A stretch of DNA of 64,000 nt from Kosmotoga olearia TBF 19.5.1 (GCF_000023325.1 NC_012785.1:2170001-2234000), one strand, 5' to 3'; numbered from the stretch's first letter, positions 1-64,000 are shown. Notes: a model not told the origin generated them from the sequence alone. Numbers and translations are program-made.

Positions 1-366
1 ACCTTCAGGCCTGAGTTTTTGAACAGGCTGGACGAAATCGTCGTCTTCCATCCGCTGACGAGAGAGCAGATCAAGAAGATTATCGAGATTCTCATTTCGG
101 ATACGAGAAAACGGCTTAAAGAAAAGAAAATGGACCTAGTATTATCTGAAGCAGCTCAGGAGTTCCTTGTTGAGAAAGGGTTTGATCCTGTCTACGGTGC
201 GCGGCCATTACGTAGAGCAATTCAGAGATACATAGAAGACCCTCTCGCGGAGGAGGTGCTCAGAGGTAGATTTGAGCCTGGTGACACAATAATGGTTGTA
301 AGGCAGGATGAAAAACTTTCCTTTAAAAAGAGCAAGAAGAAGGTTGAGGTAAAAGCTGGAACATGA
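1..366 (+). CDS. clpC: ATP-dependent Clp protease ATP-binding subunit ClpC, C-terminal part (5' end outside window)
   Basis: This is the last 121 codons of a class I Hsp100 unfoldase; the reading frame is open from base 1, so the gene starts before the window. The visible part opens with FRPEFLNRLDEIVVFHPL, the sensor-2/AAA2 signature, and contains GARPLRRAIQRYIEDPLAEE, the typical C-terminal D2-small domain. ClpC hands unfolded substrates to ClpP in the cytoplasm. The last four bases overlap the start of radA (ATGA), so the two are co-transcribed. The clpC-radA-disA order is also known from Firmicutes stress operons. The family is certain; ClpC rather than another Clp ATPase rests mainly on this context. 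Confidence 0.9.
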   Translation, partial: TFRPEFLNRLDEIVVFHPLTREQIKKIIEILISDTRKRLKEKKMDLVLSEAAQEFLVEKGFDPVYGARPLRRAIQRYIEDPLAEEVLRGRFEPGDTIMVVRQDEKLSFKKSKKKVEVKAGT

Positions 367-1691
367 GTAGAAAGAAACGAAGGATTTACGTATGTGATGC
401 CTGTGGTTATGAATCTCCCGCGTGGTTTGGAAGATGCCCGAGTTGCGGAACCTGGAATAGTGCGATATCAATGTCAGTTGACAATCACGCAATTATCGAA
501 ACAAGCAAAGAAGTGGCAAACATACGTTCGCTATCCGACATTAAAGTTGAGGATTCTCACAGACTTTTCACGGGATTGAATGAGTTTGACAGGGCACTCG
601 GCGGGGGAGTTGTTCCGGGAAGTGTTGTCCTGGTAAGTGGTGAACCCGGCATTGGAAAGTCCACATTGATGCTGCAAGTAGCCGAAAGAATGGTTTCTTA
701 CGGAAAGGTATTGTATATCAGTGGCGAAGAATCGCAACGTCAAATAAAGCTTAGAGCCCGTCGTCTTAAACTCGGAAAGACGGAAAATATCGAAGTAAGT
801 GCGACCACTGAACTTGATTTCCTTGAAAAACTTGATTTGAAGGATTATTCTTTGCTCATATTTGATTCACTCCAGACACTCAGATTATCTAACGTCGCTT
901 CTCTTCCAGGAAGCTTTGTTCAGGTTAGAGAATGTGCAAACTTCGTTGTTTCAAAGGCTAAAGAATCTAATGTTGCTGCTGTTATAGTTGGTCATGTAAC
1001 CAAAGGTGGTCAGATCGCTGGTCCGAAGTTAGTGGAACATATTGTTGATACTGTTCTTTATTTTGATACCAATAAATCCGGATATCGTTTTCTCAGAACG
1101 GTTAAGAACAGGTTCGGTCCATCAGATGAAATTGCTGTGTTTGAGATGACCTCAGATGGCCTGGCAGAGGTTCCGGACATTTCAGATCTGTTCGTTAAAG
1201 ATTTCATTGTAGCTCCGGGTAACGTGATTACGGCTGTTTCTGAAGGCTCAAAAACCTTTTTGGTAGAGGTTCAATCGTTAGTTTCAAAACCAATATATGG
1301 GACACCAAGAAGATTGGCAACAGGTGTTCCAATTGATCGGGTTCTTCTTGTTGCGGCGGTATTGTCAAAACGTGCGAACATTCCATTGGATAATCTGGAT
1401 TTGTACATAAATATCGCTGGTGGTATCCAGGTAGATGACCCCGGCACTGATCTTGCAATCGCGTTGTCTTTGCTATCCTCGTTTACCAACAAAGCTGTTC
1501 CGCAAGGAATGGCTGCATTTGGAGAAATTGGATTGGATGGTACTGTTAGAAACGTTACGGGAAGTAGTAAGAGAATCGATAGATTAAAAGAATCTGGTTT
1601 TTCCGAAGTGCTTTCTCCTAATGGAAATATCAGGATACAAAATATTGCTGATTTGGTTCGCTTTGTCGGGGGGATGAGTGATGGATCATAA
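363..1691 (+). CDS. radA: DNA repair protein RadA (Sms)
   Basis: RadA is a RecA-like DNA helicase that drives branch migration of recombination intermediates. The 442-residue length is normal. The N-terminal zinc finger has paired cysteines at residues 11/14 and 25/28, the Walker A motif GEPGIGKST lies at about 93-101, and the RadA-specific KNRFG motif is near residue 247. The C-terminal third is a Lon-protease-like domain of the RadA type. The ATG overlaps the clpC stop by four bases, and disA starts inside the 3' end, giving a translationally coupled clpC-radA-disA operon. Confidence 0.97.
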   Translation: MSRKKRRIYVCDACGYESPAWFGRCPSCGTWNSAISMSVDNHAIIETSKEVANIRSLSDIKVEDSHRLFTGLNEFDRALGGGVVPGSVVLVSGEPGIGKSTLMLQVAERMVSYGKVLYISGEESQRQIKLRARRLKLGKTENIEVSATTELDFLEKLDLKDYSLLIFDSLQTLRLSNVASLPGSFVQVRECANFVVSKAKESNVAAVIVGHVTKGGQIAGPKLVEHIVDTVLYFDTNKSGYRFLRTVKNRFGPSDEIAVFEMTSDGLAEVPDISDLFVKDFIVAPGNVITAVSEGSKTFLVEVQSLVSKPIYGTPRRLATGVPIDRVLLVAAVLSKRANIPLDNLDLYINIAGGIQVDDPGTDLAIALSLLSSFTNKAVPQGMAAFGEIGLDGTVRNVTGSSKRIDRLKESGFSEVLSPNGNIRIQNIADLVRFVGGMSDGS

Positions 1692-2748
1692 GGAACTTGC
1701 CGAAAGGATTCGTGTGGTTGCTCCTGGAACACAGCTTCGTTTTGCTCTCGATAAGATCGTGGCTGCTAATACTGGGGCACTTATTTTTTTAGTAGATGAC
1801 TTTGAAAAGTACAAGGATCTAATGCAGGTTGGTTTTTTCCTCAATTGCCCGTTCAATCCCAATAAACTCTATGAGTTATCAAAAATGGATGGAGCAATTG
1901 TTGTGGATGAGAGTCTTAACAAAATAATCGCTGCTAATGTTCAGCTGACTCCCGATCCCTCTATTCCTTCTTTACAGACAGGTATGCGCCACCGAACCGC
2001 TGAAAGAATGGCACGCCAGACGGGGAAAATGCTTCTTGCTATTTCCAAAAGGCAGGGAACAATCACCATATTTTTTGGTGAGAATTCTCATGTCCTGGCC
2101 CCTGTGGAAATTTTGCTTCCAAGAGTCAATCAGGTTATTAGAACGGTTGAACAATACCGCCAAACTTTTGCATACGGTCTTGATCAGATAGACGTGCTTG
2201 AACGCGCGAGCGTTTTAACCCTTTACGATGTCTTGAAAACGCTGGAGAAAGGCCTTATGGTTTTGTTGATCTCTAAAGAAGCGGAACTAACCCTTGTGGA
2301 ACTGGGAAAGTTCGGTCTGCCTTCCCGAATGCAATTGGACGAAATCACCGATGGAATACCGGAAGAGATAGAAAATCTTGTTCTTGATTTTGCCAAAGAA
2401 CAGGTAACGATCGACAAAATAGAGGAACTCATGGAGAAACTTTTGAGTCTCACAGAGCGTGAGATTTCGAACTATGTGACTCTGGCGAGGGTGCTTGGTT
2501 ATGACATCTCATCGAGTTCTCAGGCAATGGAATTGAACATGCGCTCCAGGGGTATTAGATTTGTTAGAAAGATTCCGAAAATCCCGTTGCAGGTTGCGTT
2601 AAACGTGGGAGCAAAATACGGTTCACTTGCCAGACTTCTGAAGACAAGTGTTGAAGAACTTAAAGAGGTCGAAGGAGTCGGGGAAAAACGTGCCCGAGCA
2701 ATCAGGCACGCCATCGATATACACAACAAACGAGAGGAATTGGAGTAA
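1681..2748 (+). CDS. disA: DNA integrity scanning diadenylate cyclase DisA
   Basis: DisA makes cyclic di-AMP from two ATP and scans DNA for branched structures. The N-terminal DAC domain carries both hallmark motifs: DGA near residue 70 and RHRTAER near residue 103. The C-terminal part carries a helix-hairpin-helix region with VEGVGEKRARAIR, the DNA-binding element of the family. The length of about 355 residues is standard. I chose the ATG at 1681 behind a G-rich site; a GTG one codon earlier is possible. It overlaps radA by 11 bases. Its stop is one base from the stop of the convergent amidohydrolase gene. Confidence 0.96.
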   Translation: MDHKELAERIRVVAPGTQLRFALDKIVAANTGALIFLVDDFEKYKDLMQVGFFLNCPFNPNKLYELSKMDGAIVVDESLNKIIAANVQLTPDPSIPSLQTGMRHRTAERMARQTGKMLLAISKRQGTITIFFGENSHVLAPVEILLPRVNQVIRTVEQYRQTFAYGLDQIDVLERASVLTLYDVLKTLEKGLMVLLISKEAELTLVELGKFGLPSRMQLDEITDGIPEEIENLVLDFAKEQVTIDKIEELMEKLLSLTEREISNYVTLARVLGYDISSSSQAMELNMRSRGIRFVRKIPKIPLQVALNVGAKYGSLARLLKTSVEELKEVEGVGEKRARAIRHAIDIHNKREELE

Positions 2749-2749
2749 G

Positions 2750-4036
2750 TTACAACTCCAGCTTTCTTATTTCGTCATACAGGTTATTGAGTTCTTCTTC
2801 AGACAGTTTAGCTGGTTTTCCATTTTCGAGCACTAATTCTCCCTGATTCCAGACATTTTCGATTTTGAAGTCTTGCGAAAATCTCATAACAAACCTTAAA
2901 GTGGTTAAATCTTCGAGATTAGCATAACCGATGTCATTTTTAGGGACAGCTAGAACGATATCGGCCGAAGCGCCTTCTTTTAGAGCGCCCAGTTTCCTAT
3001 CGAAGAACCTTCGTGCTATTCTGAAATTGTTGTCAAACAAGGTTTTCCTTATCTCATAATCTATCACTTTTATGTCAAATTTTCCGTAGAATCTCTCTGT
3101 TAGCAAAATCTGTTGGCTTTCAGAAAAAAGATCAGCATCAAGCAAGCCTGATCCGAGACAAACAAGAATACCTCTTCCAAGGAGACCGGCGATGTTCGGG
3201 CTGAACGTACCAGCAAGCATCTCAGAACGAATCGACTTTGTCACGAACATCTGCCTGCTGGCAATAATATCCATATCTGTCTCTGAGAAGTTTCCACCGT
3301 AGGTTATACCGCATTCAGGTACAAGCAAACCGTTTTCGAGCAATCTTTCTGTCAGCTGTTCCCCCCAGCGTGATAGGCTGAGGTCGTTGTCCAGTTTCAT
3401 ATCGAAAATGACGAGATTGACGTTCAAATTCCTTGTTATGAAGAACTTAATTTCGCTCAATTCCTCTTCTGTGTACGATGAAAGGTCTGTAATGTAGATC
3501 GCCGGCATGAAAAGTTCATCCGGTTCAACTGTTCCCCATGAGTTAAGAACGGTCATAAGGTTCTCTTTATTAACCACCGGACCAATACTCATATTTACCC
3601 CGAAATGATGGGCTATTTCTTTGAAATCCTTTGGTTGAACGTCCTCACTATAAGGGATGGGACCAAAGATCGTGGTTGTGCCCCGTTGGAGAGCCCGGAT
3701 TACTCCTAACATTGTTGAAAGTAGAATCAATCGTCCCCAGGAGTTTTCCTGAACCACATCGATGAGTTTGGAAAAATAATTAACACCGCTTACGTTCTCA
3801 ACATCGATTCTTCCAGGATAATCAACAATAGAACTGTAAATACTGTAGTGTGCATTAACCATAGCTGGCAGGACCATACCACCTTTACCATCGATAACCT
3901 TATCAGGCATTTCGGGTTTTACTTCATCGGCATGTCCGACCTTTAAAATTCGCCCTTGTTTGAATTGAACAATACCATTTTTTATTATTCTCATTTTTGG
4001 GTCATTTGTAAGGATTGCGACGTTTCTAATAATCAC
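2750..4036 (-). CDS. SsnA-like amidohydrolase-family protein lacking metal ligands (probable pseudoenzyme)
   Basis: This 428-residue protein follows the SsnA/chlorohydrolase fold: an N-terminal beta-sandwich (VIIRNVAILTND), a core strand with LPAMVNAH, and a C-terminal return of the sandwich. It aligns by eye along its length with the intact SsnA at 30249-31553. The metal and catalytic positions are lost. The HxH motif is HYS (residues 63-65), no HxHxAE strand-5 histidine or strand-6 AH is visible, and the strand-8 aspartate region reads GSGLLDAD. The GTG start at 4036 follows a GAGGTGA site; it overlaps the end of the upstream glycosyltransferase gene by 11 bases, so the two are co-transcribed. 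A structural or ligand-binding role is more likely than hydrolysis. It could also be a gene in decay, but the frame is intact. Confidence 0.75.
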   Translation of the reverse strand: MIIRNVAILTNDPKMRIIKNGIVQFKQGRILKVGHADEVKPEMPDKVIDGKGGMVLPAMVNAHYSIYSSIVDYPGRIDVENVSGVNYFSKLIDVVQENSWGRLILLSTMLGVIRALQRGTTTIFGPIPYSEDVQPKDFKEIAHHFGVNMSIGPVVNKENLMTVLNSWGTVEPDELFMPAIYITDLSSYTEEELSEIKFFITRNLNVNLVIFDMKLDNDLSLSRWGEQLTERLLENGLLVPECGITYGGNFSETDMDIIASRQMFVTKSIRSEMLAGTFSPNIAGLLGRGILVCLGSGLLDADLFSESQQILLTERFYGKFDIKVIDYEIRKTLFDNNFRIARRFFDRKLGALKEGASADIVLAVPKNDIGYANLEDLTTLRFVMRFSQDFKIENVWNQGELVLENGKPAKLSEEELNNLYDEIRKLEL

Positions 4037-4772
4037 GGGATTCACCTCTCTTCTCCCTAAAATTACTCTTAAGCACGTATAAAGCAAAGCTCAAAAGTTT
4101 TGGAACAACCTTCAGACGCTTCCGGGGTTCCTGAAGGATACGGAAACACCATTCTAAACCGTGCCTCTGCATCCATTTTGGAGCACGTACCACCTTTCCT
4201 GCCAGAACATCAAAAGAGCCGCCAACTCCCATGGCTAAAGAAACACCAAGCTTCTCCCAGTTCCGGGATATCCAGATTTCCTGTTTCGGGACACCCATAC
4301 CGACAAATAGAAAATCAGCGTTCGACTGATTAATATCATTCACAATTTTAGCATTTTCTTTATCACTAAAGAAACCATTTCTAAACCCCACTACTTTTAA
4401 TTCAGGAAATTTTTCTTTAAGATTTGTAACAGCCCTTTGTGCAATGCCTTCTTCAGCACCAAGAAAATAGATTTTAAAACCCTTTTTTGAAGATTGGGCA
4501 CATATTTCCTGCATCAATTCTATACCTGGTATTCTGTTTAAGTTCCTTTTATACAAAAGCTTCACAGCTTTTATAACGCCTGAGCCATCAGGAACCACAT
4601 AATTGACTTTTTTAAGGGCTTTTTTGTATTCTTCATTATGTAAGTATTCATAAACTATAAGAGAGTTCAAGGTAAGCACAAAATAGCGATTGCCTTTTTT
4701 TACACCTTCAATAAGATCCTGGGCACATGAGCTAACAGTACCTTCCTGGAGAGGGAAATCGAGAAAATTCAA
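4026..4772 (-). CDS. WecG/TagA/CpsF-family glycosyltransferase
   Basis: Members of this family (GT26) transfer an N-acetylmannosamine-type sugar from a UDP donor to a lipid-linked acceptor in cell-surface polymer synthesis. The 248-residue protein has the family signatures: NYVVPDGSGV near residue 60, the IPGIELM segment, YFLGAEEG, and the block DFLFVGMGVPKQEIWI. The C-terminal RAPKWMQRHGLEW element is also typical. Translation starts at a TTG behind a clear GGAGGTG site. It lies just downstream of the tRNA-Leu terminator, with no room for a clear promoter of its own. The exact substrate in this organism is unknown. Confidence 0.9.
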   Translation of the reverse strand: MNFLDFPLQEGTVSSCAQDLIEGVKKGNRYFVLTLNSLIVYEYLHNEEYKKALKKVNYVVPDGSGVIKAVKLLYKRNLNRIPGIELMQEICAQSSKKGFKIYFLGAEEGIAQRAVTNLKEKFPELKVVGFRNGFFSDKENAKIVNDINQSNADFLFVGMGVPKQEIWISRNWEKLGVSLAMGVGGSFDVLAGKVVRAPKWMQRHGLEWCFRILQEPRKRLKVVPKLLSFALYVLKSNFREKRGESRDY

Positions 4773-4791
4773 GGAAGCACCTCCGTATACT

Positions 4792-4818
4792 AAAAAAGGA
4801 AGGCAAAGCCTTCCTTTT
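4792..4818 (-). terminator. Rho-independent terminator after tRNA-Leu
   Basis: A seven-base-pair GC-rich stem (GGAAGGC / GCCTTCC) with a three-base loop is followed on the minus strand by six T residues. It lies 8 bases beyond the tRNA 3' end. Because wecG begins only 20 bases further on, some readthrough is probably needed to transcribe it. Confidence 0.8.
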
Positions 4819-4825
4819 ATTTTTG

Positions 4826-4915
4826 TGGTGCCGAGGGCGGGAGTCGAACCCGCACGGGGCTGTCAACCCCAGCGGATTTTGAGTCCGCCGCGTCTGCCAG
4901 TTCCACCACCTCGGC
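4826..4915 (-). tRNA. tRNA-Leu (anticodon CAA)
   Basis: The minus strand folds into a class II tRNA of 90 bases with an encoded CCA. The acceptor arms are GCCGAGG and CCTCGGC, the T arm contains GGTTCGACTCC, and a long variable arm is present as expected for leucine tRNAs. The anticodon loop CTCAAAA gives CAA, which reads UUG codons. Confidence 0.95.
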
Positions 4916-4925
4916 CCGCAACACA

Positions 4926-4954
4926 AATTTACCATTATCTTCGGCATATGTCAA
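4926..4954 (-). promoter_or_regulatory. Promoter of tRNA-Leu
   Basis: On the minus strand a perfect -35 box TTGACA (4954-4949) is followed after 17 bases by TAAATT (4931-4926), preceded by TGG as an extended -10. The predicted start lies just upstream of the tRNA 5' end. This is one of the best promoter matches in the window. Confidence 0.8.
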
Positions 4955-5039
4955 GATTACAAACATTCACTTTCGCAACGGGCGAGTTTATTAGCGAATT
5001 ATTCGATAAAATATAGAATAATCTTTTAATTTGTCACTG

Positions 5040-5050
5040 TATGGTAAAAT
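5040..5050 (+). promoter_or_regulatory. Extended -10 promoter candidate for the oligopeptide-type ABC operon
   Basis: The sequence TATGGTAAAAT matches an extended -10 element (TGnTATAAT-like) 64 bases before the GTG start of the binding-protein gene. No convincing -35 box sits at the right distance. Several other promoters in the window share the TGG/TGA extension. Confidence 0.45.
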
Positions 5051-5113
5051 AAAAAATGTTAGACTCGTTATTAAAATCATGGGGAGTTGCACTTTAAAAA
5101 TGGGGGTGATTTT

Positions 5114-6619
5114 GTGAGAAAGTTTTTTGTTCTTCTTCTTGTACTCATACTTACCGTGTTCGTATTTGGACGAGACTACGTTACCGTGGGGACCACAGAC
5201 AAGATAAGGATTCTTGACCCGGCAGATTGTTATGACTACTTCTCCAGCAATATACTGCAGAACACTATGGTAGGCCTTGTTGACTACAAGGTGGGTACCT
5301 CTGAGCTTGTACCTTGGCTTGCAGAAAGTTGGGAGATTTCTGAGGACGGATTGGTATACACATTCCATCTGAGAAAAGACGCGTACTTCATGAATGGGAA
5401 TCCAATTGACGCAAACGCTCTCAAATTCTCAATCGACAGAGTTATAAGGCTCAACGGAGATCCGGCTTTCTTGCTTGCCGATGTTGTTGAAGAGACAAAG
5501 GTTGTAGATAAGTACACATTCCAGATAAAGCTTCAATACCCATTCTCAGCTTTCATCGCTGTTTTGGGGTACACAGTAGCCTATCCTGTTGATCCCGCAA
5601 CGACACCGGCTGACGATTTCTTCTTCAACGCACCGGTAGCATCAGGTCCTTACTACATAGCTGATTGGGAACCAGATGTACAGATTATACTGAAACGCAA
5701 TCCGAAGTACTTTGGCCCTCCTCCCAAAACAGAGACGATCGTTATAAGGTTCTATCAGAACGCAAGCACTTTAAGGCTCGCGCTTGAAAGCGGAGAAATT
5801 GATGTGGCTTACAGAACTCTTGACCCCAGAGATCTCCTTATCCTGAAAATGGATCCGAGATACGTGGTTTACGAAGGTCAGAGTCCTGCAATTCGTGAGC
5901 TGGTGCTCAATGTAAAGATGCCCCCATTCGACAACGTAAAAGTCAGAAAAGCTCTCGCTTACGCTGTGGATAGGGATGCTATCGTGAGTGATGTGTTTGC
6001 GAATACTGTTGAACCTCTTTACACCCTTGTACCAATTGGAATGTGGTCTCATCTTGATGTGATGCCAAAACGCGATCTTGCAAAGGCAAGAGAGCTTTTG
6101 AGAGAACTTGGCTACTCTGAATCCAACCCGCTCGAGATAACCCTTTGGTACACACCCAGCCATTATGGTTCAACCGAAGCGGATGTTGCCCAGGTTCTAA
6201 AGGCTTCCATAGAGGAAACGGGTCTTGTCAAGGTCGATATCAAATACGCCGAATGGGCAACCTATATCGACTACTTTGTCAGCGGTTCAATTGGAGCATT
6301 CTTGCTTGGCTGGTATCCTGACTACCTTGATCCTGACGATTATCTGTGGCCGTTCCTTTCAAAATCAGGAGCCGCATCCATGGGATCTTTCTATGAGAGT
6401 CCCTTTGTAGAAAATCTCATGCTTCAGGCGAGAAAATACTCTGATATTGAGACAAGAACCAGCATAAACAAAGACGTGCAAAAAATCCTCGCCATAGACG
6501 TTCCTTACATTCCTCTGTGGCAGGGTAAGCAGTACTGTGTCTCTTATCCTTACGTCAAAGGTGTTGTACTGGAACCTTCTCAGATCTTCAGATACTATTT
6601 GCTTTATGTAGAAGAATAA
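5114..6619 (+). CDS. ABC transporter substrate-binding protein, family 5 (peptide/oligosaccharide type)
   Basis: This secreted receptor captures a ligand outside the membrane for the permease encoded next to it. It is an extracellular solute-binding protein of family 5: an N-terminal signal peptide (residues 1 to about 20, a hydrophobic core after VRKFF), the segment LVPWLAESWEISEDGLVYTF, and the FDNVKVRKALAYAVDRDAIV block. Length is about 501 residues. I place the start at GTG 5114 because a GGGGGTGAT site lies 3-12 bases before it; a frame continues upstream to 5087 without a ribosome site. In Thermotogota such proteins bind either peptides or oligosaccharides, and the sequence does not decide which. 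Confidence 0.92.
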   Translation: MRKFFVLLLVLILTVFVFGRDYVTVGTTDKIRILDPADCYDYFSSNILQNTMVGLVDYKVGTSELVPWLAESWEISEDGLVYTFHLRKDAYFMNGNPIDANALKFSIDRVIRLNGDPAFLLADVVEETKVVDKYTFQIKLQYPFSAFIAVLGYTVAYPVDPATTPADDFFFNAPVASGPYYIADWEPDVQIILKRNPKYFGPPPKTETIVIRFYQNASTLRLALESGEIDVAYRTLDPRDLLILKMDPRYVVYEGQSPAIRELVLNVKMPPFDNVKVRKALAYAVDRDAIVSDVFANTVEPLYTLVPIGMWSHLDVMPKRDLAKARELLRELGYSESNPLEITLWYTPSHYGSTEADVAQVLKASIEETGLVKVDIKYAEWATYIDYFVSGSIGAFLLGWYPDYLDPDDYLWPFLSKSGAASMGSFYESPFVENLMLQARKYSDIETRTSINKDVQKILAIDVPYIPLWQGKQYCVSYPYVKGVVLEPSQIFRYYLLYVEE

Positions 6620-6630
6620 GTTGATTTTTA

Positions 6631-6659
6631 ACCCGGGCCTTTCCCGGCCCGGGTTTTTT
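6631..6659 (+). terminator. Intercistronic hairpin with T-run after the binding-protein gene
   Basis: An eight-base-pair all-GC stem (CCCGGGCC / GGCCCGGG) is followed by six T residues. It sits between the binding-protein and permease genes of one operon. It probably acts as a partial terminator, so that the receptor is made in excess over the membrane parts, a common arrangement in ABC operons. Confidence 0.85.
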
Positions 6660-6681
6660 GTATTGTGCAGGAGGGGTTGCC

Positions 6682-7689
6682 GTGTCGTTGAAATGGTACG
6701 TGATTACCAGAATACTTTTGGCAATACCAATGTTCTTCATACTACTTCTTTTGATATTCATCGTTCTGAGAATCTTGCCTGGAGATCCAGTGCTCGCAAT
6801 GCTCGGAGGTAAAGCTCCTATTCAGGTTATCGAACAAAAGAGGCATGAGTTAGGATACGATAAACCTATCATTCAACAGTTTGGAGATTACATCATTGGA
6901 GTATTGAAGGGGGATCTCGGTAGGTCAGCTCTGACGAAAAGACCCATCTCTGAAGAGATAGCAAGGAAACTCCCGGCTACCATCGAGCTCACCATCTTTG
7001 GCTTCGGAATAGCCTTAATCATAGGTATCTTCTGGGGGGCTGAGGCCACGCGGCATCATGGTGGGGTGATAGATGTAGCCGGACGAATGTACGCCATATT
7101 CATATATTCGATCCCCGTTTTCTGGCTGGGGATGCTGTTTCAATGGTTGTTCGGTGTAAAACTGAAATGGTTACCGATAGCTGGTAGGATTTCCCCGCTT
7201 TTGAGACCAGAGAAGATTACAGGGCTTTACCTCCTCGATTCCCTGATAACCTGGAATATTCCCGCTTTGAAGGATGCTTTCCTGCATATCATTCTGCCCA
7301 GTGTAGCATTGGGCTTAATAATTTCGAGTGTTTTCCTTAGAATGGTACGATCCAATATGGTAGTCATGTTGTCTCAGGACTTCGTAAAGGCCGCAAGGGC
7401 GAGAGGAATCAAAGAAAGCAGGGTTATTTACAAACACGCATTAAAAAACGCTTTTGTTCCCATAATGACAGTTATGGGACTTCAATTTGCAGCCCTGATG
7501 GCGGGAGCGGTACTTACGGAAACCACCTTTGCATGGCCTGGAATAGGGAGTTATCTCGTTGAGAAGATACGTTACAGAGACTTCCCTGCGATACAGGGTA
7601 CCATAGCGGTTTACGCTATTATCGTGATTGTTATAAGTATTGTTGTGGACATAGTTAATGCTCTCGTAGATCCAAGGGTAAGATATTAG
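6682..7689 (+). CDS. ABC transporter permease, OppB/DppB family
   Basis: This is the first of the two membrane-spanning permease subunits of the transporter. The 335-residue protein opens with a hydrophobic segment and has the family landmarks ILPGDPVLAMLGG near residue 35 and the EAA loop AARARGIKESRVIYKHALKN, which contacts the ATPase. It ends with a DPRVRY tail typical of DppB. The GTG start at 6682 is preceded by AGGAGGGG at a spacing of five bases. Its partner permease follows after 13 bases. Confidence 0.93.
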   Translation: MSLKWYVITRILLAIPMFFILLLLIFIVLRILPGDPVLAMLGGKAPIQVIEQKRHELGYDKPIIQQFGDYIIGVLKGDLGRSALTKRPISEEIARKLPATIELTIFGFGIALIIGIFWGAEATRHHGGVIDVAGRMYAIFIYSIPVFWLGMLFQWLFGVKLKWLPIAGRISPLLRPEKITGLYLLDSLITWNIPALKDAFLHIILPSVALGLIISSVFLRMVRSNMVVMLSQDFVKAARARGIKESRVIYKHALKNAFVPIMTVMGLQFAALMAGAVLTETTFAWPGIGSYLVEKIRYRDFPAIQGTIAVYAIIVIVISIVVDIVNALVDPRVRY

Positions 7690-7702
7690 GGGTGATTGTC
7701 CT

Positions 7703-8584
7703 GTGAATGAACTTCAGTGGAGCCCAACGTATAGACTTGGCAAATCTTTAAAAAGGTTTTTCGGTGATAAATCTGGCATAATGGCGTTCATCGGGATAGC
7801 GATTCTTGCGACATATGTTATTATGGCGATCTTTGCACCTTATGTTGCCCCTTATGATCCCGTAAAGAGAACCGGCAGGGCGTTTATGCCGCCGTCGAAA
7901 GAGCACCTCTTCGGAACCACAAATCTCGGTTACGATGTACTGAGCAGAATTATATATGGTGCAAGGATAGCATTGCAAATAGCGCTCCTGGCTGTTGCGG
8001 TGGCTGCTGCGATTGGCATTCCTCTGGGTCTCATTTCCGGTTATATAGGCGGTGTATTCGACAGGATACTCACGATGTTTATGGACGCCATATATTCTTT
8101 TCCGGGTTTAATTCTTGCTATTGCAATTGCCGCTGTGCTCGGGCCTGGAGTTATAAACGTTGCGTTATCGATAGCTGTAATATATGCACCAACGTATTTT
8201 AGAGTCATAAGAAATCAGGTTACTTCATTGAAAGACCAGCTTTTCGTTGAAGCTGCAAGAGCAATCGGTGCGAAGAATTCAACGATCGTAATGAAGTACA
8301 TATTGCCCAATGTTTTACCTTCAGTTGTGGTGGTTTTGTCCATGAATCTTGCAGATGCCATCATGACAGAAGCGGGGCTCAGTTTCTTAGGTCTTGGAAT
8401 AGCTCCACCCACACCTGACTGGGGTTATGATTTGTCAAATGGCCAGAGATTTCTGTTGTTAAATTACTGGTGGATGATTTTGTTCCCCGGTCTCGCTATT
8501 ATTACACTTGTTCTTGGATTCAGTATGTTCAGTGAAGGAATGAACGAGTATCTGAATCCGAACGTTGGCGAGACCAGGAGGTGA
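7703..8584 (+). CDS. ABC transporter permease, OppC/DppC family
   Basis: This is the second membrane subunit of the peptide/oligosaccharide importer, 293 residues long. It has an N-terminal cytoplasmic stretch, a first membrane helix around residues 25-48 followed by APYVAPYDP, and HLFGTTNLGYDVLSRIIYGAR, all typical of OppC. The EAA loop reads EAARAIGAKNSTIVMKYILP. A GTG start follows GGGGTGAT. The genes before and after encode its heterodimer partner and the ATPases. Confidence 0.93.
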   Translation: MNELQWSPTYRLGKSLKRFFGDKSGIMAFIGIAILATYVIMAIFAPYVAPYDPVKRTGRAFMPPSKEHLFGTTNLGYDVLSRIIYGARIALQIALLAVAVAAAIGIPLGLISGYIGGVFDRILTMFMDAIYSFPGLILAIAIAAVLGPGVINVALSIAVIYAPTYFRVIRNQVTSLKDQLFVEAARAIGAKNSTIVMKYILPNVLPSVVVVLSMNLADAIMTEAGLSFLGLGIAPPTPDWGYDLSNGQRFLLLNYWWMILFPGLAIITLVLGFSMFSEGMNEYLNPNVGETRR

Positions 8585-8588
8585 GATA

Positions 8589-9560
8589 ATGAATCTGTTG
8601 CAGCTTAGAAACCTGAGTGTCAGATATAAAACTCGCGAAGGGCGTGTCCTGGCAATTGAAGATCTAAGCTTGAACCTGGGAGACAAAGAAACACTTGGGA
8701 TCGTCGGGGAATCCGGATGTGGTAAATCAACCCTTGGTGGAGCGATTCTCGGTATTCTTCCAAAAGAGACGAAGGTAACAGGAAAAATTCTTTTTGATGG
8801 AAAAGATCTAGTTTCACTGGATAGAAAAACGTTGAGAAAAATACGTGGCAAGGAAATATCTATGATCTTTCAGGACCCCATGACTTCATTAAATCCTGTT
8901 ATGAGACTGAAAGATCACTTTATAGAAACAATACAAACTCATCTTATTGATATCGAAAAGGAAGAGGCATATAACATGGCAGCAAAAGCCTTGGAGAATG
9001 TTGGTATTTCAGCTAATCGTTTAGAAGACTATCCTTTCCAGTTGAGCGGTGGGATGAGACAGCGCGTGATGATAGCCTTAGCGCTGGTTTTAAATCCAAA
9101 AATTGTTATAGCAGATGAGCCGACTACTAGTCTTGACGTTATTGTTCAAGCACAGATTCTCGAGCTTTTGAAGAGCTTGCAAACAAAGTTCAATACCGCG
9201 ATGATCCTCATAACCCATGATTTAGGAGTTGTTGCAGAGACGGCGGATAACATAGGGGTAATGTATGGGGGACACCTTGTGGAGTATTCAGATAAACGCT
9301 CACTCTATAAAGCCCCACTTCATCCATATACCCGCTCCCTGCTTGAATCCATTCCAAATACAAACCTTAATGATAAGAGTCTACGCTATATTCCGGGGAC
9401 ACCGCCAAGTTTGATGACCCCGCCACCAGGTTGCCGTTTTTCCGAACGTTGTCCGAAAGCTTTGAAGGTTTGTTCGCAAGCCACTCCACCTGAAGTGTGG
9501 ACCGAAGATGGGAGAATGGTCAAGTGTTGGCTGTACAACAGTGAGGTGGTTCAAAAGTGA
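8589..9560 (+). CDS. ABC transporter ATP-binding protein, OppD/DppD family
   Basis: This is one of two ATPases that power the transporter. Visible motifs in order are Walker A GESGCGKST near residue 40, the signature LSGGMRQRV near 155 and Walker B VIADEPTTSLD. The C-terminal Oligo_HPY extension carries four spaced cysteines (CRFSERCPKALKVC, then CW), a pattern that holds an iron-sulfur cluster in some characterised homologues. The ATG at 8589 lies behind AGGAGGTGAG. It overlaps the following ATPase gene by four bases (GTGA). Length 323 residues is standard. Confidence 0.94.
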   Translation: MNLLQLRNLSVRYKTREGRVLAIEDLSLNLGDKETLGIVGESGCGKSTLGGAILGILPKETKVTGKILFDGKDLVSLDRKTLRKIRGKEISMIFQDPMTSLNPVMRLKDHFIETIQTHLIDIEKEEAYNMAAKALENVGISANRLEDYPFQLSGGMRQRVMIALALVLNPKIVIADEPTTSLDVIVQAQILELLKSLQTKFNTAMILITHDLGVVAETADNIGVMYGGHLVEYSDKRSLYKAPLHPYTRSLLESIPNTNLNDKSLRYIPGTPPSLMTPPPGCRFSERCPKALKVCSQATPPEVWTEDGRMVKCWLYNSEVVQK

Positions 9561-10543
9561 AAGAACTCATCAAGGTTAAAAACCTGGTAAAACATTTTCC
9601 TGTTAAAGAACCTCTCTTAAAAAAGCTAATTACAAAAGAACGGAAGTATGTTCATGCGGTGAATGATATAAGTTTTACCATTCTTGAAGGTCAGACTCTT
9701 GGGTTGGTGGGGGAATCTGGAAGTGGTAAAACAACAACAGGAAGGTTAGTTTTACGGCTTATTGAGCCGACGTCCGGGAGTATAAAATATAATGGTATTG
9801 AACTCACTACGCTGGATAAGGAATCTTTACGTAGATTGAGAAAGGAAATTCAGGTCATTTTTCAGGATCCTCTGGCATCATTGAACCCCTATATGAAGAT
9901 AGGAGAAGCTATAAAGCATCCCCTTGATATTCATAACATAGGCAGCAAACAGGAACGGTACGAACGTGTTCTGGATATGTTAAAGAGGGTAAACCTCGAG
10001 CCTGCCGAAGATTTTTATAGGCGTTATCCGAGAGAGCTATCAGGAGGGCAACGGCAGAGGGTTGTTATTGCCAGAGCACTTATCACACATCCGAAATTTG
10101 TTGTTGCCGACGAGGCAGTGGCAATGTTAGATGTGTCTGTGAGGTCTCAGTTACTCGACTTGATGCTTAAGTTAAAAGAGGAGTTCAACCTGACATATCT
10201 TTTCATTACCCATGATCTTGCCACCACAAAGTACATATGTGACCGTATCGCGGTAATGTATCTTGGAAAGATAATAGAAATTGGTTCTTTTGAAGAGATT
10301 TATACCAATCCAGCTCATCCATACACCAAGGCATTAATATCAGCTGTTCCAGAACCTGATCCGGATATAAAAAAGGAAAAAATTATTCCTTCTGGAGAAG
10401 TTCCGAATCCGGTTGAACTTCCTTCAGGATGTTACTTTCATCCGCGTTGTCCGTATGCCATGGATATATGTAAAAAGGAAATGCCTGAAGAAGTAATGCT
10501 CAGTGATACACGAACCGTGAGATGTCACCTTTATAGCCAATAA
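9557..10543 (+). CDS. ABC transporter ATP-binding protein, OppF/DppF family
   Basis: This is the second ATPase of the importer, pairing with the OppD-like subunit. Walker A GESGSGKTT lies near residue 56, the signature LSGGQRQRV near 160, and Walker B FVVADEAVAMLD follows; the usual DEPVSALD is altered to DEAVAMLD but the catalytic glutamate is kept. A four-cysteine C-terminal extension is also present. The GTG start overlaps oppD. The operon ends at the strong terminator downstream. Confidence 0.94.
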   Translation: MKELIKVKNLVKHFPVKEPLLKKLITKERKYVHAVNDISFTILEGQTLGLVGESGSGKTTTGRLVLRLIEPTSGSIKYNGIELTTLDKESLRRLRKEIQVIFQDPLASLNPYMKIGEAIKHPLDIHNIGSKQERYERVLDMLKRVNLEPAEDFYRRYPRELSGGQRQRVVIARALITHPKFVVADEAVAMLDVSVRSQLLDLMLKLKEEFNLTYLFITHDLATTKYICDRIAVMYLGKIIEIGSFEEIYTNPAHPYTKALISAVPEPDPDIKKEKIIPSGEVPNPVELPSGCYFHPRCPYAMDICKKEMPEEVMLSDTRTVRCHLYSQ

Positions 10544-10569
10544 AAAGCGCGCCTTTGGCGCGCTTTTTA
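10542..10569. terminator. Bidirectional terminator between the Opp and Mbx operons
   Basis: A perfect stem (AAAAAGCGCGCC / GGCGCGCTTTTT) with a TTT loop has T-runs on both strands. It serves the plus-strand transporter operon and the minus-strand membrane-complex operon, which converge here. Confidence 0.9.
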
Positions 10570-10577
10570 TCATTAAC

Positions 10578-12392
10578 TTACTGGTTCAAATAACGATCAA
10601 TACCTTCAGCCGCTCTATGACCATCTGCAATACCATTAATAATATCGGGGCCATGAACGATATCACCACCAGCAAAAAGCCATGGAATACTTGTCTGACC
10701 GTACTCATTCACTAGAATTCTTCCACGCGTGAATTCAAGTTTACTCTTAAGTTCTTCTGGCAGATAGCTGTAGTCAGGAGCTTGACCGATGGCTTCTACA
10801 ATCATATCACCCTCGATAATAATAACGTCTTTTTCATCGAAAGTTGGGTTAAATCTACCATTCTCATCGAAAACACTTGTACAGCAAACTGTTTTGAGTC
10901 CTTTGATTTCTCCGTTTTCTACAATGACTTCACTAGGACCTCGAGAGGGGAAGAATAGAATTCCTTCTTCTTTTCCTTCTACAATTTCTTCAAGATCTGC
11001 TGGCATTTCTTCCATGGTTTCCAGGCATACCACCTTAACATTAACTTCTTTTCCTTCCATTTTCTGAAGTCTCGCCATGCTTCTGGCAACGTCCATTGCG
11101 ACATTTCCACCGCCTATAACGATCAAACTGTTGGGAATCTCCGGTTTCTCGCCTTCTCCACGCAAATAATCCCTGATTTTTTCCAGGAGGGGTAGAGCTT
11201 GAATAACTTTTTCATGTTCGGTTCCTGGAATTTTTGTACTTTTTCCAATGGTGAATCCAGTACCGAGGAAAACGGCATCATATTCTTTCTTCAACTGCTC
11301 CAGGGTTACGTCTTTTCCAACAGTTGTATTTAACTTAATTTCTACTCCTAGAGATTGAATCACTTCGATATCCTTGTCCAGGGCCTCATCAGGAAGACGG
11401 TAACGTGGTATACCGTATCTCATGACACCACCAGCTTTTGGTTTAGCTTCGAATATCGTGACTTTGTATCCCATAAGTGAAAGATAATATGCAGCTGCTA
11501 ATCCGGAAGGACCAGAACCGATAATTGCAACTTTTTTGTTGGCTTTTTTGATAATTTCTTCGTTAGCTACTTTTTTAATCTCTTCGACAGGTGTTTGATC
11601 GATAATATAGCGTTTTAGCCATCTTATTGCAACAGCTTCACCTCTATGACCTATGGAACATACGGCCTCACAGTTGTGGGTACATACCCTACCACAGACA
11701 CCGGGAAGCGGATTGGTTTTGTAAATCCACTCGACACCTCGTTTAAGGTCGTCGTTGAACACGGTTTCGATGTATTCCGGGATATCCATATGTGCAGGAC
11801 AGACATCCGTACAAAGTTCGCAGTCAACACATCTCGCGGCTTCTGCGATTGCCTGTTCTTTGGAGTATCCCTTTACGAATTCTATAAAACTGTTAACCCG
11901 TTCTGCTCCAGGAATCTCTTCCATTTCAACCCTTTCAAGATCGAGCAACTCGGAATCTTCATCACGCACGTAGCCAATTGGAAAATTGTTGTGATGAATA
12001 CCATCGCTTTCCGGCATGAAAAAGAACGTATTTGGATTATCGGAGATATGTATATACTCCCTGGTCATTTTCAGAGAACCGGTGGTACATATATCAACAC
12101 ACATTCCACAAAAAGAACAACGCCCATAATCGATGGCAGGTTTCTCTGCTTTCTCACCTGGTTCTGTTTCTATATCAACAGGGATCATCTTTATAGCGTC
12201 TGTCGGGCAAATTTTCGAACAGGTTCCACAACCAGTACATAGTTCCCAATCGTTTATATGAAACCCCCGGTATCTTTCGGCTGCTTCGCGATAGACCTTG
12301 GGGACTGTAATGGTTATAGGTTTCGCAAATAGATATTTCCATGCGATAGTTGGACCCCAAAAGGTTTTTTTGAAAATCTCTTTCGCATTCAT
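10578..12392 (-). CDS. Fusion of an MbxN/NuoI-like ferredoxin domain with a GltD/NfnB-like NAD(P)-linked flavoprotein
   Basis: This is the last gene of the Mbx-type operon, 604 residues. Residues 1-110 carry two classical [4Fe-4S] motifs (Cys 52/55/58/62 and 92/95/98/102) and resemble the NuoI/MbxN subunit. From about 180 the protein becomes a glutamate-synthase-small-subunit-like flavoprotein: a CxxCxxCxxxCP motif near 188-198, a second cysteine group (CGRVCTHNCEAVC), an FAD Rossmann motif GSGPSGLAAA near 290, an NAD(P) motif GGGNVAMDVA near 430, and a C-terminal GDIVHGPDI. It probably exchanges electrons between the membrane arm and NAD(P)H or ferredoxin. No glutamate synthase large subunit is nearby, so glutamate synthesis is unlikely. 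Confidence 0.88.
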   Translation of the reverse strand: MNAKEIFKKTFWGPTIAWKYLFAKPITITVPKVYREAAERYRGFHINDWELCTGCGTCSKICPTDAIKMIPVDIETEPGEKAEKPAIDYGRCSFCGMCVDICTTGSLKMTREYIHISDNPNTFFFMPESDGIHHNNFPIGYVRDEDSELLDLERVEMEEIPGAERVNSFIEFVKGYSKEQAIAEAARCVDCELCTDVCPAHMDIPEYIETVFNDDLKRGVEWIYKTNPLPGVCGRVCTHNCEAVCSIGHRGEAVAIRWLKRYIIDQTPVEEIKKVANEEIIKKANKKVAIIGSGPSGLAAAYYLSLMGYKVTIFEAKPKAGGVMRYGIPRYRLPDEALDKDIEVIQSLGVEIKLNTTVGKDVTLEQLKKEYDAVFLGTGFTIGKSTKIPGTEHEKVIQALPLLEKIRDYLRGEGEKPEIPNSLIVIGGGNVAMDVARSMARLQKMEGKEVNVKVVCLETMEEMPADLEEIVEGKEEGILFFPSRGPSEVIVENGEIKGLKTVCCTSVFDENGRFNPTFDEKDVIIIEGDMIVEAIGQAPDYSYLPEELKSKLEFTRGRILVNEYGQTSIPWLFAGGDIVHGPDIINGIADGHRAAEGIDRYLNQ

Positions 12393-12405
12393 CGCATCTC
12401 CTCCC

Positions 12406-13512
12406 TTATCTGTCGATTTCCGGTGGACAGAAGTCCATTGTTCCTAACCAGAGAGCCACATCTTCGATTCTTGTCCCCGGAAGTAGCTTTTCAATACCGT
12501 ATAGCCCCTGTGGGAAGGAAGCGCCTCTTACATGAACTCTGTAAGGTTTTTCTCCACCATCAGAAACGATGAGATATCCATATTCGCCTCTCGAACATTC
12601 TATATGGGAGTAAACTTTGCCTGCAGGTACTCTCCAACGCAACGCACTTCCGCGTGATACCCTGACGTTTACGGGACCTTTGGGCATCTTTTTCAAACAC
12701 TGTCTTATTATTCGAATACTCTGTAAAAATTCGAGATATTTCAAAGAGAACCGCGCATAAGCATCCCCTTCTGTCGCTGTGGGAACATCGAACTCTACGT
12801 CAGCATAGCGGGCATAAGGGTCAACTTTTCTGATATCATAAGGGACTCCGGTAGCTCTGAGCCCCACACCGGTCACACCGATTTTTAATGCTTCCTCTTT
12901 TGTAAGGACTGCGAGCCCTTTGGTACGTGTATGTATTACCCGGTTTTTTAAGAGGAGATTTTCATATTCCGTTCTCCTGCTTTCAAAATAGTTCAGAAGA
13001 GCTTCGATTTCTTCTTCAATTCCTTCTGGAAGATCCTTTCTAACTCCTCCGGGGATTATATACATATGATAGATTCTTGCGCCTGTAATTTTTTCAAAGA
13101 TGTCCAGAATTCTATCTCTATCTGCCAGAGTCCATTGCGGCATCGCATAGAGGCCGGTAGCTCCTCCAATGCCTCCCATCGCCATTAGATGTGCAGCCAT
13201 TCTTGCTAGCTCAAGGATAATCATTCGAATCCAGTGAGCTCTCTCCGGGACCTCGATGCCAGCAAGAGTTTCCACTCCCATTGCGAATACCATTTCATTT
13301 ATGTCCGGTTCTGGAACACATATTCTTGGAATCAAAGCGAGATTCTGGAACCAATTCCTTCTTTCCATAAGCTTTTCGAACCCTCGATGAAGAAATCCGG
13401 GCACTAATCGTGCCTTGACCACGGTGTCACCTTCAACATAGATATGTACGCTGGAATTCCCGTGCATTCCAGGGTGGTTCGGACCGATAAAAAGTTTGAC
13501 CTCTTTACCCAT
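12406..13512 (-). CDS. NuoD/MbxL-like large subunit of the membrane-bound oxidoreductase, no [NiFe] ligands
   Basis: The protein is homologous to the 49-kDa subunit of complex I and the large subunit of group 4 [NiFe] hydrogenases (368 residues). The N-terminal GPNHPGMHG block and the RRNWFQNL region are typical. The two nickel-binding CxxC motifs are each reduced to CxxE: Cys65-Val-Pro-Glu68 and Cys362-Pro-Pro-Glu365. A [NiFe] site is therefore not expected, which points to an Mbx-type rather than Mbh hydrogenase complex. I chose ATG 13512 behind GGAAGTG; the frame is open 12 codons further upstream. It overlaps the NuoC-like gene by 8 bases. Confidence 0.9.
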   Translation of the reverse strand: MGKEVKLFIGPNHPGMHGNSSVHIYVEGDTVVKARLVPGFLHRGFEKLMERRNWFQNLALIPRICVPEPDINEMVFAMGVETLAGIEVPERAHWIRMIILELARMAAHLMAMGGIGGATGLYAMPQWTLADRDRILDIFEKITGARIYHMYIIPGGVRKDLPEGIEEEIEALLNYFESRRTEYENLLLKNRVIHTRTKGLAVLTKEEALKIGVTGVGLRATGVPYDIRKVDPYARYADVEFDVPTATEGDAYARFSLKYLEFLQSIRIIRQCLKKMPKGPVNVRVSRGSALRWRVPAGKVYSHIECSRGEYGYLIVSDGGEKPYRVHVRGASFPQGLYGIEKLLPGTRIEDVALWLGTMDFCPPEIDR

Positions 13513-14020
13513 CTTTTTCACTTCCTTCTGGAATAAAATCAACATCATATGTTCTGTCAGGGAAGTTTTCCTTTGAGAATTTATGGGGATCGAAATCTTT
13601 TCTCATCGGTGGGATGTCTTTCCAGTTTTCAAGTATGAGCGGTTTCATGTCATCGTTTCCATCGAACTTCACGCCGAAAAATTCGTGAATATCCCTTTCG
13701 TAGAAACGTGCTGTTGGCCATAATCCCATCACCGTTGGCGCAACGGGAGTTTCTCTAGAAATCTTTGTGCTTACCATCAATGTAATGCCATTTTCCCAAT
13801 TGAAGAGTGTATAAATCAGTTCAAACTGATTATCATCGATCCAATCCACACAGGATATGAGGGACAGATGATTCCATCCCTTCAGCTTGAACAGTTCCAG
13901 AATAGAAATGAGGTCTTTTAGATCAGTGTCAACAGTGTATTTTCTTTCAGCGATTTGATTTAATTTTATGGTGCCAAATAAGTTTTCGACTTCTTTTATC
14001 AGTTCATTCATGGAATTCAT
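13505..14020 (-). CDS. NuoC/MbxK-like 30-kDa subunit
   Basis: This 171-residue soluble subunit joins the NuoB- and NuoD-like proteins in the peripheral arm. The hallmark is WPTARFYERDIHEFFGVKFD near residues 102-121, matching the complex I 30-kDa signature (ERE.xDMFGI). PPMRKDFD near residue 140 is the usual loop. The ATG at 14020 has GGGGAGGTG about ten bases upstream and overlaps the NuoB-like gene by 17 bases. Confidence 0.92.
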   Translation of the reverse strand: MNSMNELIKEVENLFGTIKLNQIAERKYTVDTDLKDLISILELFKLKGWNHLSLISCVDWIDDNQFELIYTLFNWENGITLMVSTKISRETPVAPTVMGLWPTARFYERDIHEFFGVKFDGNDDMKPLILENWKDIPPMRKDFDPHKFSKENFPDRTYDVDFIPEGSEKDG

Positions 14021-14543
14021 CGTGCACGTACACCTCCCCGAGGGCTTTTAATTGATTCTTTTTGTACCATTCATAGTTTTCCTGATAAGTTTTCCAGCCG
14101 GTGGCTTCGCCACGATCGATCTTTTTCATCAATTCTTTGAAACCGTTCACTATGGCCTCAGGCCTGGGCATACAACCAGCCAGATATAAGTCAACAGGCA
14201 AATAAAGGTCGAGTCTGTTTATAGTTGCGTAGGAATCGAAGTAAATGCCTCCGTTGATGGTACAGGAACCGAATCCTACTACATATTTTGGTGCCTGCAT
14301 CTGTTCGTATGTATAGATAACCCTTCTTAGAGTTTTCGTACTCAAATAACCGGTTATCAACAATATATCAGCTTGCCTTGGAGTTGCCATTGGACCGATT
14401 CCAAAACGTTCCATATCGAATCTTGCGGTCATCGTTGGCGGTAGTTCGATTGCACCGCATCCGGTACAGTAATAAAGCATCCATAACGAGCGGGCACGAA
14501 GCATGTTTGCCACTTTATTCCAAGCAGATTTTTCAGCGTTCAT
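14004..14543 (-). CDS. NuoB/MbxJ-like [4Fe-4S] subunit
   Basis: This subunit holds the iron-sulfur cluster nearest the active site (N2-like). The 179-residue sequence has CTGC at residues 26-29, GSCTINGG with Cys94 and AGCMPRPEA with Cys124, which are the four expected ligands. The signature around CxPRPEA is diagnostic of the 20-kDa subunit family. It lies between the NuoH-like and NuoC-like genes in the operon. Confidence 0.94.
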   Translation of the reverse strand: MNAEKSAWNKVANMLRARSLWMLYYCTGCGAIELPPTMTARFDMERFGIGPMATPRQADILLITGYLSTKTLRRVIYTYEQMQAPKYVVGFGSCTINGGIYFDSYATINRLDLYLPVDLYLAGCMPRPEAIVNGFKELMKKIDRGEATGWKTYQENYEWYKKNQLKALGEVYVHDEFHE

Positions 14544-14556
14544 TCATTGCACCTCC

Positions 14557-15438
14557 TTACCAGAAGATAACGACGATCGTTTGAACGAAGGCCAAAATCA
14601 ACGGCCATTTCCAGTAATATTTCACTGCTTGCTCTACTCTGAACCTTGGTAGCACAGCAGAAATAATTACAAGAATGAAAAAGACAACAAAGAATTTTGC
14701 GAGAAATTCCCATACGGTTCTTCCACCACCAAGGAAGAAGTTAACAAAGAGCGATATCTCAATAAACACGGCAAATGCGTGTTGAATCATCAGCAAACCA
14801 AGGAATTTACCACTGTACTCTACCAATGGACCTGATGCGATTTCAGCAGGTGCAATGAAAGAATCAAAGGGTTTCTTGCCCAACATTCCCATTAGCGATA
14901 TGAAAGCCACAACCGCCCCTATTGGCATTATCCATGCGTTATAAACTCCGGCTTCGATCTGCTTGTCCACGATTGCTGAGATCGATGACGTCCTGTTCTC
15001 AAACAGAATACCGAGGATAACTATAAGAAAGGGGAGCTCGTAACCAAGCATTTGGGTAAGAGCACGCCCAATACCTATCGACGCGTTGGGGTTACCAGAG
15101 CCCACGGCCGACATGGCCATACCCAGAAGACCTATGGCAAGCACGTATATAACTACGAAGATATTATCAAGCCCCGGGAATACAACGAGCGACCCGGCAG
15201 GAATGAATAGCACAGTTGCAATAGTTCCACCCAGCGCCATCCATACACCAAAATCGAAGATAAACCCATGGGAGATACTATGTTTTGTCAGCGCTTTGAA
15301 GATATCGATGAAATTTTGCCAGAAAGGAGGGCCGTACCTTCTTTCTATCCTTGCAACTATTTTTCTGGCAATACCTTCCAGCGTTATCGTATAAACGAAA
15401 GCTAATAAAAGTAATCCAATACTTTTTATCACTGTCAT
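14557..15438 (-). CDS. NuoH/MbxM-like membrane anchor subunit
   Basis: This hydrophobic 293-residue protein with about eight membrane helices links the peripheral arm to the ion-translocating module. The ARKIVARIERRYGPPFWQNF segment near residues 25-44 corresponds to the RKxxxRxQxRxGP loop of NuoH, and KKPFDSFIAPAEIASGPLVE is the quinone-cavity loop equivalent. It follows the antiporter-like genes with four bases between them. Confidence 0.93.
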   Translation of the reverse strand: MTVIKSIGLLLLAFVYTITLEGIARKIVARIERRYGPPFWQNFIDIFKALTKHSISHGFIFDFGVWMALGGTIATVLFIPAGSLVVFPGLDNIFVVIYVLAIGLLGMAMSAVGSGNPNASIGIGRALTQMLGYELPFLIVILGILFENRTSSISAIVDKQIEAGVYNAWIMPIGAVVAFISLMGMLGKKPFDSFIAPAEIASGPLVEYSGKFLGLLMIQHAFAVFIEISLFVNFFLGGGRTVWEFLAKFFVVFFILVIISAVLPRFRVEQAVKYYWKWPLILAFVQTIVVIFW

Positions 15439-15442
15439 GCTA

Positions 15443-17278
15443 TCACCTCAACCACCAATAGGCTGTTAGTATTGCAAGAATGCTCAAAGTTACATAGCCT
15501 TGTGGGCTTGAAGGATAGAAGAGGCTACGGAAAAAGGCTCCAAGTTCTCTCAGTTTATAAGACGTATTTTCAAGCCATTTTTCCATCAAAGGCCAGCGTT
15601 CGAACATTCTGTCGAATGAACGGTACATTTTGTAAGAAAAGTGATAGAGTTCCGCAGTGTAAATGAACTCCCCACCTGTGTATGTATCCATTAAATCTAC
15701 CTTTTTTGGCTTCTTTGCGAGAGCACTTATAACAAATGCTATAACAAAACCTATGGTGAACACCGTTACAACTATGATTGAATCCCATTTTCCGGTTGAA
15801 GCAAAGATTTCAGAAAAGGTTGTTTTTATCGTGGCGATTCCAACCTGTTCACTTATTTTATTCGTGAATGATATAGCGTTGCTGGGAAGTATTCCCCAGA
15901 ATATCGTTAGAAGAGTGAGAACCATCATAGATACCAGCATCGGTATCGGTGCCTCTTTTATGTTCTTATGTTGTGGTTTCAACTGTCCAAGGAATATGCC
16001 GGCAAGAGGTTTGAACACGTACATGAAAGAACCGATGCTTCCAAAGAACGCCATAAAAGCAAGGAATGGTAAACCATTACGTACCAATTGTTGGTATATC
16101 AACCATTTCGAAGCGAAGCCACTCATTGGTGGTATCCCGGCAATGGAGATTATTGCTACAAGATAAGCCGTGAAAGTGAAAGGCATTCTGAAAATCAAAC
16201 CACCCATTTCGTGCATCTTAGTTGTTCCTGTTCGATGAGCAACAGCCGCTATGGCGAGAAACATAGCTGAAGAGGCAAGCGCGTGATTTAGAACATGCAT
16301 CAATCCCCCAGCAGTGGCATACGGCCCGCCTATGGCTAGTGCCATCAAAATATATCCGGAATTACTTACTGTAGAAAAAGCGATCAATTGCTTGGCGTCT
16401 TCCATTCGGATTGCCATCACCGTACCGACGATTATCGAGATGCCACTTAGAAGGGCGAGTATATAGTTTGGCAGCGGAATTCCCTGAACCTCAGGCATCC
16501 ATGCAAAAAATTTAGTCGATGGAAGTACCGCAACGACGATGAACATCAAGAAAGCTCCCATTTTCGTTAAAGCTCCTGATAGTATAGAGCTGAATTCGTC
16601 CGGAGCGGAGGAATGTGCTCCCCTCAACCAGATGTGCAATGGAAAACTTCCAGCTTTTGCAAAAGCCATTACCGCTAATAAAATGAAGATTAACAGTTGA
16701 AATCCTCCAGAAGTTTTCATAAGTTCATTTGCAACATCTGTATAGATGAGCGTTCCAAAGCGGTTGTAAAGAAGAAATACTGCGTACATCATTGAATAGG
16801 TTCCTATTGAACCGACTGCTACATACTTGAGAGCTTCCTTCCAGGCTATCTTTTTATCGAGGACAATCATGATCAATGAGGACCATGTTGTTAACTCCCA
16901 AAATATAAGTAATGTCAGGAAATCATTCGATAGCATACTTCCGATTACACCGGTACTTACAAGACTCAAAAGCATTAACTTCATTTCTTTCTTTTTCTTG
17001 ATCGAAAGCATGAATACCGCAGTCATTGAGATTATTAGCATAGTAACTGAGGCAAAAAATCTATTCAAGATAGAGGCATTGAACGTCAGTTCGAGGTTGG
17101 AAAAAATTCTCAATCCCGAATGCTCGGGAATATAGATCCAGTTAAAAAATATCGCAGAAAATGCGAAAAGCTGTATCAACGCATAAACCGTATATGCGAA
17201 GTTTTTGTTTACTTTTGCCAGAAGGTATAGAATCGGTGCTGATATCAAACTAATTGTCAGGAGAACGGTTAAACTCAT
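15443..17278 (-). CDS. MrpD/NuoL-like antiporter subunit with long C-terminal extension (MbxH' type)
   Basis: This 611-residue polytopic membrane protein belongs to the proton-conducting antiporter family (NuoL/M/N, MrpA/D). The key segments are LLIFWELTTWSSLIMI with the conserved membrane glutamate, KAGSFPLHIWLRGAHSSAP with the conserved lysine, and HVLNHALASSAMFL. The last 110 residues leave the antiporter core and include a soluble stretch and a final helix, which resembles the lateral-helix extension. Two tandem antiporter subunits are typical of Mbx rather than Mbh complexes. Confidence 0.92.
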   Translation of the reverse strand: MSLTVLLTISLISAPILYLLAKVNKNFAYTVYALIQLFAFSAIFFNWIYIPEHSGLRIFSNLELTFNASILNRFFASVTMLIISMTAVFMLSIKKKKEMKLMLLSLVSTGVIGSMLSNDFLTLLIFWELTTWSSLIMIVLDKKIAWKEALKYVAVGSIGTYSMMYAVFLLYNRFGTLIYTDVANELMKTSGGFQLLIFILLAVMAFAKAGSFPLHIWLRGAHSSAPDEFSSILSGALTKMGAFLMFIVVAVLPSTKFFAWMPEVQGIPLPNYILALLSGISIIVGTVMAIRMEDAKQLIAFSTVSNSGYILMALAIGGPYATAGGLMHVLNHALASSAMFLAIAAVAHRTGTTKMHEMGGLIFRMPFTFTAYLVAIISIAGIPPMSGFASKWLIYQQLVRNGLPFLAFMAFFGSIGSFMYVFKPLAGIFLGQLKPQHKNIKEAPIPMLVSMMVLTLLTIFWGILPSNAISFTNKISEQVGIATIKTTFSEIFASTGKWDSIIVVTVFTIGFVIAFVISALAKKPKKVDLMDTYTGGEFIYTAELYHFSYKMYRSFDRMFERWPLMEKWLENTSYKLRELGAFFRSLFYPSSPQGYVTLSILAILTAYWWLR

Positions 17279-18724
17279 TCAAATCCCTCCCAGAAGAACC
17301 GTAGAAGCATAGGATAAGCTATCGAGTATGGCTGTTCCAGCTTTTTCAAATACTTCAAAAGCTCCTTGTGAAGCTATTCCTAGAATAATTATCATGACAA
17401 CGAGTATCGAACCTGCTATCAGCGTTCTTACTGGCAATTTTTTGTGTATACTATCGGCGGTATCTGGTCGATAGATGTTGAAAATCCATCTAAAATAATA
17501 AACAGCTTCTATTAAAGCGGTTACAAGGAAAACGACTGGTACCCAGAGGTTATAGCTTATGGTCGATTCGATTATCAGCAATTTAGCTCTGAATCCAAAA
17601 AACAGGGGCATTCCGATTACAGAGAGCGCTCCTGCTGTGAACAACAAAGCTGAGATTCGGGATTTACTTGCGAAAGCCGCTACCTTTTCAAAAGAGTCAT
17701 CGGAAATTGTAGAGATTATATATCCAGCTATGGAGAAGAGGATCAATTTGGAAATCGAGTTGTTTATCAACAGCATGAAAGCGCCTGTCATCGAACTTTC
17801 AGTTCCAATCCCGATCAGCAGAAGTGCGAGCCCTGCCTGAGCTATACTCGAATAAGCGAGCATTCTTTTTAATTTTTTCTGGCTAAATGCAATGACTTCG
17901 CCAATTACCACCGTGAGCAACCCAAGAATTATTATCAAACTTTGAACCTCTCCAAAACCTATAACAGTTACAAAGATCCTTGAGAAGGCAAAAATCATGA
18001 CAACCGGAAAAGCTGTCGCCAGAATGGTAGTTGCCCTTTGTGAAGCGTAAGAGTACACATCTGGAACCCAGCCGTTGAGAGGGAATAATTTTGCTTCCAC
18101 TCCAAGTCCAAAAAGATAAAGGAGACTGACAACGGTTAAAACATTGGGATGTATCATGCCTGTCTTCATGTGTTGAGAAATGTCTGCCATGTTTAGAGTT
18201 CCGTAGGTTGCGTAAAGCATAGATGTTCCAAGAAGATATAAAGCGGAACCAACAGAACCAATAATGAGGTATTTAAACGCTGCGAATTTGCTTTCATTGC
18301 GTTGTGAACTTGCAGCGATGATGTAGGCGGAAATGGAAGCGATCTCTAAAAACACAAAGAGGTTAAAAAGATCACCGGTCAATACGATCCCGTTCAAAGC
18401 GGCGAGAGAAAGCATATAGACAACTGAAAGCTTTAAAGATGATTTCAGTTTTTCAGTTGAAGTTGCTAATAATGCCAGTAGAAAGATAATGTTAACCGCG
18501 ACAACTATCAATTTTGTTCCATCATCTACCACAAGATTTATACCAAAAGGTGGTTTCCACCCACCTATTACAAAGCTTGTGGTGCCTGATATCGTAGCAA
18601 TCTTTATACTGATGATACTGTTTGAAATTGCGGCAATCCATAAAAGGATTCTTGATATGTTACCGGAAAATATCCCAAGGAAAGCTAACGAAAGAGGAAC
18701 AGCAATCAACCAAACCGGGTTCAT
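17279..18724 (-). CDS. MrpD/NuoN-like antiporter subunit (MbxH type)
   Basis: This is the second antiporter-like subunit, 481 residues with about 14 membrane helices. It carries the conserved LFNLFVFLEIASISAYII region with the trans-membrane glutamate and VEAKLFPLNGWVPDVYSYA with the lysine and loop prolines. The start codon overlaps the mrpC-like stop (ATGA), and the next gene begins directly after its own stop. It probably translocates sodium or protons. Confidence 0.92.
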   Translation of the reverse strand: MNPVWLIAVPLSLAFLGIFSGNISRILLWIAAISNSIISIKIATISGTTSFVIGGWKPPFGINLVVDDGTKLIVVAVNIIFLLALLATSTEKLKSSLKLSVVYMLSLAALNGIVLTGDLFNLFVFLEIASISAYIIAASSQRNESKFAAFKYLIIGSVGSALYLLGTSMLYATYGTLNMADISQHMKTGMIHPNVLTVVSLLYLFGLGVEAKLFPLNGWVPDVYSYASQRATTILATAFPVVMIFAFSRIFVTVIGFGEVQSLIIILGLLTVVIGEVIAFSQKKLKRMLAYSSIAQAGLALLLIGIGTESSMTGAFMLLINNSISKLILFSIAGYIISTISDDSFEKVAAFASKSRISALLFTAGALSVIGMPLFFGFRAKLLIIESTISYNLWVPVVFLVTALIEAVYYFRWIFNIYRPDTADSIHKKLPVRTLIAGSILVVMIIILGIASQGAFEVFEKAGTAILDSLSYASTVLLGGI

Positions 18725-19062
18725 TTGACATTCCCCCTTATTTCATCCAGATCGACAGAACCGTATGTTCTGTGTATTTTTATGATCAAAGAAAGTGCAA
18801 GAGCGGTGATCCCAACGCCAATCACAATCGCGGTAAGCACTAGCGCCTGTGGTAAAGGATCGACAAAATTCAATGTGCTTTCTGGTGTCCAGGGTGAAAG
18901 TATAGGGGCCTTGCCACCATCAACATAGCCTAAAGAAATTATGAATAGATTTATACCAACATCCATAATGTTTAGAGAGACAACCATCTTCACAAGGTTT
19001 TTTTGTGTAAGTAATCCGTAGATTCCCAATACAAATAAAATGATGGAAAAATACTGTATCAT
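18721..19062 (-). CDS. MrpC/NuoK-like subunit
   Basis: This 113-residue protein has three membrane helices, like NuoK and MrpC. LGIYGLLTQKNLVKMVVSLN in the first third corresponds to the GxxxxRNLxxxxxxxE-type core, and ALVLTAIVIGVGITALALSL is the conserved third helix. It overlaps the neighbours on both sides by four bases. Confidence 0.92.
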   Translation of the reverse strand: MIQYFSIILFVLGIYGLLTQKNLVKMVVSLNIMDVGINLFIISLGYVDGGKAPILSPWTPESTLNFVDPLPQALVLTAIVIGVGITALALSLIIKIHRTYGSVDLDEIRGNVK

Positions 19063-19814
19063 TTTGCTCCCCCCTCAGAGAAGAAGTCTCCAATGACTCC
19101 AGACAATTCGGCACCAACCTTTATGCCAATAATGGAATAAACAATTGGGATAACTCCTGAACTCAACAGATTTCCGACAGTTCCAGTTGGCAGGAAATTC
19201 TGGAGGAAGCTACCGGCAACCAGCAGGCCGATAACGCCAATGCCAACATACATAAGGCCAGCCAGTCCCTCAAAGACTTTTAGGAAAGGAGATAGAAGTT
19301 TTTTATCATCTACAAGTAGTGTTAAGAGTGCTATGGTGGCTATAATTGTACCGCCGGGAAATCCGCCACCAGGCGTTAAATGTCCGTGAATGAAGATGTA
19401 TGCACCAAAAACTGCCAGGATTGGAACTATAAGTTGGGAAGCTAACTTAACAATTGGATTTATCGGAACAGAGGAGCTCTGTCGTTTCAACCCGGAGCCA
19501 AGGAAAAAACCAACACCTGCAGCCGACAGGAAAAGAACGGTAACCTCGCCAAGAGTATCGAAAGAACGGTAGTTGACAACAACAGAAGTGACAATGTTTG
19601 CCTCGCCGCTTTCCGGGTCTTTGGTTTCACCATAACGGATTATCTGTTCTTCCTGAGAATTTACACTTTTGGAGATATAACGTGCTGAAACTCTTTCTTG
19701 AAGATTCACCTTTCCAAAACTTGGAATTCCATCATATGTTCCGTCCGTATCCAAAACACTAAAGAAAATCAAGAGGAGAAGAAAGGCCAGTAACCCTGCA
19801 ACTATCCTTTTCAT
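19059..19814 (-). CDS. MrpB-like subunit fused to an MbhE-like N-terminal domain
   Basis: The 251-residue protein joins two parts. Residues 1-115 contain a first membrane helix, a soluble stretch and VVNYRSFDTLGEVTVLFLSA, the signature of the C-terminal MrpA/MbhE segment. Residues from about 120 are MrpB-like, with FIHGHLTPGGGFPGGTIIA. In archaeal Mbh/Mbx clusters these are often separate genes. It belongs to the ion-translocating module. Confidence 0.9.
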   Translation of the reverse strand: MKRIVAGLLAFLLLLIFFSVLDTDGTYDGIPSFGKVNLQERVSARYISKSVNSQEEQIIRYGETKDPESGEANIVTSVVVNYRSFDTLGEVTVLFLSAAGVGFFLGSGLKRQSSSVPINPIVKLASQLIVPILAVFGAYIFIHGHLTPGGGFPGGTIIATIALLTLLVDDKKLLSPFLKVFEGLAGLMYVGIGVIGLLVAGSFLQNFLPTGTVGNLLSSGVIPIVYSIIGIKVGAELSGVIGDFFSEGGAK

Positions 19815-20053
19815 TTCGACTCTCTCCTTCCAATCCTCTTCAACGTGAGGAGGAATATGGCTGTCGTAAGGCCTGCACCAACGGAAACTTCAGTGATGGC
19901 AACATCAGGCGCCTTCATAAAGATGAATAAAACCACTGATAGAAGGCTCACAAGTGAGAGCATAACAACAGAAGTCAGGAGATTTTTCGTTTCTATGGCT
20001 ATAATAGCCCCAACGATGACTATCACACCGATGATAAATGAAAGAACGGTCAT
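19811..20053 (-). CDS. DUF4040 (MbhD-like) subunit
   Basis: This 80-residue protein has two to three membrane helices. The segment KAPDVAITEVSVGAGLTTAI is the signature of the DUF4040/MrpA-C-terminal family, called MbhD in Pyrococcus. It overlaps the genes on both sides by four bases. Confidence 0.9.
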   Translation of the reverse strand: MTVLSFIIGVIVIVGAIIAIETKNLLTSVVMLSLVSLLSVVLFIFMKAPDVAITEVSVGAGLTTAIFLLTLKRIGRRESK

Positions 20054-20394
20054 GTTTTATCACCATCCTCAATATCATTTTCCGGCTGATAGGCGTCAAG
20101 ATTTGTACCCTTCACCGGCTTTATTCCTGATTTCAGTGCCGCGCGAGCCAATGCAGAACTCCCGACGGGGTTGGTGATTGCAATGAAGATAATTATTATG
20201 ATGCTTTTGAGGAGCCATTCAGGCCTGATCAAACCAACTCCAAGAATGAAAGAAAATGCACCAAGGGTTGTTGCTTTCGCTCCTGCTTGCAATCTGTTGT
20301 ATATATCCGGCATTCTGAGAATTCCAAGCCCACCGAGGAGGTAAAAAATGGATCCCACACCCAGTAATATGTAACCTATAACATCTAAAATCAT
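20050..20394 (-). CDS. MrpG-like subunit
   Basis: The 114-residue protein matches the MnhG/PhaG family, with LLGGLGILRMPDIYNRLQAG near residue 20 and a C-terminal helix containing ITNPVGSSALARAA. It is part of the Mrp module with the flanking F- and DUF4040-type subunits. Its last 20 residues are polar and probably cytoplasmic. Confidence 0.92.
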   Translation of the reverse strand: MILDVIGYILLGVGSIFYLLGGLGILRMPDIYNRLQAGAKATTLGAFSFILGVGLIRPEWLLKSIIIIIFIAITNPVGSSALARAALKSGIKPVKGTNLDAYQPENDIEDGDKT

Positions 20395-20642
20395 TTTCTC
20401 CCCTCCAGATATCTGGCTACAACAACAGTTTCCAGGAACGCCAGTATCGCGTAAGCCAGAGCGATATCAAGAAACAGTTCATTATTCTCAATCAGCGCGA
20501 ACAACGCGATTGCGCCGGTAACGATAACGTTGAGTGTATCGAGTGCAACGATTCTATCTGGAACTGTTGGACCAACAAAAACTCTAAATAAAGCCAGAAT
20601 AAAGCCTAAAGCAACAAGCACAAGGAAGATAAACAAAATCAT
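20391..20642 (-). CDS. MrpF-like subunit
   Basis: This 83-residue subunit has three membrane helices. The motif RVFVGPTVPDRIVALDTLNV is the MnhF/PhaF signature, and ALAYAILAFLETVVVARYLE forms the last helix. It overlaps both neighbours by four bases. Confidence 0.92.
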   Translation of the reverse strand: MILFIFLVLVALGFILALFRVFVGPTVPDRIVALDTLNVIVTGAIALFALIENNELFLDIALAYAILAFLETVVVARYLEGRK

Positions 20643-21130
20643 TCGAATATCCCCCCAATCTTGCGCTCAAAGGTTTCAGAGATAATCTTTTTTGCTTCAT
20701 TGGGATCGAGACTTTTAGCATCGATCCAATGAACGTAGAGATTTTCTTCATCCATATCTACAGTCAATGTGCCTGGAGTCAGCGTTATAGAATTGGCGAG
20801 AGTTAGCTTAGAGAAATCTCCTTTCAGGTTCGTGGGGATTTTCACGATAGCCGGGTTAATGGGAAGTTTTGGATTCAAAACGCGTCGTGCAACGTCAAGA
20901 TTTGCTTTTATCATCTCGACTATGAACAGCGGAAGATACATGAACAGGTATTTCACAATGCGGATGGGGAGATCGACTCGGAGGTTAAATCGTGCGTACC
21001 TGCCCAAGAGCTGAGCGACTATCATGGAAACTGCCAATCCCGTTATTATTTCCCCTGGTGCAAAGCTTGCTGTGAGTCCAAGCCAGATTAGAAAAGTAAC
21101 TAAAATTACGGAGATATAATTTCTGGCCAT
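20639..21130 (-). CDS. MrpE-like subunit, first gene of the Mbx-type operon
   Basis: The 163-residue protein matches the MnhE/MrpE family: two N-terminal membrane helices, then a soluble domain with LANSITLTPGTLTVDM, the family hallmark. I chose ATG 21130 because AAGGAGGT lies six bases before it; the frame is open about 40 codons further upstream, but that extension is not hydrophobic and crosses the promoter. It starts a 13-gene minus-strand operon. Confidence 0.93.
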   Translation of the reverse strand: MARNYISVILVTFLIWLGLTASFAPGEIITGLAVSMIVAQLLGRYARFNLRVDLPIRIVKYLFMYLPLFIVEMIKANLDVARRVLNPKLPINPAIVKIPTNLKGDFSKLTLANSITLTPGTLTVDMDEENLYVHWIDAKSLDPNEAKKIISETFERKIGGIFE

Positions 21131-21181
21131 CTCGGTACCTCCTTGTGAATTTGTGAAATTATGCACGTTTTTTACAGTAAT

Positions 21182-21210
21182 ATGATACCATAACCCGGTA
21201 ACGGTAGTAA
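21182..21210 (-). promoter_or_regulatory. Promoter of the Mbx-type operon
   Basis: On the minus strand TATCAT (21187-21182) is preceded by TGG as an extended -10, and a weak -35 TTACTA (21210-21205) lies 17 bases upstream. The start of mrpE is about 50 bases downstream. Between this promoter and the cold-shock promoter (21211-21362) I see nothing else convincing. Confidence 0.5.
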
Positions 21211-21362
21211 CCTGATTGCTAGAGATGCAATGGAAAATGTTACATAAACACAATATAGAGAGAAGTGTACCGAGCTTTTCGTGGAGCTGCCAACGTGCAA
21301 CTTGTCGAAATTCTTGTGGCGATGAAGCGTTAAACTTTTAAACAGATTTACTTATTGTTTAC

Positions 21363-21391
21363 TTGTTTCTTTTGAGTCTCCGTGGTATAGT
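21363..21391 (+). promoter_or_regulatory. Promoter of the cold-shock gene
   Basis: TTGTTT (21363-21368), a 17-base spacer and TATAGT (21386-21391) with a TGG extension form a good promoter. It implies a leader of about 65 bases before the csp start. Confidence 0.65.
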
Positions 21392-21420
21392 AGGTTGTCC
21401 CGCAAGGGATAGAATATTAA

Positions 21421-21439
21421 CTTTGCAATATGTGCAAGG
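21421..21439 (+). promoter_or_regulatory. Hairpin in the cold-shock mRNA leader
   Basis: CTTTGCA and TGCAAGG form a seven-pair stem with two wobble-tolerant outer pairs and a five-base loop in the predicted 5' leader, shortly before the AAGGAGG site. Cold-shock leaders often fold to control translation with temperature; this role is inferred here. Confidence 0.4.
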
Positions 21440-21463
21440 TAGTTTCAAGGAGGAAACAAATCG

Positions 21464-21664
21464 ATGACAGGTACAGTTAAGTGGTTCAACAGCAGTAAGG
21501 GTTATGGTTTCATCACCAAGGACGAAGGTGGAGACGTGTTTGTTCATTTTTCAGCTATTGAAGTCGACGGATTCAAGACTCTCGATGAAGGTCAGAGAGT
21601 CGAGTTCGAGATTGGCGAAGGCCCAAAAGGTCCTCAGGCGATAAATGTTAAACCAATCAGATAA
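21464..21664 (+). CDS. csp: Cold-shock protein of the CspA family
   Basis: This 66-residue single OB-fold protein binds single-stranded RNA and acts as an RNA chaperone. It contains both RNA-binding motifs, KGYGFI at residues 12-17 and VFVHF at about 25-29, and the start MTGTVKWFN is typical. An AAGGAGG site precedes the ATG. It is a single-gene unit with its own promoter and terminator. Confidence 0.98.
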
Positions 21665-21682
21665 TCGTTGCGGTTATTAAGA

Positions 21683-21710
21683 GCGTCCACCAGTAGGTGG
21701 ACGCTTTTTT
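21683..21710 (+). terminator. Terminator of the cold-shock gene
   Basis: A nine-base-pair stem (GCGTCCACC / GGTGGACGC) with an AGTA loop is followed by six T residues, 19 bases after the csp stop. Confidence 0.92.
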
Positions 21711-21714
21711 ATTG

Positions 21715-21723
21715 TGGTATGAT
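21715..21723 (+). promoter_or_regulatory. Extended -10 promoter candidate for degV
   Basis: TGTGGTATGAT contains TATGAT with a TGG extension, about 35 bases before the degV start and directly after the csp terminator. No -35 box is visible at the proper distance. Confidence 0.4.
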
Positions 21724-21758
21724 TTTAGAGTAGCATCTTTGTTTAAGGGGATGAAAAT

Positions 21759-22628
21759 ATGATAGGAATTGTTTGCGATTCAGGGACGGATTTACCTGAA
21801 GAACTTAAAAATAAGGAAAATGTAAGAGTGGTGCCGTTGCGAGTTGTTTTGGATGACAAGAGTTATCGTGATGGTATTGAAATCAGCGAAGGAGAGCTGC
21901 TGAGCTATATGGAGGAAAAGATTCCAAAAACCTCACTTCCACCCCAATCCGAGGTCGAAGAAGCCTTTGTGTCTTTGATCGAAAAAGGATACAGCGAGAT
22001 AATTTCGATCAATATTTCAAGTGGCTTGAGCGGGACATACAACCTCTTCAGAAGAGCTGGCGAAAGCGTTATGGAGAAATATCCTGTCAAGATAGCTGCA
22101 ATTGATTCTCGGAGTATTTCCATCGGTTCAGGGCTGCTTATCTATAAGGCATTGCAGCTGATAGAGAAGAAAAAGATGGCATTTGAAGATATTGTTGCTG
22201 AGTTGAAAAAGGTATTGAAAGACAGAATAGGTGTTTATTTTGCCATCCCAACTTTAAAATTTTTGAAAGCTGGTGGGAGGATAGGACGGGTTAGTGCAAC
22301 GGTAGGCGAACTGTTGAAAATAAAACCCGTTATATCCATTGACGAGGATGGAATATATTACACTGTTGCAAAAGCTCGGGGAATGAATAGGGCAGTCAAG
22401 CTTGTTATGGAAAAAGTGATGAATTTTGTATTTAACAAAAGTATAGAAGCTATCGCTGTTTACATTTCTGGTGATGATCCGGCGACAAAAAAATACGCGG
22501 AACAGATAAAGGAAAAGCTCAATGAATTGAAACCTAAAATGGTTTTGACCGGAAAACTTTCTTCAGCGTTGCTGGTTCATGCCGGAAGTGGATTGGTTGG
22601 AGTTGCGGTTTTGATAGGGGATTATTAA
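21759..22628 (+). CDS. DegV-family fatty-acid-binding protein
   Basis: DegV proteins (FakB-like) bind a fatty acid and in some bacteria present it to a kinase. The 289-residue sequence has the N-terminal DSGTDLP motif at residues 7-13, SINISSGLSGTYN near residue 85 (the lipid carboxylate-binding region), and the AAIDSRSISIGSGL block. It is a single-gene unit. No FakA kinase is nearby, so the partner is unknown. Confidence 0.93.
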   Translation: MIGIVCDSGTDLPEELKNKENVRVVPLRVVLDDKSYRDGIEISEGELLSYMEEKIPKTSLPPQSEVEEAFVSLIEKGYSEIISINISSGLSGTYNLFRRAGESVMEKYPVKIAAIDSRSISIGSGLLIYKALQLIEKKKMAFEDIVAELKKVLKDRIGVYFAIPTLKFLKAGGRIGRVSATVGELLKIKPVISIDEDGIYYTVAKARGMNRAVKLVMEKVMNFVFNKSIEAIAVYISGDDPATKKYAEQIKEKLNELKPKMVLTGKLSSALLVHAGSGLVGVAVLIGDY

Positions 22629-22660
22629 AAAGCTCCCCTGATGGGGAGCTTTAACTTTTT
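22629..22660. terminator. Bidirectional terminator between degV and the 8-oxoguanine deaminase gene
   Basis: A ten-base-pair stem (AAAGCTCCCC / GGGGAGCTTT) with a four-base loop lies between convergent genes. T-rich tails are present on both strands. Confidence 0.85.
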
Positions 22661-24014
22661 ACGATTGGTTTAATAGTCTGTGTGATATCTCGTTCTGTTT
22701 TCTTATCAGTTCCGGAAGTTCGGTATCATTGATCTTTCCATTTTCAATTCTCACTTTTCCATTTATCATGACGAAGTCTGCCTTACCGGGGTCACACATG
22801 ACGATTGCACCTATTGGATCCGCCAGACCGCCAGCAAGAGAGAGGACGTTCAGATCGAATGCAATAATATCTGCTGCTTTACCCGGTTCTATTGAACCAA
22901 TATAATCATCCATCCTCAAAACTTTTGCGCCGCCCATCGTTCCCATGTAAAGGACATCGCGTGGAGTGAGTGCATCCGCACCTTTTGAAACACGTTGAAG
23001 TAGCATGGCGTTTCTTATTTCGTGTAACATGTTACCCGTGTCGTTCGAAGCACTTCCATCAACGGCCAGCCCGATTCTGATTCCCGCTTCCTTCATTTCT
23101 TTCACCGGAGCTATTCCGGAGCCAAGCCTCATGTTGGAAGTTGGACAATGGGCCATTCCACAGTCATTATCTGCAAGTTTCTTTATATCCTCATCTGAAA
23201 GCCACACAAGGTGTGCGAACCAGACTCTGGGATTCAGCCATCCTATTTTTTCCATGTAATCGACTGGCCTCAATCCCTTGGTTTCGAGACAATATTCTTC
23301 CTCATCCTTGGTTTCGGCAAGATGGGTGTGTAACAATACGTCATATTTTTCAGCTAGTTCGAGTGTTTTAATCATCGATTCTTCTGTAACCGAGAACGGT
23401 GAACAGGGAGCAAGGGCGATTCTTACCATAGCGTATTTATCTTTGTCATGGTACTTCTCAATCAAACGAATGGAGTCCTCGATAATTTTTTCTTCCGTTT
23501 GAACCACTGAATCCGGGGGGAGCCCCCCATCTTTTTTGGAAAGTGACATTGAACCGCGCGTTGGATGGAACCTTACGCCGCAACGCATAGCAGCTTCAAT
23601 TTCAGAATCTATGAACCTTTCTTTTCCTTTCGGGTGAAGATAAAGCATATCGGTGGTGGTTGTAACACCTGTGGACATCATTTCATATATTCCCACCGCA
23701 GCGCTTACGTAAACAGCTTCGTTGTCTATATTTTTCCACAGTTCATACAGATAAACGAGCCAGTCGAAAAGTTTGGCGGATGAAACAGCGGGTACATTTC
23801 TGAAAAGCGATTGATAAAGGTGATGGTGAGTATTAACAAATCCCGGAAGCACCACACGCCCGGACATATCAAACTCACGATCACCTTTTGGAGCTTCTCC
23901 ACTACCAACGGCAGTGATAATATTGTTGTCGATGACTATGTACGCATCGGTAAGTTCTGACATCGAATTGTCCATTGTAGCAAGATAGCTGATATTTTTG
24001 AGTATAGTCTTCAC
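22659..24014 (-). CDS. 8-oxoguanine deaminase (amidohydrolase superfamily)
   Basis: The enzyme would convert 8-oxoguanine to urate and ammonia. The 451-residue protein is a zinc-dependent amidohydrolase: NTHHHLYQ at residues 61-68 with the metal HxH, LLHTHLAET for the next histidine, FAH, and VDGSASND for the metal aspartate. The blocks RGSMSLSKKDGGLPPD, ALAPCSPFSVT and HCPTSNMRLGSGI resemble what I recall of the characterised Pseudomonas 8-oxoguanine deaminase, which is why I prefer that name over atrazine-type hydrolases. The GTG start at 24014 follows GGAGGTGA. It stands close to a purine-degradation island. Guanine or isoxanthopterin deaminase are alternatives. Confidence 0.82.
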   Translation of the reverse strand: MKTILKNISYLATMDNSMSELTDAYIVIDNNIITAVGSGEAPKGDREFDMSGRVVLPGFVNTHHHLYQSLFRNVPAVSSAKLFDWLVYLYELWKNIDNEAVYVSAAVGIYEMMSTGVTTTTDMLYLHPKGKERFIDSEIEAAMRCGVRFHPTRGSMSLSKKDGGLPPDSVVQTEEKIIEDSIRLIEKYHDKDKYAMVRIALAPCSPFSVTEESMIKTLELAEKYDVLLHTHLAETKDEEEYCLETKGLRPVDYMEKIGWLNPRVWFAHLVWLSDEDIKKLADNDCGMAHCPTSNMRLGSGIAPVKEMKEAGIRIGLAVDGSASNDTGNMLHEIRNAMLLQRVSKGADALTPRDVLYMGTMGGAKVLRMDDYIGSIEPGKAADIIAFDLNVLSLAGGLADPIGAIVMCDPGKADFVMINGKVRIENGKINDTELPELIRKQNEISHRLLNQS

Positions 24015-24032
24015 ATTTTCACCTCCATTAAA

Positions 24033-24041
24033 ATTTTATCA
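24033..24041 (-). promoter_or_regulatory. Extended -10 promoter candidate for the 8-oxoguanine deaminase gene
   Basis: The minus strand reads TGATAAAAT close to the GTG start, which would leave a very short leader. The nearby TTTACGGTG sequence (24055-24047) is also found at the -35 position of the ygeY promoter. Confidence 0.35.
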
Positions 24042-24129
24042 TTTCTCACCGTAAAGCAAAATATTCTATTTCATGGCAAAATACTAATAAAGCCCTTTCT
24101 TTGAAAAGTTTTTAAGGAGTGAATTCTGA

Positions 24130-24773
24130 TTGAGTAATTTCGGCGGGAAAGACGGATCCTTTGATTACGAGGTCATTCAGAAACAAATAGAGGAGTTAAG
24201 AATACGTCATCCTTTTTTGGCATTAAAAAATCCTGCGCTTCTTGTTGTAGATGTGCAACGTTTTTTTTTTTCGATAGAAAATCTCCTGTTCACTTAACCA
24301 TCTCGAAAAAAATCTTCCCAAAAATAGAGAAAATAGTGAAAAGTTGCCGGGAAAAAGGAATACCGGTGATTTTTACAAGACATGTGGACGAAAAAGATGG
24401 TCCAATGAAAAAGTGGTGGAATCACGTGATGGATGAAACATGCTCATTATCGGAACTCTTTATTAGTCCTGAAAATGATCCTGTGATCGTTAAAACTTCC
24501 TATGATGCGTTTTATAAAACTGAACTTGAGAATCTGCTTCGCAAACTCGAAGTAGACCAATTGTTAGTTTGTGGAGTGATGACTCATCTGTGTGTGGGCA
24601 GTACTGTCCGATCCGCTTTCGTTAGAGGATTCAATCCAGTAGTGATAATGGACGCTGTAGGTTCCAGGAACGATCTTTTTCATCTTTCAGGACTTGTAAC
24701 GCTGGCACATGGTTTTTCTACTTTGATCACAACCGGGGAGCTGATTGAATGTTTAGAACAAAAGTCGCAATAA
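24130..24773 (+). pseudogene. Isochorismatase-family hydrolase, frameshifted at an 11-T run
   Basis: A TTG start behind AAGGAGTG encodes 43 residues ending ALLVVDVQR, the isochorismatase catalytic-aspartate strand. The frame then enters T11 (24261-24271) and stops after about ten codons. The -1 frame continues from the T-run with FDRKSPVHLTISKKIF and runs to 24773, including GVMTHLCVGST with the nucleophilic cysteine. One extra T, or two fewer, would restore a normal protein of about 214 residues. It may be a sequencing error, a phase-variable tract, programmed transcriptional slippage or a real mutation. The substrate is unknown. It overlaps the following gene by 25 bases. Confidence 0.8.
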
Positions 24774-25588
24774 TTGGTGCCGGTCCCGCCGGGATTTCTT
24801 GTGCGATACAACTGAAACATGCAGGTGTTGACTTTGAAATCTACGAAAAGTCAGAAATCGGGGGAACAGTCAAAAATGCCAACCTTATAGAGAACGTACC
24901 AGGGTTTGATCCGTTAACTGGGGAAGAGTTTGCAAACAAGCTCGAAAAACATCTTCAAAGACTTAAAATTGTAGTGAATATGTCTCAAATAAATAAGATT
25001 CAACATCAAGATAACTTTTTCATTCTCGAAGCGAATGACTGTATGGTAGTTTCAGAGTACGTGGTTCTAGCAACAGGAACGGTTCCCAGAACCATGCCGG
25101 ATTTTGAGGTGCCAGAAAGAACGTTTTATGAGGTCAGAAAAATGCGCCATATTAAAAACTCAACGATAGCCGTTATAGGTTCGGGAGAAGCTGCCTACGA
25201 TAGTGCATTGAATCTTACTAAAAATCGAAATCGTGTTCACTTGTTTACAAAAAAAGAACCTCAGAATGTGGCTAAACGCCTTTTAAAAAAGGTTATATCA
25301 AATGATTTTGTCGAGGTTCATTTGAAAGAACCTGTTGTTGAAATCTTGAAGATAGAGGATAATTGGTATGGTGCTCGTACTGATAGGGGAATATACGTCG
25401 TTGACTATTTTCTGATCAGTATCGGGAGAGTACCTAATCTTGCCCTTCTTAAAGGATTGCATTCTGATTCATTGACCAATCTGTTCCTGTGTGGTGATGC
25501 TAAAAGGGGAAGATTGGGACAGATCTCAATTGCAATTGGTGATGGTGTTGCCGCTGCGATGGATATTATCGGGCTGAGTAACTCGTAG
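24749..25588 (+). CDS. Thioredoxin-reductase-like FAD oxidoreductase without the redox-active CxxC
   Basis: The 279-residue flavoprotein has an FAD motif GAGPAGISCA at residues 10-19, the NVPGFDPLTGEEF segment seen in TrxB, an NAD(P) motif IGSGEAAYDSA near 145 and a C-terminal CGDAKRGRLGQISIAIGDG. The dithiol CxxC that TrxB places before the NADPH domain is missing, so it cannot reduce thioredoxin in the normal way. The electron acceptor is unknown. The ATG at 24749 overlaps the isochorismatase-like gene, and the radical SAM gene follows after 14 bases, so the three form one operon. Confidence 0.85.
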   Translation: MFRTKVAIIGAGPAGISCAIQLKHAGVDFEIYEKSEIGGTVKNANLIENVPGFDPLTGEEFANKLEKHLQRLKIVVNMSQINKIQHQDNFFILEANDCMVVSEYVVLATGTVPRTMPDFEVPERTFYEVRKMRHIKNSTIAVIGSGEAAYDSALNLTKNRNRVHLFTKKEPQNVAKRLLKKVISNDFVEVHLKEPVVEILKIEDNWYGARTDRGIYVVDYFLISIGRVPNLALLKGLHSDSLTNLFLCGDAKRGRLGQISIAIGDGVAAAMDIIGLSNS

Positions 25589-25602
25589 GGAGGAACTTGC
25601 AC

Positions 25603-26577
25603 ATGGAATTGGTGGCATGTTACGGCAAGAAGGAACTTGCATTAGTGTTCGTCGGGCGAACTTCGATGGGAAACGAGGTGGAATTTGTAGAGTCCATTCA
25701 GCCTCCACTGTCCAGGAATGAGAAAGAGGTTATAATAATTTCAACCCTTGTTGGATGCCCTGTTGGTTGTTCTATGTGTGATGCCGGGGGCTTTTACGGT
25801 GGAAAGCTTACCGCCAAGGAAATGCTGGAACAAATCGAATATGTCGTAAACTTTAGATTTGGTGGAAGAAAGGTCCCATCAAAGAAGTTCAAAATACAGT
25901 TCGCCAGGATGGGAGAACCAGCTTTCAACGATGCTGTTATCGATGTTCTTGATAGATTGCCAGAAGAGTTCGAGGCTCCGGGCCTCCTTCCCTCTGTATC
26001 AACTATAGCTCCCAAAGGAAGGGAAGCTTTTTTTGAAAGGCTTTATTGGATAAAAGAACGGCATTACGGGGGAAGATTTCAGTTACAGTTTTCCATCCAT
26101 TCTACAGATCTAAGGCAACGAAACGAAATAATACCTGTTCCAAAATGGCACCTTGAAAAAATCGCGGAATATGGAAAGGAATTTGTCAAAGAAGGAGATA
26201 GAAAGATAACATTGAATTTTGCTCTTTCAAAAGACAACATTGTTGACCCAGGGATAATAATCAAACACTTCGATCCCGAGAAGTTTCTCATCAAAATCAC
26301 ACCGGTAAATCCTACGTATTCAGCGAAAGAAAACGGCATTGTATCCGGTGTAGATGTATTTGATAATCGGCTTCCTCATCATCCAGGGTTACTGGAGGCT
26401 TTAGAAAAAAGTGGATACGATGTGATTTTGAGTATCGGAGAGCTTGAAGAAAATAAAATAGGAAGCAACTGTGGACAGTATGTAAAAAAGCACCTCTCGT
26501 CGGATATGGAGCTTTTTGAGGCTTATAGTTATAACAAAATGAGTCTGAATGAAAACAAGAGCTTTTCACAACCATAA
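25603..26577 (+). CDS. RlmN/Cfr-like radical SAM protein
   Basis: The 324-residue protein has a radical SAM CX3CX2C motif at Cys52, Cys56 and Cys59 (GCPVGCSMC), followed by ARMGEPAFN, equivalent to the GEP SAM-binding motif, and QFSIHSTD. A C-terminal SNCGQY with Cys290 matches the methyl-carrying cysteine of RlmN (CGQL). These features suggest methyl transfer by the RlmN mechanism, but the protein is shorter than RlmN and the N-terminal RNA-binding domain is not recognisable. The ATG at 25603 lies behind GGGAGG. It is the third gene of the isochorismatase/flavoprotein operon. Confidence 0.82.
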   Translation: MELVACYGKKELALVFVGRTSMGNEVEFVESIQPPLSRNEKEVIIISTLVGCPVGCSMCDAGGFYGGKLTAKEMLEQIEYVVNFRFGGRKVPSKKFKIQFARMGEPAFNDAVIDVLDRLPEEFEAPGLLPSVSTIAPKGREAFFERLYWIKERHYGGRFQLQFSIHSTDLRQRNEIIPVPKWHLEKIAEYGKEFVKEGDRKITLNFALSKDNIVDPGIIIKHFDPEKFLIKITPVNPTYSAKENGIVSGVDVFDNRLPHHPGLLEALEKSGYDVILSIGELEENKIGSNCGQYVKKHLSSDMELFEAYSYNKMSLNENKSFSQP

Positions 26578-26603
26578 AGGTCATCTTTGGCCTCTATTAA
26601 GAT

Positions 26604-26632
26604 TTTACGGTGTAGATGTTTGCAAGTATAAT
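26604..26632 (+). promoter_or_regulatory. Promoter of the purine-degradation operon
   Basis: TTTACG (26604-26609), a 17-base spacer and a perfect TATAAT (26627-26632) lie 49 bases before the ygeY start. The leader of roughly 40 bases is too short for a riboswitch. Confidence 0.65.
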
Positions 26633-26680
26633 AAAAAGAAATAGTGAATATCTAAAATTTTCGTAGAAAGGAATGATTGA

Positions 26681-27880
26681 ATGATAGGGAAAAAACTTCT
26701 GGAGACAGCGGAAAAATATCGTGAAGATCTAACGAATTTCATGCAGGATTTAATAAGGACCAAAAGCTATTCTGCCCAAGAAAAAGACGTTATACTCAGA
26801 ATCAAAGAAGAAATGGAAAAGGTAGGATTTGATGAGGTTATTATCGATGGCCTCGGAAATGTTCTGGGAAGAGTTGGAAACGGAAGTAAGATCATCGCCA
26901 TGGACGCTCACATCGACACAGTAGAGGTTGGAAACCCTGATTTATGGGAAGTAGATCCCTTTGAAGCGGTTTTAAAGGACGGGATAATCTATGGAAGAGG
27001 CGCAAGCGACCAGAAGGCCGGTATGGCTTCGATGGTATATGGCGTTAAGGTAATGAAAGAACTTGGGCTTTTGGGTGACTTCACGCTGTATGTTACTGGA
27101 ACAGTAATGGAAGAGGATTGCGACGGTTTGTGCTGGCAGTACATCGTCAAAGAAGACCGAATTAAACCGGATTACGTGGTTATAACAGAGCCAACCAATT
27201 TGAATATTTACAGAGGTCATAGGGGAAGGATCGAGCTTCAGATAAAAACAGTCGGTCTTTCCTGCCATGCTAGCGCTCCGGAACGGGGTATAAATGCCGT
27301 ATATAAAATGAGCAGAATAATTCAGGAAATAGAAAAGCTAAACGACAGACTAAAAGATGACCCATTCCTTGGAAAAGGAACGATAGCGGTCACCCAAATT
27401 TTCTTCAAATCTCCATCTCATAATGCTGTCCCCGATGAATGTGTAATTCAGCTTGATAGAAGACTTACCGCAGGAGAAACCAGAGAGACTGTTATCGCTG
27501 AACTCGAGGATGCGATCAAAAGAGCCGGAGAAGAAGCCGAAATTATAGAACTCGAATACAGAAGGCCTTCTTATACAGGTGTCGAGTATCCTACAAAGAA
27601 ATACTTCCCAACATGGGTAATGGATGAAGATCATGAGATTGTGAAGAAAACAGTAGCGGCTTATAAGGAAGTATTTGGAGAAGAGCCGTTTGTTGATAAG
27701 TGGACTTTTTCAACAAACGGCGTTGCTACCGCAGGAATGTTTGGAATACCTACGATAGGATTTGGGCCTGCGAATGAAATCTATGCGCACAGCCCAAAGG
27801 ATCAGGTACCTGTTGATCATCTTGTTAAGGCAGCTGCAATGTATGCTTATTTACCTTTGAAACTTTCAAAAGAACTTTAA
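26681..27880 (+). CDS. ygeY: M20-family hydrolase YgeY
   Basis: This 399-residue zinc-dependent amidohydrolase belongs to the YgeY group, linked by genome context to anaerobic purine degradation and selenium-dependent molybdenum hydroxylases. Metal-binding elements are AMDAHIDTVEVG near residue 77, GRGASDQKAGMAS near 107, the catalytic EE pair in VMEEDCDG, TEPTN, and AHSPKDQV near the end. By analogy it may open or deacylate a ureido intermediate. It begins the plus-strand purine operon; ygeW follows after 12 bases. Confidence 0.9.
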   Translation: MIGKKLLETAEKYREDLTNFMQDLIRTKSYSAQEKDVILRIKEEMEKVGFDEVIIDGLGNVLGRVGNGSKIIAMDAHIDTVEVGNPDLWEVDPFEAVLKDGIIYGRGASDQKAGMASMVYGVKVMKELGLLGDFTLYVTGTVMEEDCDGLCWQYIVKEDRIKPDYVVITEPTNLNIYRGHRGRIELQIKTVGLSCHASAPERGINAVYKMSRIIQEIEKLNDRLKDDPFLGKGTIAVTQIFFKSPSHNAVPDECVIQLDRRLTAGETRETVIAELEDAIKRAGEEAEIIELEYRRPSYTGVEYPTKKYFPTWVMDEDHEIVKKTVAAYKEVFGEEPFVDKWTFSTNGVATAGMFGIPTIGFGPANEIYAHSPKDQVPVDHLVKAAAMYAYLPLKLSKEL

Positions 27881-27892
27881 GGAGGGTTAGTT

Positions 27893-28882
27893 ATGGGAAG
27901 CATGCTCAGAGGAAAGCATTTCATCACCACACAGGAATTTAAAAAAGAAGAAATTGATCTCATGCTGGATCTGGCAGCAGATCTGAAAAGACGCTTTGCT
28001 GTTGGCGAGCTCACACCCTGGCTTCTTTACAAAACAGTTTTTATGATCTTCTTCGATGAAAGCACAAGAACACGTAATTCGATAGAGGCTGGTATAACTC
28101 AACTCGGAGGCCACGCGCATTTCTTGAACCCAAAGGTTATGCAAACAGCCCATGGAGAGGTCGCTAAGGATACCGCTCAGATACTTTCAAGGTATGGCCA
28201 CGCAATAGCCGTGAGACATTGTGCATACAAGATAGGAAATGATTACCTCAGAGCCCTCGCAAAGTATTCGGATGTTCCTATTTTGAACCTTCAGGACGAT
28301 TTCTATCATCCAATGCAGGTTCTCGCTGATTTAATGACAATACAGGAAAGATTTGGTAAGAACACCAGAGGGCTGAAAGTGGCCATCACATGGGCGTATG
28401 CTGAAAGTCATCTGAAGCCTCTTTCAGTACCACAGTCCCAACTCCTTCTCTTCCCGCGTTATGGAATGGACGTAACCCTTGCTTACCCGAAGGGATTCGA
28501 TCTAATGCCGGAGATAGTTGAACAGGCGAAGAAGAACGCTGAAGAAACAGGCGCGAAATTTGAGATCATCCACGATATGGATGAAGCCTTCAAAGATGCG
28601 GATATCGTCATTCCAAAATCATGGGGCGGCTTCTTTGTTTCCGATGATCCAGAAACCATTATGGCAGAGGTCAGAAAGCACAAAGACTGGATCTGTACAC
28701 CTGAAAGAATGAAACTCGCCAAGAAGCACGCTGTCTACATGCATGCTCTTCCAGCAGATAGAGGAAGAGAAGTTGTTGATGAAGTCATTGATGGTCCACA
28801 GTCAATCGTCATAGACGAAGCAGAAAACCGCCTGCACACCGCAAAAGCTGTTATGGCTTTAACCATGGGTGGTAGGCCGTGA
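27893..28882 (+). CDS. ygeW: Knotted carbamoyltransferase YgeW
   Basis: The 329-residue protein is related to aspartate/ornithine carbamoyltransferase. It has the carbamoyl-phosphate-binding STRTRN at about residues 56-61, FYHPMQVLADLMT near 140, and MHALPADRGREVVDEV near 283. These, with the ygeY and ssnA neighbours, identify YgeW. It may transfer a carbamoyl group from a purine-derived ureido compound to phosphate, giving carbamoyl phosphate for ATP synthesis. AAGGAGGG precedes the ATG. The following gene overlaps its stop by four bases. Confidence 0.92.
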   Translation: MGSMLRGKHFITTQEFKKEEIDLMLDLAADLKRRFAVGELTPWLLYKTVFMIFFDESTRTRNSIEAGITQLGGHAHFLNPKVMQTAHGEVAKDTAQILSRYGHAIAVRHCAYKIGNDYLRALAKYSDVPILNLQDDFYHPMQVLADLMTIQERFGKNTRGLKVAITWAYAESHLKPLSVPQSQLLLFPRYGMDVTLAYPKGFDLMPEIVEQAKKNAEETGAKFEIIHDMDEAFKDADIVIPKSWGGFFVSDDPETIMAEVRKHKDWICTPERMKLAKKHAVYMHALPADRGREVVDEVIDGPQSIVIDEAENRLHTAKAVMALTMGGRP

Positions 28883-30246
28883 AATATGATCTTGTACTGA
28901 TTGGCGGGGAGGTCTGCGATGGCGCAGATCTCTATGCTGCCAATTTGTATATTTCCGAAGGAAAGATAGCGGATATAACTCCAAAGAATGCATATCATCC
29001 AGCCAGAGCGTCTCTGGACTGCTCTGGCCTTTTTATTCTTCCAGGATTTATAGATCCGCACGTTCATCTTGGTTTAAGGCTCGGGCGTTATAGTTCAACC
29101 GATGATTTTTCTTCCGGCTCTGACGCTGCTCTGGCGGGTGGTGTGACCACCATCTTCGATTTTACAGAGCCCATTTACGATTACGAAGGTTTCATGAAGA
29201 ATTTAACAGAAAGGCTAAAGGATGCTTCCGTATCCAAAATCGATTACGGGCTTCACATAACCCTTGGTGGAAATGTCAAACTATCTCCTGAAGAGGTTTC
29301 GAAACTGGCTGTGGAAACAGGCTGTCCAACGATAAAAGTTTTTACAGCTTACGGTGATACAAATAGAAGAACCGATGATGGATACCTTTACGAGCTGTTG
29401 AAGAGTTCCGGAAAAATAGGAAGCGTTGTAATGGTTCACGCGGAAAACGATGAACTTATAAAAATAAATTCGAAGAAATATCCGGGAACCTTCGAATATC
29501 TTTCTGATATCCGTGCAACTGAGAGTGAGATTGGAGCAGTAATAATGGTTGCTCTTCTTGCCACTAAGGCGAAGGGTCAGGCCTATATCGTTCATCTTTC
29601 AAGCGGTGAAACGGTAAATTGGATTGAGAGTTTTGCTGTAATTAGCAGAGATAATATAGTATTTGAGACGTGTCCGCAGTATCTAGCGCTGAACAAAAAA
29701 CTTTTAAAAAGAAAAGACGGATATTTATATACATTCTGTCCACCGCTCAGAAGCGAAAAAGAGAGTGAACTTCTGGTTCGTGCATTGAGAAAAGGATTCA
29801 TCAGCACTGTTGGAACGGATCATTGTCCATTTACTGTAGAAGAAAAAACAGAAAGTGACGGAAAGCTCGACTCGGTTCCGTACGGTATCGCTTCCCTTGG
29901 TATCACATATAGTGTGGTTAACACGCTGCTTGGCGGGGATTTATCGAAGGTTGTTCGGCTACTCAGCAAAAACCCGGCGAAGTATATGGGGGTTTATCCT
30001 GAAAAAGGATCACTCCTTCCCGGAACCGACGCCGATATTACTGTGGTTGATCCGAATGAGAGATTTACAGTGCAGGATCCTGCCTACGGTAAAGCTGAGT
30101 ATTGGCCGTACAAAGATCTTGAACTGAAAGGTAGAGTCAAATATACATTATTAAGAGGAAAACTCGCCTTCGACGGTTCGACCATCTTGCTGGATGAAGG
30201 AAATGGAAAGTTCCTGAAAAGAAGCGAATTTTTCTGGGGGAGATAA
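28879..30246 (+). CDS. Hydantoinase/dihydropyrimidinase-family amidohydrolase
   Basis: This enzyme hydrolyses a cyclic amide in the purine-breakdown route. The 455-residue sequence has the binuclear metal site: HVH at residues 61-63, the lysine that would be carboxylated at 153 (TIKVFTAYG), VHAEND, VHLSSG and GTDHCPF. The GTG start overlaps the ygeW stop (GTGA). It corresponds to HyuA of the E. coli ygeWXY-hyuA-ygfK cluster. Confidence 0.9.
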   Translation: MKYDLVLIGGEVCDGADLYAANLYISEGKIADITPKNAYHPARASLDCSGLFILPGFIDPHVHLGLRLGRYSSTDDFSSGSDAALAGGVTTIFDFTEPIYDYEGFMKNLTERLKDASVSKIDYGLHITLGGNVKLSPEEVSKLAVETGCPTIKVFTAYGDTNRRTDDGYLYELLKSSGKIGSVVMVHAENDELIKINSKKYPGTFEYLSDIRATESEIGAVIMVALLATKAKGQAYIVHLSSGETVNWIESFAVISRDNIVFETCPQYLALNKKLLKRKDGYLYTFCPPLRSEKESELLVRALRKGFISTVGTDHCPFTVEEKTESDGKLDSVPYGIASLGITYSVVNTLLGGDLSKVVRLLSKNPAKYMGVYPEKGSLLPGTDADITVVDPNERFTVQDPAYGKAEYWPYKDLELKGRVKYTLLRGKLAFDGSTILLDEGNGKFLKRSEFFWGR

Positions 30247-30248
30247 AA

Positions 30249-31553
30249 ATGCTCATCAAAGACGTTTCGATTTTTACCAATAACGGAAGATACATTCCTG
30301 AAGGCTTTGTCAGGGTCGATAATGGAAAAATAATCGAGATTGGCGAAGGAAATCCGGATTTTCTTGAAGGGGAAGAAATACTATCTTTTCGTGGGAAGCT
30401 TCTTCTTCCGGGATTTGTTAATGCACATACTCATTTTTATTCGACTTTTGCGCGCGGAATGTTTCTGGATAGATTTGATCCAAATTCTTTCGCTGAACTT
30501 CTGGAGCAACTATGGTGGAGACTTGATCGCAAATTAACTCTCGATGATGTGAGACTCAGTGCTGCAATTGGAGCAGTGGAATCTCTTAAAGCTGGAGTAA
30601 CGAGCGTTATAGATCATCACTCGTCACCAAATTCGATAAAGGGTTCTCTTGAGCAGATAGCAAAGGCTGTCAACGAAGTTGGCCTTCGTTGTGCTACCTG
30701 TTACGAGGTTTCCGATAGAGACGGGGAAGATGCTACACGCTTCGGTATAGAAGAAAATCTCGATTTCTTTGAAACGAGAAATGAATTCCGTGCGGGATAC
30801 TTTGGACTTCACGCGAGCTTTACCCTTTCAGATGATACCCTCGAAAGAGTTTCAAATGCTGTAAAAGGCAAGATACCCGTTCATGTGCACGTTGCTGAAG
30901 GGCCAGAGGACGAAGAACAGAGCGTAAATCGTTATGGAGTTCGAATAATAGAACGCTTCCATAAACATGGGCTTTTGGCTCGCGGATCAATTTTCGCCCA
31001 CTGTATCCATGTAGATGATTCGGAAGTGGATTTGATAAAAGAAAGTGATTCTTATATTGTCGTTAACGTTCAGTCAAATATTAACAATGGGGTTGGAATT
31101 TCCTATTGGCCAAAATTTCTTGAAAAAGGGCTCAACGTCGGTGTTGGAAACGATGGGTTCGGATTTAACCTGTCTCATGATTTGAGGTTTTTCATCCTCA
31201 CACCTCATCATCTGAAGCGTGATCCCAGGGTGTCTTCCGTTGACGATTTAGCGAAGACTTTCTTCTCGACAAATTACGAAATAGCTTCGAACACCTTTGG
31301 TATCAAACTTGGAAAGATAGAACCGGGTTACGCTGCTGATATGATAGTGATCGATTACAATAATCCAACACCACTGAGTGCTGAGAATTTCCTGGGGCAT
31401 TTCTTTTTTGGAATTATCGACAACCTCAATGTAACCGATGCGTTTGTTGCAGGACAACATGTTCTAAAGAATAAAAAGGTTGTCGGAGTATCTGAGGAGG
31501 AGCTCTACAAAGAAGCAAGAAAGCTTGCTGAAAAACTCTGGAAAAGGCTGTAA
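30249..31553 (+). CDS. ssnA: SsnA-type amidohydrolase
   Basis: SsnA is a metal-dependent amidohydrolase conserved in anaerobic purine-degradation clusters. The 434-residue protein keeps all expected ligands: NAHTHFYST at residues 58-66, HVHVAEGPEDEEQS, IFAHCIHVDD and GNDGFGFN. It starts two bases after the hydantoinase stop. Comparison with the SsnA-like protein at 2750-4036 shows how degenerate that one is. Confidence 0.9.
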   Translation: MLIKDVSIFTNNGRYIPEGFVRVDNGKIIEIGEGNPDFLEGEEILSFRGKLLLPGFVNAHTHFYSTFARGMFLDRFDPNSFAELLEQLWWRLDRKLTLDDVRLSAAIGAVESLKAGVTSVIDHHSSPNSIKGSLEQIAKAVNEVGLRCATCYEVSDRDGEDATRFGIEENLDFFETRNEFRAGYFGLHASFTLSDDTLERVSNAVKGKIPVHVHVAEGPEDEEQSVNRYGVRIIERFHKHGLLARGSIFAHCIHVDDSEVDLIKESDSYIVVNVQSNINNGVGISYWPKFLEKGLNVGVGNDGFGFNLSHDLRFFILTPHHLKRDPRVSSVDDLAKTFFSTNYEIASNTFGIKLGKIEPGYAADMIVIDYNNPTPLSAENFLGHFFFGIIDNLNVTDAFVAGQHVLKNKKVVGVSEEELYKEARKLAEKLWKRL

Positions 31554-31572
31554 AAGTATGGGAGGGATTAAA

Positions 31573-32658
31573 TTGGATCTCACAACGAAGATAGCCGGTC
31601 TGCAGCTTGCAAATCCGGTAATGCCCGCTTCAGGGCCGTTGACCGGGGACGACCAGAAGATGCTTGCCCTTACAGATTTTGGGCTTGGTGCCATGGTTAC
31701 CAAGACGATATCTACAAAAGCTGCTGAGGTTCCACGTCCCTGTATAATTGCAGGAAAAAACTATATTATGAATACCGAGTTGTGGACGGAATATCCACCT
31801 GAAAAGTGGAAAGGTGAATTCATACCAAAATTCAGAGAAAAAAGCTCTCTTCCATTGATAGTCAGTCTGGGATACACCGTGGAAGATCTTGAGGTCCTGG
31901 TACCAATGTTCGACGATCTTGCCGACGCTTTTGAGCTTTCCACACATTATGTGGCGGATGATCCAGAGCTCATGAAACATCTCATCAGGACGGTTAAAAA
32001 GCATACGGATAAACCTGTATTCCTGAAGTTTGATCCGTCGGTACCTGAACCTGAGGTCATGGCAAAAGCAGTTGAAGAAGCTGGTGGGGATGGTATAGTT
32101 GCCATTAACTCTTTAGGACCGGGTTATCCACTCTACCGCGAATTAAAATCGTCACCTCTAGGTAGCACACATGGCTTTGGCTGGATTTCCGGACCAGTGA
32201 TCAAGCCAATTGCTCTGGCGATGGTAAAACGGGTGGCTTCGAGCTGTAATTTGCCAATCATCGGTGTAGGCGGTATATCATCTGCTGATGACGTCATCGA
32301 TTTTATTATGGCCGGTGCTTCCGCTGTTCAGCTTCTTTCAGGTGCTCTACTCTATGGAAAGAGCATCTACAAAAAAATAATCGCTGATCTTCCAAAAAAA
32401 TTAGAGGCACTTGGGTACAACAGTATAAATGAAATAAAAGGCCTTGCGACGAATTCTAATCCTGAGGTATCATACGAAAAACGAACACCGAAAATTGATC
32501 ATTCCAAGTGTGTCAAATGTGGCGTGTGTGTTGAAGTGTGTCCTTACTTTGCTTTGAGTATGGAAGAACAGGTTATTGTGGATGAGGAAGCCTGTTTTGG
32601 TTGTGGCCTATGTCAGACCAAATGTCCAACAAAAGCCATCGGAGGTGTTCTTTTTTGA
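31573..32658 (+). CDS. PreA-like dihydropyrimidine/dihydroorotate dehydrogenase with C-terminal ferredoxin domain
   Basis: The N-terminal 280 residues form a dihydroorotate-dehydrogenase-like FMN barrel (LANPVMPASGPLTGD, KFDPSVPEPEVMAKAVEEAG, GVGGISSADDVIDFIMAGAS). Residues from about 300 hold two [4Fe-4S] motifs, CVKCGVCVEVCP and CFGCGLCQTKCP. This matches the PreA subunit of NAD-dependent dihydropyrimidine dehydrogenase. In this operon it may reduce a purine-ring intermediate, in the place where E. coli has YgfK. I prefer the TTG at 31573 behind GGGAGGG; an ATG at 31558 overlaps that site. No PreT-like partner is adjacent. Confidence 0.85.
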   Translation: MDLTTKIAGLQLANPVMPASGPLTGDDQKMLALTDFGLGAMVTKTISTKAAEVPRPCIIAGKNYIMNTELWTEYPPEKWKGEFIPKFREKSSLPLIVSLGYTVEDLEVLVPMFDDLADAFELSTHYVADDPELMKHLIRTVKKHTDKPVFLKFDPSVPEPEVMAKAVEEAGGDGIVAINSLGPGYPLYRELKSSPLGSTHGFGWISGPVIKPIALAMVKRVASSCNLPIIGVGGISSADDVIDFIMAGASAVQLLSGALLYGKSIYKKIIADLPKKLEALGYNSINEIKGLATNSNPEVSYEKRTPKIDHSKCVKCGVCVEVCPYFALSMEEQVIVDEEACFGCGLCQTKCPTKAIGGVLF

Positions 32659-33914
32659 TTAAGTACAACTACTTGCTTCGGTGTATAAGCTGTGGAAAGG
32701 AATATTCACCAGAGGAAGTTGAATACACTTGCCCTGATTGCGGACCAAGACTGGGAACACTTGAAGTTATATACGATTTTTCGATTCTGAAAAAAAGGCT
32801 GAAAGATGCCCGTTGGTCAACGTTTTCTGAACGCGGGATCTGGCAATTTTCCGACCTACTTCCTCTTCCCGAAAATTTTGACGAACTTATACCTCCGCTT
32901 CTTGTGGGGAACACACCTTTGTATAGGGCTGATAAAATTGCAGGAAAATATGGCGTTGCTGAGGTCCTGGTAAAGGATGATGGAAGAAACCCGACAGCTT
33001 CCTTTAAGGACAGAGCCAGTGCCCTTGCTGTTGTTAAAGCAAAGGAAAAAGGTTACAATACCGTTTTTTGTGCCTCGACAGGCAACGCAGCGAGTTCTCT
33101 GGCAGGGCTCACCGCTGCCGCGGGCTTGAAGAGCGTTATCTTTGTTCCCGCGTCGGCACCAGCAGCCAAACTGACCCAGCTGCAGGTATACGGTGCAAAG
33201 GTTCTCGCGATAGATGGTAGTTACGATGAAGCCTTCGATATATCGATGATCGTCGGTATGGAAAAAGGTTGGTATTGCAGAAACAGTGCGATAAATCCCT
33301 ATCTACTTGAAGGAAAGAAAACAGGTGCGCTTGAGCTTGCGGTACAAACGGGAATGGATCTTCCTGACTTTGTCTTCGTTTCTGTCGGTGATGGTACCGT
33401 TTTGAGCAGTTTCTATAAGGCCTTTATGGATTTGAAGGAACTTGGAATCATCGAAAGGATTCCAACGATCGTAGGTGTTCAGGCCGAGAATGCTTCCGCC
33501 ATTATAGATACATACGAACGTGGAGAGCCTTTCACACCTGCTGATTTAGACGCACATAGCGTAGCGGATAGCATTGCTGTAGGCAAGCCAAGAGACGTAA
33601 TAAAAGCCTGTAAGTATACAAAAAAGAACGGTGGCCTCTTTGTGAAGGTTTCAGATAAGGAAATCCTGGATAGTATAATCGAACTTGCAAGGGGAACCGG
33701 CGTTTTTGCTGAACCGGCGGGAGCAACTGCTTTTGCAGGATTCAAACGAATGAAAAGTCTTGGTCAGATTTCGGAAAGCGCAAGAGTAGCTTTGATTGTT
33801 ACCGGAAATGGCCTTAAAGATTTGAAAGCACCTGCTCGGGTTCTCGAAGAGCTTAAAAAGCTTCCTGCTAACGTTGAGAAAATCAGGGAGGGATTGGATG
33901 AAGATAAGCTTTAA
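32655..33914 (+). CDS. Threonine-synthase-like PLP enzyme (fold type II)
   Basis: The 420-residue protein starts with a zinc-ribbon (RCISCGKEY and TCPDCG) and continues with a threonine-synthase-like PLP domain: GNTPLYRADK, the PLP lysine in TASFKDRAS, STGNAASSLAG and SVGDGTVLSSFYKA. It could be a true threonine synthase. Its place between a PreA-like gene and molybdenum hydroxylase genes, with no hom or thrB nearby, suggests a beta-elimination in purine catabolism instead, where E. coli uses YgeX. The TTG start overlaps the previous stop (TTGA) behind GGAGGTG. Confidence 0.85.
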   Translation: MIKYNYLLRCISCGKEYSPEEVEYTCPDCGPRLGTLEVIYDFSILKKRLKDARWSTFSERGIWQFSDLLPLPENFDELIPPLLVGNTPLYRADKIAGKYGVAEVLVKDDGRNPTASFKDRASALAVVKAKEKGYNTVFCASTGNAASSLAGLTAAAGLKSVIFVPASAPAAKLTQLQVYGAKVLAIDGSYDEAFDISMIVGMEKGWYCRNSAINPYLLEGKKTGALELAVQTGMDLPDFVFVSVGDGTVLSSFYKAFMDLKELGIIERIPTIVGVQAENASAIIDTYERGEPFTPADLDAHSVADSIAVGKPRDVIKACKYTKKNGGLFVKVSDKEILDSIIELARGTGVFAEPAGATAFAGFKRMKSLGQISESARVALIVTGNGLKDLKAPARVLEELKKLPANVEKIREGLDEDKL

Positions 33915-34368
33915 GTTGAATGGTGAGCCCGTAGAAGTCGATATAAGGCCGGATATGCGGGTACTTGACTTTCTGAGAGATGAAATGGGATTGACGGGAG
34001 TCAAAGAAGGTTGTGGTGAAGGAGAATGTGGTGCCTGTACCATCATAGTCGATGGGCGTAACGTGCACTCATGCCTCATGCTTACCGTCGAACTTGATGG
34101 CAAAGATGTCTGGACTATTGAAGGATTGTCGAAGGATGGAAAACCACATCCTGTACAGGAAGCATTTATAGAAGCTGGTGGTGTGCAGTGTGGTTTCTGT
34201 ACCCCCGGGATGATAATGTCGGCTAAGGTGTTGCTGGACAGAAATCCAAAACCGTCTGAGGAACAAATAAAAGAAGCCCTTGAGGGAAACCTTTGCAGAT
34301 GTACCGGTTACTACAAGATCATAAAGGCTGTTGAATTGGCATCTGAAAAACTGGAAAAGGGTGAATAA
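33898..34368 (+). CDS. Molybdenum hydroxylase small subunit, two [2Fe-2S] clusters (copy 1)
   Basis: This 156-residue protein passes electrons from the Mo site to FAD. The plant-type cluster motif CGEGECGACT near residue 39 and the second, all-alpha cluster motif QCGFCTPGM with LCRCTGYY near 100-145 are both complete. It resembles XdhC of E. coli xanthine dehydrogenase. The ATG overlaps the threonine-synthase-like gene by 17 bases. A second copy follows at 37409-37882. Confidence 0.94.
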   Translation: MKISFKLNGEPVEVDIRPDMRVLDFLRDEMGLTGVKEGCGEGECGACTIIVDGRNVHSCLMLTVELDGKDVWTIEGLSKDGKPHPVQEAFIEAGGVQCGFCTPGMIMSAKVLLDRNPKPSEEQIKEALEGNLCRCTGYYKIIKAVELASEKLEKGE

Positions 34369-34372
34369 AAAC

Positions 34373-34996
34373 GTGAAAACGGGGCTCGTTATACTGGCTG
34401 CAGGATCAGCAAAGCGGTTTGGTACCGATAAACTCCTGAAAGAGTTCGATGGTAAACCGCTGCTTCAGATTGTTCTGGATAATTTGAAAGATGCCCCGTG
34501 TTACAAAAAAGTAGTTGTTGTGAGACCTGACTTTCCGGTAGAGAGATTTGATTTTTCAGGTTACGAGATGGTTCTAAATCACAGCCATATCTATGGTATC
34601 TCTTCGAGCCTAAAAGTTGGTTTTAATGCGTTCCTATTAGAAGAACCTGAAGGGATTTTTATAACCCTGGGAGATATGCCTTTTATCTACTCTTCTGACA
34701 TTGTAGAGATAAGAAAGAGAATAGTGCCAGAAGATCCGAAGATTATCAGTTTCGTGCACGAAGGGAAAAAGGGGTTTCCAACGTTTATTCCCGGTAAATT
34801 CTTCAAAAGGATCATGGAACTCCACGGTGACAGAGGCGCGTCGGTTCTTATTAATGATAACAAGTCAGCTTTTATACCGCTCGGAGGGCAGAAAAGGCAT
34901 TGTTTTGACATAGATACTGAAAATGATTTTAAGGAGGCGTTGAAAACCATTGAAAGACCCGAGAAAGCTATGGGAGATACTCATAGGTCTCGATGA
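34373..34996 (+). CDS. MocA-like molybdenum cofactor cytidylyltransferase
   Basis: The enzyme would attach CMP to molybdopterin, giving the MCD form of the cofactor. The 208-residue protein has the nucleotide-binding LAAGSAKRFGTDKLL near residues 8-22, ITLGDMPF near 100 and a C-terminal DIDTENDF, typical of MocA/YgfJ. The GTG at 34373 follows AGGGTGA. It overlaps the next gene by 47 bases. Its presence suggests that the hydroxylases here use MCD. Confidence 0.85.
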   Translation: MKTGLVILAAGSAKRFGTDKLLKEFDGKPLLQIVLDNLKDAPCYKKVVVVRPDFPVERFDFSGYEMVLNHSHIYGISSSLKVGFNAFLLEEPEGIFITLGDMPFIYSSDIVEIRKRIVPEDPKIISFVHEGKKGFPTFIPGKFFKRIMELHGDRGASVLINDNKSAFIPLGGQKRHCFDIDTENDFKEALKTIERPEKAMGDTHRSR

Positions 34997-35717
34997 ACCT
35001 TTTGTTATCGCGACTGTTTGTAATACAAAAACCTCCAGCGAAAGAATGGAAGGAGAGGTTTTTGGAATGACTTATGCCGGGAAATTTTATGGAGAAGCTG
35101 AAGGAGAATTCAGGAGATTTCTCGAAGCCAATATGACAAAAGCGATGAAGACGTCTATGAGTTTTATGGAAACATACATAGAGCATAGAAGTGTCGCGGC
35201 CCTATGGGGGGCAACCTGTGGTGAACGTACATCGGTTTTTTTTCATTACGTTGGCCCGTCACCGAAGGTATACATCTTTGGTGCCGGAAAGTTATCAGAA
35301 AGGGTTGCAAAAATACTTGTAGCTGCTGATTTTGATGTGGTGGTAATGGATGACAATGAGAACTTCCTGAGAAATTTTGATAAAATCTGTAGTTACAGAA
35401 AAATCAATTACGACGAGCCCGGGAGCTTTCCGACAATAGAAGCGAGGGATTTCTGTGTTGTGTTGACCAGAGGGCACACCAAAGATTTCGAGGCTTTGCA
35501 GATATGTCTCGCTTCAAAAGCAAGATACATTGGACTGATTGGTTCAAATAAGAAAAATTCTGAACTTAAAGAGAGGATGTTTAGAGCAGGCTATACAGAG
35601 GAAGCGTGGGAACGCGTAAAGACACCGATAGGGATAGAGATAGGTGCTCAAACACCTGGCGAAATAGCAATAGCCATTGCCGCTGAAATAGTAAAGGTAA
35701 AAAACGAAAAACAATAA
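34950..35717 (+). CDS. XdhC/CoxI-family molybdenum hydroxylase maturation protein
   Basis: XdhC-type proteins bind the molybdenum cofactor, help install the terminal sulfido ligand, and insert it into the hydroxylase. The 255-residue protein has a short N-terminal XdhC domain and a Rossmann domain starting KVYIFGAGKLSERVA near residue 110, followed by VVLTRGHTKDFEAL, YIGLIGSNKK and GAQTPGEIAIAIAAEI. This name follows the Rhodobacter XdhC chaperone, not the E. coli XdhC iron-sulfur subunit. The TTG start lies 12 bases from AAGGAGG, slightly long. Confidence 0.88.
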   Translation: MKDPRKLWEILIGLDEPFVIATVCNTKTSSERMEGEVFGMTYAGKFYGEAEGEFRRFLEANMTKAMKTSMSFMETYIEHRSVAALWGATCGERTSVFFHYVGPSPKVYIFGAGKLSERVAKILVAADFDVVVMDDNENFLRNFDKICSYRKINYDEPGSFPTIEARDFCVVLTRGHTKDFEALQICLASKARYIGLIGSNKKNSELKERMFRAGYTEEAWERVKTPIGIEIGAQTPGEIAIAIAAEIVKVKNEKQ

Positions 35718-35740
35718 TTATAGAGACCGGGGGTGTTTAT

Positions 35741-36592
35741 GTGGCTTTTAAGGTAATACTGCCGGAAACAGAAGACGAACTTATGATGGCTCTCATGGAA
35801 GATAATGTAAAAATCATGGCTGGTGGAACTGATTTGATGGTGAAAATACGCGCTGATAGAGAAAAACCAGAAAAGGTTGTTCTTCTTTCAAAGCTCAAGG
35901 GAATGGATGAAATTGAAGATCTTGGTGATAGGATAAGGATCGGGTGTAAGGTTACACACACTCAGATACTGGAATCAGAGTTATTACAAAAAGATGCGAA
36001 GATCCTTACAATGGCGGTCAGAGAAATTGGTAGTCCGCAGATAAGGAACAAAGGAACTCTGGTAGGTAACGTGGTGAACGCTTCACCTGCTGGCGATTCG
36101 ATACTTGCTCTTTATCTATCAAATGCAAAGGTGGTAATTCGAGGTCCTAAAGGTGAACGTTCTCAGGATATAGAGGATTTCATTGTTGGCCCTGGAAAAA
36201 CAACGCTCTCCTTAGGTGAATATGTACGGGCGATTGTTTTTGAAAAAACTGGCGAATGGTTCCCATTTTTCTACAAGGTTGGCCAAAGAAACGCGATGGC
36301 TATTTCCGTTACCTCAGTGGGGGCTCTTGTGAAGGAAAGCAAAATTAGGATAGCATTCGGGTCAGTAGCTCCTACTGTGGTTAGAGCTCATAAAGCTGAA
36401 AGATATTTCGAAAGAGAAGGAATTGATGGAACAAAACTGGAACAATTCGTTGACTATTGTATGGAATATGTAACTCCTATTAGTGATATTCGTGCTTCCG
36501 CTTGGTACAGAAAAGAAGTTACCAAAAATCTGATCACTAAGATCATAGAACTCTGGAATGAAAGGAGGGGGAGATGTGCTCCTCAATGTTAA
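35741..36592 (+). CDS. Molybdenum hydroxylase FAD-binding subunit (copy 1)
   Basis: This 283-residue medium subunit holds FAD and passes electrons onward. The FAD-binding motifs are MAGGTDLMVK near residue 26 and QIRNKGTLVGNVVNASPAGD near 100. The C-terminal CO dehydrogenase-type flavoprotein domain follows (KVGQRNAMAISVTSV). A GTG start follows GGGGGTG. It overlaps the next FAD subunit gene by 17 bases. Confidence 0.92.
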   Translation: MAFKVILPETEDELMMALMEDNVKIMAGGTDLMVKIRADREKPEKVVLLSKLKGMDEIEDLGDRIRIGCKVTHTQILESELLQKDAKILTMAVREIGSPQIRNKGTLVGNVVNASPAGDSILALYLSNAKVVIRGPKGERSQDIEDFIVGPGKTTLSLGEYVRAIVFEKTGEWFPFFYKVGQRNAMAISVTSVGALVKESKIRIAFGSVAPTVVRAHKAERYFEREGIDGTKLEQFVDYCMEYVTPISDIRASAWYRKEVTKNLITKIIELWNERRGRCAPQC

Positions 36593-37412
36593 AGAATTTT
36601 TGAAACCCACTTCGGTTGAACAGGCCTTTGAGATGCTGAACAGAGATAGAAAACATTCCATTCTTCTTTCAGGTGGAACAACGGTTTCCCTCATGAAATC
36701 GACCACTGTCGAAGTAATAATTGATCTCAAGAACATCAAAGAACTAGCCGAGATAAAAGAGACCGAAGATGGTTTGAGTGTTGGTGCTAATATCACCATA
36801 GAAGACTTTAGAAAGTCTGATTTGATCTCCACATTTTTCGGAAATTTTTTCTCCAAAAGTTTTGCAACTGTTGGAAGTTGGCAAATACGTAACATGGCGA
36901 CTATCGGTGGCTCCGTTGCACCGAGGCTTGGTTGGTCTGATGTAACAACCTGTCTTTTGGCTGCTGGAGCCAAACTTAAAACTTTTGGAGAAGAAGGCTA
37001 TCGTTACATGGATATCGAAGATTTCAACAAGCTGGATAGGTACAGTAAGCCCATCATAACCCACGTTATTTTGCCCAAAGATGGCTATCTCTACTCTTTC
37101 AAGAAACTGTCGAAATCATCATTCGATATTGCCATCGTTAATTTTGCTCTCGCATTAAAACTAAATTCAGGAATTGTGGAAAGCTCGCGGGTGGTTATAG
37201 GCTCACGTCCGCACTTCCCAAAGCGTTTCGAAAAGGTTGAACAAGCCCTCAAGGGGTTAAAAATTGAGGAAGTTCCAGAGCACGTTAAACCATTAGTTTT
37301 TGAGCATTTTGAAGGCGGCAGTAATTTCCTCGCCACAGAAGAATACCGTAGGCACATGGCCTCTGTTTTGGCAGAAAGAGCAGCAAAGGAAATTCGGGAG
37401 ATGATAGCATGA
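36576..37412 (+). CDS. Molybdenum hydroxylase FAD-binding subunit (copy 2, YgfM-like)
   Basis: This 278-residue protein is a second FAD subunit. It has LLSGGTTVSLMK near residue 32, where most family members have GGTDL, and SWQIRNMATIGGSVA near 105. It diverges clearly from copy 1, so it is not a recent duplication. The GTG at 36576 follows AAAGGAGG. It forms a set with the small subunit and large subunit genes directly downstream and overlaps the former by four bases. Confidence 0.88.
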   Translation: MLLNVKEFLKPTSVEQAFEMLNRDRKHSILLSGGTTVSLMKSTTVEVIIDLKNIKELAEIKETEDGLSVGANITIEDFRKSDLISTFFGNFFSKSFATVGSWQIRNMATIGGSVAPRLGWSDVTTCLLAAGAKLKTFGEEGYRYMDIEDFNKLDRYSKPIITHVILPKDGYLYSFKKLSKSSFDIAIVNFALALKLNSGIVESSRVVIGSRPHFPKRFEKVEQALKGLKIEEVPEHVKPLVFEHFEGGSNFLATEEYRRHMASVLAERAAKEIREMIA

Positions 37413-37882
37413 GGATAAGTCTAGAAGTTAATGGAAAACTTCATGAAGTCGAAATTGATCCAGGAGAAATGCTTCTGGATGTTTTGAGAAGACTTGGATA
37501 TAAGAGTGTGAGAAGAAGCTGTAACTCAGCAAGCTGTGGAACCTGCACGGTGTTGCTCAACGGTAAACCAATTCTGTCGTGTAGTACCTTTGCAGCTTCT
37601 GTTGATGGCCAAAGCGTAGAAACCGTTGAATCCTTGAATGAAAATGATGAGCTACATCCAATTCAGGAAGCCCTTCTTGAAGAAGGTGGATCTCAATGTG
37701 GTTTTTGTATTCCGGGACTTACAATGACAACTAAAGCATTTCTTGAACAGAACCCTGACCCCACAGAAGAGGAGATCAGGGAAGCTTTGAACGGAAATAT
37801 CTGTCGTTGTACCGGTTATGAAGCCCAAACCAGAGCAATCAAAAAAGCAGCAAAACGTCTTAGGGGTGATGAGAATGTTTGA
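37409..37882 (+). CDS. Molybdenum hydroxylase small subunit, two [2Fe-2S] clusters (copy 2)
   Basis: This 157-residue protein has the plant-type cluster motif CNSASCGTCTVLLNGKP near residues 38-54 and the second cluster motif QCGFCIPGLT with ICRCTGYE. The spacing matches the CoxS/XdhC family. It overlaps both neighbours and probably belongs with the FAD copy 2 and the large subunit at 37875. Confidence 0.94.
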   Translation: MRISLEVNGKLHEVEIDPGEMLLDVLRRLGYKSVRRSCNSASCGTCTVLLNGKPILSCSTFAASVDGQSVETVESLNENDELHPIQEALLEEGGSQCGFCIPGLTMTTKAFLEQNPDPTEEEIREALNGNICRCTGYEAQTRAIKKAAKRLRGDENV

Positions 37883-40214
37883 AACCCTGAATAGCAAAGA
37901 ATTCAAAGTGATAAATAAATCAATAAAGAAAGTAGATGGAAGAGGTTTAGTTAGAGGAAAACCTGTTTATGCAGGAGACCTGGATATTCCTAACGCTCTT
38001 CATGTCAAACTAGTCCGCAGTCCTCATGCTCACGCCATAATAAAGAAAATAGATAAAACCAAAGCTCTTGCAATTCCTGGAGTTGTAGCGGTCATTACCT
38101 ATGAAGATCTTCCGAGAATTGCCTTTACGAGAGCCGGTCAGGGATATCCTGAACCATCACCTTATGATACCTTTGTTCTTGATAGGAAAGTCAGGTACGT
38201 TGGTGATCCAGTTGCAATTGTTGCTGCCGAAACGGAAAGAGCTGCAATTCTTGGAGCTAATGCCGTTGAAGTTGAATACGAGATCTTGCCTGCTATACTC
38301 AATTTCGAAGAAGCAATGAAAGAAGATGCACCTATCATACATGATGAAGAAGATATTTCTGGTGCTTTTGACCCGAAAAAAAATATTGCAGCTCACTTTG
38401 AGATGGAAATTGGCGATCTGGACGATGCCTTCAAAAAATGCGACAAAGTAATTACTCGAACATACTATGTTAACACCCAGCTTCACGCTATGCTGGAACC
38501 TCACACCGCTACAAGTTACTATGACTCGAATGGAAGGTTGGTTATAGTTTCTTCAACGCAGGTACCTTTCCATGTAAGAAGAATTATCAGCAGAATTTTT
38601 GAAATTCCTATTTCCAAGATACGTGTTATAAAACCAAGAATAGGCGGTGGATTTGGTGGCAAGCAGGCAATTCATCAAGAAGCCTATGTTGTGGCTGTCA
38701 CTTTGAAAACCGGTAGACCAGCGAAAATCGTTTACGAACGCCCGGAAGTCTCCATGGCTACCAATATCAGGCATGAAATGAAATTCACAGTAACAGTTGG
38801 TGCCACCAGTGATGGAAAGATAAAAGCTATATCGATGGAAGGACTATCAAATACAGGAGCTTATGGTGAACATGCTCTAACAACCTTTATGGTTGCCGGT
38901 TCTAAGACCCTTCCGTTATACAACAAAGTTGATGCTGTTAAATTTGTCGGTGATGTAGTTTACACGAATCTTCCACCTGCAGGTGCTTACAGAGGTTATG
39001 GTGCTCCTCAGGGGCTATTTGCATTGGATTGTACAATTGATGAACTGGCTCACGAGCTTGGTCTTGACCCTCTTGAGGTTAAGGAGAAAAATTCTATCAG
39101 GGAAGGTGAAACTTCACCTATATTCAAGATAATGGGTGAAGGTCGTGAGGGCGTAGACCAGATAGTGAGAAGCTGTAAACTTCAGGAATGTATCGACAAG
39201 GGCAAAAAGGCCATCGGTTGGAATGAAAAGCACGGAAAGGCGATAAGAAACGGAAATAAAGTTAGAGGTGTAGGATGCTCAATTGCAATGCAGGGATCTG
39301 GAATAGCAAAAATAGACATGGCTGCTGCGACCATAAAAATGAATGATGACGGATCCTTCAATCTTCTTATAGGTGCCACAGATCTTGGAACTGGAAGCGA
39401 TACAATAATGGCACAAATAGCTGCTGAGGTTTTAGACGTTCCGGTTGAGAAGATAATCGTTTACTCTTCGGATACTGATATGACGCCTTTCGATACTGGC
39501 GCTTATGCTTCCAGTACGACCTACGTATCTGGAAACGCTGTGAGAAAAGCAGCAGAAGAGGTAAAGAAACAGATCATCGAGAGTGCTTCAAAATATCTTG
39601 AAGAACCCATCGAAGATCTTTACGTAAAAGATGAAAAGGTGATATCCAAAAAGAGTGGAAAAGAAGTGACTTATGCTGAACTTTGTACAAAACTCTTCTA
39701 CACATTCGAACAAAAGCAGATAGCAGCAACTGCTTCTTACGTGGGTGAAGAGTCACCACCACCGTTCCTCGCTACCTTTGCTGAGGTAGAAGTTGATCTG
39801 GATACTGGAAAAATAGATATAGTAAAATTGGTTTCTTATGCAGATTGTGGGACACCACTTAACCCGATACAGGCTAGAGGACAGCTGGAAGGCGCGACAA
39901 TGCAGGGTATAGGTTGGGCGTTGTATGAAGATGTTATCTATTCTAACAATGGGCGTATGCTGACAAACGACTTCTTTACTTACAAAGTGCCATCTCGTTT
40001 GGATTATGGTGAGTTAGAATGTGGACTTGTCGATAGTTACGAGCCAACAGGGCCTTTCGGGGCGAAGAGTATTGCCGAAATTGGTATTGATACACCAATC
40101 CCCGCTATTGCAAATGCAATATTTGACGCAACCGGAATAAGACTCCGAGAAGCGCCTTTCAGAAGCGAAAAGCTCTTCTTTGAGATCTTAAAGAAGGAGA
40201 AAGAGCAAAAATGA
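37875..40214 (+). CDS. Molybdenum hydroxylase large subunit, Mo-cofactor binding (copy 1)
   Basis: This 779-residue catalytic subunit belongs to the xanthine dehydrogenase family. Cofactor-contact motifs are GGGFGGKQA near residue 257, GAYRGYGAPQG near 373, MAQIAAEVLDVP near 510, and a C-terminal GPFGAKSIAEIG with the base glutamate in the place of the usual GAKGIGE. The ATG at 37875 follows GGGGTGATGAG. The exact purine substrate cannot be read from the sequence; hydroxylation of xanthine, hypoxanthine or a related base is inferred from context. The next gene overlaps its stop by four bases. Confidence 0.93.
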   Translation: MFETLNSKEFKVINKSIKKVDGRGLVRGKPVYAGDLDIPNALHVKLVRSPHAHAIIKKIDKTKALAIPGVVAVITYEDLPRIAFTRAGQGYPEPSPYDTFVLDRKVRYVGDPVAIVAAETERAAILGANAVEVEYEILPAILNFEEAMKEDAPIIHDEEDISGAFDPKKNIAAHFEMEIGDLDDAFKKCDKVITRTYYVNTQLHAMLEPHTATSYYDSNGRLVIVSSTQVPFHVRRIISRIFEIPISKIRVIKPRIGGGFGGKQAIHQEAYVVAVTLKTGRPAKIVYERPEVSMATNIRHEMKFTVTVGATSDGKIKAISMEGLSNTGAYGEHALTTFMVAGSKTLPLYNKVDAVKFVGDVVYTNLPPAGAYRGYGAPQGLFALDCTIDELAHELGLDPLEVKEKNSIREGETSPIFKIMGEGREGVDQIVRSCKLQECIDKGKKAIGWNEKHGKAIRNGNKVRGVGCSIAMQGSGIAKIDMAAATIKMNDDGSFNLLIGATDLGTGSDTIMAQIAAEVLDVPVEKIIVYSSDTDMTPFDTGAYASSTTYVSGNAVRKAAEEVKKQIIESASKYLEEPIEDLYVKDEKVISKKSGKEVTYAELCTKLFYTFEQKQIAATASYVGEESPPPFLATFAEVEVDLDTGKIDIVKLVSYADCGTPLNPIQARGQLEGATMQGIGWALYEDVIYSNNGRMLTNDFFTYKVPSRLDYGELECGLVDSYEPTGPFGAKSIAEIGIDTPIPAIANAIFDATGIRLREAPFRSEKLFFEILKKEKEQK

Positions 40215-41344
40215 AAAAAGTTTTACTGGTAACACTTGTGTTAATCCTGGTGGCTACCTTCTGTTTTGCTGAAGAACTAACCATCTGGATTAGCTGGGAA
40301 GGCGAAGAGTTTTTCACCGAGGTTGCGAAGGTTTATTCAGAAAGAACGGGAATTGATGTAAAGGTATTACATGTTCCCAAGCTGGATAAAAAATTATTTA
40401 CCGCTCTTAGGACAGGGAATCTGCCGGATATTTCAATGGTTAAAGACACCAATACCGAAAGAATAGCGAATTCAGATTTCCTGGTGAAATTGGGTAGAGC
40501 GGATCTTGAATCATTGGGGATTTTTCCAGAGAGAAACCTCAAACCGTACTCGGTGAACGGATTGTTAGTTGCCGTTCCTTACTACGCAGATGTGCAGGTT
40601 GTCTTCGCCAATCTTGATTTACTTGAAAGCAAAGATCTTGAACTCGATTTCGATTACACCATTGAAGATCTTAAAAAAGTCGCGGAAAAATTTGCTGGTA
40701 CTGATATTGTTCCTGTTGCATGGGATTTCATGTCCTCTTACGTGTTCTATCCCTTCATGACGAGATTTGGAAAGCTCTGGGATGAAGATGGGAAACCGAC
40801 ATTTGATTCTCCAGCAATTGCTGAGGCTATAACATACATCAAAAATCTCTTTGATGAAGGAGTCTTTACCAGACTCAATCGTGGTGCGCTGGTAAGCTCT
40901 TTTGAAGCAGGAAAAATAGCGGTAGTAATTCAAGGAAGCTATCTTGCAAAGGACTTTGAGGAAGCCGGAATTAGATTCAAGATGCTGCCATTCCCCTTGA
41001 TCGAGGGTAAAAGGGTCAATCCAATAATTGACTCAAAAGGTTTCGCCATTTTCAATGCCTCCAAAAAAGATATAGCCATCGATTTTCTAAGGTTCCTATT
41101 TTCCCGGAGTATTGATTATTGTATTGAATACAACAAAATACCCATGTGGGCAACTGATGTACCAGTGGAACTTAAAGATCTAAATGATATCCTCAACGTT
41201 GGACAGTATATGTACAACGGTTTGAAATTCCAATCATTCTATTTCAGCACGATGAGAACGGTGCTTCAGGCAGTCTATTCTGGAAGCCTTTCTGTTGATG
41301 AAGCATTGAAAAGTGCTCAGAATTACGTGAATTCAAACTGGTGA
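40211..41344 (+). CDS. ABC transporter substrate-binding protein, family 1 (sugar type), in the purine operon
   Basis: The 377-residue secreted protein has a signal peptide (MKKVLLVTLVLILVATFCFA) and a MalE-like fold: TIWISWEGEEFF, TALRTGNLPDISMV near residue 75, and SFEAGKIAVVIQGSY near 230. Its start overlaps the stop of the molybdenum hydroxylase gene, so it is translationally coupled to purine catabolism. That placement suggests a purine, nucleoside or related ligand despite the sugar-type family. No lipobox is visible; a signal-peptidase I site after CFA is likely. Confidence 0.88.
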   Translation: MKKVLLVTLVLILVATFCFAEELTIWISWEGEEFFTEVAKVYSERTGIDVKVLHVPKLDKKLFTALRTGNLPDISMVKDTNTERIANSDFLVKLGRADLESLGIFPERNLKPYSVNGLLVAVPYYADVQVVFANLDLLESKDLELDFDYTIEDLKKVAEKFAGTDIVPVAWDFMSSYVFYPFMTRFGKLWDEDGKPTFDSPAIAEAITYIKNLFDEGVFTRLNRGALVSSFEAGKIAVVIQGSYLAKDFEEAGIRFKMLPFPLIEGKRVNPIIDSKGFAIFNASKKDIAIDFLRFLFSRSIDYCIEYNKIPMWATDVPVELKDLNDILNVGQYMYNGLKFQSFYFSTMRTVLQAVYSGSLSVDEALKSAQNYVNSNW

Positions 41345-41345
41345 T

Positions 41346-43397
41346 ATGGCAGAACTTTTTCTCGGACTGACGGTAATACTCTTTTTAATCGCTATATTTT
41401 CGCGAAGGGTCATATCGATGGCCCTTCCGCTTTTGTTTCTTGTTGTCATTGTTATTGTATTTCCTTTGATCTGGGCATTCGTTATTTCATTCTTCAGTTA
41501 TGGAGCCTTTGACGAGGTTCCTGAAGCGGTTGGATTTCATAACTACAAACTTGTTTTTGAAGACAACGGATTGCGCTTATCTTTCCAGATAACATCTTTA
41601 TGGGCATTCTTGAAGGTCTCATTGGAGATAGCAATTTCCTTTTTGCTAGCAGTCTCCCTTCGTAAAACATCAAAAGTCAACAAAGCTATTCTGGTTTTAA
41701 TCGGTATAGGTTGGTTCATGCCGTCTTTTATAAGCGTCTCCGCATGGAGAGCGTTTGTACAGGGTTATGGAAGCAATTCCCCGTTTAATTTTATACTCAA
41801 TTTACTATTCGGTACTACCATAGACATCACCACCCAGCCTTTGTCTGCTTTCATTGTAACTCTCTTTGTCAGTGTGTGGTTATCGATCCCCATGAGTACG
41901 ATGATAATTATAGCCATGCTCCAGAGTGTCCCCAGGGATGTTGACGACATGTTGCTTATAGATGGGGCTAAAGATACCGCCATCAACAGTATGCTTTTTG
42001 GACAGATCAGATATCTTTTGATTCCATATTACTTTTTTCAGCTTGCCAGAGCATTCAAGGGTTTTTCAACGGCATTTTTGTTGAGTGGTGACGGACCGCT
42101 GTTGCCTGGAGGATTTACACCCAATACCATTGTAGGGTCAACCTCTTTTCTTGGAATAGTTTTGTATAGAAAGTTCAGTATCGAAGAAGATTATGGAATA
42201 CTCTCGGCATATTCGGCTGTCGTTGGAGTGATAACTCTGTTGTGGTTAATTGCCGCCTTGAGTTCGCGAGCAAAAGTTCCAAGGCGTCACCATTACGTTA
42301 TGCCTCTTGCAGGTGTTTCACATTTTCTCATCGGTTATTACCTTAAAATAGGTTTCTGGCCTTATTTGCTTGCGGCTGGTTATCTTTTTAGTACATTTTT
42401 GGTTCCTCGATTCAAAAAAGCCTTTAGAATTTTGTCTGCTGTATTGGTGTTGTTGGATGTTGTATTTTGTATACATTCGATCTGGTCTGCTGGATGGAAA
42501 GGCATAAATCCAGCAACTTTTCTCGCAGTTCCTGCTGTGCTGTTCTCATTGAGATACAAAATGCCTGTTATTAATTTCTCACCCCCCAAAATCCTTAAAT
42601 CGATTCTAAAATGGATTCCGGGAGTTATCAGCCTCGTTATACTTGTTTACATAATATTACTTGCCCTTTCTGGAAAGAACACCGTTTTACCGAAACTTTC
42701 GGATTTAACGTTCAAGAACTTTTCAACTGTCTTTTTCAGGCATCGACTATGGTTTAACCTTTTGAACACCCTGAAAATCGCGATGTTCAGTACCACTATT
42801 CTTTTTATGACGGCGTTACCCTTTAGCTATCTGTATTCTCGCGGAAAAAATAAGGCAGCATCTTTCATAATGCTTGTAGTTCTGTTTGGTGGAATCTATA
42901 CGGGTATGCATACACTCTTACCTCTATACATTCTTTTTGACAAACTCAACCTTTTGAACTCATTGATAGGTATTGCCATGGTGGTCGCAAATCAAGCGAT
43001 TCCGCTTACAGTAATAACAATGAGTACATTCTTTTCAAAAATGCCAGGAGAATTCAGGGAAGTAGCTAAACTGGAAGGAATGAGTGAAGGAAGATACTTT
43101 TCAAGAATCGTGTTACCCCTGAGTTTGCCTGTCATTTCCGGGATTTTTATCTATGTGCTCGTTAGTTCATGGAATGCTTTTACTGTTCCTCTCGTTTTTA
43201 TTGACAAAAGCGAATTAATGCCTTTCTCTCTCAAGGTTTTCAGTTACGCAGGGGAAATAGGCAGTTTTTACACACGGTGGAATCTTTTTGGTGCTGCTTC
43301 TATAATAGGGATTATACCGTTGCTGTTCTTATATAAACTAAATCAAAAATATCTCTACTCGAAGAATCTCGCTGAGGGGGGAATAACTTATGAATAG
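41346..43397 (+). CDS. Fused MalF-MalG-type ABC permease
   Basis: The 683-residue protein contains two permease domains in one chain. Residues 1 to about 310 form a MalF-like half with DMLLIDGAKDTAINSML at the EAA-loop position, degenerate but with DGA kept. After a helical linker (about 310-415), the second, MalG-like half contains REVAKLEGMSEGRYFSRIVLP, a clear EAA loop, and LVSSWNAFTVPLVFI. No ATPase gene is nearby; like several CUT1 systems it probably borrows a shared MsmX-type ATPase. It starts one base after the binding-protein stop. Confidence 0.88.
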   Translation: MAELFLGLTVILFLIAIFSRRVISMALPLLFLVVIVIVFPLIWAFVISFFSYGAFDEVPEAVGFHNYKLVFEDNGLRLSFQITSLWAFLKVSLEIAISFLLAVSLRKTSKVNKAILVLIGIGWFMPSFISVSAWRAFVQGYGSNSPFNFILNLLFGTTIDITTQPLSAFIVTLFVSVWLSIPMSTMIIIAMLQSVPRDVDDMLLIDGAKDTAINSMLFGQIRYLLIPYYFFQLARAFKGFSTAFLLSGDGPLLPGGFTPNTIVGSTSFLGIVLYRKFSIEEDYGILSAYSAVVGVITLLWLIAALSSRAKVPRRHHYVMPLAGVSHFLIGYYLKIGFWPYLLAAGYLFSTFLVPRFKKAFRILSAVLVLLDVVFCIHSIWSAGWKGINPATFLAVPAVLFSLRYKMPVINFSPPKILKSILKWIPGVISLVILVYIILLALSGKNTVLPKLSDLTFKNFSTVFFRHRLWFNLLNTLKIAMFSTTILFMTALPFSYLYSRGKNKAASFIMLVVLFGGIYTGMHTLLPLYILFDKLNLLNSLIGIAMVVANQAIPLTVITMSTFFSKMPGEFREVAKLEGMSEGRYFSRIVLPLSLPVISGIFIYVLVSSWNAFTVPLVFIDKSELMPFSLKVFSYAGEIGSFYTRWNLFGAASIIGIIPLLFLYKLNQKYLYSKNLAEGGITYE

Positions 43398-44136
43398 CGT
43401 TTTTGATAGAGTGCTCGAGATTGCAGCAAACAAAGGAAAGAACTTGTCGGTACTTGATTATGTCGTGGGTACTGGAATGACAGCTGTTAAGCTCTCCTCC
43501 GGAAACGTTGGAGTGGCTCACCTTCTTAGGGATGAGCTTCCTTCCGGTTGTACCCTATTCGACGAGCTCTTTGAAACTCCCTGTACCCTTCCCGAATTTT
43601 TGAAGCTTGGTTATATTCATCATCCTATAACGGTCAGCCTCGCACTTGCCGCCGCGAATGCTCTCGTAAACGCTGAATTAGAAGAAAAATCTGTCTCACA
43701 ATCAGATATATTCGAGATATTGAACATTCAGGAAAATGACATTGTTGGCTTTATAGGTGATTTCAAACCTTTAACATCGAAATTGAAAGATAAGGTAAAA
43801 GGGCTATTGATCTTTGAAAGGCATTCGGGAGAAGGATATCTTCCTGATTGGGCTATCCCGTGGAAGTTGAAAGAATGTACGGCTGTTATTGTTACGGGAA
43901 CCACGATGATGAACAGAACAATAGACAGCATATTGAATTCTGTGAATACTGATAGAGTAGTGGTTTTTGGACCTTCAACACCACTTGTTCCAGAGGTTTA
44001 TCCGGATGTGGTGAAGGCAATAGGTGGAGCAAGAATAGTCAATCCAGAATTGGCAATGAAGGTAGCTTCGCGAGCAGGAGGAACGAAAAACCTATACAGG
44101 CTAAAAGCTGCAAAGAAAGTAACGCTTATTCTATAA
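43390..44136 (+). CDS. DUF4213/DUF364 putative heavy-metal chelation protein
   Basis: The 248-residue protein has an N-terminal DUF4213 (VVGTGMTAVKLSSGNVGVAH near residue 26) and a C-terminal Rossmann-like DUF364 domain (VVVFGPSTPLVPEVYPDV near 200). The function is not established; members often sit near metal-handling and molybdenum-related genes. Here it is the last gene of the purine operon, overlapping the permease by eight bases. A role in metal or cofactor delivery to the molybdenum hydroxylases is a guess from context. Confidence 0.75.
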   Translation: MNSVFDRVLEIAANKGKNLSVLDYVVGTGMTAVKLSSGNVGVAHLLRDELPSGCTLFDELFETPCTLPEFLKLGYIHHPITVSLALAAANALVNAELEEKSVSQSDIFEILNIQENDIVGFIGDFKPLTSKLKDKVKGLLIFERHSGEGYLPDWAIPWKLKECTAVIVTGTTMMNRTIDSILNSVNTDRVVVFGPSTPLVPEVYPDVVKAIGGARIVNPELAMKVASRAGGTKNLYRLKAAKKVTLIL

Positions 44137-44137
44137 T

Positions 44138-44167
44138 AAAAAAGGCGGCTTTATGCCGCCTTTTTTA
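44138..44167. terminator. Bidirectional terminator between the two purine operons
   Basis: A stem AAAAAAGGCGGC / GCCGCCTTTTTT with a five-base loop lies between convergent operons and has T-runs on both strands. Confidence 0.92.
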
Positions 44168-45553
44168 TCACACTCCGTACTTTTTCCTGTAATCTAGCAG
44201 CATTTCATCGGTTACTTTAACTTCGTCTCTCTCTTTCTGCCAGAATTCCGGAGTCCTCTGTGCGTTTAGTTCTTCAACCGTTTTCCCCTGTTGTTCAACC
44301 CAGGTGTAGTACTTCAGATTATGCCATCTTTCTCTGTTTTCCACGGTTCCTTCGAATATCCAATCAGTCTTTGCTCCAAGGAATATGGATTCAAACCGAT
44401 GTTTTGCTTCGCCCCTGTCGAGCTTTCCGTAGGTTTTCGTCATCTGTTCCATGACGGAATGATAGCGGTCAATATTATCGGTTGCTATGGTGAAGATATT
44501 GTGTTCTGAAGTGAATCCGTAGTACTTCGCCATCTTGATAGCACCAATTACGTTTGCGACACCGGAAATACCGAAGACTGTTGAGAGGAATTCTACTGTT
44601 TTTTCTGGAAGGAATTCCTTTAGGAATTTCTTACCTTCTTCATCCGTTAGAACCTGCAACATCTTTTTGGATTCCACATCGTCGACTGCAACAACAGCAT
44701 CGTTGTTCAGTACGTTATGAATCCATGTAACATGCTTGTCTCCGATTCCCTGGATGTCGTGTCCACCGTAACCGTTGAGAGATATCGTTGGACACTGTAT
44801 AGGTTCTAGCGCGACAACTTTAGCATCGGGATAGACCTCTTTCACTCTATCACCACAAGCGATGGTTCCACCAGAACCAACACCAGCAACGATAGCAGCA
44901 ATTTTTCCGTTACCGATTCCGAGTTCTTTTACCAATTCGATCATCGTGTTACCTGTGACATAATAATGGAAACGATAGTTACCGAACTCGGCGAATTGAT
45001 TCAATACCCTGACTTTTTCTGGATTCTCTGCTTTAAGCTCTTTTGCTTTATCATAAATTTCTTTGACGTTGGATTCACAACCAGGTGTTGCGATTACTCT
45101 TGCACCATAACTTCTTATGATATCGAAGCGCTCTTGTGACATTTCTTCAGGTAGGATAACCACTGAATCGTACTTCATTCTACATCCAACCCAGGCTCCA
45201 CCAATTCCGTAATTACCTGTGGATGGCCAAACGAGGGTGTGATACGTCGGATCAACTTCACCTCTAAGGCTTTTTTCCATAAGTATCGAGTATGTGGCAC
45301 CGACTTTATGGCTTCCTGTGGGGAATTCCTTACCATATAGGACGATTATATTCGCATCCACACCTGTTAGTTCCTTGGGAAGCACAACGTGATAAACTTT
45401 GTTGTTGATATCTCTCCAGGAAATATTGTAAAAATTGATTGGATCGAGTGGGTCTTCTTTTTTCATTTCCCATGCTTTCTTTCTGATTTTTGGGTCGATC
45501 TTATCGGGATGCAACATTTCTTCAAATGTTGGACCAAGCACAAGCTTCTTCAT
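44168..45553 (-). CDS. PLP-dependent enzyme of the cysteine-synthase fold (fold type II)
   Basis: The 461-residue protein carries the PLP lysine in PTGSHKVGATYS near residue 80, a substrate loop STGNYGIGGAW near 110 and the phosphate-binding GVGSGGTIACG near 222. The last 100 residues go beyond the normal cysteine synthase core. It lies four bases after a molybdenum hydroxylase large-subunit gene, so an amine-eliminating step in purine breakdown is likely. The lysine context (GSHKVGAT) differs from what I recall of YgeX, so I do not call it 2,3-diaminopropionate ammonia-lyase. The reaction is unknown. Confidence 0.78.
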   Translation of the reverse strand: MKKLVLGPTFEEMLHPDKIDPKIRKKAWEMKKEDPLDPINFYNISWRDINNKVYHVVLPKELTGVDANIIVLYGKEFPTGSHKVGATYSILMEKSLRGEVDPTYHTLVWPSTGNYGIGGAWVGCRMKYDSVVILPEEMSQERFDIIRSYGARVIATPGCESNVKEIYDKAKELKAENPEKVRVLNQFAEFGNYRFHYYVTGNTMIELVKELGIGNGKIAAIVAGVGSGGTIACGDRVKEVYPDAKVVALEPIQCPTISLNGYGGHDIQGIGDKHVTWIHNVLNNDAVVAVDDVESKKMLQVLTDEEGKKFLKEFLPEKTVEFLSTVFGISGVANVIGAIKMAKYYGFTSEHNIFTIATDNIDRYHSVMEQMTKTYGKLDRGEAKHRFESIFLGAKTDWIFEGTVENRERWHNLKYYTWVEQQGKTVEELNAQRTPEFWQKERDEVKVTDEMLLDYRKKYGV

Positions 45554-45557
45554 TCGT

Positions 45558-47858
45558 TCATGCCTCCTTGATGAGTTTTAATATATACTCGGCAGTCGCT
45601 GGTATTCTTTTTACTCTCTTACCAATCGCACGTGAAATACCGTTAGCTATGGCAGCAGGTGTTGGCATCAGTGATGGTTCACCAATTCCTTTGGCACCGT
45701 ACGGACCGGAAGAGTATTCATCTTCGACTATATCTATTTTAAGCTCTTCAGGGATTTCATGTATTGTCGGAATTATATAAGTATTGAAATTATCGGTGAC
45801 AATTTTGCCACGATCCATCTTAATTTGCTCATACAGAGCGTAACCCATTCCCTGAACAAAACCACCCTGAATCTGGCCAATGAGTCCTTCCGGGTTCAAC
45901 GCTTTACCGACATCATGACTTGTAAATCCTTTTACAACTCTCGTCAAGCCTGTCAACATGTCAACTTCAACCAGAACTATCTGGCTGGCATACGAATAGG
46001 TCACATAGGCTTCACCCTGCCCGGTTTCATGATCCCACTCAAGTTTTGGGGTCTCGTACCATCCCGTTTCATTCAATTTTACATTTTTCATATAAGCATT
46101 TTCCACAAGTTCATCAAAACTGAGCTCATTTCCTTTGGAGTCAAAATAACGGCCGTTTTCCCAGCTAACATCTTCGGGATCGGTATCAAAGATCTCGGCG
46201 AAGAGTTGAACAAATCTTTTTCTTAATTCTCTCGCAGCTATTCTCACAGCATTTCCGGAATAGAGAGTGGTTCTTGAAGCGACGGTTGGCCCACTATCGG
46301 GAACGAAAGCGGTATCAGGTTGATGAACATTGATCTTTTCCAGTTTTTGTCCGAGCTCTTCCGCAGCGAGCATAGCAATCACTGTTTTCGCTCCCTGTCC
46401 CATTTCTGTACCGCCTATTCTTACGTCTATGGTTCCATCCTTGTTCACCTGTATGTGTGCTCCTGAAGCATCTAAGTGCTGCCCGGCAGCGCCGAGGCTG
46501 ACCCCATAGATTATATGTGAAACGCCAAGTCCGCGTTTTTTGAAACTATTCTGTTTGTTGAATTCTTCTACTTCCTTCTTCAGATTTTCCCAATCAGCGA
46601 TTGTTCTGACATTTTCCAGAGTTTGGACCGCCCCAACACTTTCCGTGAGCAGATGATTTGTGGCCGTTCTGCTTCCAACACGAAGAGTGTTTTTCAACCT
46701 GAACTCAATTGGGTCTATGCCTAGCTTTAGAGAGATCTCATCGATCATGGATTCAACGGCAAAAAGAACCTGTGGGCTTCCAAAGCCTCTAAAAGCACCT
46801 GGCGGAACCTTGTTGGTGTAGACACCATAAACATCCACTTTAACATTTGGTATCTCATAACTACCAGCTGCATGAACAAGCGTTCTGAACATTACGATAG
46901 GTGATAGGGTAGCGTAGGCTCCCATATCCATGTAGGCCTTGATCTCTATTGATTTTAACTTTCCGCTCTTGTCCACACCTATTTTGTAGTGAGAAGTAAT
47001 TGGATGGCGTTTAGATGTTGTTTGTATATCAACTTCTCTGCTGTATATGAGTTTGGCAGGCCTGCCTGTATTGTACGCAGCAACAGCGGCGTAACTAGCG
47101 ACATAAGAAGGTACATCTTCCTTTCCTCCGAATCCGCCACCGGTCTCTGTTTGAATCACACGCACCTTGTTTAAATCAATGCCAAGAATATGTGCAACAC
47201 TGTTTTGAACATAATATGGACACTGCATTGTTCCATAAACGGTATAACCGTAATCAATATCTGGCAAAACGACAACCCCTTGAGGTTCTAAATAGGCTTG
47301 TTCCTGATAATCGGCGTGGAAGTCGTCTTCGAAAATGAATTCGGATTCTGCAAATCCTTTTTCGACGTCGCCTTTCCTTATTTTCTTGTGAATCGGGACA
47401 TTCGTTGGCTCGTGTATCTTTATTTCGTCTTTCAACGCCTCCTCAATGCTAAAAATAGGTGGCAATTCCTCTATGGACAGTTTTACACGTTTTGCAGCTT
47501 CATCAGCTGCTTCCTGACTTTCAGCAGCTACCACAGCAACAACGTCGCCATAATACCTTATTTTTCCTCCTACTGGAACGAGACAGGGCATGTCTTTAAC
47601 AACTTCACCGAGTTGGTTTTCACCAGGAACATCTTTTGCAGTGTAAATACCAATAACATCGGGAATTTTCAACGCTTCCGAGAATTCTATTTCCTTCAGA
47701 ACTCCGTGGGGTTTTCTGGCAAGTACGAGAGAGCAGTAAACCATCCTGTTGAAGTACATATCAGCTGCAAATTTAGCCTGCCCGGTTACTTTAGGCAGTG
47801 CATCAACCCTTTTGACTTTCTTTCCTATAACGTTCCTGAGTTTTACTGTTGTCCTCAT
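45558..47858 (-). CDS. Molybdenum hydroxylase large subunit, Mo-cofactor binding (copy 2, XdhD-like)
   Basis: The 767-residue catalytic subunit has GGGFGGKEDVPSYVA near residue 245, GAFRGFGSPQVLFA near 360, GGTEMGQGAKT near 480 and GPYGAKGIGEPSLMPTPAA near 725 with the catalytic glutamate. These match xanthine-dehydrogenase-family enzymes more closely than copy 1 does. No FAD or iron-sulfur subunit gene is adjacent, so it must share those made from the plus-strand operon. The ATG at 47858 follows GGAAGG; a longer frame overlaps the upstream gene. It lies four bases after adenine deaminase. Substrate is inferred to be a purine. Confidence 0.93.
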   Translation of the reverse strand: MRTTVKLRNVIGKKVKRVDALPKVTGQAKFAADMYFNRMVYCSLVLARKPHGVLKEIEFSEALKIPDVIGIYTAKDVPGENQLGEVVKDMPCLVPVGGKIRYYGDVVAVVAAESQEAADEAAKRVKLSIEELPPIFSIEEALKDEIKIHEPTNVPIHKKIRKGDVEKGFAESEFIFEDDFHADYQEQAYLEPQGVVVLPDIDYGYTVYGTMQCPYYVQNSVAHILGIDLNKVRVIQTETGGGFGGKEDVPSYVASYAAVAAYNTGRPAKLIYSREVDIQTTSKRHPITSHYKIGVDKSGKLKSIEIKAYMDMGAYATLSPIVMFRTLVHAAGSYEIPNVKVDVYGVYTNKVPPGAFRGFGSPQVLFAVESMIDEISLKLGIDPIEFRLKNTLRVGSRTATNHLLTESVGAVQTLENVRTIADWENLKKEVEEFNKQNSFKKRGLGVSHIIYGVSLGAAGQHLDASGAHIQVNKDGTIDVRIGGTEMGQGAKTVIAMLAAEELGQKLEKINVHQPDTAFVPDSGPTVASRTTLYSGNAVRIAARELRKRFVQLFAEIFDTDPEDVSWENGRYFDSKGNELSFDELVENAYMKNVKLNETGWYETPKLEWDHETGQGEAYVTYSYASQIVLVEVDMLTGLTRVVKGFTSHDVGKALNPEGLIGQIQGGFVQGMGYALYEQIKMDRGKIVTDNFNTYIIPTIHEIPEELKIDIVEDEYSSGPYGAKGIGEPSLMPTPAAIANGISRAIGKRVKRIPATAEYILKLIKEA

Positions 47859-47862
47859 AATG

Positions 47863-49596
47863 TCAGCCTTCCTTTCCGATGAACAGTGATACAAAGTTAT
47901 TGTTGATAACATCAACAAGCCCCTGATTTGTTATTCTCAATTCCGGTATCACCGAAAGCTGAACAAAAGAAAGGGTCATAAAGAGATCCGGGACCTCACA
48001 TCCAAGTTCTTTCAACACTGTTTTCAAATGTCCGAGGCGCTCTGCAACCTCCTTCGAGCTGAGATTAGACATTAAGCCCGCGATGGGCAGGGGCAGTTCT
48101 GCCAGAACTTTTCCAGAATTTGCAATAACAAGGCCACCTCCCATATCGATTACCCTGTTTGCAGCCACAACCATATCAGCGTCGTTGGTACCTATCACAG
48201 ACATATTGTGGGCATCGTGGCCCACTGATGTGGCGACGGCTCCCTGCTTTAAACCTGTTCCGTTAATGAACCCTATCGCCATTGATTTCTCTTCACAATA
48301 TCTGCATATGGAAGCGACTTTCAGTATATCTCTATTGACATCGGATACTATCCGTCCATCTTTCGTTTTGGGTTCCATTCTAAGTTCTTTTGTTAAAACA
48401 TCATCTCCATAAACCCTTATTACACGTATATTTTCGCCTTTATTCAATACCTCAAGATCCTTCTCTTCAATATGCGGACACTTGAAGGTATTGACCTCTT
48501 CGAGCGGAAACTGTTCGCGGTTTATATCTATAACGAGTTTACCGTTTTCAGCGATGAGTTTTGAATCTTTGAAGACCATTGAGATCCTGAATTCTTCTAA
48601 ATTATCAACGATAACGAAATCAGCTTTGTATCCCGGAGCTATCGCACCCATTGATCTGAGATTATAATGGCGTGCCGTATTGATTGTTGCAGCCCTCACA
48701 GCGGTTATCGGATCGATGCCCTTCTTTATGGCATATCTGATCATATAATCTATGTGACCTTCGTTGAGAATATCATTCGGATGTTTGTCATCAGTACAAA
48801 AAGATATAAAAGGATAATTCTTTTCGTTGATTAACGGTAAAAGCTCATCGAGATTTCTCGCTACACTTCCTTCACGCACAAGAATCTGCATCCCACGAGC
48901 AAGCTTTTCTTTTGCCTCTTCCACATTTGTACATTCGTGGTCAGAGCGGATGAAGGCACAGATATAGGCGTTCAAATCCTTACCCGAAATTCCCGGAATG
49001 TGCCCGTCAATTTTTTTGTATTTGTGGCGAAGAAGTTCGATCTTGGCGATGGAATCATGATCTCCATTTATTATATCGGGATAATTCATCACTTCGCCAA
49101 GACCCAATACCCGGGGATGTTTCTCCACGAACCCTATCATATCCATGACGGAGATCCTCGCACCGTTGTTTTCCAGATTTGTTGCAGGTACAGATGATGG
49201 GAGCATGATGTAGAGATTGAGAGGTACTCCTTCAGTGGATTTTATCAGGTATTCTACACCATCGAGTCCAAGAACGTTAGCGATTTCATGGGGATCAGCG
49301 ATAACAGTAGTAGTTCCGCGCGGCAATACCGTTTTTGCAAACTCCACCGGTGAAACCATGGAAGATTCAATGTGAAGATGCGCGTCTATTAATCCCGGTA
49401 CAACGTATGCACCGTGCAAATCAATTACCTGTTTTCCTTCAGAGTAATCACCTATCCCCGCGATTCTTTTACGAAAAATGGCAATGTTTGCCCTTTCGAT
49501 TTCTCCACTAAACACATTGACTATTCGCGCATTTTTTAACAACAAATCAGCGGGTTGTTTCCCACGTGCAACAGGAATTATGTCTATTATGTTCAC
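47863..49596 (-). CDS. ade: Adenine deaminase
   Basis: The enzyme converts adenine to hypoxanthine and ammonia. The 577-residue sequence matches the AdeC family: DAHLHIESSM near residue 72, ADPHEIANVLG near 100, GLGEVMNYP near 160, FCTDDKHPND near 270, and the C-terminal domain with TSVGHDAHNMSVIG. The GTG at 49596 follows AAGGAGGG. It starts the minus-strand purine operon behind a strong promoter and feeds hypoxanthine to the downstream molybdenum hydroxylase. Confidence 0.96.
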   Translation of the reverse strand: MNIIDIIPVARGKQPADLLLKNARIVNVFSGEIERANIAIFRKRIAGIGDYSEGKQVIDLHGAYVVPGLIDAHLHIESSMVSPVEFAKTVLPRGTTTVIADPHEIANVLGLDGVEYLIKSTEGVPLNLYIMLPSSVPATNLENNGARISVMDMIGFVEKHPRVLGLGEVMNYPDIINGDHDSIAKIELLRHKYKKIDGHIPGISGKDLNAYICAFIRSDHECTNVEEAKEKLARGMQILVREGSVARNLDELLPLINEKNYPFISFCTDDKHPNDILNEGHIDYMIRYAIKKGIDPITAVRAATINTARHYNLRSMGAIAPGYKADFVIVDNLEEFRISMVFKDSKLIAENGKLVIDINREQFPLEEVNTFKCPHIEEKDLEVLNKGENIRVIRVYGDDVLTKELRMEPKTKDGRIVSDVNRDILKVASICRYCEEKSMAIGFINGTGLKQGAVATSVGHDAHNMSVIGTNDADMVVAANRVIDMGGGLVIANSGKVLAELPLPIAGLMSNLSSKEVAERLGHLKTVLKELGCEVPDLFMTLSFVQLSVIPELRITNQGLVDVINNNFVSLFIGKEG

Positions 49597-49618
49597 AGTA
49601 GCCCCTCCTTTTTTGTCG

Positions 49619-49647
49619 ATTATAAACATGAAGCCAAAGGATGACAA
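49619..49647 (-). promoter_or_regulatory. Promoter of the adenine deaminase operon
   Basis: TTGTCA (49647-49642), a 17-base spacer and a perfect TATAAT (49624-49619) lie about 23 bases upstream of the GTG start, so the leader is only about 16 bases. The inverted repeat TTTTGTC / GACAAAA (49611-49617 and 49643-49649) brackets the element and could be an operator. Confidence 0.78.
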
Positions 49648-49695
49648 AAGCAAGGAACGTTAATAACGCCCGAAATGAGCTGCTTATAGCCTGTA

Positions 49696-49726
49696 TTTTA
49701 AAAGAAGTCCCTGCTCTCGCAGGGAC
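49696..49726 (-). terminator. Terminator of thrS
   Basis: An eight-base-pair stem (GTCCCTGC / GCAGGGAC) with a four-base loop is followed on the minus strand by TTCTTTT, shortly after the thrS stop. Confidence 0.8.
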
Positions 49727-49734
49727 ATGGCCAA

Positions 49735-51681
49735 TCAGTCTGCCTTAAATTTAAATATAGATTCACTCATCCTGTTCGATATTTCTTCTTTTAGCTTAGC
49801 ACTGAATTCCGCAAGTTTCATCCCATAAATATTCTTACCCGTTCTCAAGCGCACGGTTATGGTTTCGCTTTCCTTCTCTTTATCCCCAAGGATCAACATG
49901 TAAGGAATCTTATTTAATTGAGCTTCACGAATTTTGTAGTTTGTGGATTTTTGTTTTTCATCGACATCAACACGTACGCCTTCTGCGGCAAGGGCATCTG
50001 CTACCTCTCTCGCGTAGTCAACGTGTTTATCGGAAATTGGGATAGCGACAACTTGTACCGGAGCAAGCCAGGTTGGAAAAGCCCCGGCATAATGTTCTAT
50101 GAGAATACCGAAAAATCTATCCAGAGAGCCGTAAATAGCGCGATGAATCATAACAGGCCTGTATTCTTTATTGTCTGGCCCAACGTAAGTGAGTTCAAAG
50201 CGCTCGGGCATCATGAAATCTAGCTGAATCGTGGCACACTGCCACTCTCTCCCGATAGAATCCGTGACATGAAAATCGATCTTCGGTCCGTAAAAAGCTC
50301 CGTCCCCTTCGTTAACTTTATATTCCAACCCGATAGATTCGATGGCATCTTTCAAAGCTTCCGTTGCCAGATCCCATATTTCAACATCGCCCATAAAATC
50401 TTCTGGACGGGTACATAAGTCGGCTCTATATTCAAACCCGAAAGGAGTGTAGATCATATCGACAAACCGAATGACGTCTTTCAACTGTTCCTTTAATTGT
50501 TCTCTGGTACAGAAAATGTGTGCGTCATCCTGGATAAATCCCCTTACTCTAAGGAGACCGTGCAAAACACCGCTTCTCTCATAACGGTGAACCTTACCAA
50601 ACTCAAAGAGTTTCAACGGCAGATCCCTGTAGCTCATGGCTCGGGATTTATAGATTAATATATGTCCCGGACAGTTCATGGGTTTAATAGCGTATTGCTG
50701 CTCATCCTTCTCCGTAAAATACATGTTATCGCGGTAATGGTCCCAGTGTCCCGATCTATGCCACAGGACATCGTTCATAATCTGCGGAGTCATAACCTCC
50801 TGATAACCATGCTTACTATGCACTTCCCTTGAGAATTTCATAAGTTCGTTTAGCACGATGGTTCCCTTAGGATGATAGATAGGCATTCCAGGAGCGTATT
50901 CATAACTAAAACTAAAAAGGCCAAGCTGAGGTCCAATTTTGCGATGATCCCTCTTTTTGGCTTCTTCCATCATCTTAAGGTATGCTTCGAGTTCGGATTT
51001 TTTGGCAAAGGCGGTCCCGTAAATCCTTTGGAGCATCTTATTTCTTTCATCTCCACGCCAGTAAGCTCCGGAAACGGACAGAAGCTTGAAGTACTTTACT
51101 TTTCCAGTAGAGGGCATATGCGGACCGCGACACAGATCCACAAATTCACCCTGTCTGTAAAAGGTGGCTACGTCCGATTCGAGATCCTCAATGAGCTCCA
51201 CTTTATAGGGCTGGTTCTGATCTTTCATTAACTTTATCGCTTCTTCTTTTGGAAGCTCAAAACGCTCGAGTTTTAAGTCTTCCTTTATGATTTTTTCCAT
51301 CTCTTCTTCAATCTTTGGCAGATCCTCTTCCGTCAGCCTGATATCACCAAGATCAAAGTCGTAGTAAAAACCATTCTCAATAACCGGACCGATTCCCAGT
51401 TTTACTTTATCAGATCCGTAGATTCTCATGACCGCCTGAGCCAGGATGTGTGAAAAGGTATGGCGGAAAAACTCAGGCGCTCTCGGGTCCTTTTCGAGTA
51501 TCAGATTAATTTTACACTCCTCTGGAAGTTCTCTCGTCAGATCCCACAGCTCGCCGTTGACTTCAACACCAATTGCTCTTTTTGCTAACGCCGGCGACAG
51601 GTCAGCGGCAACATCCGCTGCAGTTACTGGATGATCGTATTCTTTAATTGAGCCATCTGGCAATTCTATCTTACAACCCAT
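49735..51681 (-). CDS. thrS: Threonyl-tRNA synthetase
   Basis: The 648-residue class II synthetase charges tRNA-Thr. The domains in order are TGS (residues 1-62), the editing domain with HTFSHILAQ near 74 and the second zinc/editing motif DLCRGPH near 180, the catalytic core with [12 protein letters not shown] and the motif 2 loop near 360, and the C-terminal anticodon-binding domain from about 540. AGGAGGT precedes the ATG. The gene lies 14 bases after ridA, so no T-box leader fits. Confidence 0.98.
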
Positions 51682-51695
51682 ATTATTACCTCCTA

Positions 51696-52076
51696 TTAAC
51701 TATTACTAATCCTAGCTATTGCTTCAATCTCCAATATTGCATTCTTGGGAAGATTTGAGACTTCTACCACTGCCCTTGCAGGTTTATGCTCAGAAAAGAA
51801 TTTACTGTAAACCTCGTTGAAAATCGAGAACTTTTGCATATCCCTGATATAAACAGTCACCTTTACTATGTCCTCGATTTTTCCACCGGCTGCTTCAACA
51901 ACGGAAATTACGTTCTTAATTGTTTGCTCGGTAGCGGATTGAAAATCGTCTAACAGCTCACCTGTTATCGGGTTGAGGGGCAACTGACCTGACACAAAAA
52001 GGAATCCGTTGCTAAGGATTCCTTGAGAGTAGGGCCCAATTGCCGCAGGTGCTTTGTCAGTTTTTACAACCCTCAA
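51696..52076 (-). CDS. ridA: RidA-family enamine/imine deaminase
   Basis: RidA hydrolyses reactive enamine intermediates released by PLP enzymes. The 126-residue protein has the family hallmarks [22 protein letters not shown] and [22 protein letters not shown], with the catalytic arginine in PARAVVEV. I prefer TTG 52076 ([12 protein letters not shown]), behind GGAGGTGG; a GTG one codon upstream is equally possible. It is probably co-transcribed with thrS. Confidence 0.94.
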
Positions 52077-52102
52077 CACACTACCACCTCCCATTTTGCT
52101 CA

Positions 52103-52111
52103 ATTATATCA
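52103..52111 (-). promoter_or_regulatory. Extended -10 promoter of ridA-thrS
   Basis: The minus strand reads TGATATAAT, a perfect TATAAT with a TGn extension, about 27 bases before the ridA start. No clear -35 box is visible. Confidence 0.6.
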
Positions 52112-52172
52112 CCTAATGCACAAACATTGCCACGCCTTGTATGACCTGAATCTTGCAATTTTTCCCAGGGAT

Positions 52173-52204
52173 AAAAAAAGACGCCCTTTCGGGCGTCTTT
52201 TAAA
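52173..52204 (-). terminator. Terminator after the small beta-rich secreted protein gene
   Basis: A stem AAAAGACGCCC / GGGCGTCTTTT with a four-base loop carries a run of seven T residues on the minus strand, about 25 bases after the stop of the upstream gene. Confidence 0.9.
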
Positions 52205-52227
52205 AATAAGATTATTCTATATAAACT

Positions 52228-52722
52228 TTAGAAACTTAAACCGAGCATAGCATAGTAAAAGGGAACGGGTTCATAACCTGAATCTGCAGAAATATCTACA
52301 AAAGCTTCAACACCCGTTTCAATAAAGAATAGTGCCAAATTTACGCCGAGTCCCAATCTGGCTTTTACAAAGAATGGACCAGCATAGGTATCGTCGGTAA
52401 GAAGCTCCAGTTCATGCACTGGAACGGTAACCTGCAGTCTGCCAAAGAAAACTCCCAGTGTAGGCTTCAGATTTAGGCCAACATAAAGGTCCGGAGTATC
52501 ATAAGAATAAAATTCTTTAGTTTCCGGATCAACATAACCGAGGTATGCTTCAGCGGTGATTATCGAAAAATCAACCTGGCCAAAAATATTAGTGGAGTAG
52601 ATTACAGGTGGTTCAACGTTGAAATCCCCATCAACAACAGCACCCAAACCAACATAAAGGTTACCCGCAAAGAATACAGAAGCTAGCGTAAGGAGAACGC
52701 CAATGAGAATACCCTTTTTCAT
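52228..52722 (-). CDS. Small secreted beta-rich protein, possible outer-membrane (toga) barrel
   Basis: The 164-residue protein has a signal peptide (MKKGILIGVLLTLASVFFAG) and then alternating hydrophobic residues typical of amphipathic beta strands. It ends with FYYAMLGLSF, an aromatic-terminated strand as in outer-membrane barrels. I do not recognise a named family. It shares the pattern of ETGxxAF/ETGLKP before the end and an aromatic C-terminal residue with the protein at 57326-57766. Its own promoter and terminator make it a single-gene unit. Confidence 0.75.
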   Translation of the reverse strand: MKKGILIGVLLTLASVFFAGNLYVGLGAVVDGDFNVEPPVIYSTNIFGQVDFSIITAEAYLGYVDPETKEFYSYDTPDLYVGLNLKPTLGVFFGRLQVTVPVHELELLTDDTYAGPFFVKARLGLGVNLALFFIETGVEAFVDISADSGYEPVPFYYAMLGLSF

Positions 52723-52751
52723 TATTTCACCTCCCGTTCAGATTTAAAATA

Positions 52752-52760
52752 ATTATAGCA
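52752..52760 (-). promoter_or_regulatory. Extended -10 promoter of the small beta-rich protein gene
   Basis: The minus strand reads TGCTATAAT, about 30 bases before the ATG. The -35 region is poor, as in other promoters here with a TGn extension. Confidence 0.55.
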
Positions 52761-53168
52761 TTGCAATGGATAAAATCAAAAACATTGTATCCTCTCTTGA
52801 CCATTTAGTGCGTTATCCAATGGTAGAAAAATTGTTCATTATGTTTACCGATTGAATCAAAGTTTCTTAAAAATAGACTATTGTCACTAAGCTGTTTTAA
52901 CCCTTCTAATAACACTGCGATTAAATTTGTAGCAGGAATATTTGTTCGACCTTAAGCCTTTACCTAAAGTGCGAATTCTTATTCAGGAAATTCGATTGAT
53001 TTTAAATTCTATTCTGTTCTCTTCTGTTTTAAAGTTTACGCTTCTAAAATTAAACGAACATTAAAGGAAACAATTTCCCTTTTTCATTGGTTCTATTCCC
53101 TCAAATCTATGAGTCCTGTCTATAAAGTTATTATGTCTGATACCCCGTTGTTGTCGGTACATGAAAAA
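52761..53168. other. Gene-free AT-rich stretch of about 400 bases
   Basis: I find no convincing reading frame, tRNA, repeat or terminator here. The composition is AT-rich, and stop codons are frequent in all frames. It may be a degraded gene or a spacer. It lies between a promoter and the terminator of the clostripain-like gene. Confidence 0.6.
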
Positions 53169-53203
53169 ATCGAGCAGGTGATTTGTGTTCCCCCCTGCTC
53201 GAT
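53163..53203 (-). terminator. Terminator of the clostripain-family gene
   Basis: A perfect ten-base-pair stem (ATCGAGCAGG / CCTGCTCGAT at 53194-53203 and 53169-53178) with a 15-base loop is followed on the minus strand by a run of T residues. It lies about 85 bases after the gene's stop. Confidence 0.75.
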
Positions 53204-53288
53204 AATCATTTATCATTTGCTTCCTACAAAGGTACGATTAATTTCAGATATTCAATAATCCGCCGGTAACCGGTGGAATTGTAGTTAA

Positions 53289-54998
53289 TTAGTTTAGTAT
53301 ATGACTCGCAAGGATCTCCCAGTAATTCCACCAGAAATCGAGTAAGTTAAAAGCGGAATAATAAGCATTATAAGCATCGTAAGTTTCCGGAAGGAAAATG
53401 CTAACGCCTTTTGAATTAGCACCTCCACCGCGTATTAGCGAATACGGGACGGCAGCATCTAGGGCTACCCACGCGGAGTAGGCACTGTCTTTAACATCTT
53501 GAGATACACCTTCATCATTGTAAATGTAACCAATAAAATCGCCAATTTCACATAACACGGCACCATGATAATAATCCACATAATACTGGGTTATTGCCGG
53601 GTAATATGTATTCAATATCCTTGATTTTAAATCCGCAGTTAATTCCTGATCCAGTTCACGCGCAAAATTATCAATTTCCGAATATAGCTCATCCATACAT
53701 CCCATTTTCCATACTGAAAGGCTCAATTCCACAGTATAGGGAAGTGATTCGAAGTACCTGTCCACTATATTTTTAGCCACATCATAAGCATCATCCAAAG
53801 GTCCGATATCATCTAAGAAATCATAATCCCAACCGTCTCCGGGTTCAGAAAAGGCGGAAGCTACAAAATAATCTGATGTGTTTCTTAATTGATAAGCTAC
53901 CTCTACGGTGCTCATCAAACAGGCATCCATGCCTAGAATGTCGAGTTTTTCCCCATTAAGAACCGTCTCCAAAACATCTTGAACTTCCTTAATTTTAAGG
54001 AATGTATCACTAGTATCATCGTAAATTATGCCTCTGGTACGCGTTGCGTCTTCATCTAACCAGGCTCCACCATGATTCCACAATATGAGTGCCTTATGAT
54101 TCGCCTCTATGGAATAGAAGTCTTCTAAGAATTGTTGTAATTCTGCAGGAGAACCTGAATCCACTTCCCTACCGATGTCTTCAGTATACATTTCTCCTGT
54201 TTCATCCAACCAGAAATAAAAATCGTCTGTGAAGTATTCGTATAAAGAATCCGATACATCAGAGATACCTACCACGGCAACATTATTGTTCAGTGTTTCC
54301 ATTTCCCCCAAATCCACGTAAGCTGCAGATTCCAGATTGTTGTCCGCTCCCATATATACTAAAAACAGCCAATCAATGGGATTTACAGTCACCTGAAATA
54401 CTCTATCAATCTTTGGAGCATCTGACAAATACGCTGTACAAGAGTATTCTCCAGAGCTTACAAAATATCCCTCAAAGGTTGCAACCCCATATTGGTCTGT
54501 ATAAACTATCGGATCAACACTCACCTTTTCTGTGCTCACTGAATAAAATCTCGCTATTGATCCAGAATAATCACTGCTAAGAGATACGGCAATATTCTCA
54601 ACAGGGTTTCCATAAGAGTCTTTTACGGTAACTGTTATATACGACCATTTTCCTGTGTAATGGGTCTCGCTGTCTGCTTCTATTGTGTACAGCGGTCTAT
54701 ACACTGCCACAATATTTTTAGGGGAATCAATGATAATTACGAGCGGGTTAGCATTACCAACATTTACCCCATTTACTTCCCAATGGTCGAAGTTGTAACC
54801 TTCAACATTTGGAGCAGTAAAACTTACCATAGTATCTTTGCTGTAAAAACCTGCACCTTCTATGGTAACATCAAGGTCCAAAGGTGATATAGAAGTTACG
54901 ACTTCATATTTTGGTTTAAAACAACCTGACAAGCTGAGAGCGAAAAGCAACGATATCACAGCGAATATCAGCAACCGATTAAATCTCTTTTTTGCCAT
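53289..54998 (-). CDS. Clostripain-family (C11) cysteine peptidase lipoprotein
   Basis: The 569-residue protein has a signal peptide with lipobox LSGC (Cys26), so it is lipid-anchored. An InlB-repeat-like segment (FDHWEVNGVNV) near residue 70 and an Ig-like domain (ITVTVKDSYGNPVENI) precede the catalytic domain. The C11 peptidase motifs are LILWNHGGAW, with the histidine, and LDILGMDACLMSTVEVAYQL, with the nucleophile cysteine. It probably acts at the cell surface, with unknown substrate. It is a single-gene unit. Confidence 0.9.
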   Translation of the reverse strand: MAKKRFNRLLIFAVISLLFALSLSGCFKPKYEVVTSISPLDLDVTIEGAGFYSKDTMVSFTAPNVEGYNFDHWEVNGVNVGNANPLVIIIDSPKNIVAVYRPLYTIEADSETHYTGKWSYITVTVKDSYGNPVENIAVSLSSDYSGSIARFYSVSTEKVSVDPIVYTDQYGVATFEGYFVSSGEYSCTAYLSDAPKIDRVFQVTVNPIDWLFLVYMGADNNLESAAYVDLGEMETLNNNVAVVGISDVSDSLYEYFTDDFYFWLDETGEMYTEDIGREVDSGSPAELQQFLEDFYSIEANHKALILWNHGGAWLDEDATRTRGIIYDDTSDTFLKIKEVQDVLETVLNGEKLDILGMDACLMSTVEVAYQLRNTSDYFVASAFSEPGDGWDYDFLDDIGPLDDAYDVAKNIVDRYFESLPYTVELSLSVWKMGCMDELYSEIDNFARELDQELTADLKSRILNTYYPAITQYYVDYYHGAVLCEIGDFIGYIYNDEGVSQDVKDSAYSAWVALDAAVPYSLIRGGGANSKGVSIFLPETYDAYNAYYSAFNLLDFWWNYWEILASHILN

Positions 54999-55067
54999 TT
55001 TATTCCTCCTTTAAATTAGTTAATTAGATTTAAATATCATTCACGGGTTACGATATTAAAGATTTTA

Positions 55068-55076
55068 ATTATATCA
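55068..55076 (-). promoter_or_regulatory. Extended -10 promoter of the clostripain-family gene
   Basis: The minus strand reads TGATATAAT about 70 bases before the ATG, giving a leader of about 60 bases. Confidence 0.5.
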
Positions 55077-55100
55077 TTTCTTGGAAACTGAATCTAAGAG

Positions 55101-55586
55101 TTATAAACAATTCCCATCGCTGTCAATAGCAACGATGAGAGGAAAATTTTTGACTTTCAATCTGTAAACCGCCTCAGGTCCAAGGTCGTGAAAGGCTATT
55201 ATCTTAGAAGAAATAATTCTTTGCGAAAGCGCCGCAGCAGCACCACTGGGAGCAATAAAGTAAACTGCTGAGTACTTTTTGCACAGTTCTCTCACAAAAT
55301 CATTTCTTCTACCTTTTCCCACGGTTGCAATAACCCCGAGATTCAGAAGCATTTCAAGGTATGAATCCATTCTCGAAGAAGTTGTGGGTCCTATTGAACC
55401 TATATTTCTTCCTTCGGGAGCTTTGGCTGGTCCGGCGTAAAATACGATCTTGCCTTCTAAATCAAAAGGAAGCGGAAGATTTCCTTCCAGTATCGTTTTT
55501 GTTCTCTTTTGTGCGGCATCGCGCATAACAATGAGTTCGCCGGTGTACTCAATTTCACTTCCAACCTTAAGTTCCTTTATCTTCAA
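55101..55586 (-). CDS. Fumarase/tartrate dehydratase class I, beta subunit
   Basis: The 161-residue protein is the C-terminal domain of class I iron-sulfur hydro-lyases as a separate subunit. It has AGPAKAPEGRNIGSIGPTTS near residue 52 and YFIAPSGAAAALSQRI near 112. I chose TTG 55586 because GGGAGG lies seven bases before it. It overlaps the alpha gene by 20 bases. With the alpha subunit it hydrates fumarate to malate, or acts on a related hydroxy-acid. Confidence 0.93.
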   Translation of the reverse strand: MKIKELKVGSEIEYTGELIVMRDAAQKRTKTILEGNLPLPFDLEGKIVFYAGPAKAPEGRNIGSIGPTTSSRMDSYLEMLLNLGVIATVGKGRRNDFVRELCKKYSAVYFIAPSGAAAALSQRIISSKIIAFHDLGPEAVYRLKVKNFPLIVAIDSDGNCL

Positions 55587-56394
55587 AAACAATCCTCCCT
55601 TTCCTGCAAATGAAGCAATCTACAGAAACCGCAACAGGCAGCGTCGCTATGTGCGTGGGATAGTACTCGATACTCACGGAATAGGCAGAGATACCATTCC
55701 CCAATCCCTGGTAACCAATTTTTAAAGCATTTACATCTTCCAGAATCTCATTTTCAAGTTCGTTATATTTTTCGTTCGGATTTTTCCGGTTGAAAGGGTT
55801 GGTTAGAGCGAGTTTCGAAAGGAGCATAGCTTTATCAGCCGTACCTCCAATTCCTATACCTATATTCAAGGGTGGACAGGCATTCGGTCCCAGTTCTTTT
55901 ATATGATTTACAACAGCATTTTTAATTTCCTCTGGTTCAGCGGAGGGTTTTAACATAAACAAAGCGCTCAGATTTTCGCTTCCTCCGCCCTTAATGAGGA
56001 ACCTAACTTCCATATGTCTTCCTTTCGTGTGGAATACATGGCAGACAACCGGTGTGTTGTCGCCAGTGTTCTTTCGTTCATAAAGAGGATCGGATACAAT
56101 GGAATATCTGTATGGCTGAGTGGTATAAACTTCTCTTACAGCTCGTTCAAGGGAAGCACAGATCGGTTCCTCGAGGCAGACTTCATGTCCCAAAAACACA
56201 AAAAATTCAAGCATTCCCGTGTCCTGACAGATAGGGAGCCCTTTTTCAGCAGCAAGTTTGAAATTCTCTTTTATTATCTCAGAAAATGGGCCGCTATACT
56301 GCGAAGCCTGTTCGACAACATATGGATCAGCAATCGTGTTTGCCTCTATAATTGACTTAGAAACTGCATTTATGATTTCAGAGCTTTTGATCAT
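55567..56394 (-). CDS. Fumarase/tartrate dehydratase class I, alpha subunit
   Basis: The 275-residue alpha subunit binds a catalytic [4Fe-4S] cluster. The expected cysteines appear in LPICQDTG near residue 53, GPNACPPLNIGIGIGG near 175 and VDCFICRKG near the end. It starts the fumAB pair, with the beta subunit gene overlapping. The ATG follows AGGAG. Confidence 0.94.
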   Translation of the reverse strand: MIKSSEIINAVSKSIIEANTIADPYVVEQASQYSGPFSEIIKENFKLAAEKGLPICQDTGMLEFFVFLGHEVCLEEPICASLERAVREVYTTQPYRYSIVSDPLYERKNTGDNTPVVCHVFHTKGRHMEVRFLIKGGGSENLSALFMLKPSAEPEEIKNAVVNHIKELGPNACPPLNIGIGIGGTADKAMLLSKLALTNPFNRKNPNEKYNELENEILEDVNALKIGYQGLGNGISAYSVSIEYYPTHIATLPVAVSVDCFICRKGRIVFEDKGT

Positions 56395-56431
56395 ACTCGC
56401 TCCTATCTATATCTTTAGAGTATTCACATCC

Positions 56432-56440
56432 AATATAACA
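56432..56440 (-). promoter_or_regulatory. Extended -10 promoter of the fumarase genes
   Basis: The minus strand reads TGTTATATT about 40 bases before the alpha subunit start, with no clear -35 box. Confidence 0.45.
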
Positions 56441-56470
56441 GGTTAAAAGGGGTTCATTGGCACCTCGGTA

Positions 56471-57301
56471 TCAAGCAAAATCGTTCAGCAGAGTACCTTT
56501 CAAAATCGTTACTGCATTCCCGGTGATGTAAACCCTGTCACCTCCAGTAATTTCAAGAAGGAGTTCTCCACCACGTTCAGAAGCCTGATAGGCCTGCATT
56601 TTTTTCTTTCCGAGTCGTTCCATCCAGAAAGGACCCAGGACAGTGTGTGCTGAACCGGTTACAGGATCCTCATCAATCCCTACCCACGGTGCAAAGTATC
56701 TTGATACGATATCGTATCCATCATTACCTCTGGCGGTTGCTATAAGCCCTCTTATCTCGTAATTAGTTTTCAATGAGAGAAGCCTTTTAAAGTCAGGTTT
56801 TAATTCCCTGATAATAGAAGCTTGTTCGAATTCAACAAGGAGCTTTGCGGTTTTTTGACCATAAAAGGTTTTCATATTTTCTGAGTATCCAAGGACCTCT
56901 TTCAATCCTTTAGGAATTGGTACCGGGATTGGTTTATCCTGCGGGAAATTCAATCTTACGCTATCAGAAACAAGCTCTGCTTCATGGATACCACTGAGTG
57001 TTTTAAAACGGATTTTTCCACGACAACCGTATTCAGAAAACAGTATCCAGGCCGTAGCAAGGGTAGCATGACCGCACAAAGGAACTTCTACCTGTGGAGT
57101 GAACCATCTGAGTTCAAAGACACCAGAATCCATCGCTTCTTTGGACATAATCACAAATGCTGTTTCCGAAAAGTTCATCTCTCTGGCTATAGCAAGATAA
57201 TTTTTTGAAGAAAGAGGTTTTTTCAAAACACACACGGCGGCTGGATTTCCGGAATAAGCTTTTCTCGTAAAGGCATCAACCTGAAAAATCACTATTTTCA
57301 T
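56471..57301 (-). CDS. PhzF-family isomerase/epimerase
   Basis: The 276-residue protein matches the PhzF family (diaminopimelate-epimerase-like fold). The N-terminal VDAFTRKAYSGNPAAVCVL, EMNFSETAFVI with the catalytic glutamate near residue 45, LCGHATLATAWIL near 73 and EDPVTGSAHTVLGPFW near 210 are present. The substrate is unknown; PhzF itself isomerises a phenazine precursor. I chose ATG 57301 behind GAGGTGA. It lies 24 bases after the beta-rich protein gene and may share its promoter. Confidence 0.92.
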   Translation of the reverse strand: MKIVIFQVDAFTRKAYSGNPAAVCVLKKPLSSKNYLAIAREMNFSETAFVIMSKEAMDSGVFELRWFTPQVEVPLCGHATLATAWILFSEYGCRGKIRFKTLSGIHEAELVSDSVRLNFPQDKPIPVPIPKGLKEVLGYSENMKTFYGQKTAKLLVEFEQASIIRELKPDFKRLLSLKTNYEIRGLIATARGNDGYDIVSRYFAPWVGIDEDPVTGSAHTVLGPFWMERLGKKKMQAYQASERGGELLLEITGGDRVYITGNAVTILKGTLLNDFA

Positions 57302-57325
57302 CGGCACATATCACCTCATATAGGT

Positions 57326-57766
57326 TCAAAACTCAAAATACGCTGTCAACGTAGGAATTGGTTTTAATCCTGTCTCGACCAAAAAATCCAAAGGCACGTT
57401 AATTGGCAATCCGACCTGTCCACCAAGAAAAAGAGAGCCAACACCCAGATTCATTCCAAGATTAGCACCAATTCTTCCAAGAAGCAGGCATTTTTTCTCT
57501 TCAAGCTGAATAAATCCTTCAAAACCTGTATGTACCCGGAAGGATCCGAAATCCTTAGATATGAAAACACCGGGCACAAACAGTGATATTCCGGAATCAT
57601 CGAATATGAATCCATTCTTTAATTGAACACTAAATTCTCCAACATCTATGCTTACAGCAAGGAAAGGTTCAGTGTGTCCGTGCAGGTTTATTCCAATACT
57701 TATTCTAAACGCATACAGACTGGAAAAGATAAACAAGACTACCACCAGTATAAATTTCAATCTCAT
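57326..57766 (-). CDS. Small secreted beta-rich protein, possible outer-membrane barrel
   Basis: The 146-residue protein has a signal peptide (RLKFILVVVLFIFSSLYA) and then a beta-rich sequence ending in TAYFEF. I do not recognise a family. The C-terminal FLVETGLKPIPTLTAYFEF resembles FIETGVEAF ... PVPFYYAMLGLSF of the protein at 52228-52722, so the two may be distant paralogues. The ATG at 57766 follows GAAGGTGA; a GTG four codons upstream overlaps that site. Confidence 0.7.
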   Translation of the reverse strand: MRLKFILVVVLFIFSSLYAFRISIGINLHGHTEPFLAVSIDVGEFSVQLKNGFIFDDSGISLFVPGVFISKDFGSFRVHTGFEGFIQLEEKKCLLLGRIGANLGMNLGVGSLFLGGQVGLPINVPLDFLVETGLKPIPTLTAYFEF

Positions 57767-57796
57767 CGCAATTTTCACCTTCTTTTTACTAAATCT

Positions 57797-57825
57797 ATTC
57801 TAACCTTTATTGTGTACAGAGCCAA
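57797..57825 (-). promoter_or_regulatory. Promoter of the beta-rich protein/phzF genes
   Basis: The minus strand has TTGGCT (57825-57820), a 17-base spacer and TAGAAT (57802-57797). The inverted repeat AGCTGTT / AACAGCT (57825-57831 and 57839-57845) abuts the -35 box. Confidence 0.6.
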
Positions 57826-57868
57826 GCTGTTTTCGATCAACAGCTAGGAATTATGAAGGAATTGCCTG

Positions 57869-57896
57869 GCGTATGCTATAGAATAATAGTATACGC
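57869..57896 (+). promoter_or_regulatory. Palindromic operator candidate over the flavodoxin promoter
   Basis: Two 11-base arms, GCGTATGCTAT and ATAGTATACGC, match at ten of eleven positions around a six-base spacer. A -35-like TTGCCT (57863-57868) and -10-like TATAGA or TAATAG lie on and beside it. The ribosome binding site begins only a few bases downstream, so a protein bound here would block transcription. A weak terminator role is possible, but only four T residues follow. Confidence 0.55.
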
Positions 57897-57916
57897 TTTT
57901 GTCGGGAGGTGATGAA

Positions 57917-58414
57917 ATGAAAGCACTTCTAGTTTATTACAGCCTAACCGGTTCGGTAAAAGAAATCGTAAAAACTGTTCAAAAAAATTCTGGATTACCT
58001 GCAAGGGAGCTTATAGACACCAAAAGACGAGACAATGTGCTAGGCGCAGGATTTGCTGCTTTTTTTGGAATTTCTACCAAACTTAAAGATCCCAATTACG
58101 ATGTTTCTAAATACGATACTCTTATACTCCTTACGCCTATCTGGGCTGGATGTCCTACTCCTGCTATGAATACTTTTATACGAAGAGCTGATTTGAGAGG
58201 TAAAAAAATTTTTTTAGTAGGTGTTGGAGCCGCGCCAAACAACAAAAGAGCGATAGAAAAATTCAGAAGAATCGTTAGAAAATTTGGTGGCAGAATCATA
58301 GGTACCCGTACTTATCGTGGCATAAATCCAATGAGAAAGAAATTCCAGCAACGCTGGAAAGATCTTGAAGAAGCCGGGCATGAACTTACCCGTATATTTA
58401 TGGAAAATGATTAA
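57917..58414 (+). CDS. Flavodoxin-family protein
   Basis: The 165-residue FMN-binding protein starts MKALLVYYSLTGSVKEIVKT, a phosphate-binding loop of flavodoxins, and has LLTPIWAGCPTPAMNTFI near residue 76, the isoalloxazine-side loop. The C-terminal half is rich in lysine and arginine. It may be an electron carrier or a quinone/oxygen-reactive flavoprotein. The ATG at 57917 follows GGGAGGTGA. A palindrome over its promoter suggests specific control. The next gene is convergent, with six bases between the stops. Confidence 0.85.
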   Translation: MKALLVYYSLTGSVKEIVKTVQKNSGLPARELIDTKRRDNVLGAGFAAFFGISTKLKDPNYDVSKYDTLILLTPIWAGCPTPAMNTFIRRADLRGKKIFLVGVGAAPNNKRAIEKFRRIVRKFGGRIIGTRTYRGINPMRKKFQQRWKDLEEAGHELTRIFMEND

Positions 58415-58420
58415 GAAGAA

Positions 58421-58765
58421 TTATTCTAACAGTTCGATCCTTATTCCCAGAACCCCGTACTTTCTTTCCTGTTCTCTGGTGTAGATTTTATAAGTACTTT
58501 CAAGCATCCATTCAAGTGTTTTTCCTTCTCTTCCAAAATATTTGAAAGGAATATCCCGATAAAGCTGTTCAAACGTTTCATAGTGTAAAAGTCCCACAAC
58601 CTTTACCCTTAACTTTTCGTTGAGGTCAGGCAATTTAGAGAAAACAATAGTGTCACCAATCTTTATTTTCTGCCTTTTCTCATCGTTCAATCTGACTTCT
58701 ATAACTTTCTTTCTCGTTTTGATAAGCTCAAAAGGTTCAGGAAGCAGCTTCATTTTATGTTCCAT
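58421..58765 (-). CDS. ASCH-domain protein
   Basis: The 114-residue protein matches the ASCH fold: PEPFELIKTRKKVIEVRLND near residue 9, KIKIGDTIVFSKL near 34 and YGVLGIRIEL at the end. ASCH domains bind RNA or hydrolyse modified nucleosides such as N4-acetylcytidine. Which applies here is unknown. AAGGAGAGTGAG precedes the ATG. Confidence 0.85.
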   Translation of the reverse strand: MEHKMKLLPEPFELIKTRKKVIEVRLNDEKRQKIKIGDTIVFSKLPDLNEKLRVKVVGLLHYETFEQLYRDIPFKYFGREGKTLEWMLESTYKIYTREQERKYGVLGIRIELLE

Positions 58766-58833
58766 ATAATCTCACTCTCCTTCGCATAACGCCAGAGATA
58801 CAGTTATTCGCTCCTGCAAGCAAAGTTTAATAC

Positions 58834-59538
58834 CTATTTGAATTTAACCCAATGAACATTCTTGTCTTCGATAAATCCGAGACTCTTTGCCAGGTTCATA
58901 GAAGGAATATTGCTCTCTTCTATCTGTACGAAGGGAACGTTGCCCGATTTCCTGACTTTTTGTATCATTGAGATCATGAGAGCCTTTGCATATCCCCTTC
59001 TTCTATAAGCAGGCAGCACGTTCAAAATACCAATCGCGCCATCGTCCTGAGTCATTATCCAGCCCACTAGAGTTTCGCCATCGTAAATTCCGAATCCTCC
59101 AGCTTTTTCTATTCGTTCCCTTATGTAATCGGAATCGGTATATTCACGGTATTCGTAGTTTTCGAAGATGTAATCGGCCATTTCTGGTCTCAAAGGTTTA
59201 ACGCCTATGGTAGTCTTGGGTAAAGTTACATAATCTGGCAGGTAGAGCCTTATGCAGGAAAGTATCCAATCAACCTCTCTATCGGCGATTACATATGGAA
59301 GCATCCAGTCCTCAAGAACAGCATAGCAGGTTTCTGCCGAAATTCTTTTGAGCAGTTCTTTGAATTCTTCCAGGTTTTCAGAGCTTATGTATACCCAGTC
59401 TCTATCGCTTTTACCTTTTATTGCGACCGATTCGCCCACGATCTCCACTAATTCTATAGGGTAGTCTTTGCAGAAATTGATAATACTGCGGTTCTGTACC
59501 CTATTTTTTTCAAGGATCCGGAGCGCCCTTTCAATCAT
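58834..59538 (-). CDS. GNAT-family N-acetyltransferase
   Basis: The 234-residue protein has a C-terminal GNAT domain, with the acetyl-CoA binding segment GILNVLPAYRRRGYAKALMI near residue 170 and IPSMNLAKSLGF near 213. The first 110 residues are a family-specific N-terminal domain that I do not recognise. The substrate is unknown. It appears to be a single-gene unit. Confidence 0.85.
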   Translation of the reverse strand: MIERALRILEKNRVQNRSIINFCKDYPIELVEIVGESVAIKGKSDRDWVYISSENLEEFKELLKRISAETCYAVLEDWMLPYVIADREVDWILSCIRLYLPDYVTLPKTTIGVKPLRPEMADYIFENYEYREYTDSDYIRERIEKAGGFGIYDGETLVGWIMTQDDGAIGILNVLPAYRRRGYAKALMISMIQKVRKSGNVPFVQIEESNIPSMNLAKSLGFIEDKNVHWVKFK

Positions 59539-59598
59539 ACCTGCAACCCCCTCTTCCCAATGACCTAACCTATTTTAATCTCCGTGCAGGTTACCTAC

Positions 59599-59634
59599 AA
59601 AAAAAGAGAGGAAGTCTTCTACTTCCTCTCTTTT
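59599..59634 (-). terminator. Terminator of tRNA-Glu
   Basis: A stem GAGAGGAAGT / ACTTCCTCTC with a five-base loop is followed on the minus strand by seven T residues, directly downstream of the tRNA. Confidence 0.88.
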
Positions 59635-59642
59635 CTCTTCTC

Positions 59643-59717
59643 TGGCAGCCCCACGGGGAATCGAACCCCGACCTTCGGACTGAGAATCCGATGGACTAGC
59701 CGTTATCCTATGGGGCC
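59643..59717 (-). tRNA. tRNA-Glu (anticodon CUC)
   Basis: The minus strand folds into a 75-base tRNA with encoded CCA. The acceptor pair is GGCCCCA / TGGGGCT with a first-pair G-U, the discriminator is G, and the T loop is TTCGATT. The anticodon loop TTCTCAG gives CUC, reading GAG. Confidence 0.93.
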
Positions 59718-59728
59718 ATGCACTGAAA

Positions 59729-59757
59729 ATATTATCATAAGAATCGGGGCTTGTAAA
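59729..59757 (-). promoter_or_regulatory. Promoter of tRNA-Glu
   Basis: The minus strand has TTTACA (59757-59752), a 17-base spacer and TAATAT (59734-59729), placing the start just upstream of the tRNA 5' end. Confidence 0.6.
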
Positions 59758-59788
59758 TACCTGTTTTTTGATTCTAAGCGATAGAGAG

Positions 59789-59794
59789 TATAAT
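59789..59794 (+). promoter_or_regulatory. -10 element of the lipase-like gene
   Basis: A perfect TATAAT lies about 30 bases before the ATG. The matching -35 is weak (TTTTGA at a 17-base spacing). Confidence 0.5.
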
Positions 59795-59823
59795 ATTTTT
59801 GTTAAAAACGGGGAGGGATAGCG

Positions 59824-60615
59824 ATGTTCATTAGAAAATGGTCTACAAATAATAAACCCGTGGGAAGTATCATTATCGTTCATGGATTAGAAGAACATTC
59901 GGGGCGTTATGATCCTTTTGCCCGGTTCTTGACTTCAAAAGGGTTTACTGTTTACTCTTCAGATCTTCCAGGCCACGGAGTAAGTTCCTCACCTTATGGT
60001 CATATAGATTCTTTTAATGAATTCTTTGAGACTGTCGAAACCCTTATGAACATTGCTAACATAGAATTTCCGGATTTACCTCTTTACCTTTTTGGACACA
60101 GCATGGGCGCTCTGGTGTCTATAAGAGTTGCACAGGAAAGAACGGAAGATTTTAAGGCCTGTGTGTTCAGCGCACCTCCATTACATTCTCTTAAAAAGCA
60201 GGCTGGTGGGCTTGTGCCTTTATTGATCGTTCTTAATATGGTTGCTCCGTTTGTAAGATTCAGTAATAGAATCGATCCCAACAAACTCTCAACAAACCCT
60301 GAGGCGGTTAAAAGATATATTAATGATCCTTTCGTTCACGACAAAATATCTGCAAGGCTCTTCAACAATATGGATAAGAACATATCAATAGCATGGCAGA
60401 AAACGGATAATCTGCCAGATTCGGTTATGTTCGTTTACGGCACTGATGATACCGTGATTTCAGTTGATGCCATAAAGGAATTCTTTGAAAAAGTCTCTGC
60501 TAAAAACAAGCGGATTGTTGAAATTGAAGGAGGAAAACACGAAATCTTTGAAGATCTTGAACGCAAAGAGAGATTTTTCAATGAAATAGCCAGCTATTTC
60601 TTAGACAACCTGTGA
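59824..60615 (+). CDS. Alpha/beta hydrolase, monoacylglycerol lipase/lysophospholipase type
   Basis: The 263-residue enzyme has the nucleophile elbow GHSMGA near residue 93, the acid in FVYGTDDTVI near 207 and the histidine in GGKHEIFED near 237. The oxyanion HGLEEHSGRYD near 20 and DLPGHGVSS near 47 are typical of the monoglyceride lipase group. It probably hydrolyses short or monoacyl lipid esters in the cytoplasm. Its 3' end overlaps the end of the convergent ribF gene by 15 bases. Confidence 0.9.
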   Translation: MFIRKWSTNNKPVGSIIIVHGLEEHSGRYDPFARFLTSKGFTVYSSDLPGHGVSSSPYGHIDSFNEFFETVETLMNIANIEFPDLPLYLFGHSMGALVSIRVAQERTEDFKACVFSAPPLHSLKKQAGGLVPLLIVLNMVAPFVRFSNRIDPNKLSTNPEAVKRYINDPFVHDKISARLFNNMDKNISIAWQKTDNLPDSVMFVYGTDDTVISVDAIKEFFEKVSAKNKRIVEIEGGKHEIFEDLERKERFFNEIASYFLDNL

Positions 60616-61500
60616 ATCAAGCTTGCTTACCCATTTCCTTGCAATCCTTTCGTCACGCCGTATTGCGTGTACGAGTTCATCGATGGAAGCAAACTTGAGC
60701 TCGGGGCGCAAAAACTTTAATAGTTCTATCTCAAGTCTCTTGCCGTAAAGGTCACCTGAAAAATCCAGAAAATACACTTCGTATTTTATTTCTTTAGAAA
60801 AGTTAACCGTTGGCCTGAACCCGATATTTAATAATCCGTAATATAGCCTGCTTCCTATTATTGATTTAACGATATAAACTCCAGAGCGTGGAGTCACAAC
60901 CTTCTCAATTCCTCGTGAAATATTTGCAGTAGGAAAACCGAGCTTGGTTCCAAGACGATTATCTTGATAAACCTTTCCTGAGATTGTGTAAGGGGACCCT
61001 AACAATTCATTGGCCAACTCTATTTTTCCCTGTGCTAACAATTCTCGTATCCAACTGCTGCTTATCTTTCTTCCATCGCGTTTCAAATGAGGTACGATAA
61101 CGAGTTCGAATTTTAGTTTCCTTGACAGTTCTCTCAATAGTTCGGTGTTACCGCGCGCACCTTTTCCAAAGGTGAAGTCTTCTCCTACAACGAGGCCTAC
61201 CATTCCCTGGTTTATAAGAGCCAGAATATATTCTTCAGGTTCAATATCTTTGATCTCTTCAATATCTACGGTTACCACGTTTTTTATACCAAGGGAAAGG
61301 ATCAGTTCAACCCTTTTTGCAATCGTGTAGATCAGACCCGGAAAGTTCGGGAAGTAATATCCCCATGGATACATTATGGAAAGAGCAGTACTGCACACAT
61401 TAAGCTTTCTGGAAAGCTTAAGAGTCTCCGACATTATTTTTCTATGTCCGAGATGAACACCATCAAAGTTACCTATGCAAACAGTGAATTTTTTACCCAC
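60601..61500 (-). CDS. ribF: Bifunctional riboflavin kinase/FAD synthetase
   Basis: RibF phosphorylates riboflavin to FMN and adenylylates FMN to FAD. The 299-residue protein opens with the nucleotidyl-transfer motif GNFDGVHLGH near residue 9, followed by GEDFTFGKGARGN near 105 and SSWIRELL near 145. The C-terminal kinase domain has LGTKLGFPTANI near 180. I chose GTG 61500 behind GAAGG, overlapping truB by 8 bases; the frame runs farther upstream without a ribosome site. It is the last gene of rbfA-truB-ribF. Confidence 0.95.
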   Translation of the reverse strand: MGKKFTVCIGNFDGVHLGHRKIMSETLKLSRKLNVCSTALSIMYPWGYYFPNFPGLIYTIAKRVELILSLGIKNVVTVDIEEIKDIEPEEYILALINQGMVGLVVGEDFTFGKGARGNTELLRELSRKLKFELVIVPHLKRDGRKISSSWIRELLAQGKIELANELLGSPYTISGKVYQDNRLGTKLGFPTANISRGIEKVVTPRSGVYIVKSIIGSRLYYGLLNIGFRPTVNFSKEIKYEVYFLDFSGDLYGKRLEIELLKFLRPELKFASIDELVHAIRRDERIARKWVSKLDSQVV

Positions 61501-62422
61501 GGAATACCTTCTCCAATGTTGCGACTCTTTCTTTTGATACTTTTTTTGTGAGAGTCTTAATGAATTTGCTTGTCCTTTCGGATCTGGCGATAGCGAGTAG
61601 ATTCTGATCTTCATCTATAATCCTTATCACGGCTTCTTTAGGAAATACACCTTTTATTTCAACAACTCCATTGGAATATACCTGACCACCGTTTAACACT
61701 TTCTCGGCCTGTTCTCTTGAAACGACAATCGCTGGAAGAAAACTGACAATTTCGTTCATAGGCTTTATGTCTTTAATATCAACCTCATCGAGTTTAACAG
61801 CATCGGAAACTGAAAACTTTCCTATAGCCAGCCTTCGCAAAAAGGTCGTTGTTGCTCCACATCCGAGCTTATAACCTATGTCCATAACAAGGGAACGAAC
61901 GTAGGTTCCAGCTGAGACCTTTACAACGAATGATACGGCCATTTCGACGGGGTCGAAGGATTTTACATAGATGTCGTGTATCGTGACCTTCTTTGGTGGT
62001 AAGTTTATGATTTTCCCCTTTCTCGCGAGCCTGTAAAGTCGCTCACCTTTATATTTTTTCGCTGAATATGCCGGTGGCACCTGCATGTATTCCCCGGTGA
62101 AGCTTTCAATAGCATCTCTGATCATTTCCTCGGTGATATGGGAACTTTCCCTTTCTTCGACAAGATTACCAGTAAAATCAAAGGTATCGGTCATAACACC
62201 GAGTTTCATTTCAACCTCATATGTCTTATCCATGCCTTTTATATATTCCAAAAGCCTGGTAGCTTTGCCAACACCAACAATGAGGAGACCACTGGCAAAG
62301 GGATCAAGGGTCCCGGAATGCCCAACCTTTTTTATTCCAAACTTCTTGCGGATTTCATCGACAACATCATGCGAAGTAATCCCGGAAGGTTTATCGATGA
62401 AAAGAAATCCGTTCAAATTCAT
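61493..62422 (-). CDS. truB: tRNA pseudouridine-55 synthase TruB
   Basis: TruB makes pseudouridine 55 in the tRNA T arm. The 309-residue protein has KVGHSGTLDPFASGLL near residue 32 with the catalytic aspartate, YSAKKYKGERLY near 119, SAGTYVRSLVMDIG near 170 and a C-terminal PUA-like domain. The ATG overlaps the rbfA stop by four bases. Confidence 0.97.
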   Translation of the reverse strand: MNLNGFLFIDKPSGITSHDVVDEIRKKFGIKKVGHSGTLDPFASGLLIVGVGKATRLLEYIKGMDKTYEVEMKLGVMTDTFDFTGNLVEERESSHITEEMIRDAIESFTGEYMQVPPAYSAKKYKGERLYRLARKGKIINLPPKKVTIHDIYVKSFDPVEMAVSFVVKVSAGTYVRSLVMDIGYKLGCGATTTFLRRLAIGKFSVSDAVKLDEVDIKDIKPMNEIVSFLPAIVVSREQAEKVLNGGQVYSNGVVEIKGVFPKEAVIRIIDEDQNLLAIARSERTSKFIKTLTKKVSKERVATLEKVFRG

Positions 62423-62796
62423 TCATTCTCTTCCTTTTCCTGTTCTTGTTTTTTGATTTCTTCAAGTATTTTTGATATTCGTAAACTCGCTTCTATGCCA
62501 ATGTCTTCATGAAATCTCAACTCAGGAGCTTTAAAAAGCCTTATGTTTTTCGCTACGGCTGTCCTGAAGTATCCCTTGTTTTCCTCCATAAATTCCACCG
62601 CTTTTTTCTTTTCTTCATCATTCCCAAGGTAGCTAACAAAAATGTTTGCGTAACGCTTGTCTTTTGAAAGCTCGATTCTCACGATAGAAACCAAAGTAGG
62701 ATCTATTTCACTTTCTCCTTTGAAATTCCGAAGCGCTTCAGTTAGAACCTTTTGAATCTCCGATTCCAGCATCGCTTTTCTGTAACCTGCGGACAT
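62419..62796 (-). CDS. rbfA: Ribosome-binding factor A
   Basis: RbfA assists maturation of the 30S subunit. The 125-residue protein has the KH-like fold features EIQKVLTEALRNFK near residue 13, SIVRIELSKDKRYANIFVSY near 36 and APELRFHEDIGIEASLRIS near 90. I chose ATG 62796 behind GGAGGTGG; a GTG three codons earlier overlaps that site. It opens the rbfA-truB-ribF operon. Confidence 0.95.
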   Translation of the reverse strand: MSAGYRKAMLESEIQKVLTEALRNFKGESEIDPTLVSIVRIELSKDKRYANIFVSYLGNDEEKKKAVEFMEENKGYFRTAVAKNIRLFKAPELRFHEDIGIEASLRISKILEEIKKQEQEKEENE

Positions 62797-62822
62797 CCGT
62801 TCCACCTCCCCTACCTCTAATC

Positions 62823-62828
62823 ATTATA
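62823..62828 (-). promoter_or_regulatory. -10 element of the rbfA operon
   Basis: The minus strand has a perfect TATAAT about 27 bases before the rbfA start. No clear -35 box is seen. Confidence 0.45.
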
Positions 62829-62887
62829 CATTACTTTCAAAGGGGCTTGATTTTCGAATCATTAATGCCCAATCAAGGAGGTTTAAA

Positions 62888-64000
62888 TTAAGGAATTGTT
62901 ATTAATGATTCAAAAGAAGAGCGTATCCTTTTATAATCTTCTGAAATTTCTACGTCATGTTTGCTGTTGTTCCAGATAAATTTAAGAAATTCAATCAACA
63001 TATCGTACTTCTTGCCCACGGTTAATTTTAAAAGCGTCGAACGGGTAGTTTGAGGCTCGTCACTATTAACAATCGTTTTAAATAATTCTTCAATAGAATA
63101 TGGCCTTAATTTGTTAATCTCAAGGTAAGAGGCAATATTTTCTAAAACAGCTTCGCACGTTTTCCTAGGAGGCGCGTTGAAAGTTTTAAAAGCTGATTCC
63201 AGGTAAGGTAATACCTGTCGATAATAATGATACGCAACCGGTGCATCTTCTAATGGTTTGATTTCAAGGATGGCCATTGCCTGAGCGCGTTGCTGATCGT
63301 CGAGACTCATAAAGAACTTTCCTATAAGATCTTCACCCGGGTAAATGTAGTAAACATTACCGTGTAGAATCCCATAAGCTTTCAATGTATCGAGATAACC
63401 TTCTGCCATATATTTTTTTGAGACTTCCGGATCGAAAGTTAGTATTCCACCATAATACTCCCGGGGCTTTATGTAAATAATCTCTTCATCCGATTTTGTG
63501 AAGCCTTTGATCAGATTTAAAATATCAACAATCCCATACGTACCTATATCGACAACTACAATCTTTTTAAAACCCTTTTTAATGGCCATTTCTACCGGAA
63601 TGTTTGCATAAACGCCTCCATCAATAAATTTTGCTCCACCTATGTTTTCCCGTTTGAATACCGGGAAATTGGCACTTGCCAGTATATAATCTATAAGCAT
63701 TCCTTCCGGTATATCGTCTATGTAGAGCATAACAGGAGACAAGCTAGAAACCGAGTAGGCAACGAGTCCATAATCGATCGGGGATGAACGTATCTCCTCT
63801 TCAGATATAATCTCACTTAATTTTTTTCTCAATGGAGATACATCTATACCAGACTCTTCAAACAACATTTTTACAGCTTCGGCAATGCTGCTCAATTTGA
63901 GATTCTTGATATCGCCTTCAAAGAGCGGTCTAATATTTGGTGAAATTTTCATTATATCCTCATAAGTTGCTGTCAACCAGAGCTTCCTAGCCAGTTCAAA
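62888..64000 (-). CDS. Patatin-like phospholipase, C-terminal part (5' end outside window)
   Basis: The frame is open to the window edge (370 codons visible), so the N-terminal oxyanion and GxSxG serine motifs lie outside. The visible part has ILASANFPVFK, a typical core strand, and GAKFIDGGVYANIPVEMAI, whose DGG holds the aspartate of the Ser-Asp dyad. The C-terminal 200 residues are an alpha-helical extension that I do not recognise. It is likely a membrane-associated lipid acyl hydrolase; no signal peptide can be judged. Confidence 0.88.
   Translation of the reverse strand, partial: FELARKLWLTATYEDIMKISPNIRPLFEGDIKNLKLSSIAEAVKMLFEESGIDVSPLRKKLSEIISEEEIRSSPIDYGLVAYSVSSLSPVMLYIDDIPEGMLIDYILASANFPVFKRENIGGAKFIDGGVYANIPVEMAIKKGFKKIVVVDIGTYGIVDILNLIKGFTKSDEEIIYIKPREYYGGILTFDPEVSKKYMAEGYLDTLKAYGILHGNVYYIYPGEDLIGKFFMSLDDQQRAQAMAILEIKPLEDAPVAYHYYRQVLPYLESAFKTFNAPPRKTCEAVLENIASYLEINKLRPYSIEELFKTIVNSDEPQTTRSTLLKLTVGKKYDMLIEFLKFIWNNSKHDVEISEDYKRIRSSFESLITIP

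Follow-up and report, generated by a model that had tools for sequence, protein, structure and literature searches.

A candidate purine-pathway importer with a single-chain permease in a reductive urate-degradation-type operon of Kosmotoga olearia TBF 19.5.1

In Kosmotoga olearia TBF 19.5.1, a MalE-like substrate-binding protein (SBP) and a permease with MalF- and MalG-like halves on one polypeptide are encoded directly after the large subunit of a molybdenum hydroxylase. The pair is read here, tentatively, as a single-chain importer of CUT1-like type that takes up a purine-pathway compound, the ligand being predicted. Its architecture would be that of a CUT1-family type I ABC importer, in which the MalE-fold receptor feeds the single-chain permease and a shared UgpC/MsmX-type ATPase encoded elsewhere energises transport. 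The cargo (a purine base, urate or a close derivative) would be passed to the Mo-hydroxylase and the reductive urate-degradation enzymes of the operon. Such a cargo fits because of the operon itself, the co-occurrence of permease and hydroxylase, and an operon of relatives in which the pair is joined by adenine deaminase.

The operon and the SBP/permease pair

The window, i.e. the whole stretch of 64,000 nucleotides that was analysed (GCF_000023325.1 NC_012785.1:2170001-2234000), is part of a genome of 2,302,126 bases. It contains a 17 kb operon (positions 26681-44136) whose gene set matches a reductive urate-degradation cluster. The features of the operon and its minus-strand neighbours are:

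26681-27880, plus strand: YgeY hydrolase (616.6 bits, cut-off 321)
27893-28882, plus strand: carbamoyltransferase in the YgeW position
28879-30246, plus strand: hydantoinase/dihydropyrimidinase-like protein in the HyuA position
30249-31553, plus strand: SsnA, marker of the reductive urate pathway (462.5 bits, cut-off 444)
31480-32658, plus strand: dihydroorotate-dehydrogenase-like flavoprotein with 4Fe-4S domains (UacX/PreA type)
32601-33914, plus strand: PLP enzyme, threonine-synthase-like, in the YgeX position
33874-34368, plus strand: first [2Fe-2S] subunit
34331-34996, plus strand: MocA/MobA-like nucleotidyltransferase (profile match)
34950-35717, plus strand: XdhC-like maturation factor (NCBIfam)
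35741-36592, plus strand: second FAD subunit
36558-37412, plus strand: FAD subunit (Pfam, NCBIfam)
37409-37882, plus strand: [2Fe-2S] subunit (Pfam, NCBIfam)
37818-40214, plus strand: XdhA-like Mo-hydroxylase large subunit (705 bits, XdhA_XDHase cut-off 780)
40211-41344, plus strand: MalE-like SBP, 377 aa, Sec-type signal, no lipobox seen
41346-43397, plus strand: single-chain permease, 683 aa
43390-44136, plus strand: DUF4213+DUF364 protein, last gene of the operon (Pfam)
44137-44166, plus strand: apparent terminator at the operon end, GC-rich hairpin and T run (sequence read directly)
45558-47918, minus strand: second Mo-hydroxylase large subunit (Pfam, NCBIfam)
47863-49653, minus strand: adenine deaminase of the neighbouring minus-strand group (628 bits, cut-off 472.5)

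Both markers of the reductive urate cluster, SsnA and YgeY, are present, and the SBP with the fused permease is the sole transporter of the operon. The operon shares with the cluster described in PMC12507026 the genes for YgeY, SsnA, a UacX-like and a HyuA-like protein, a carbamoyltransferase, a PLP enzyme and a Mo-hydroxylase in one operon; it differs in its ABC-type transporter, and the phyla named for that cluster do not include Thermotogota. In the position of the YgeX diaminopropionate lyase, the PLP enzyme scores as a threonine synthase. Purine degradation genes were reported for Kosmotoga MAGs from DNA-fed enrichments (PMC8630151).

A further purine gene near the operon, 8-oxoguanine deaminase, scores above the NCBIfam cut-off at 22659-24014 (minus strand). 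At 21361-21710 (plus strand) the window holds an Rfam cspA thermoregulator match (80.5 bits, cut-off 78), which is unexpected for the phylum.

The initial annotation had the SBP start overlapping the stop of the hydroxylase large subunit, and indeed the two share 4 bp in the sequence ATGA (40211/40214), and AGGAG precedes the ATG. The gene for the DUF4213/DUF364 protein, absent from that annotation, overlaps the permease stop by 8 bp.

The permease had been described as one chain with both halves. It is a 683-aa open frame without stops, with NCBIfam matches on both sides (MalF model at residues 62-293, MalG/GlcU models at 427-679) and two stretches matched by BPD_transp_1 (Pfam). It consists of a MalF-like half (about 22-306), an insert (about 313-401) and a MalG-like half (about 415-677). 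In the AlphaFold model (mean pLDDT 78.6) four helices lie between the halves at 313-401. EAA-type loops are visible in both halves, degenerate in the first. Foldseek matched MalG/SugB-type chains, and the halves resemble MalF/MalG and SugAB. That a sequencing error produced the fusion was rejected, as the orthologues across the family are also single chains. No published description of a fused CUT1 permease was found in a literature search; this is weak evidence, subscription journals lying outside its reach.

Other permeases with two domains on a single chain are FbpB and ThiP. The PhnU2-type 2-aminoethylphosphonate permease likewise has both halves on one polypeptide, but the Kosmotoga permease is closest to CUT1 (GlcU, MalF, MalG) and its PhnU2 match is weak. 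With the CUT1 maltose-type importers (MalEFGK2; MalE1/MalE2 of Thermotoga) the pair shares the SBP fold, the permease halves and the type I architecture. SBP_bac_1/8 matches with a MalE fold, and MalF/MalG-like halves with EAA loops, were found as in CUT1, whereas the two separate permease subunits of CUT1 were not. The Kosmotoga permease subunits are instead fused and carry the four-helix insert, the pocket residues differ, and the gene context is one of purine catabolism.

No ATPase gene adjoins the pair in the window, as had been stated, and no MalK-like ATPase adjoins any of the homologous loci checked. A MalK/UgpC-class ATPase without an adjacent gene would be a further trait in common with the maltose-type importers, and the mal operons of Thermotoga maritima likewise lack an ATPase gene (PMC2246101). 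Three OB_MalK ATPases are encoded in the K. olearia genome, two within complete CUT1 operons and one as an orphan at about 312.6-313.7 kb (UgpC, 509 bits, cut-off 432). Given this orphan and the T. maritima operons, the missing ATPase is no puzzle. Importers of the CUT1 kind are known to share ATPases (PMC7658222, PMC2246101), and the orphan UgpC-type protein is a candidate partner here.

Conservation, co-occurrence and gene context

The named relatives in the comparison belong to Kosmotogaceae, Mesotoga and Mesoaciditoga/Athalassotoga. The initial annotation would have been refuted by relatives that lack the gene link, an outcome that did not occur. In family f1, Xdh, SBP and permease are contiguous in the loci of 13 relatives, and also in G009, where the SBP was found by tblastn only; in G011 and G015 the contig ends before Xdh. 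The SBP of one locus (L034) holds an assembly gap, and in another (L031) 340 bp separate SBP and permease. The distance from the hydroxylase to the SBP varies between -26 and +3 bp and is mostly +1 to +3 bp; the 4-bp overlap itself is therefore not conserved. Of the translational tie to the hydroxylase claimed in the initial annotation, the overlap stands for K. olearia and, among relatives, tight adjacency rather than exact overlap is retained. The DUF364 gene stands beside the permease in several genera; it follows the permease in genera g1-g3 but not in the Mesotoga-like g4.

A full-length homologue of the fused permease was found in 43 of 103 Thermotogota genomes (18 genera), counted by hand and comprising near full-length or split-contig matches, some only about 27-30% identical; these last may differ in cargo. 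An orthologue of the hydroxylase (at least 56% identity) is present in 58 of the 103 genomes, in 41 of them together with the fused permease. The permease occurs without it in two drafts, G048, which has a 61% hydroxylase fragment, and G011, where no orthologue was found. A check proposed in the initial annotation was whether the fusion goes along with xdh genes in related genomes. At the genus level, the hydroxylase, linked or not, occurs in all 18 permease genera and is absent from 14 of the 20 others (Fisher p=4e-6; p=0.009 when genera are permuted within families). SsnA is present in 16 of the 18 genera. A Mo-related importer, too, would be expected to co-occur with a Mo-hydroxylase.

In the permease tree, which has several long branches and some joins marked as uncertain, f1 groups with f5 and f7 (clade A), f4 with second copies from some Mesotoga-like genomes (clade B), and f2 with f11 (clade C). 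In f2 (L076, L077, L078, L095) SBP, permease and adenine deaminase are followed by a Bmp SBP, a two-domain ABC ATPase and a BPD_transp_2 permease. Adenine deaminase comes directly after the pair in four of the five loci read, at about 13-24 bp; in L079 it is split, with another gene between. In f11 a gene for a TrkA-type channel follows the pair. In f5 the pair stands beside rsmG, lplA and rsmI-like genes (identified by reading the sequences), often with DUF364, and not beside the hydroxylase; this lack of a link to purine genes is a point against the purine reading. The link to ygeY in f7 rests on one fragmentary genome and carries little weight.

The gene for the NCS2 purine transporter family (PF00860) is absent from the complete genome of K. 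olearia, a point for the purine reading; it is also absent from every f5 genome searched, and present in most relatives. Neither permease nor SBP matches PF00860 or SBP_bac_11 (Pfam). PF02608 was rejected as a discriminating marker, being present in 102 of 103 genomes. Purine nucleoside importers of the Bmp/PnrA type probably serve the same pathway, and the f2 copy adjoins such a system; the Kosmotoga SBP is not PF02608, however, and the permease not BPD_transp_2. As five Bmp-type SBPs in the K. olearia genome already give a nucleoside route, bases or urate would be the more natural cargo. Thus, of the purine or nucleoside substrate first proposed, the purine part gains from the co-occurrence and the SBP-permease-adenine deaminase operon, nucleosides become less likely, and a Mo-related cargo fits too.

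SBP fold and putative pocket

The SBP matches SBP_bac_8 and SBP_bac_1 (Pfam), and its AlphaFold model has a mean pLDDT of 93.0. Among solved structures, its fold is nearest to those of MalE1/MalE2 from Thermotoga and MalE from E. coli (Foldseek, alignment). Pocket residues were assigned by sequence alignment to MalE, at positions that are taken here to be the sugar contacts of MalE. E30, D127 and Y244 align with MalE D14, E111 and W230, and Y177 was placed at MalE Y155 by manual extension of the alignment. The aromatic Y177 and the acidic D127 are thus retained, whereas other residues stand at MalE D65, R66 and E153. Nine residues (W26, E30, K61, D73, Y125, D127, D274, K276 and K309) are invariant in all 34 SBPs, from all clades. 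The replaced sugar contacts and the invariant residues count in favour of the purine reading. The invariance suggests, from alignment, one ligand class throughout, so that the purine and the molybdenum clues would concern the same class.

Alternative cargoes and biological meaning

A molybdenum- or tungsten-related cargo, somewhat unlikely, is the leading alternative and a serious one. The pair would import molybdate, tungstate or a pterin-type compound (Mo cofactor or a precursor) for the Mo-hydroxylase, and the DUF364 protein would process or chelate it. One clue comes from clade B, where the Moco/Tuco riboswitch RF01055 (63-75 bits, cut-off 36) lies directly upstream of an intact SBP in five genomes and beside a broken one in a sixth. 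Riboswitches directly upstream of clade-B SBPs are located at:

L087:3125-3263
L089:8054-8193
L090:12056-12175
L091:11771-11898
L134:10-133

A paralogue with the same pocket residues behind such a riboswitch also counts against the purine reading. Clade-B SBPs are extended at the N terminus, and an exported PF00174-like protein is paired with them; a sulfite-oxidase-type domain as the identity of the extension was dropped for want of a match. In other parts of the phylum, RF01055 stands before AOR-type enzymes or Wtp-type tungstate/molybdate transporters, identities that are partly a reading of the sequences themselves. The motif is found before molybdate transporters, Moco biosynthesis genes and Moco-using enzymes (Regulski et al., PMC2408646), and because it precedes all three kinds of gene, its presence does not tell which role applies. 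DUF364 has been tied to Mo/W transport and pterins (PMC2954201), and a MocA-like gene stands divergent to the f2 pair. Further, 15 of 17 Kosmotogaceae-type genomes (G001, G003-G016) have Mo-hydroxylases yet no strong ModB/WtpB or TupA, the TupA probe being a hand-written consensus that found TupA in family f3 only. This exclusion does not discriminate, since known Mo transporters are often missing, too, from genomes that have Xdh but no permease.

Against a Mo/W cargo, the K. olearia genome has ModAB in a Moco operon, and no RF01055 riboswitch was found at the window locus or elsewhere in that genome. The SBP is MalE-type and not SBP_bac_11. Riboswitch control of a paralogous clade recalls some ModABC/WtpABC/TupABC systems, but the SBP and permease families are unmatched (ModB 22 bits against 182.6), and the adenine deaminase linkage is left unexplained. 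That the whole SBP/fused-permease family imports Mo cofactor or a pterin precursor, with one clade under riboswitch control and the Kosmotogaceae copy in a Mo-hydroxylase operon, is quite improbable.

PF13531 was rejected as a Mo-transporter marker for being too broad. A ModA-like protein beside ModB in a Moco operon (L123:5270-6067; G000:C1:755270-756067) has its SBP_bac_11 matches swapped, with profile 90-226 before 2-84, as has its counterpart in G002; the order suggests a circular permutation.

An importer of a different organic nitrogen or cofactor compound (for instance an amino compound or a polyamine) with a loose tie to the pathway is improbable: acidic and aromatic pocket residues and a weak similarity of the permease to PotBC would suit it, but no gene context indicates a specific compound. 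Very doubtful is an ordinary CUT1 sugar importer that stands in a purine operon by chance, since for all its MalE-type nearest folds and the MalF/MalG and SugAB likeness of its permease halves, several sugar-contact positions differ from MalE, the invariant charged residues are unlike MalE, no carbohydrate enzyme was recognised in the operon in any of the clades examined, and the pair co-occurs with a purine hydroxylase.

The operon adds Thermotogota to the phyla with the reductive urate pathway. Should a purine be the cargo, the pair would represent MalE-fold, single-chain purine uptake in anaerobic thermophiles, in a genome without the NCS2 proteins that most relatives have. If it is molybdenum- or pterin-related, the pair would help to explain the molybdenum supply of many Xdh-bearing Thermotogota.
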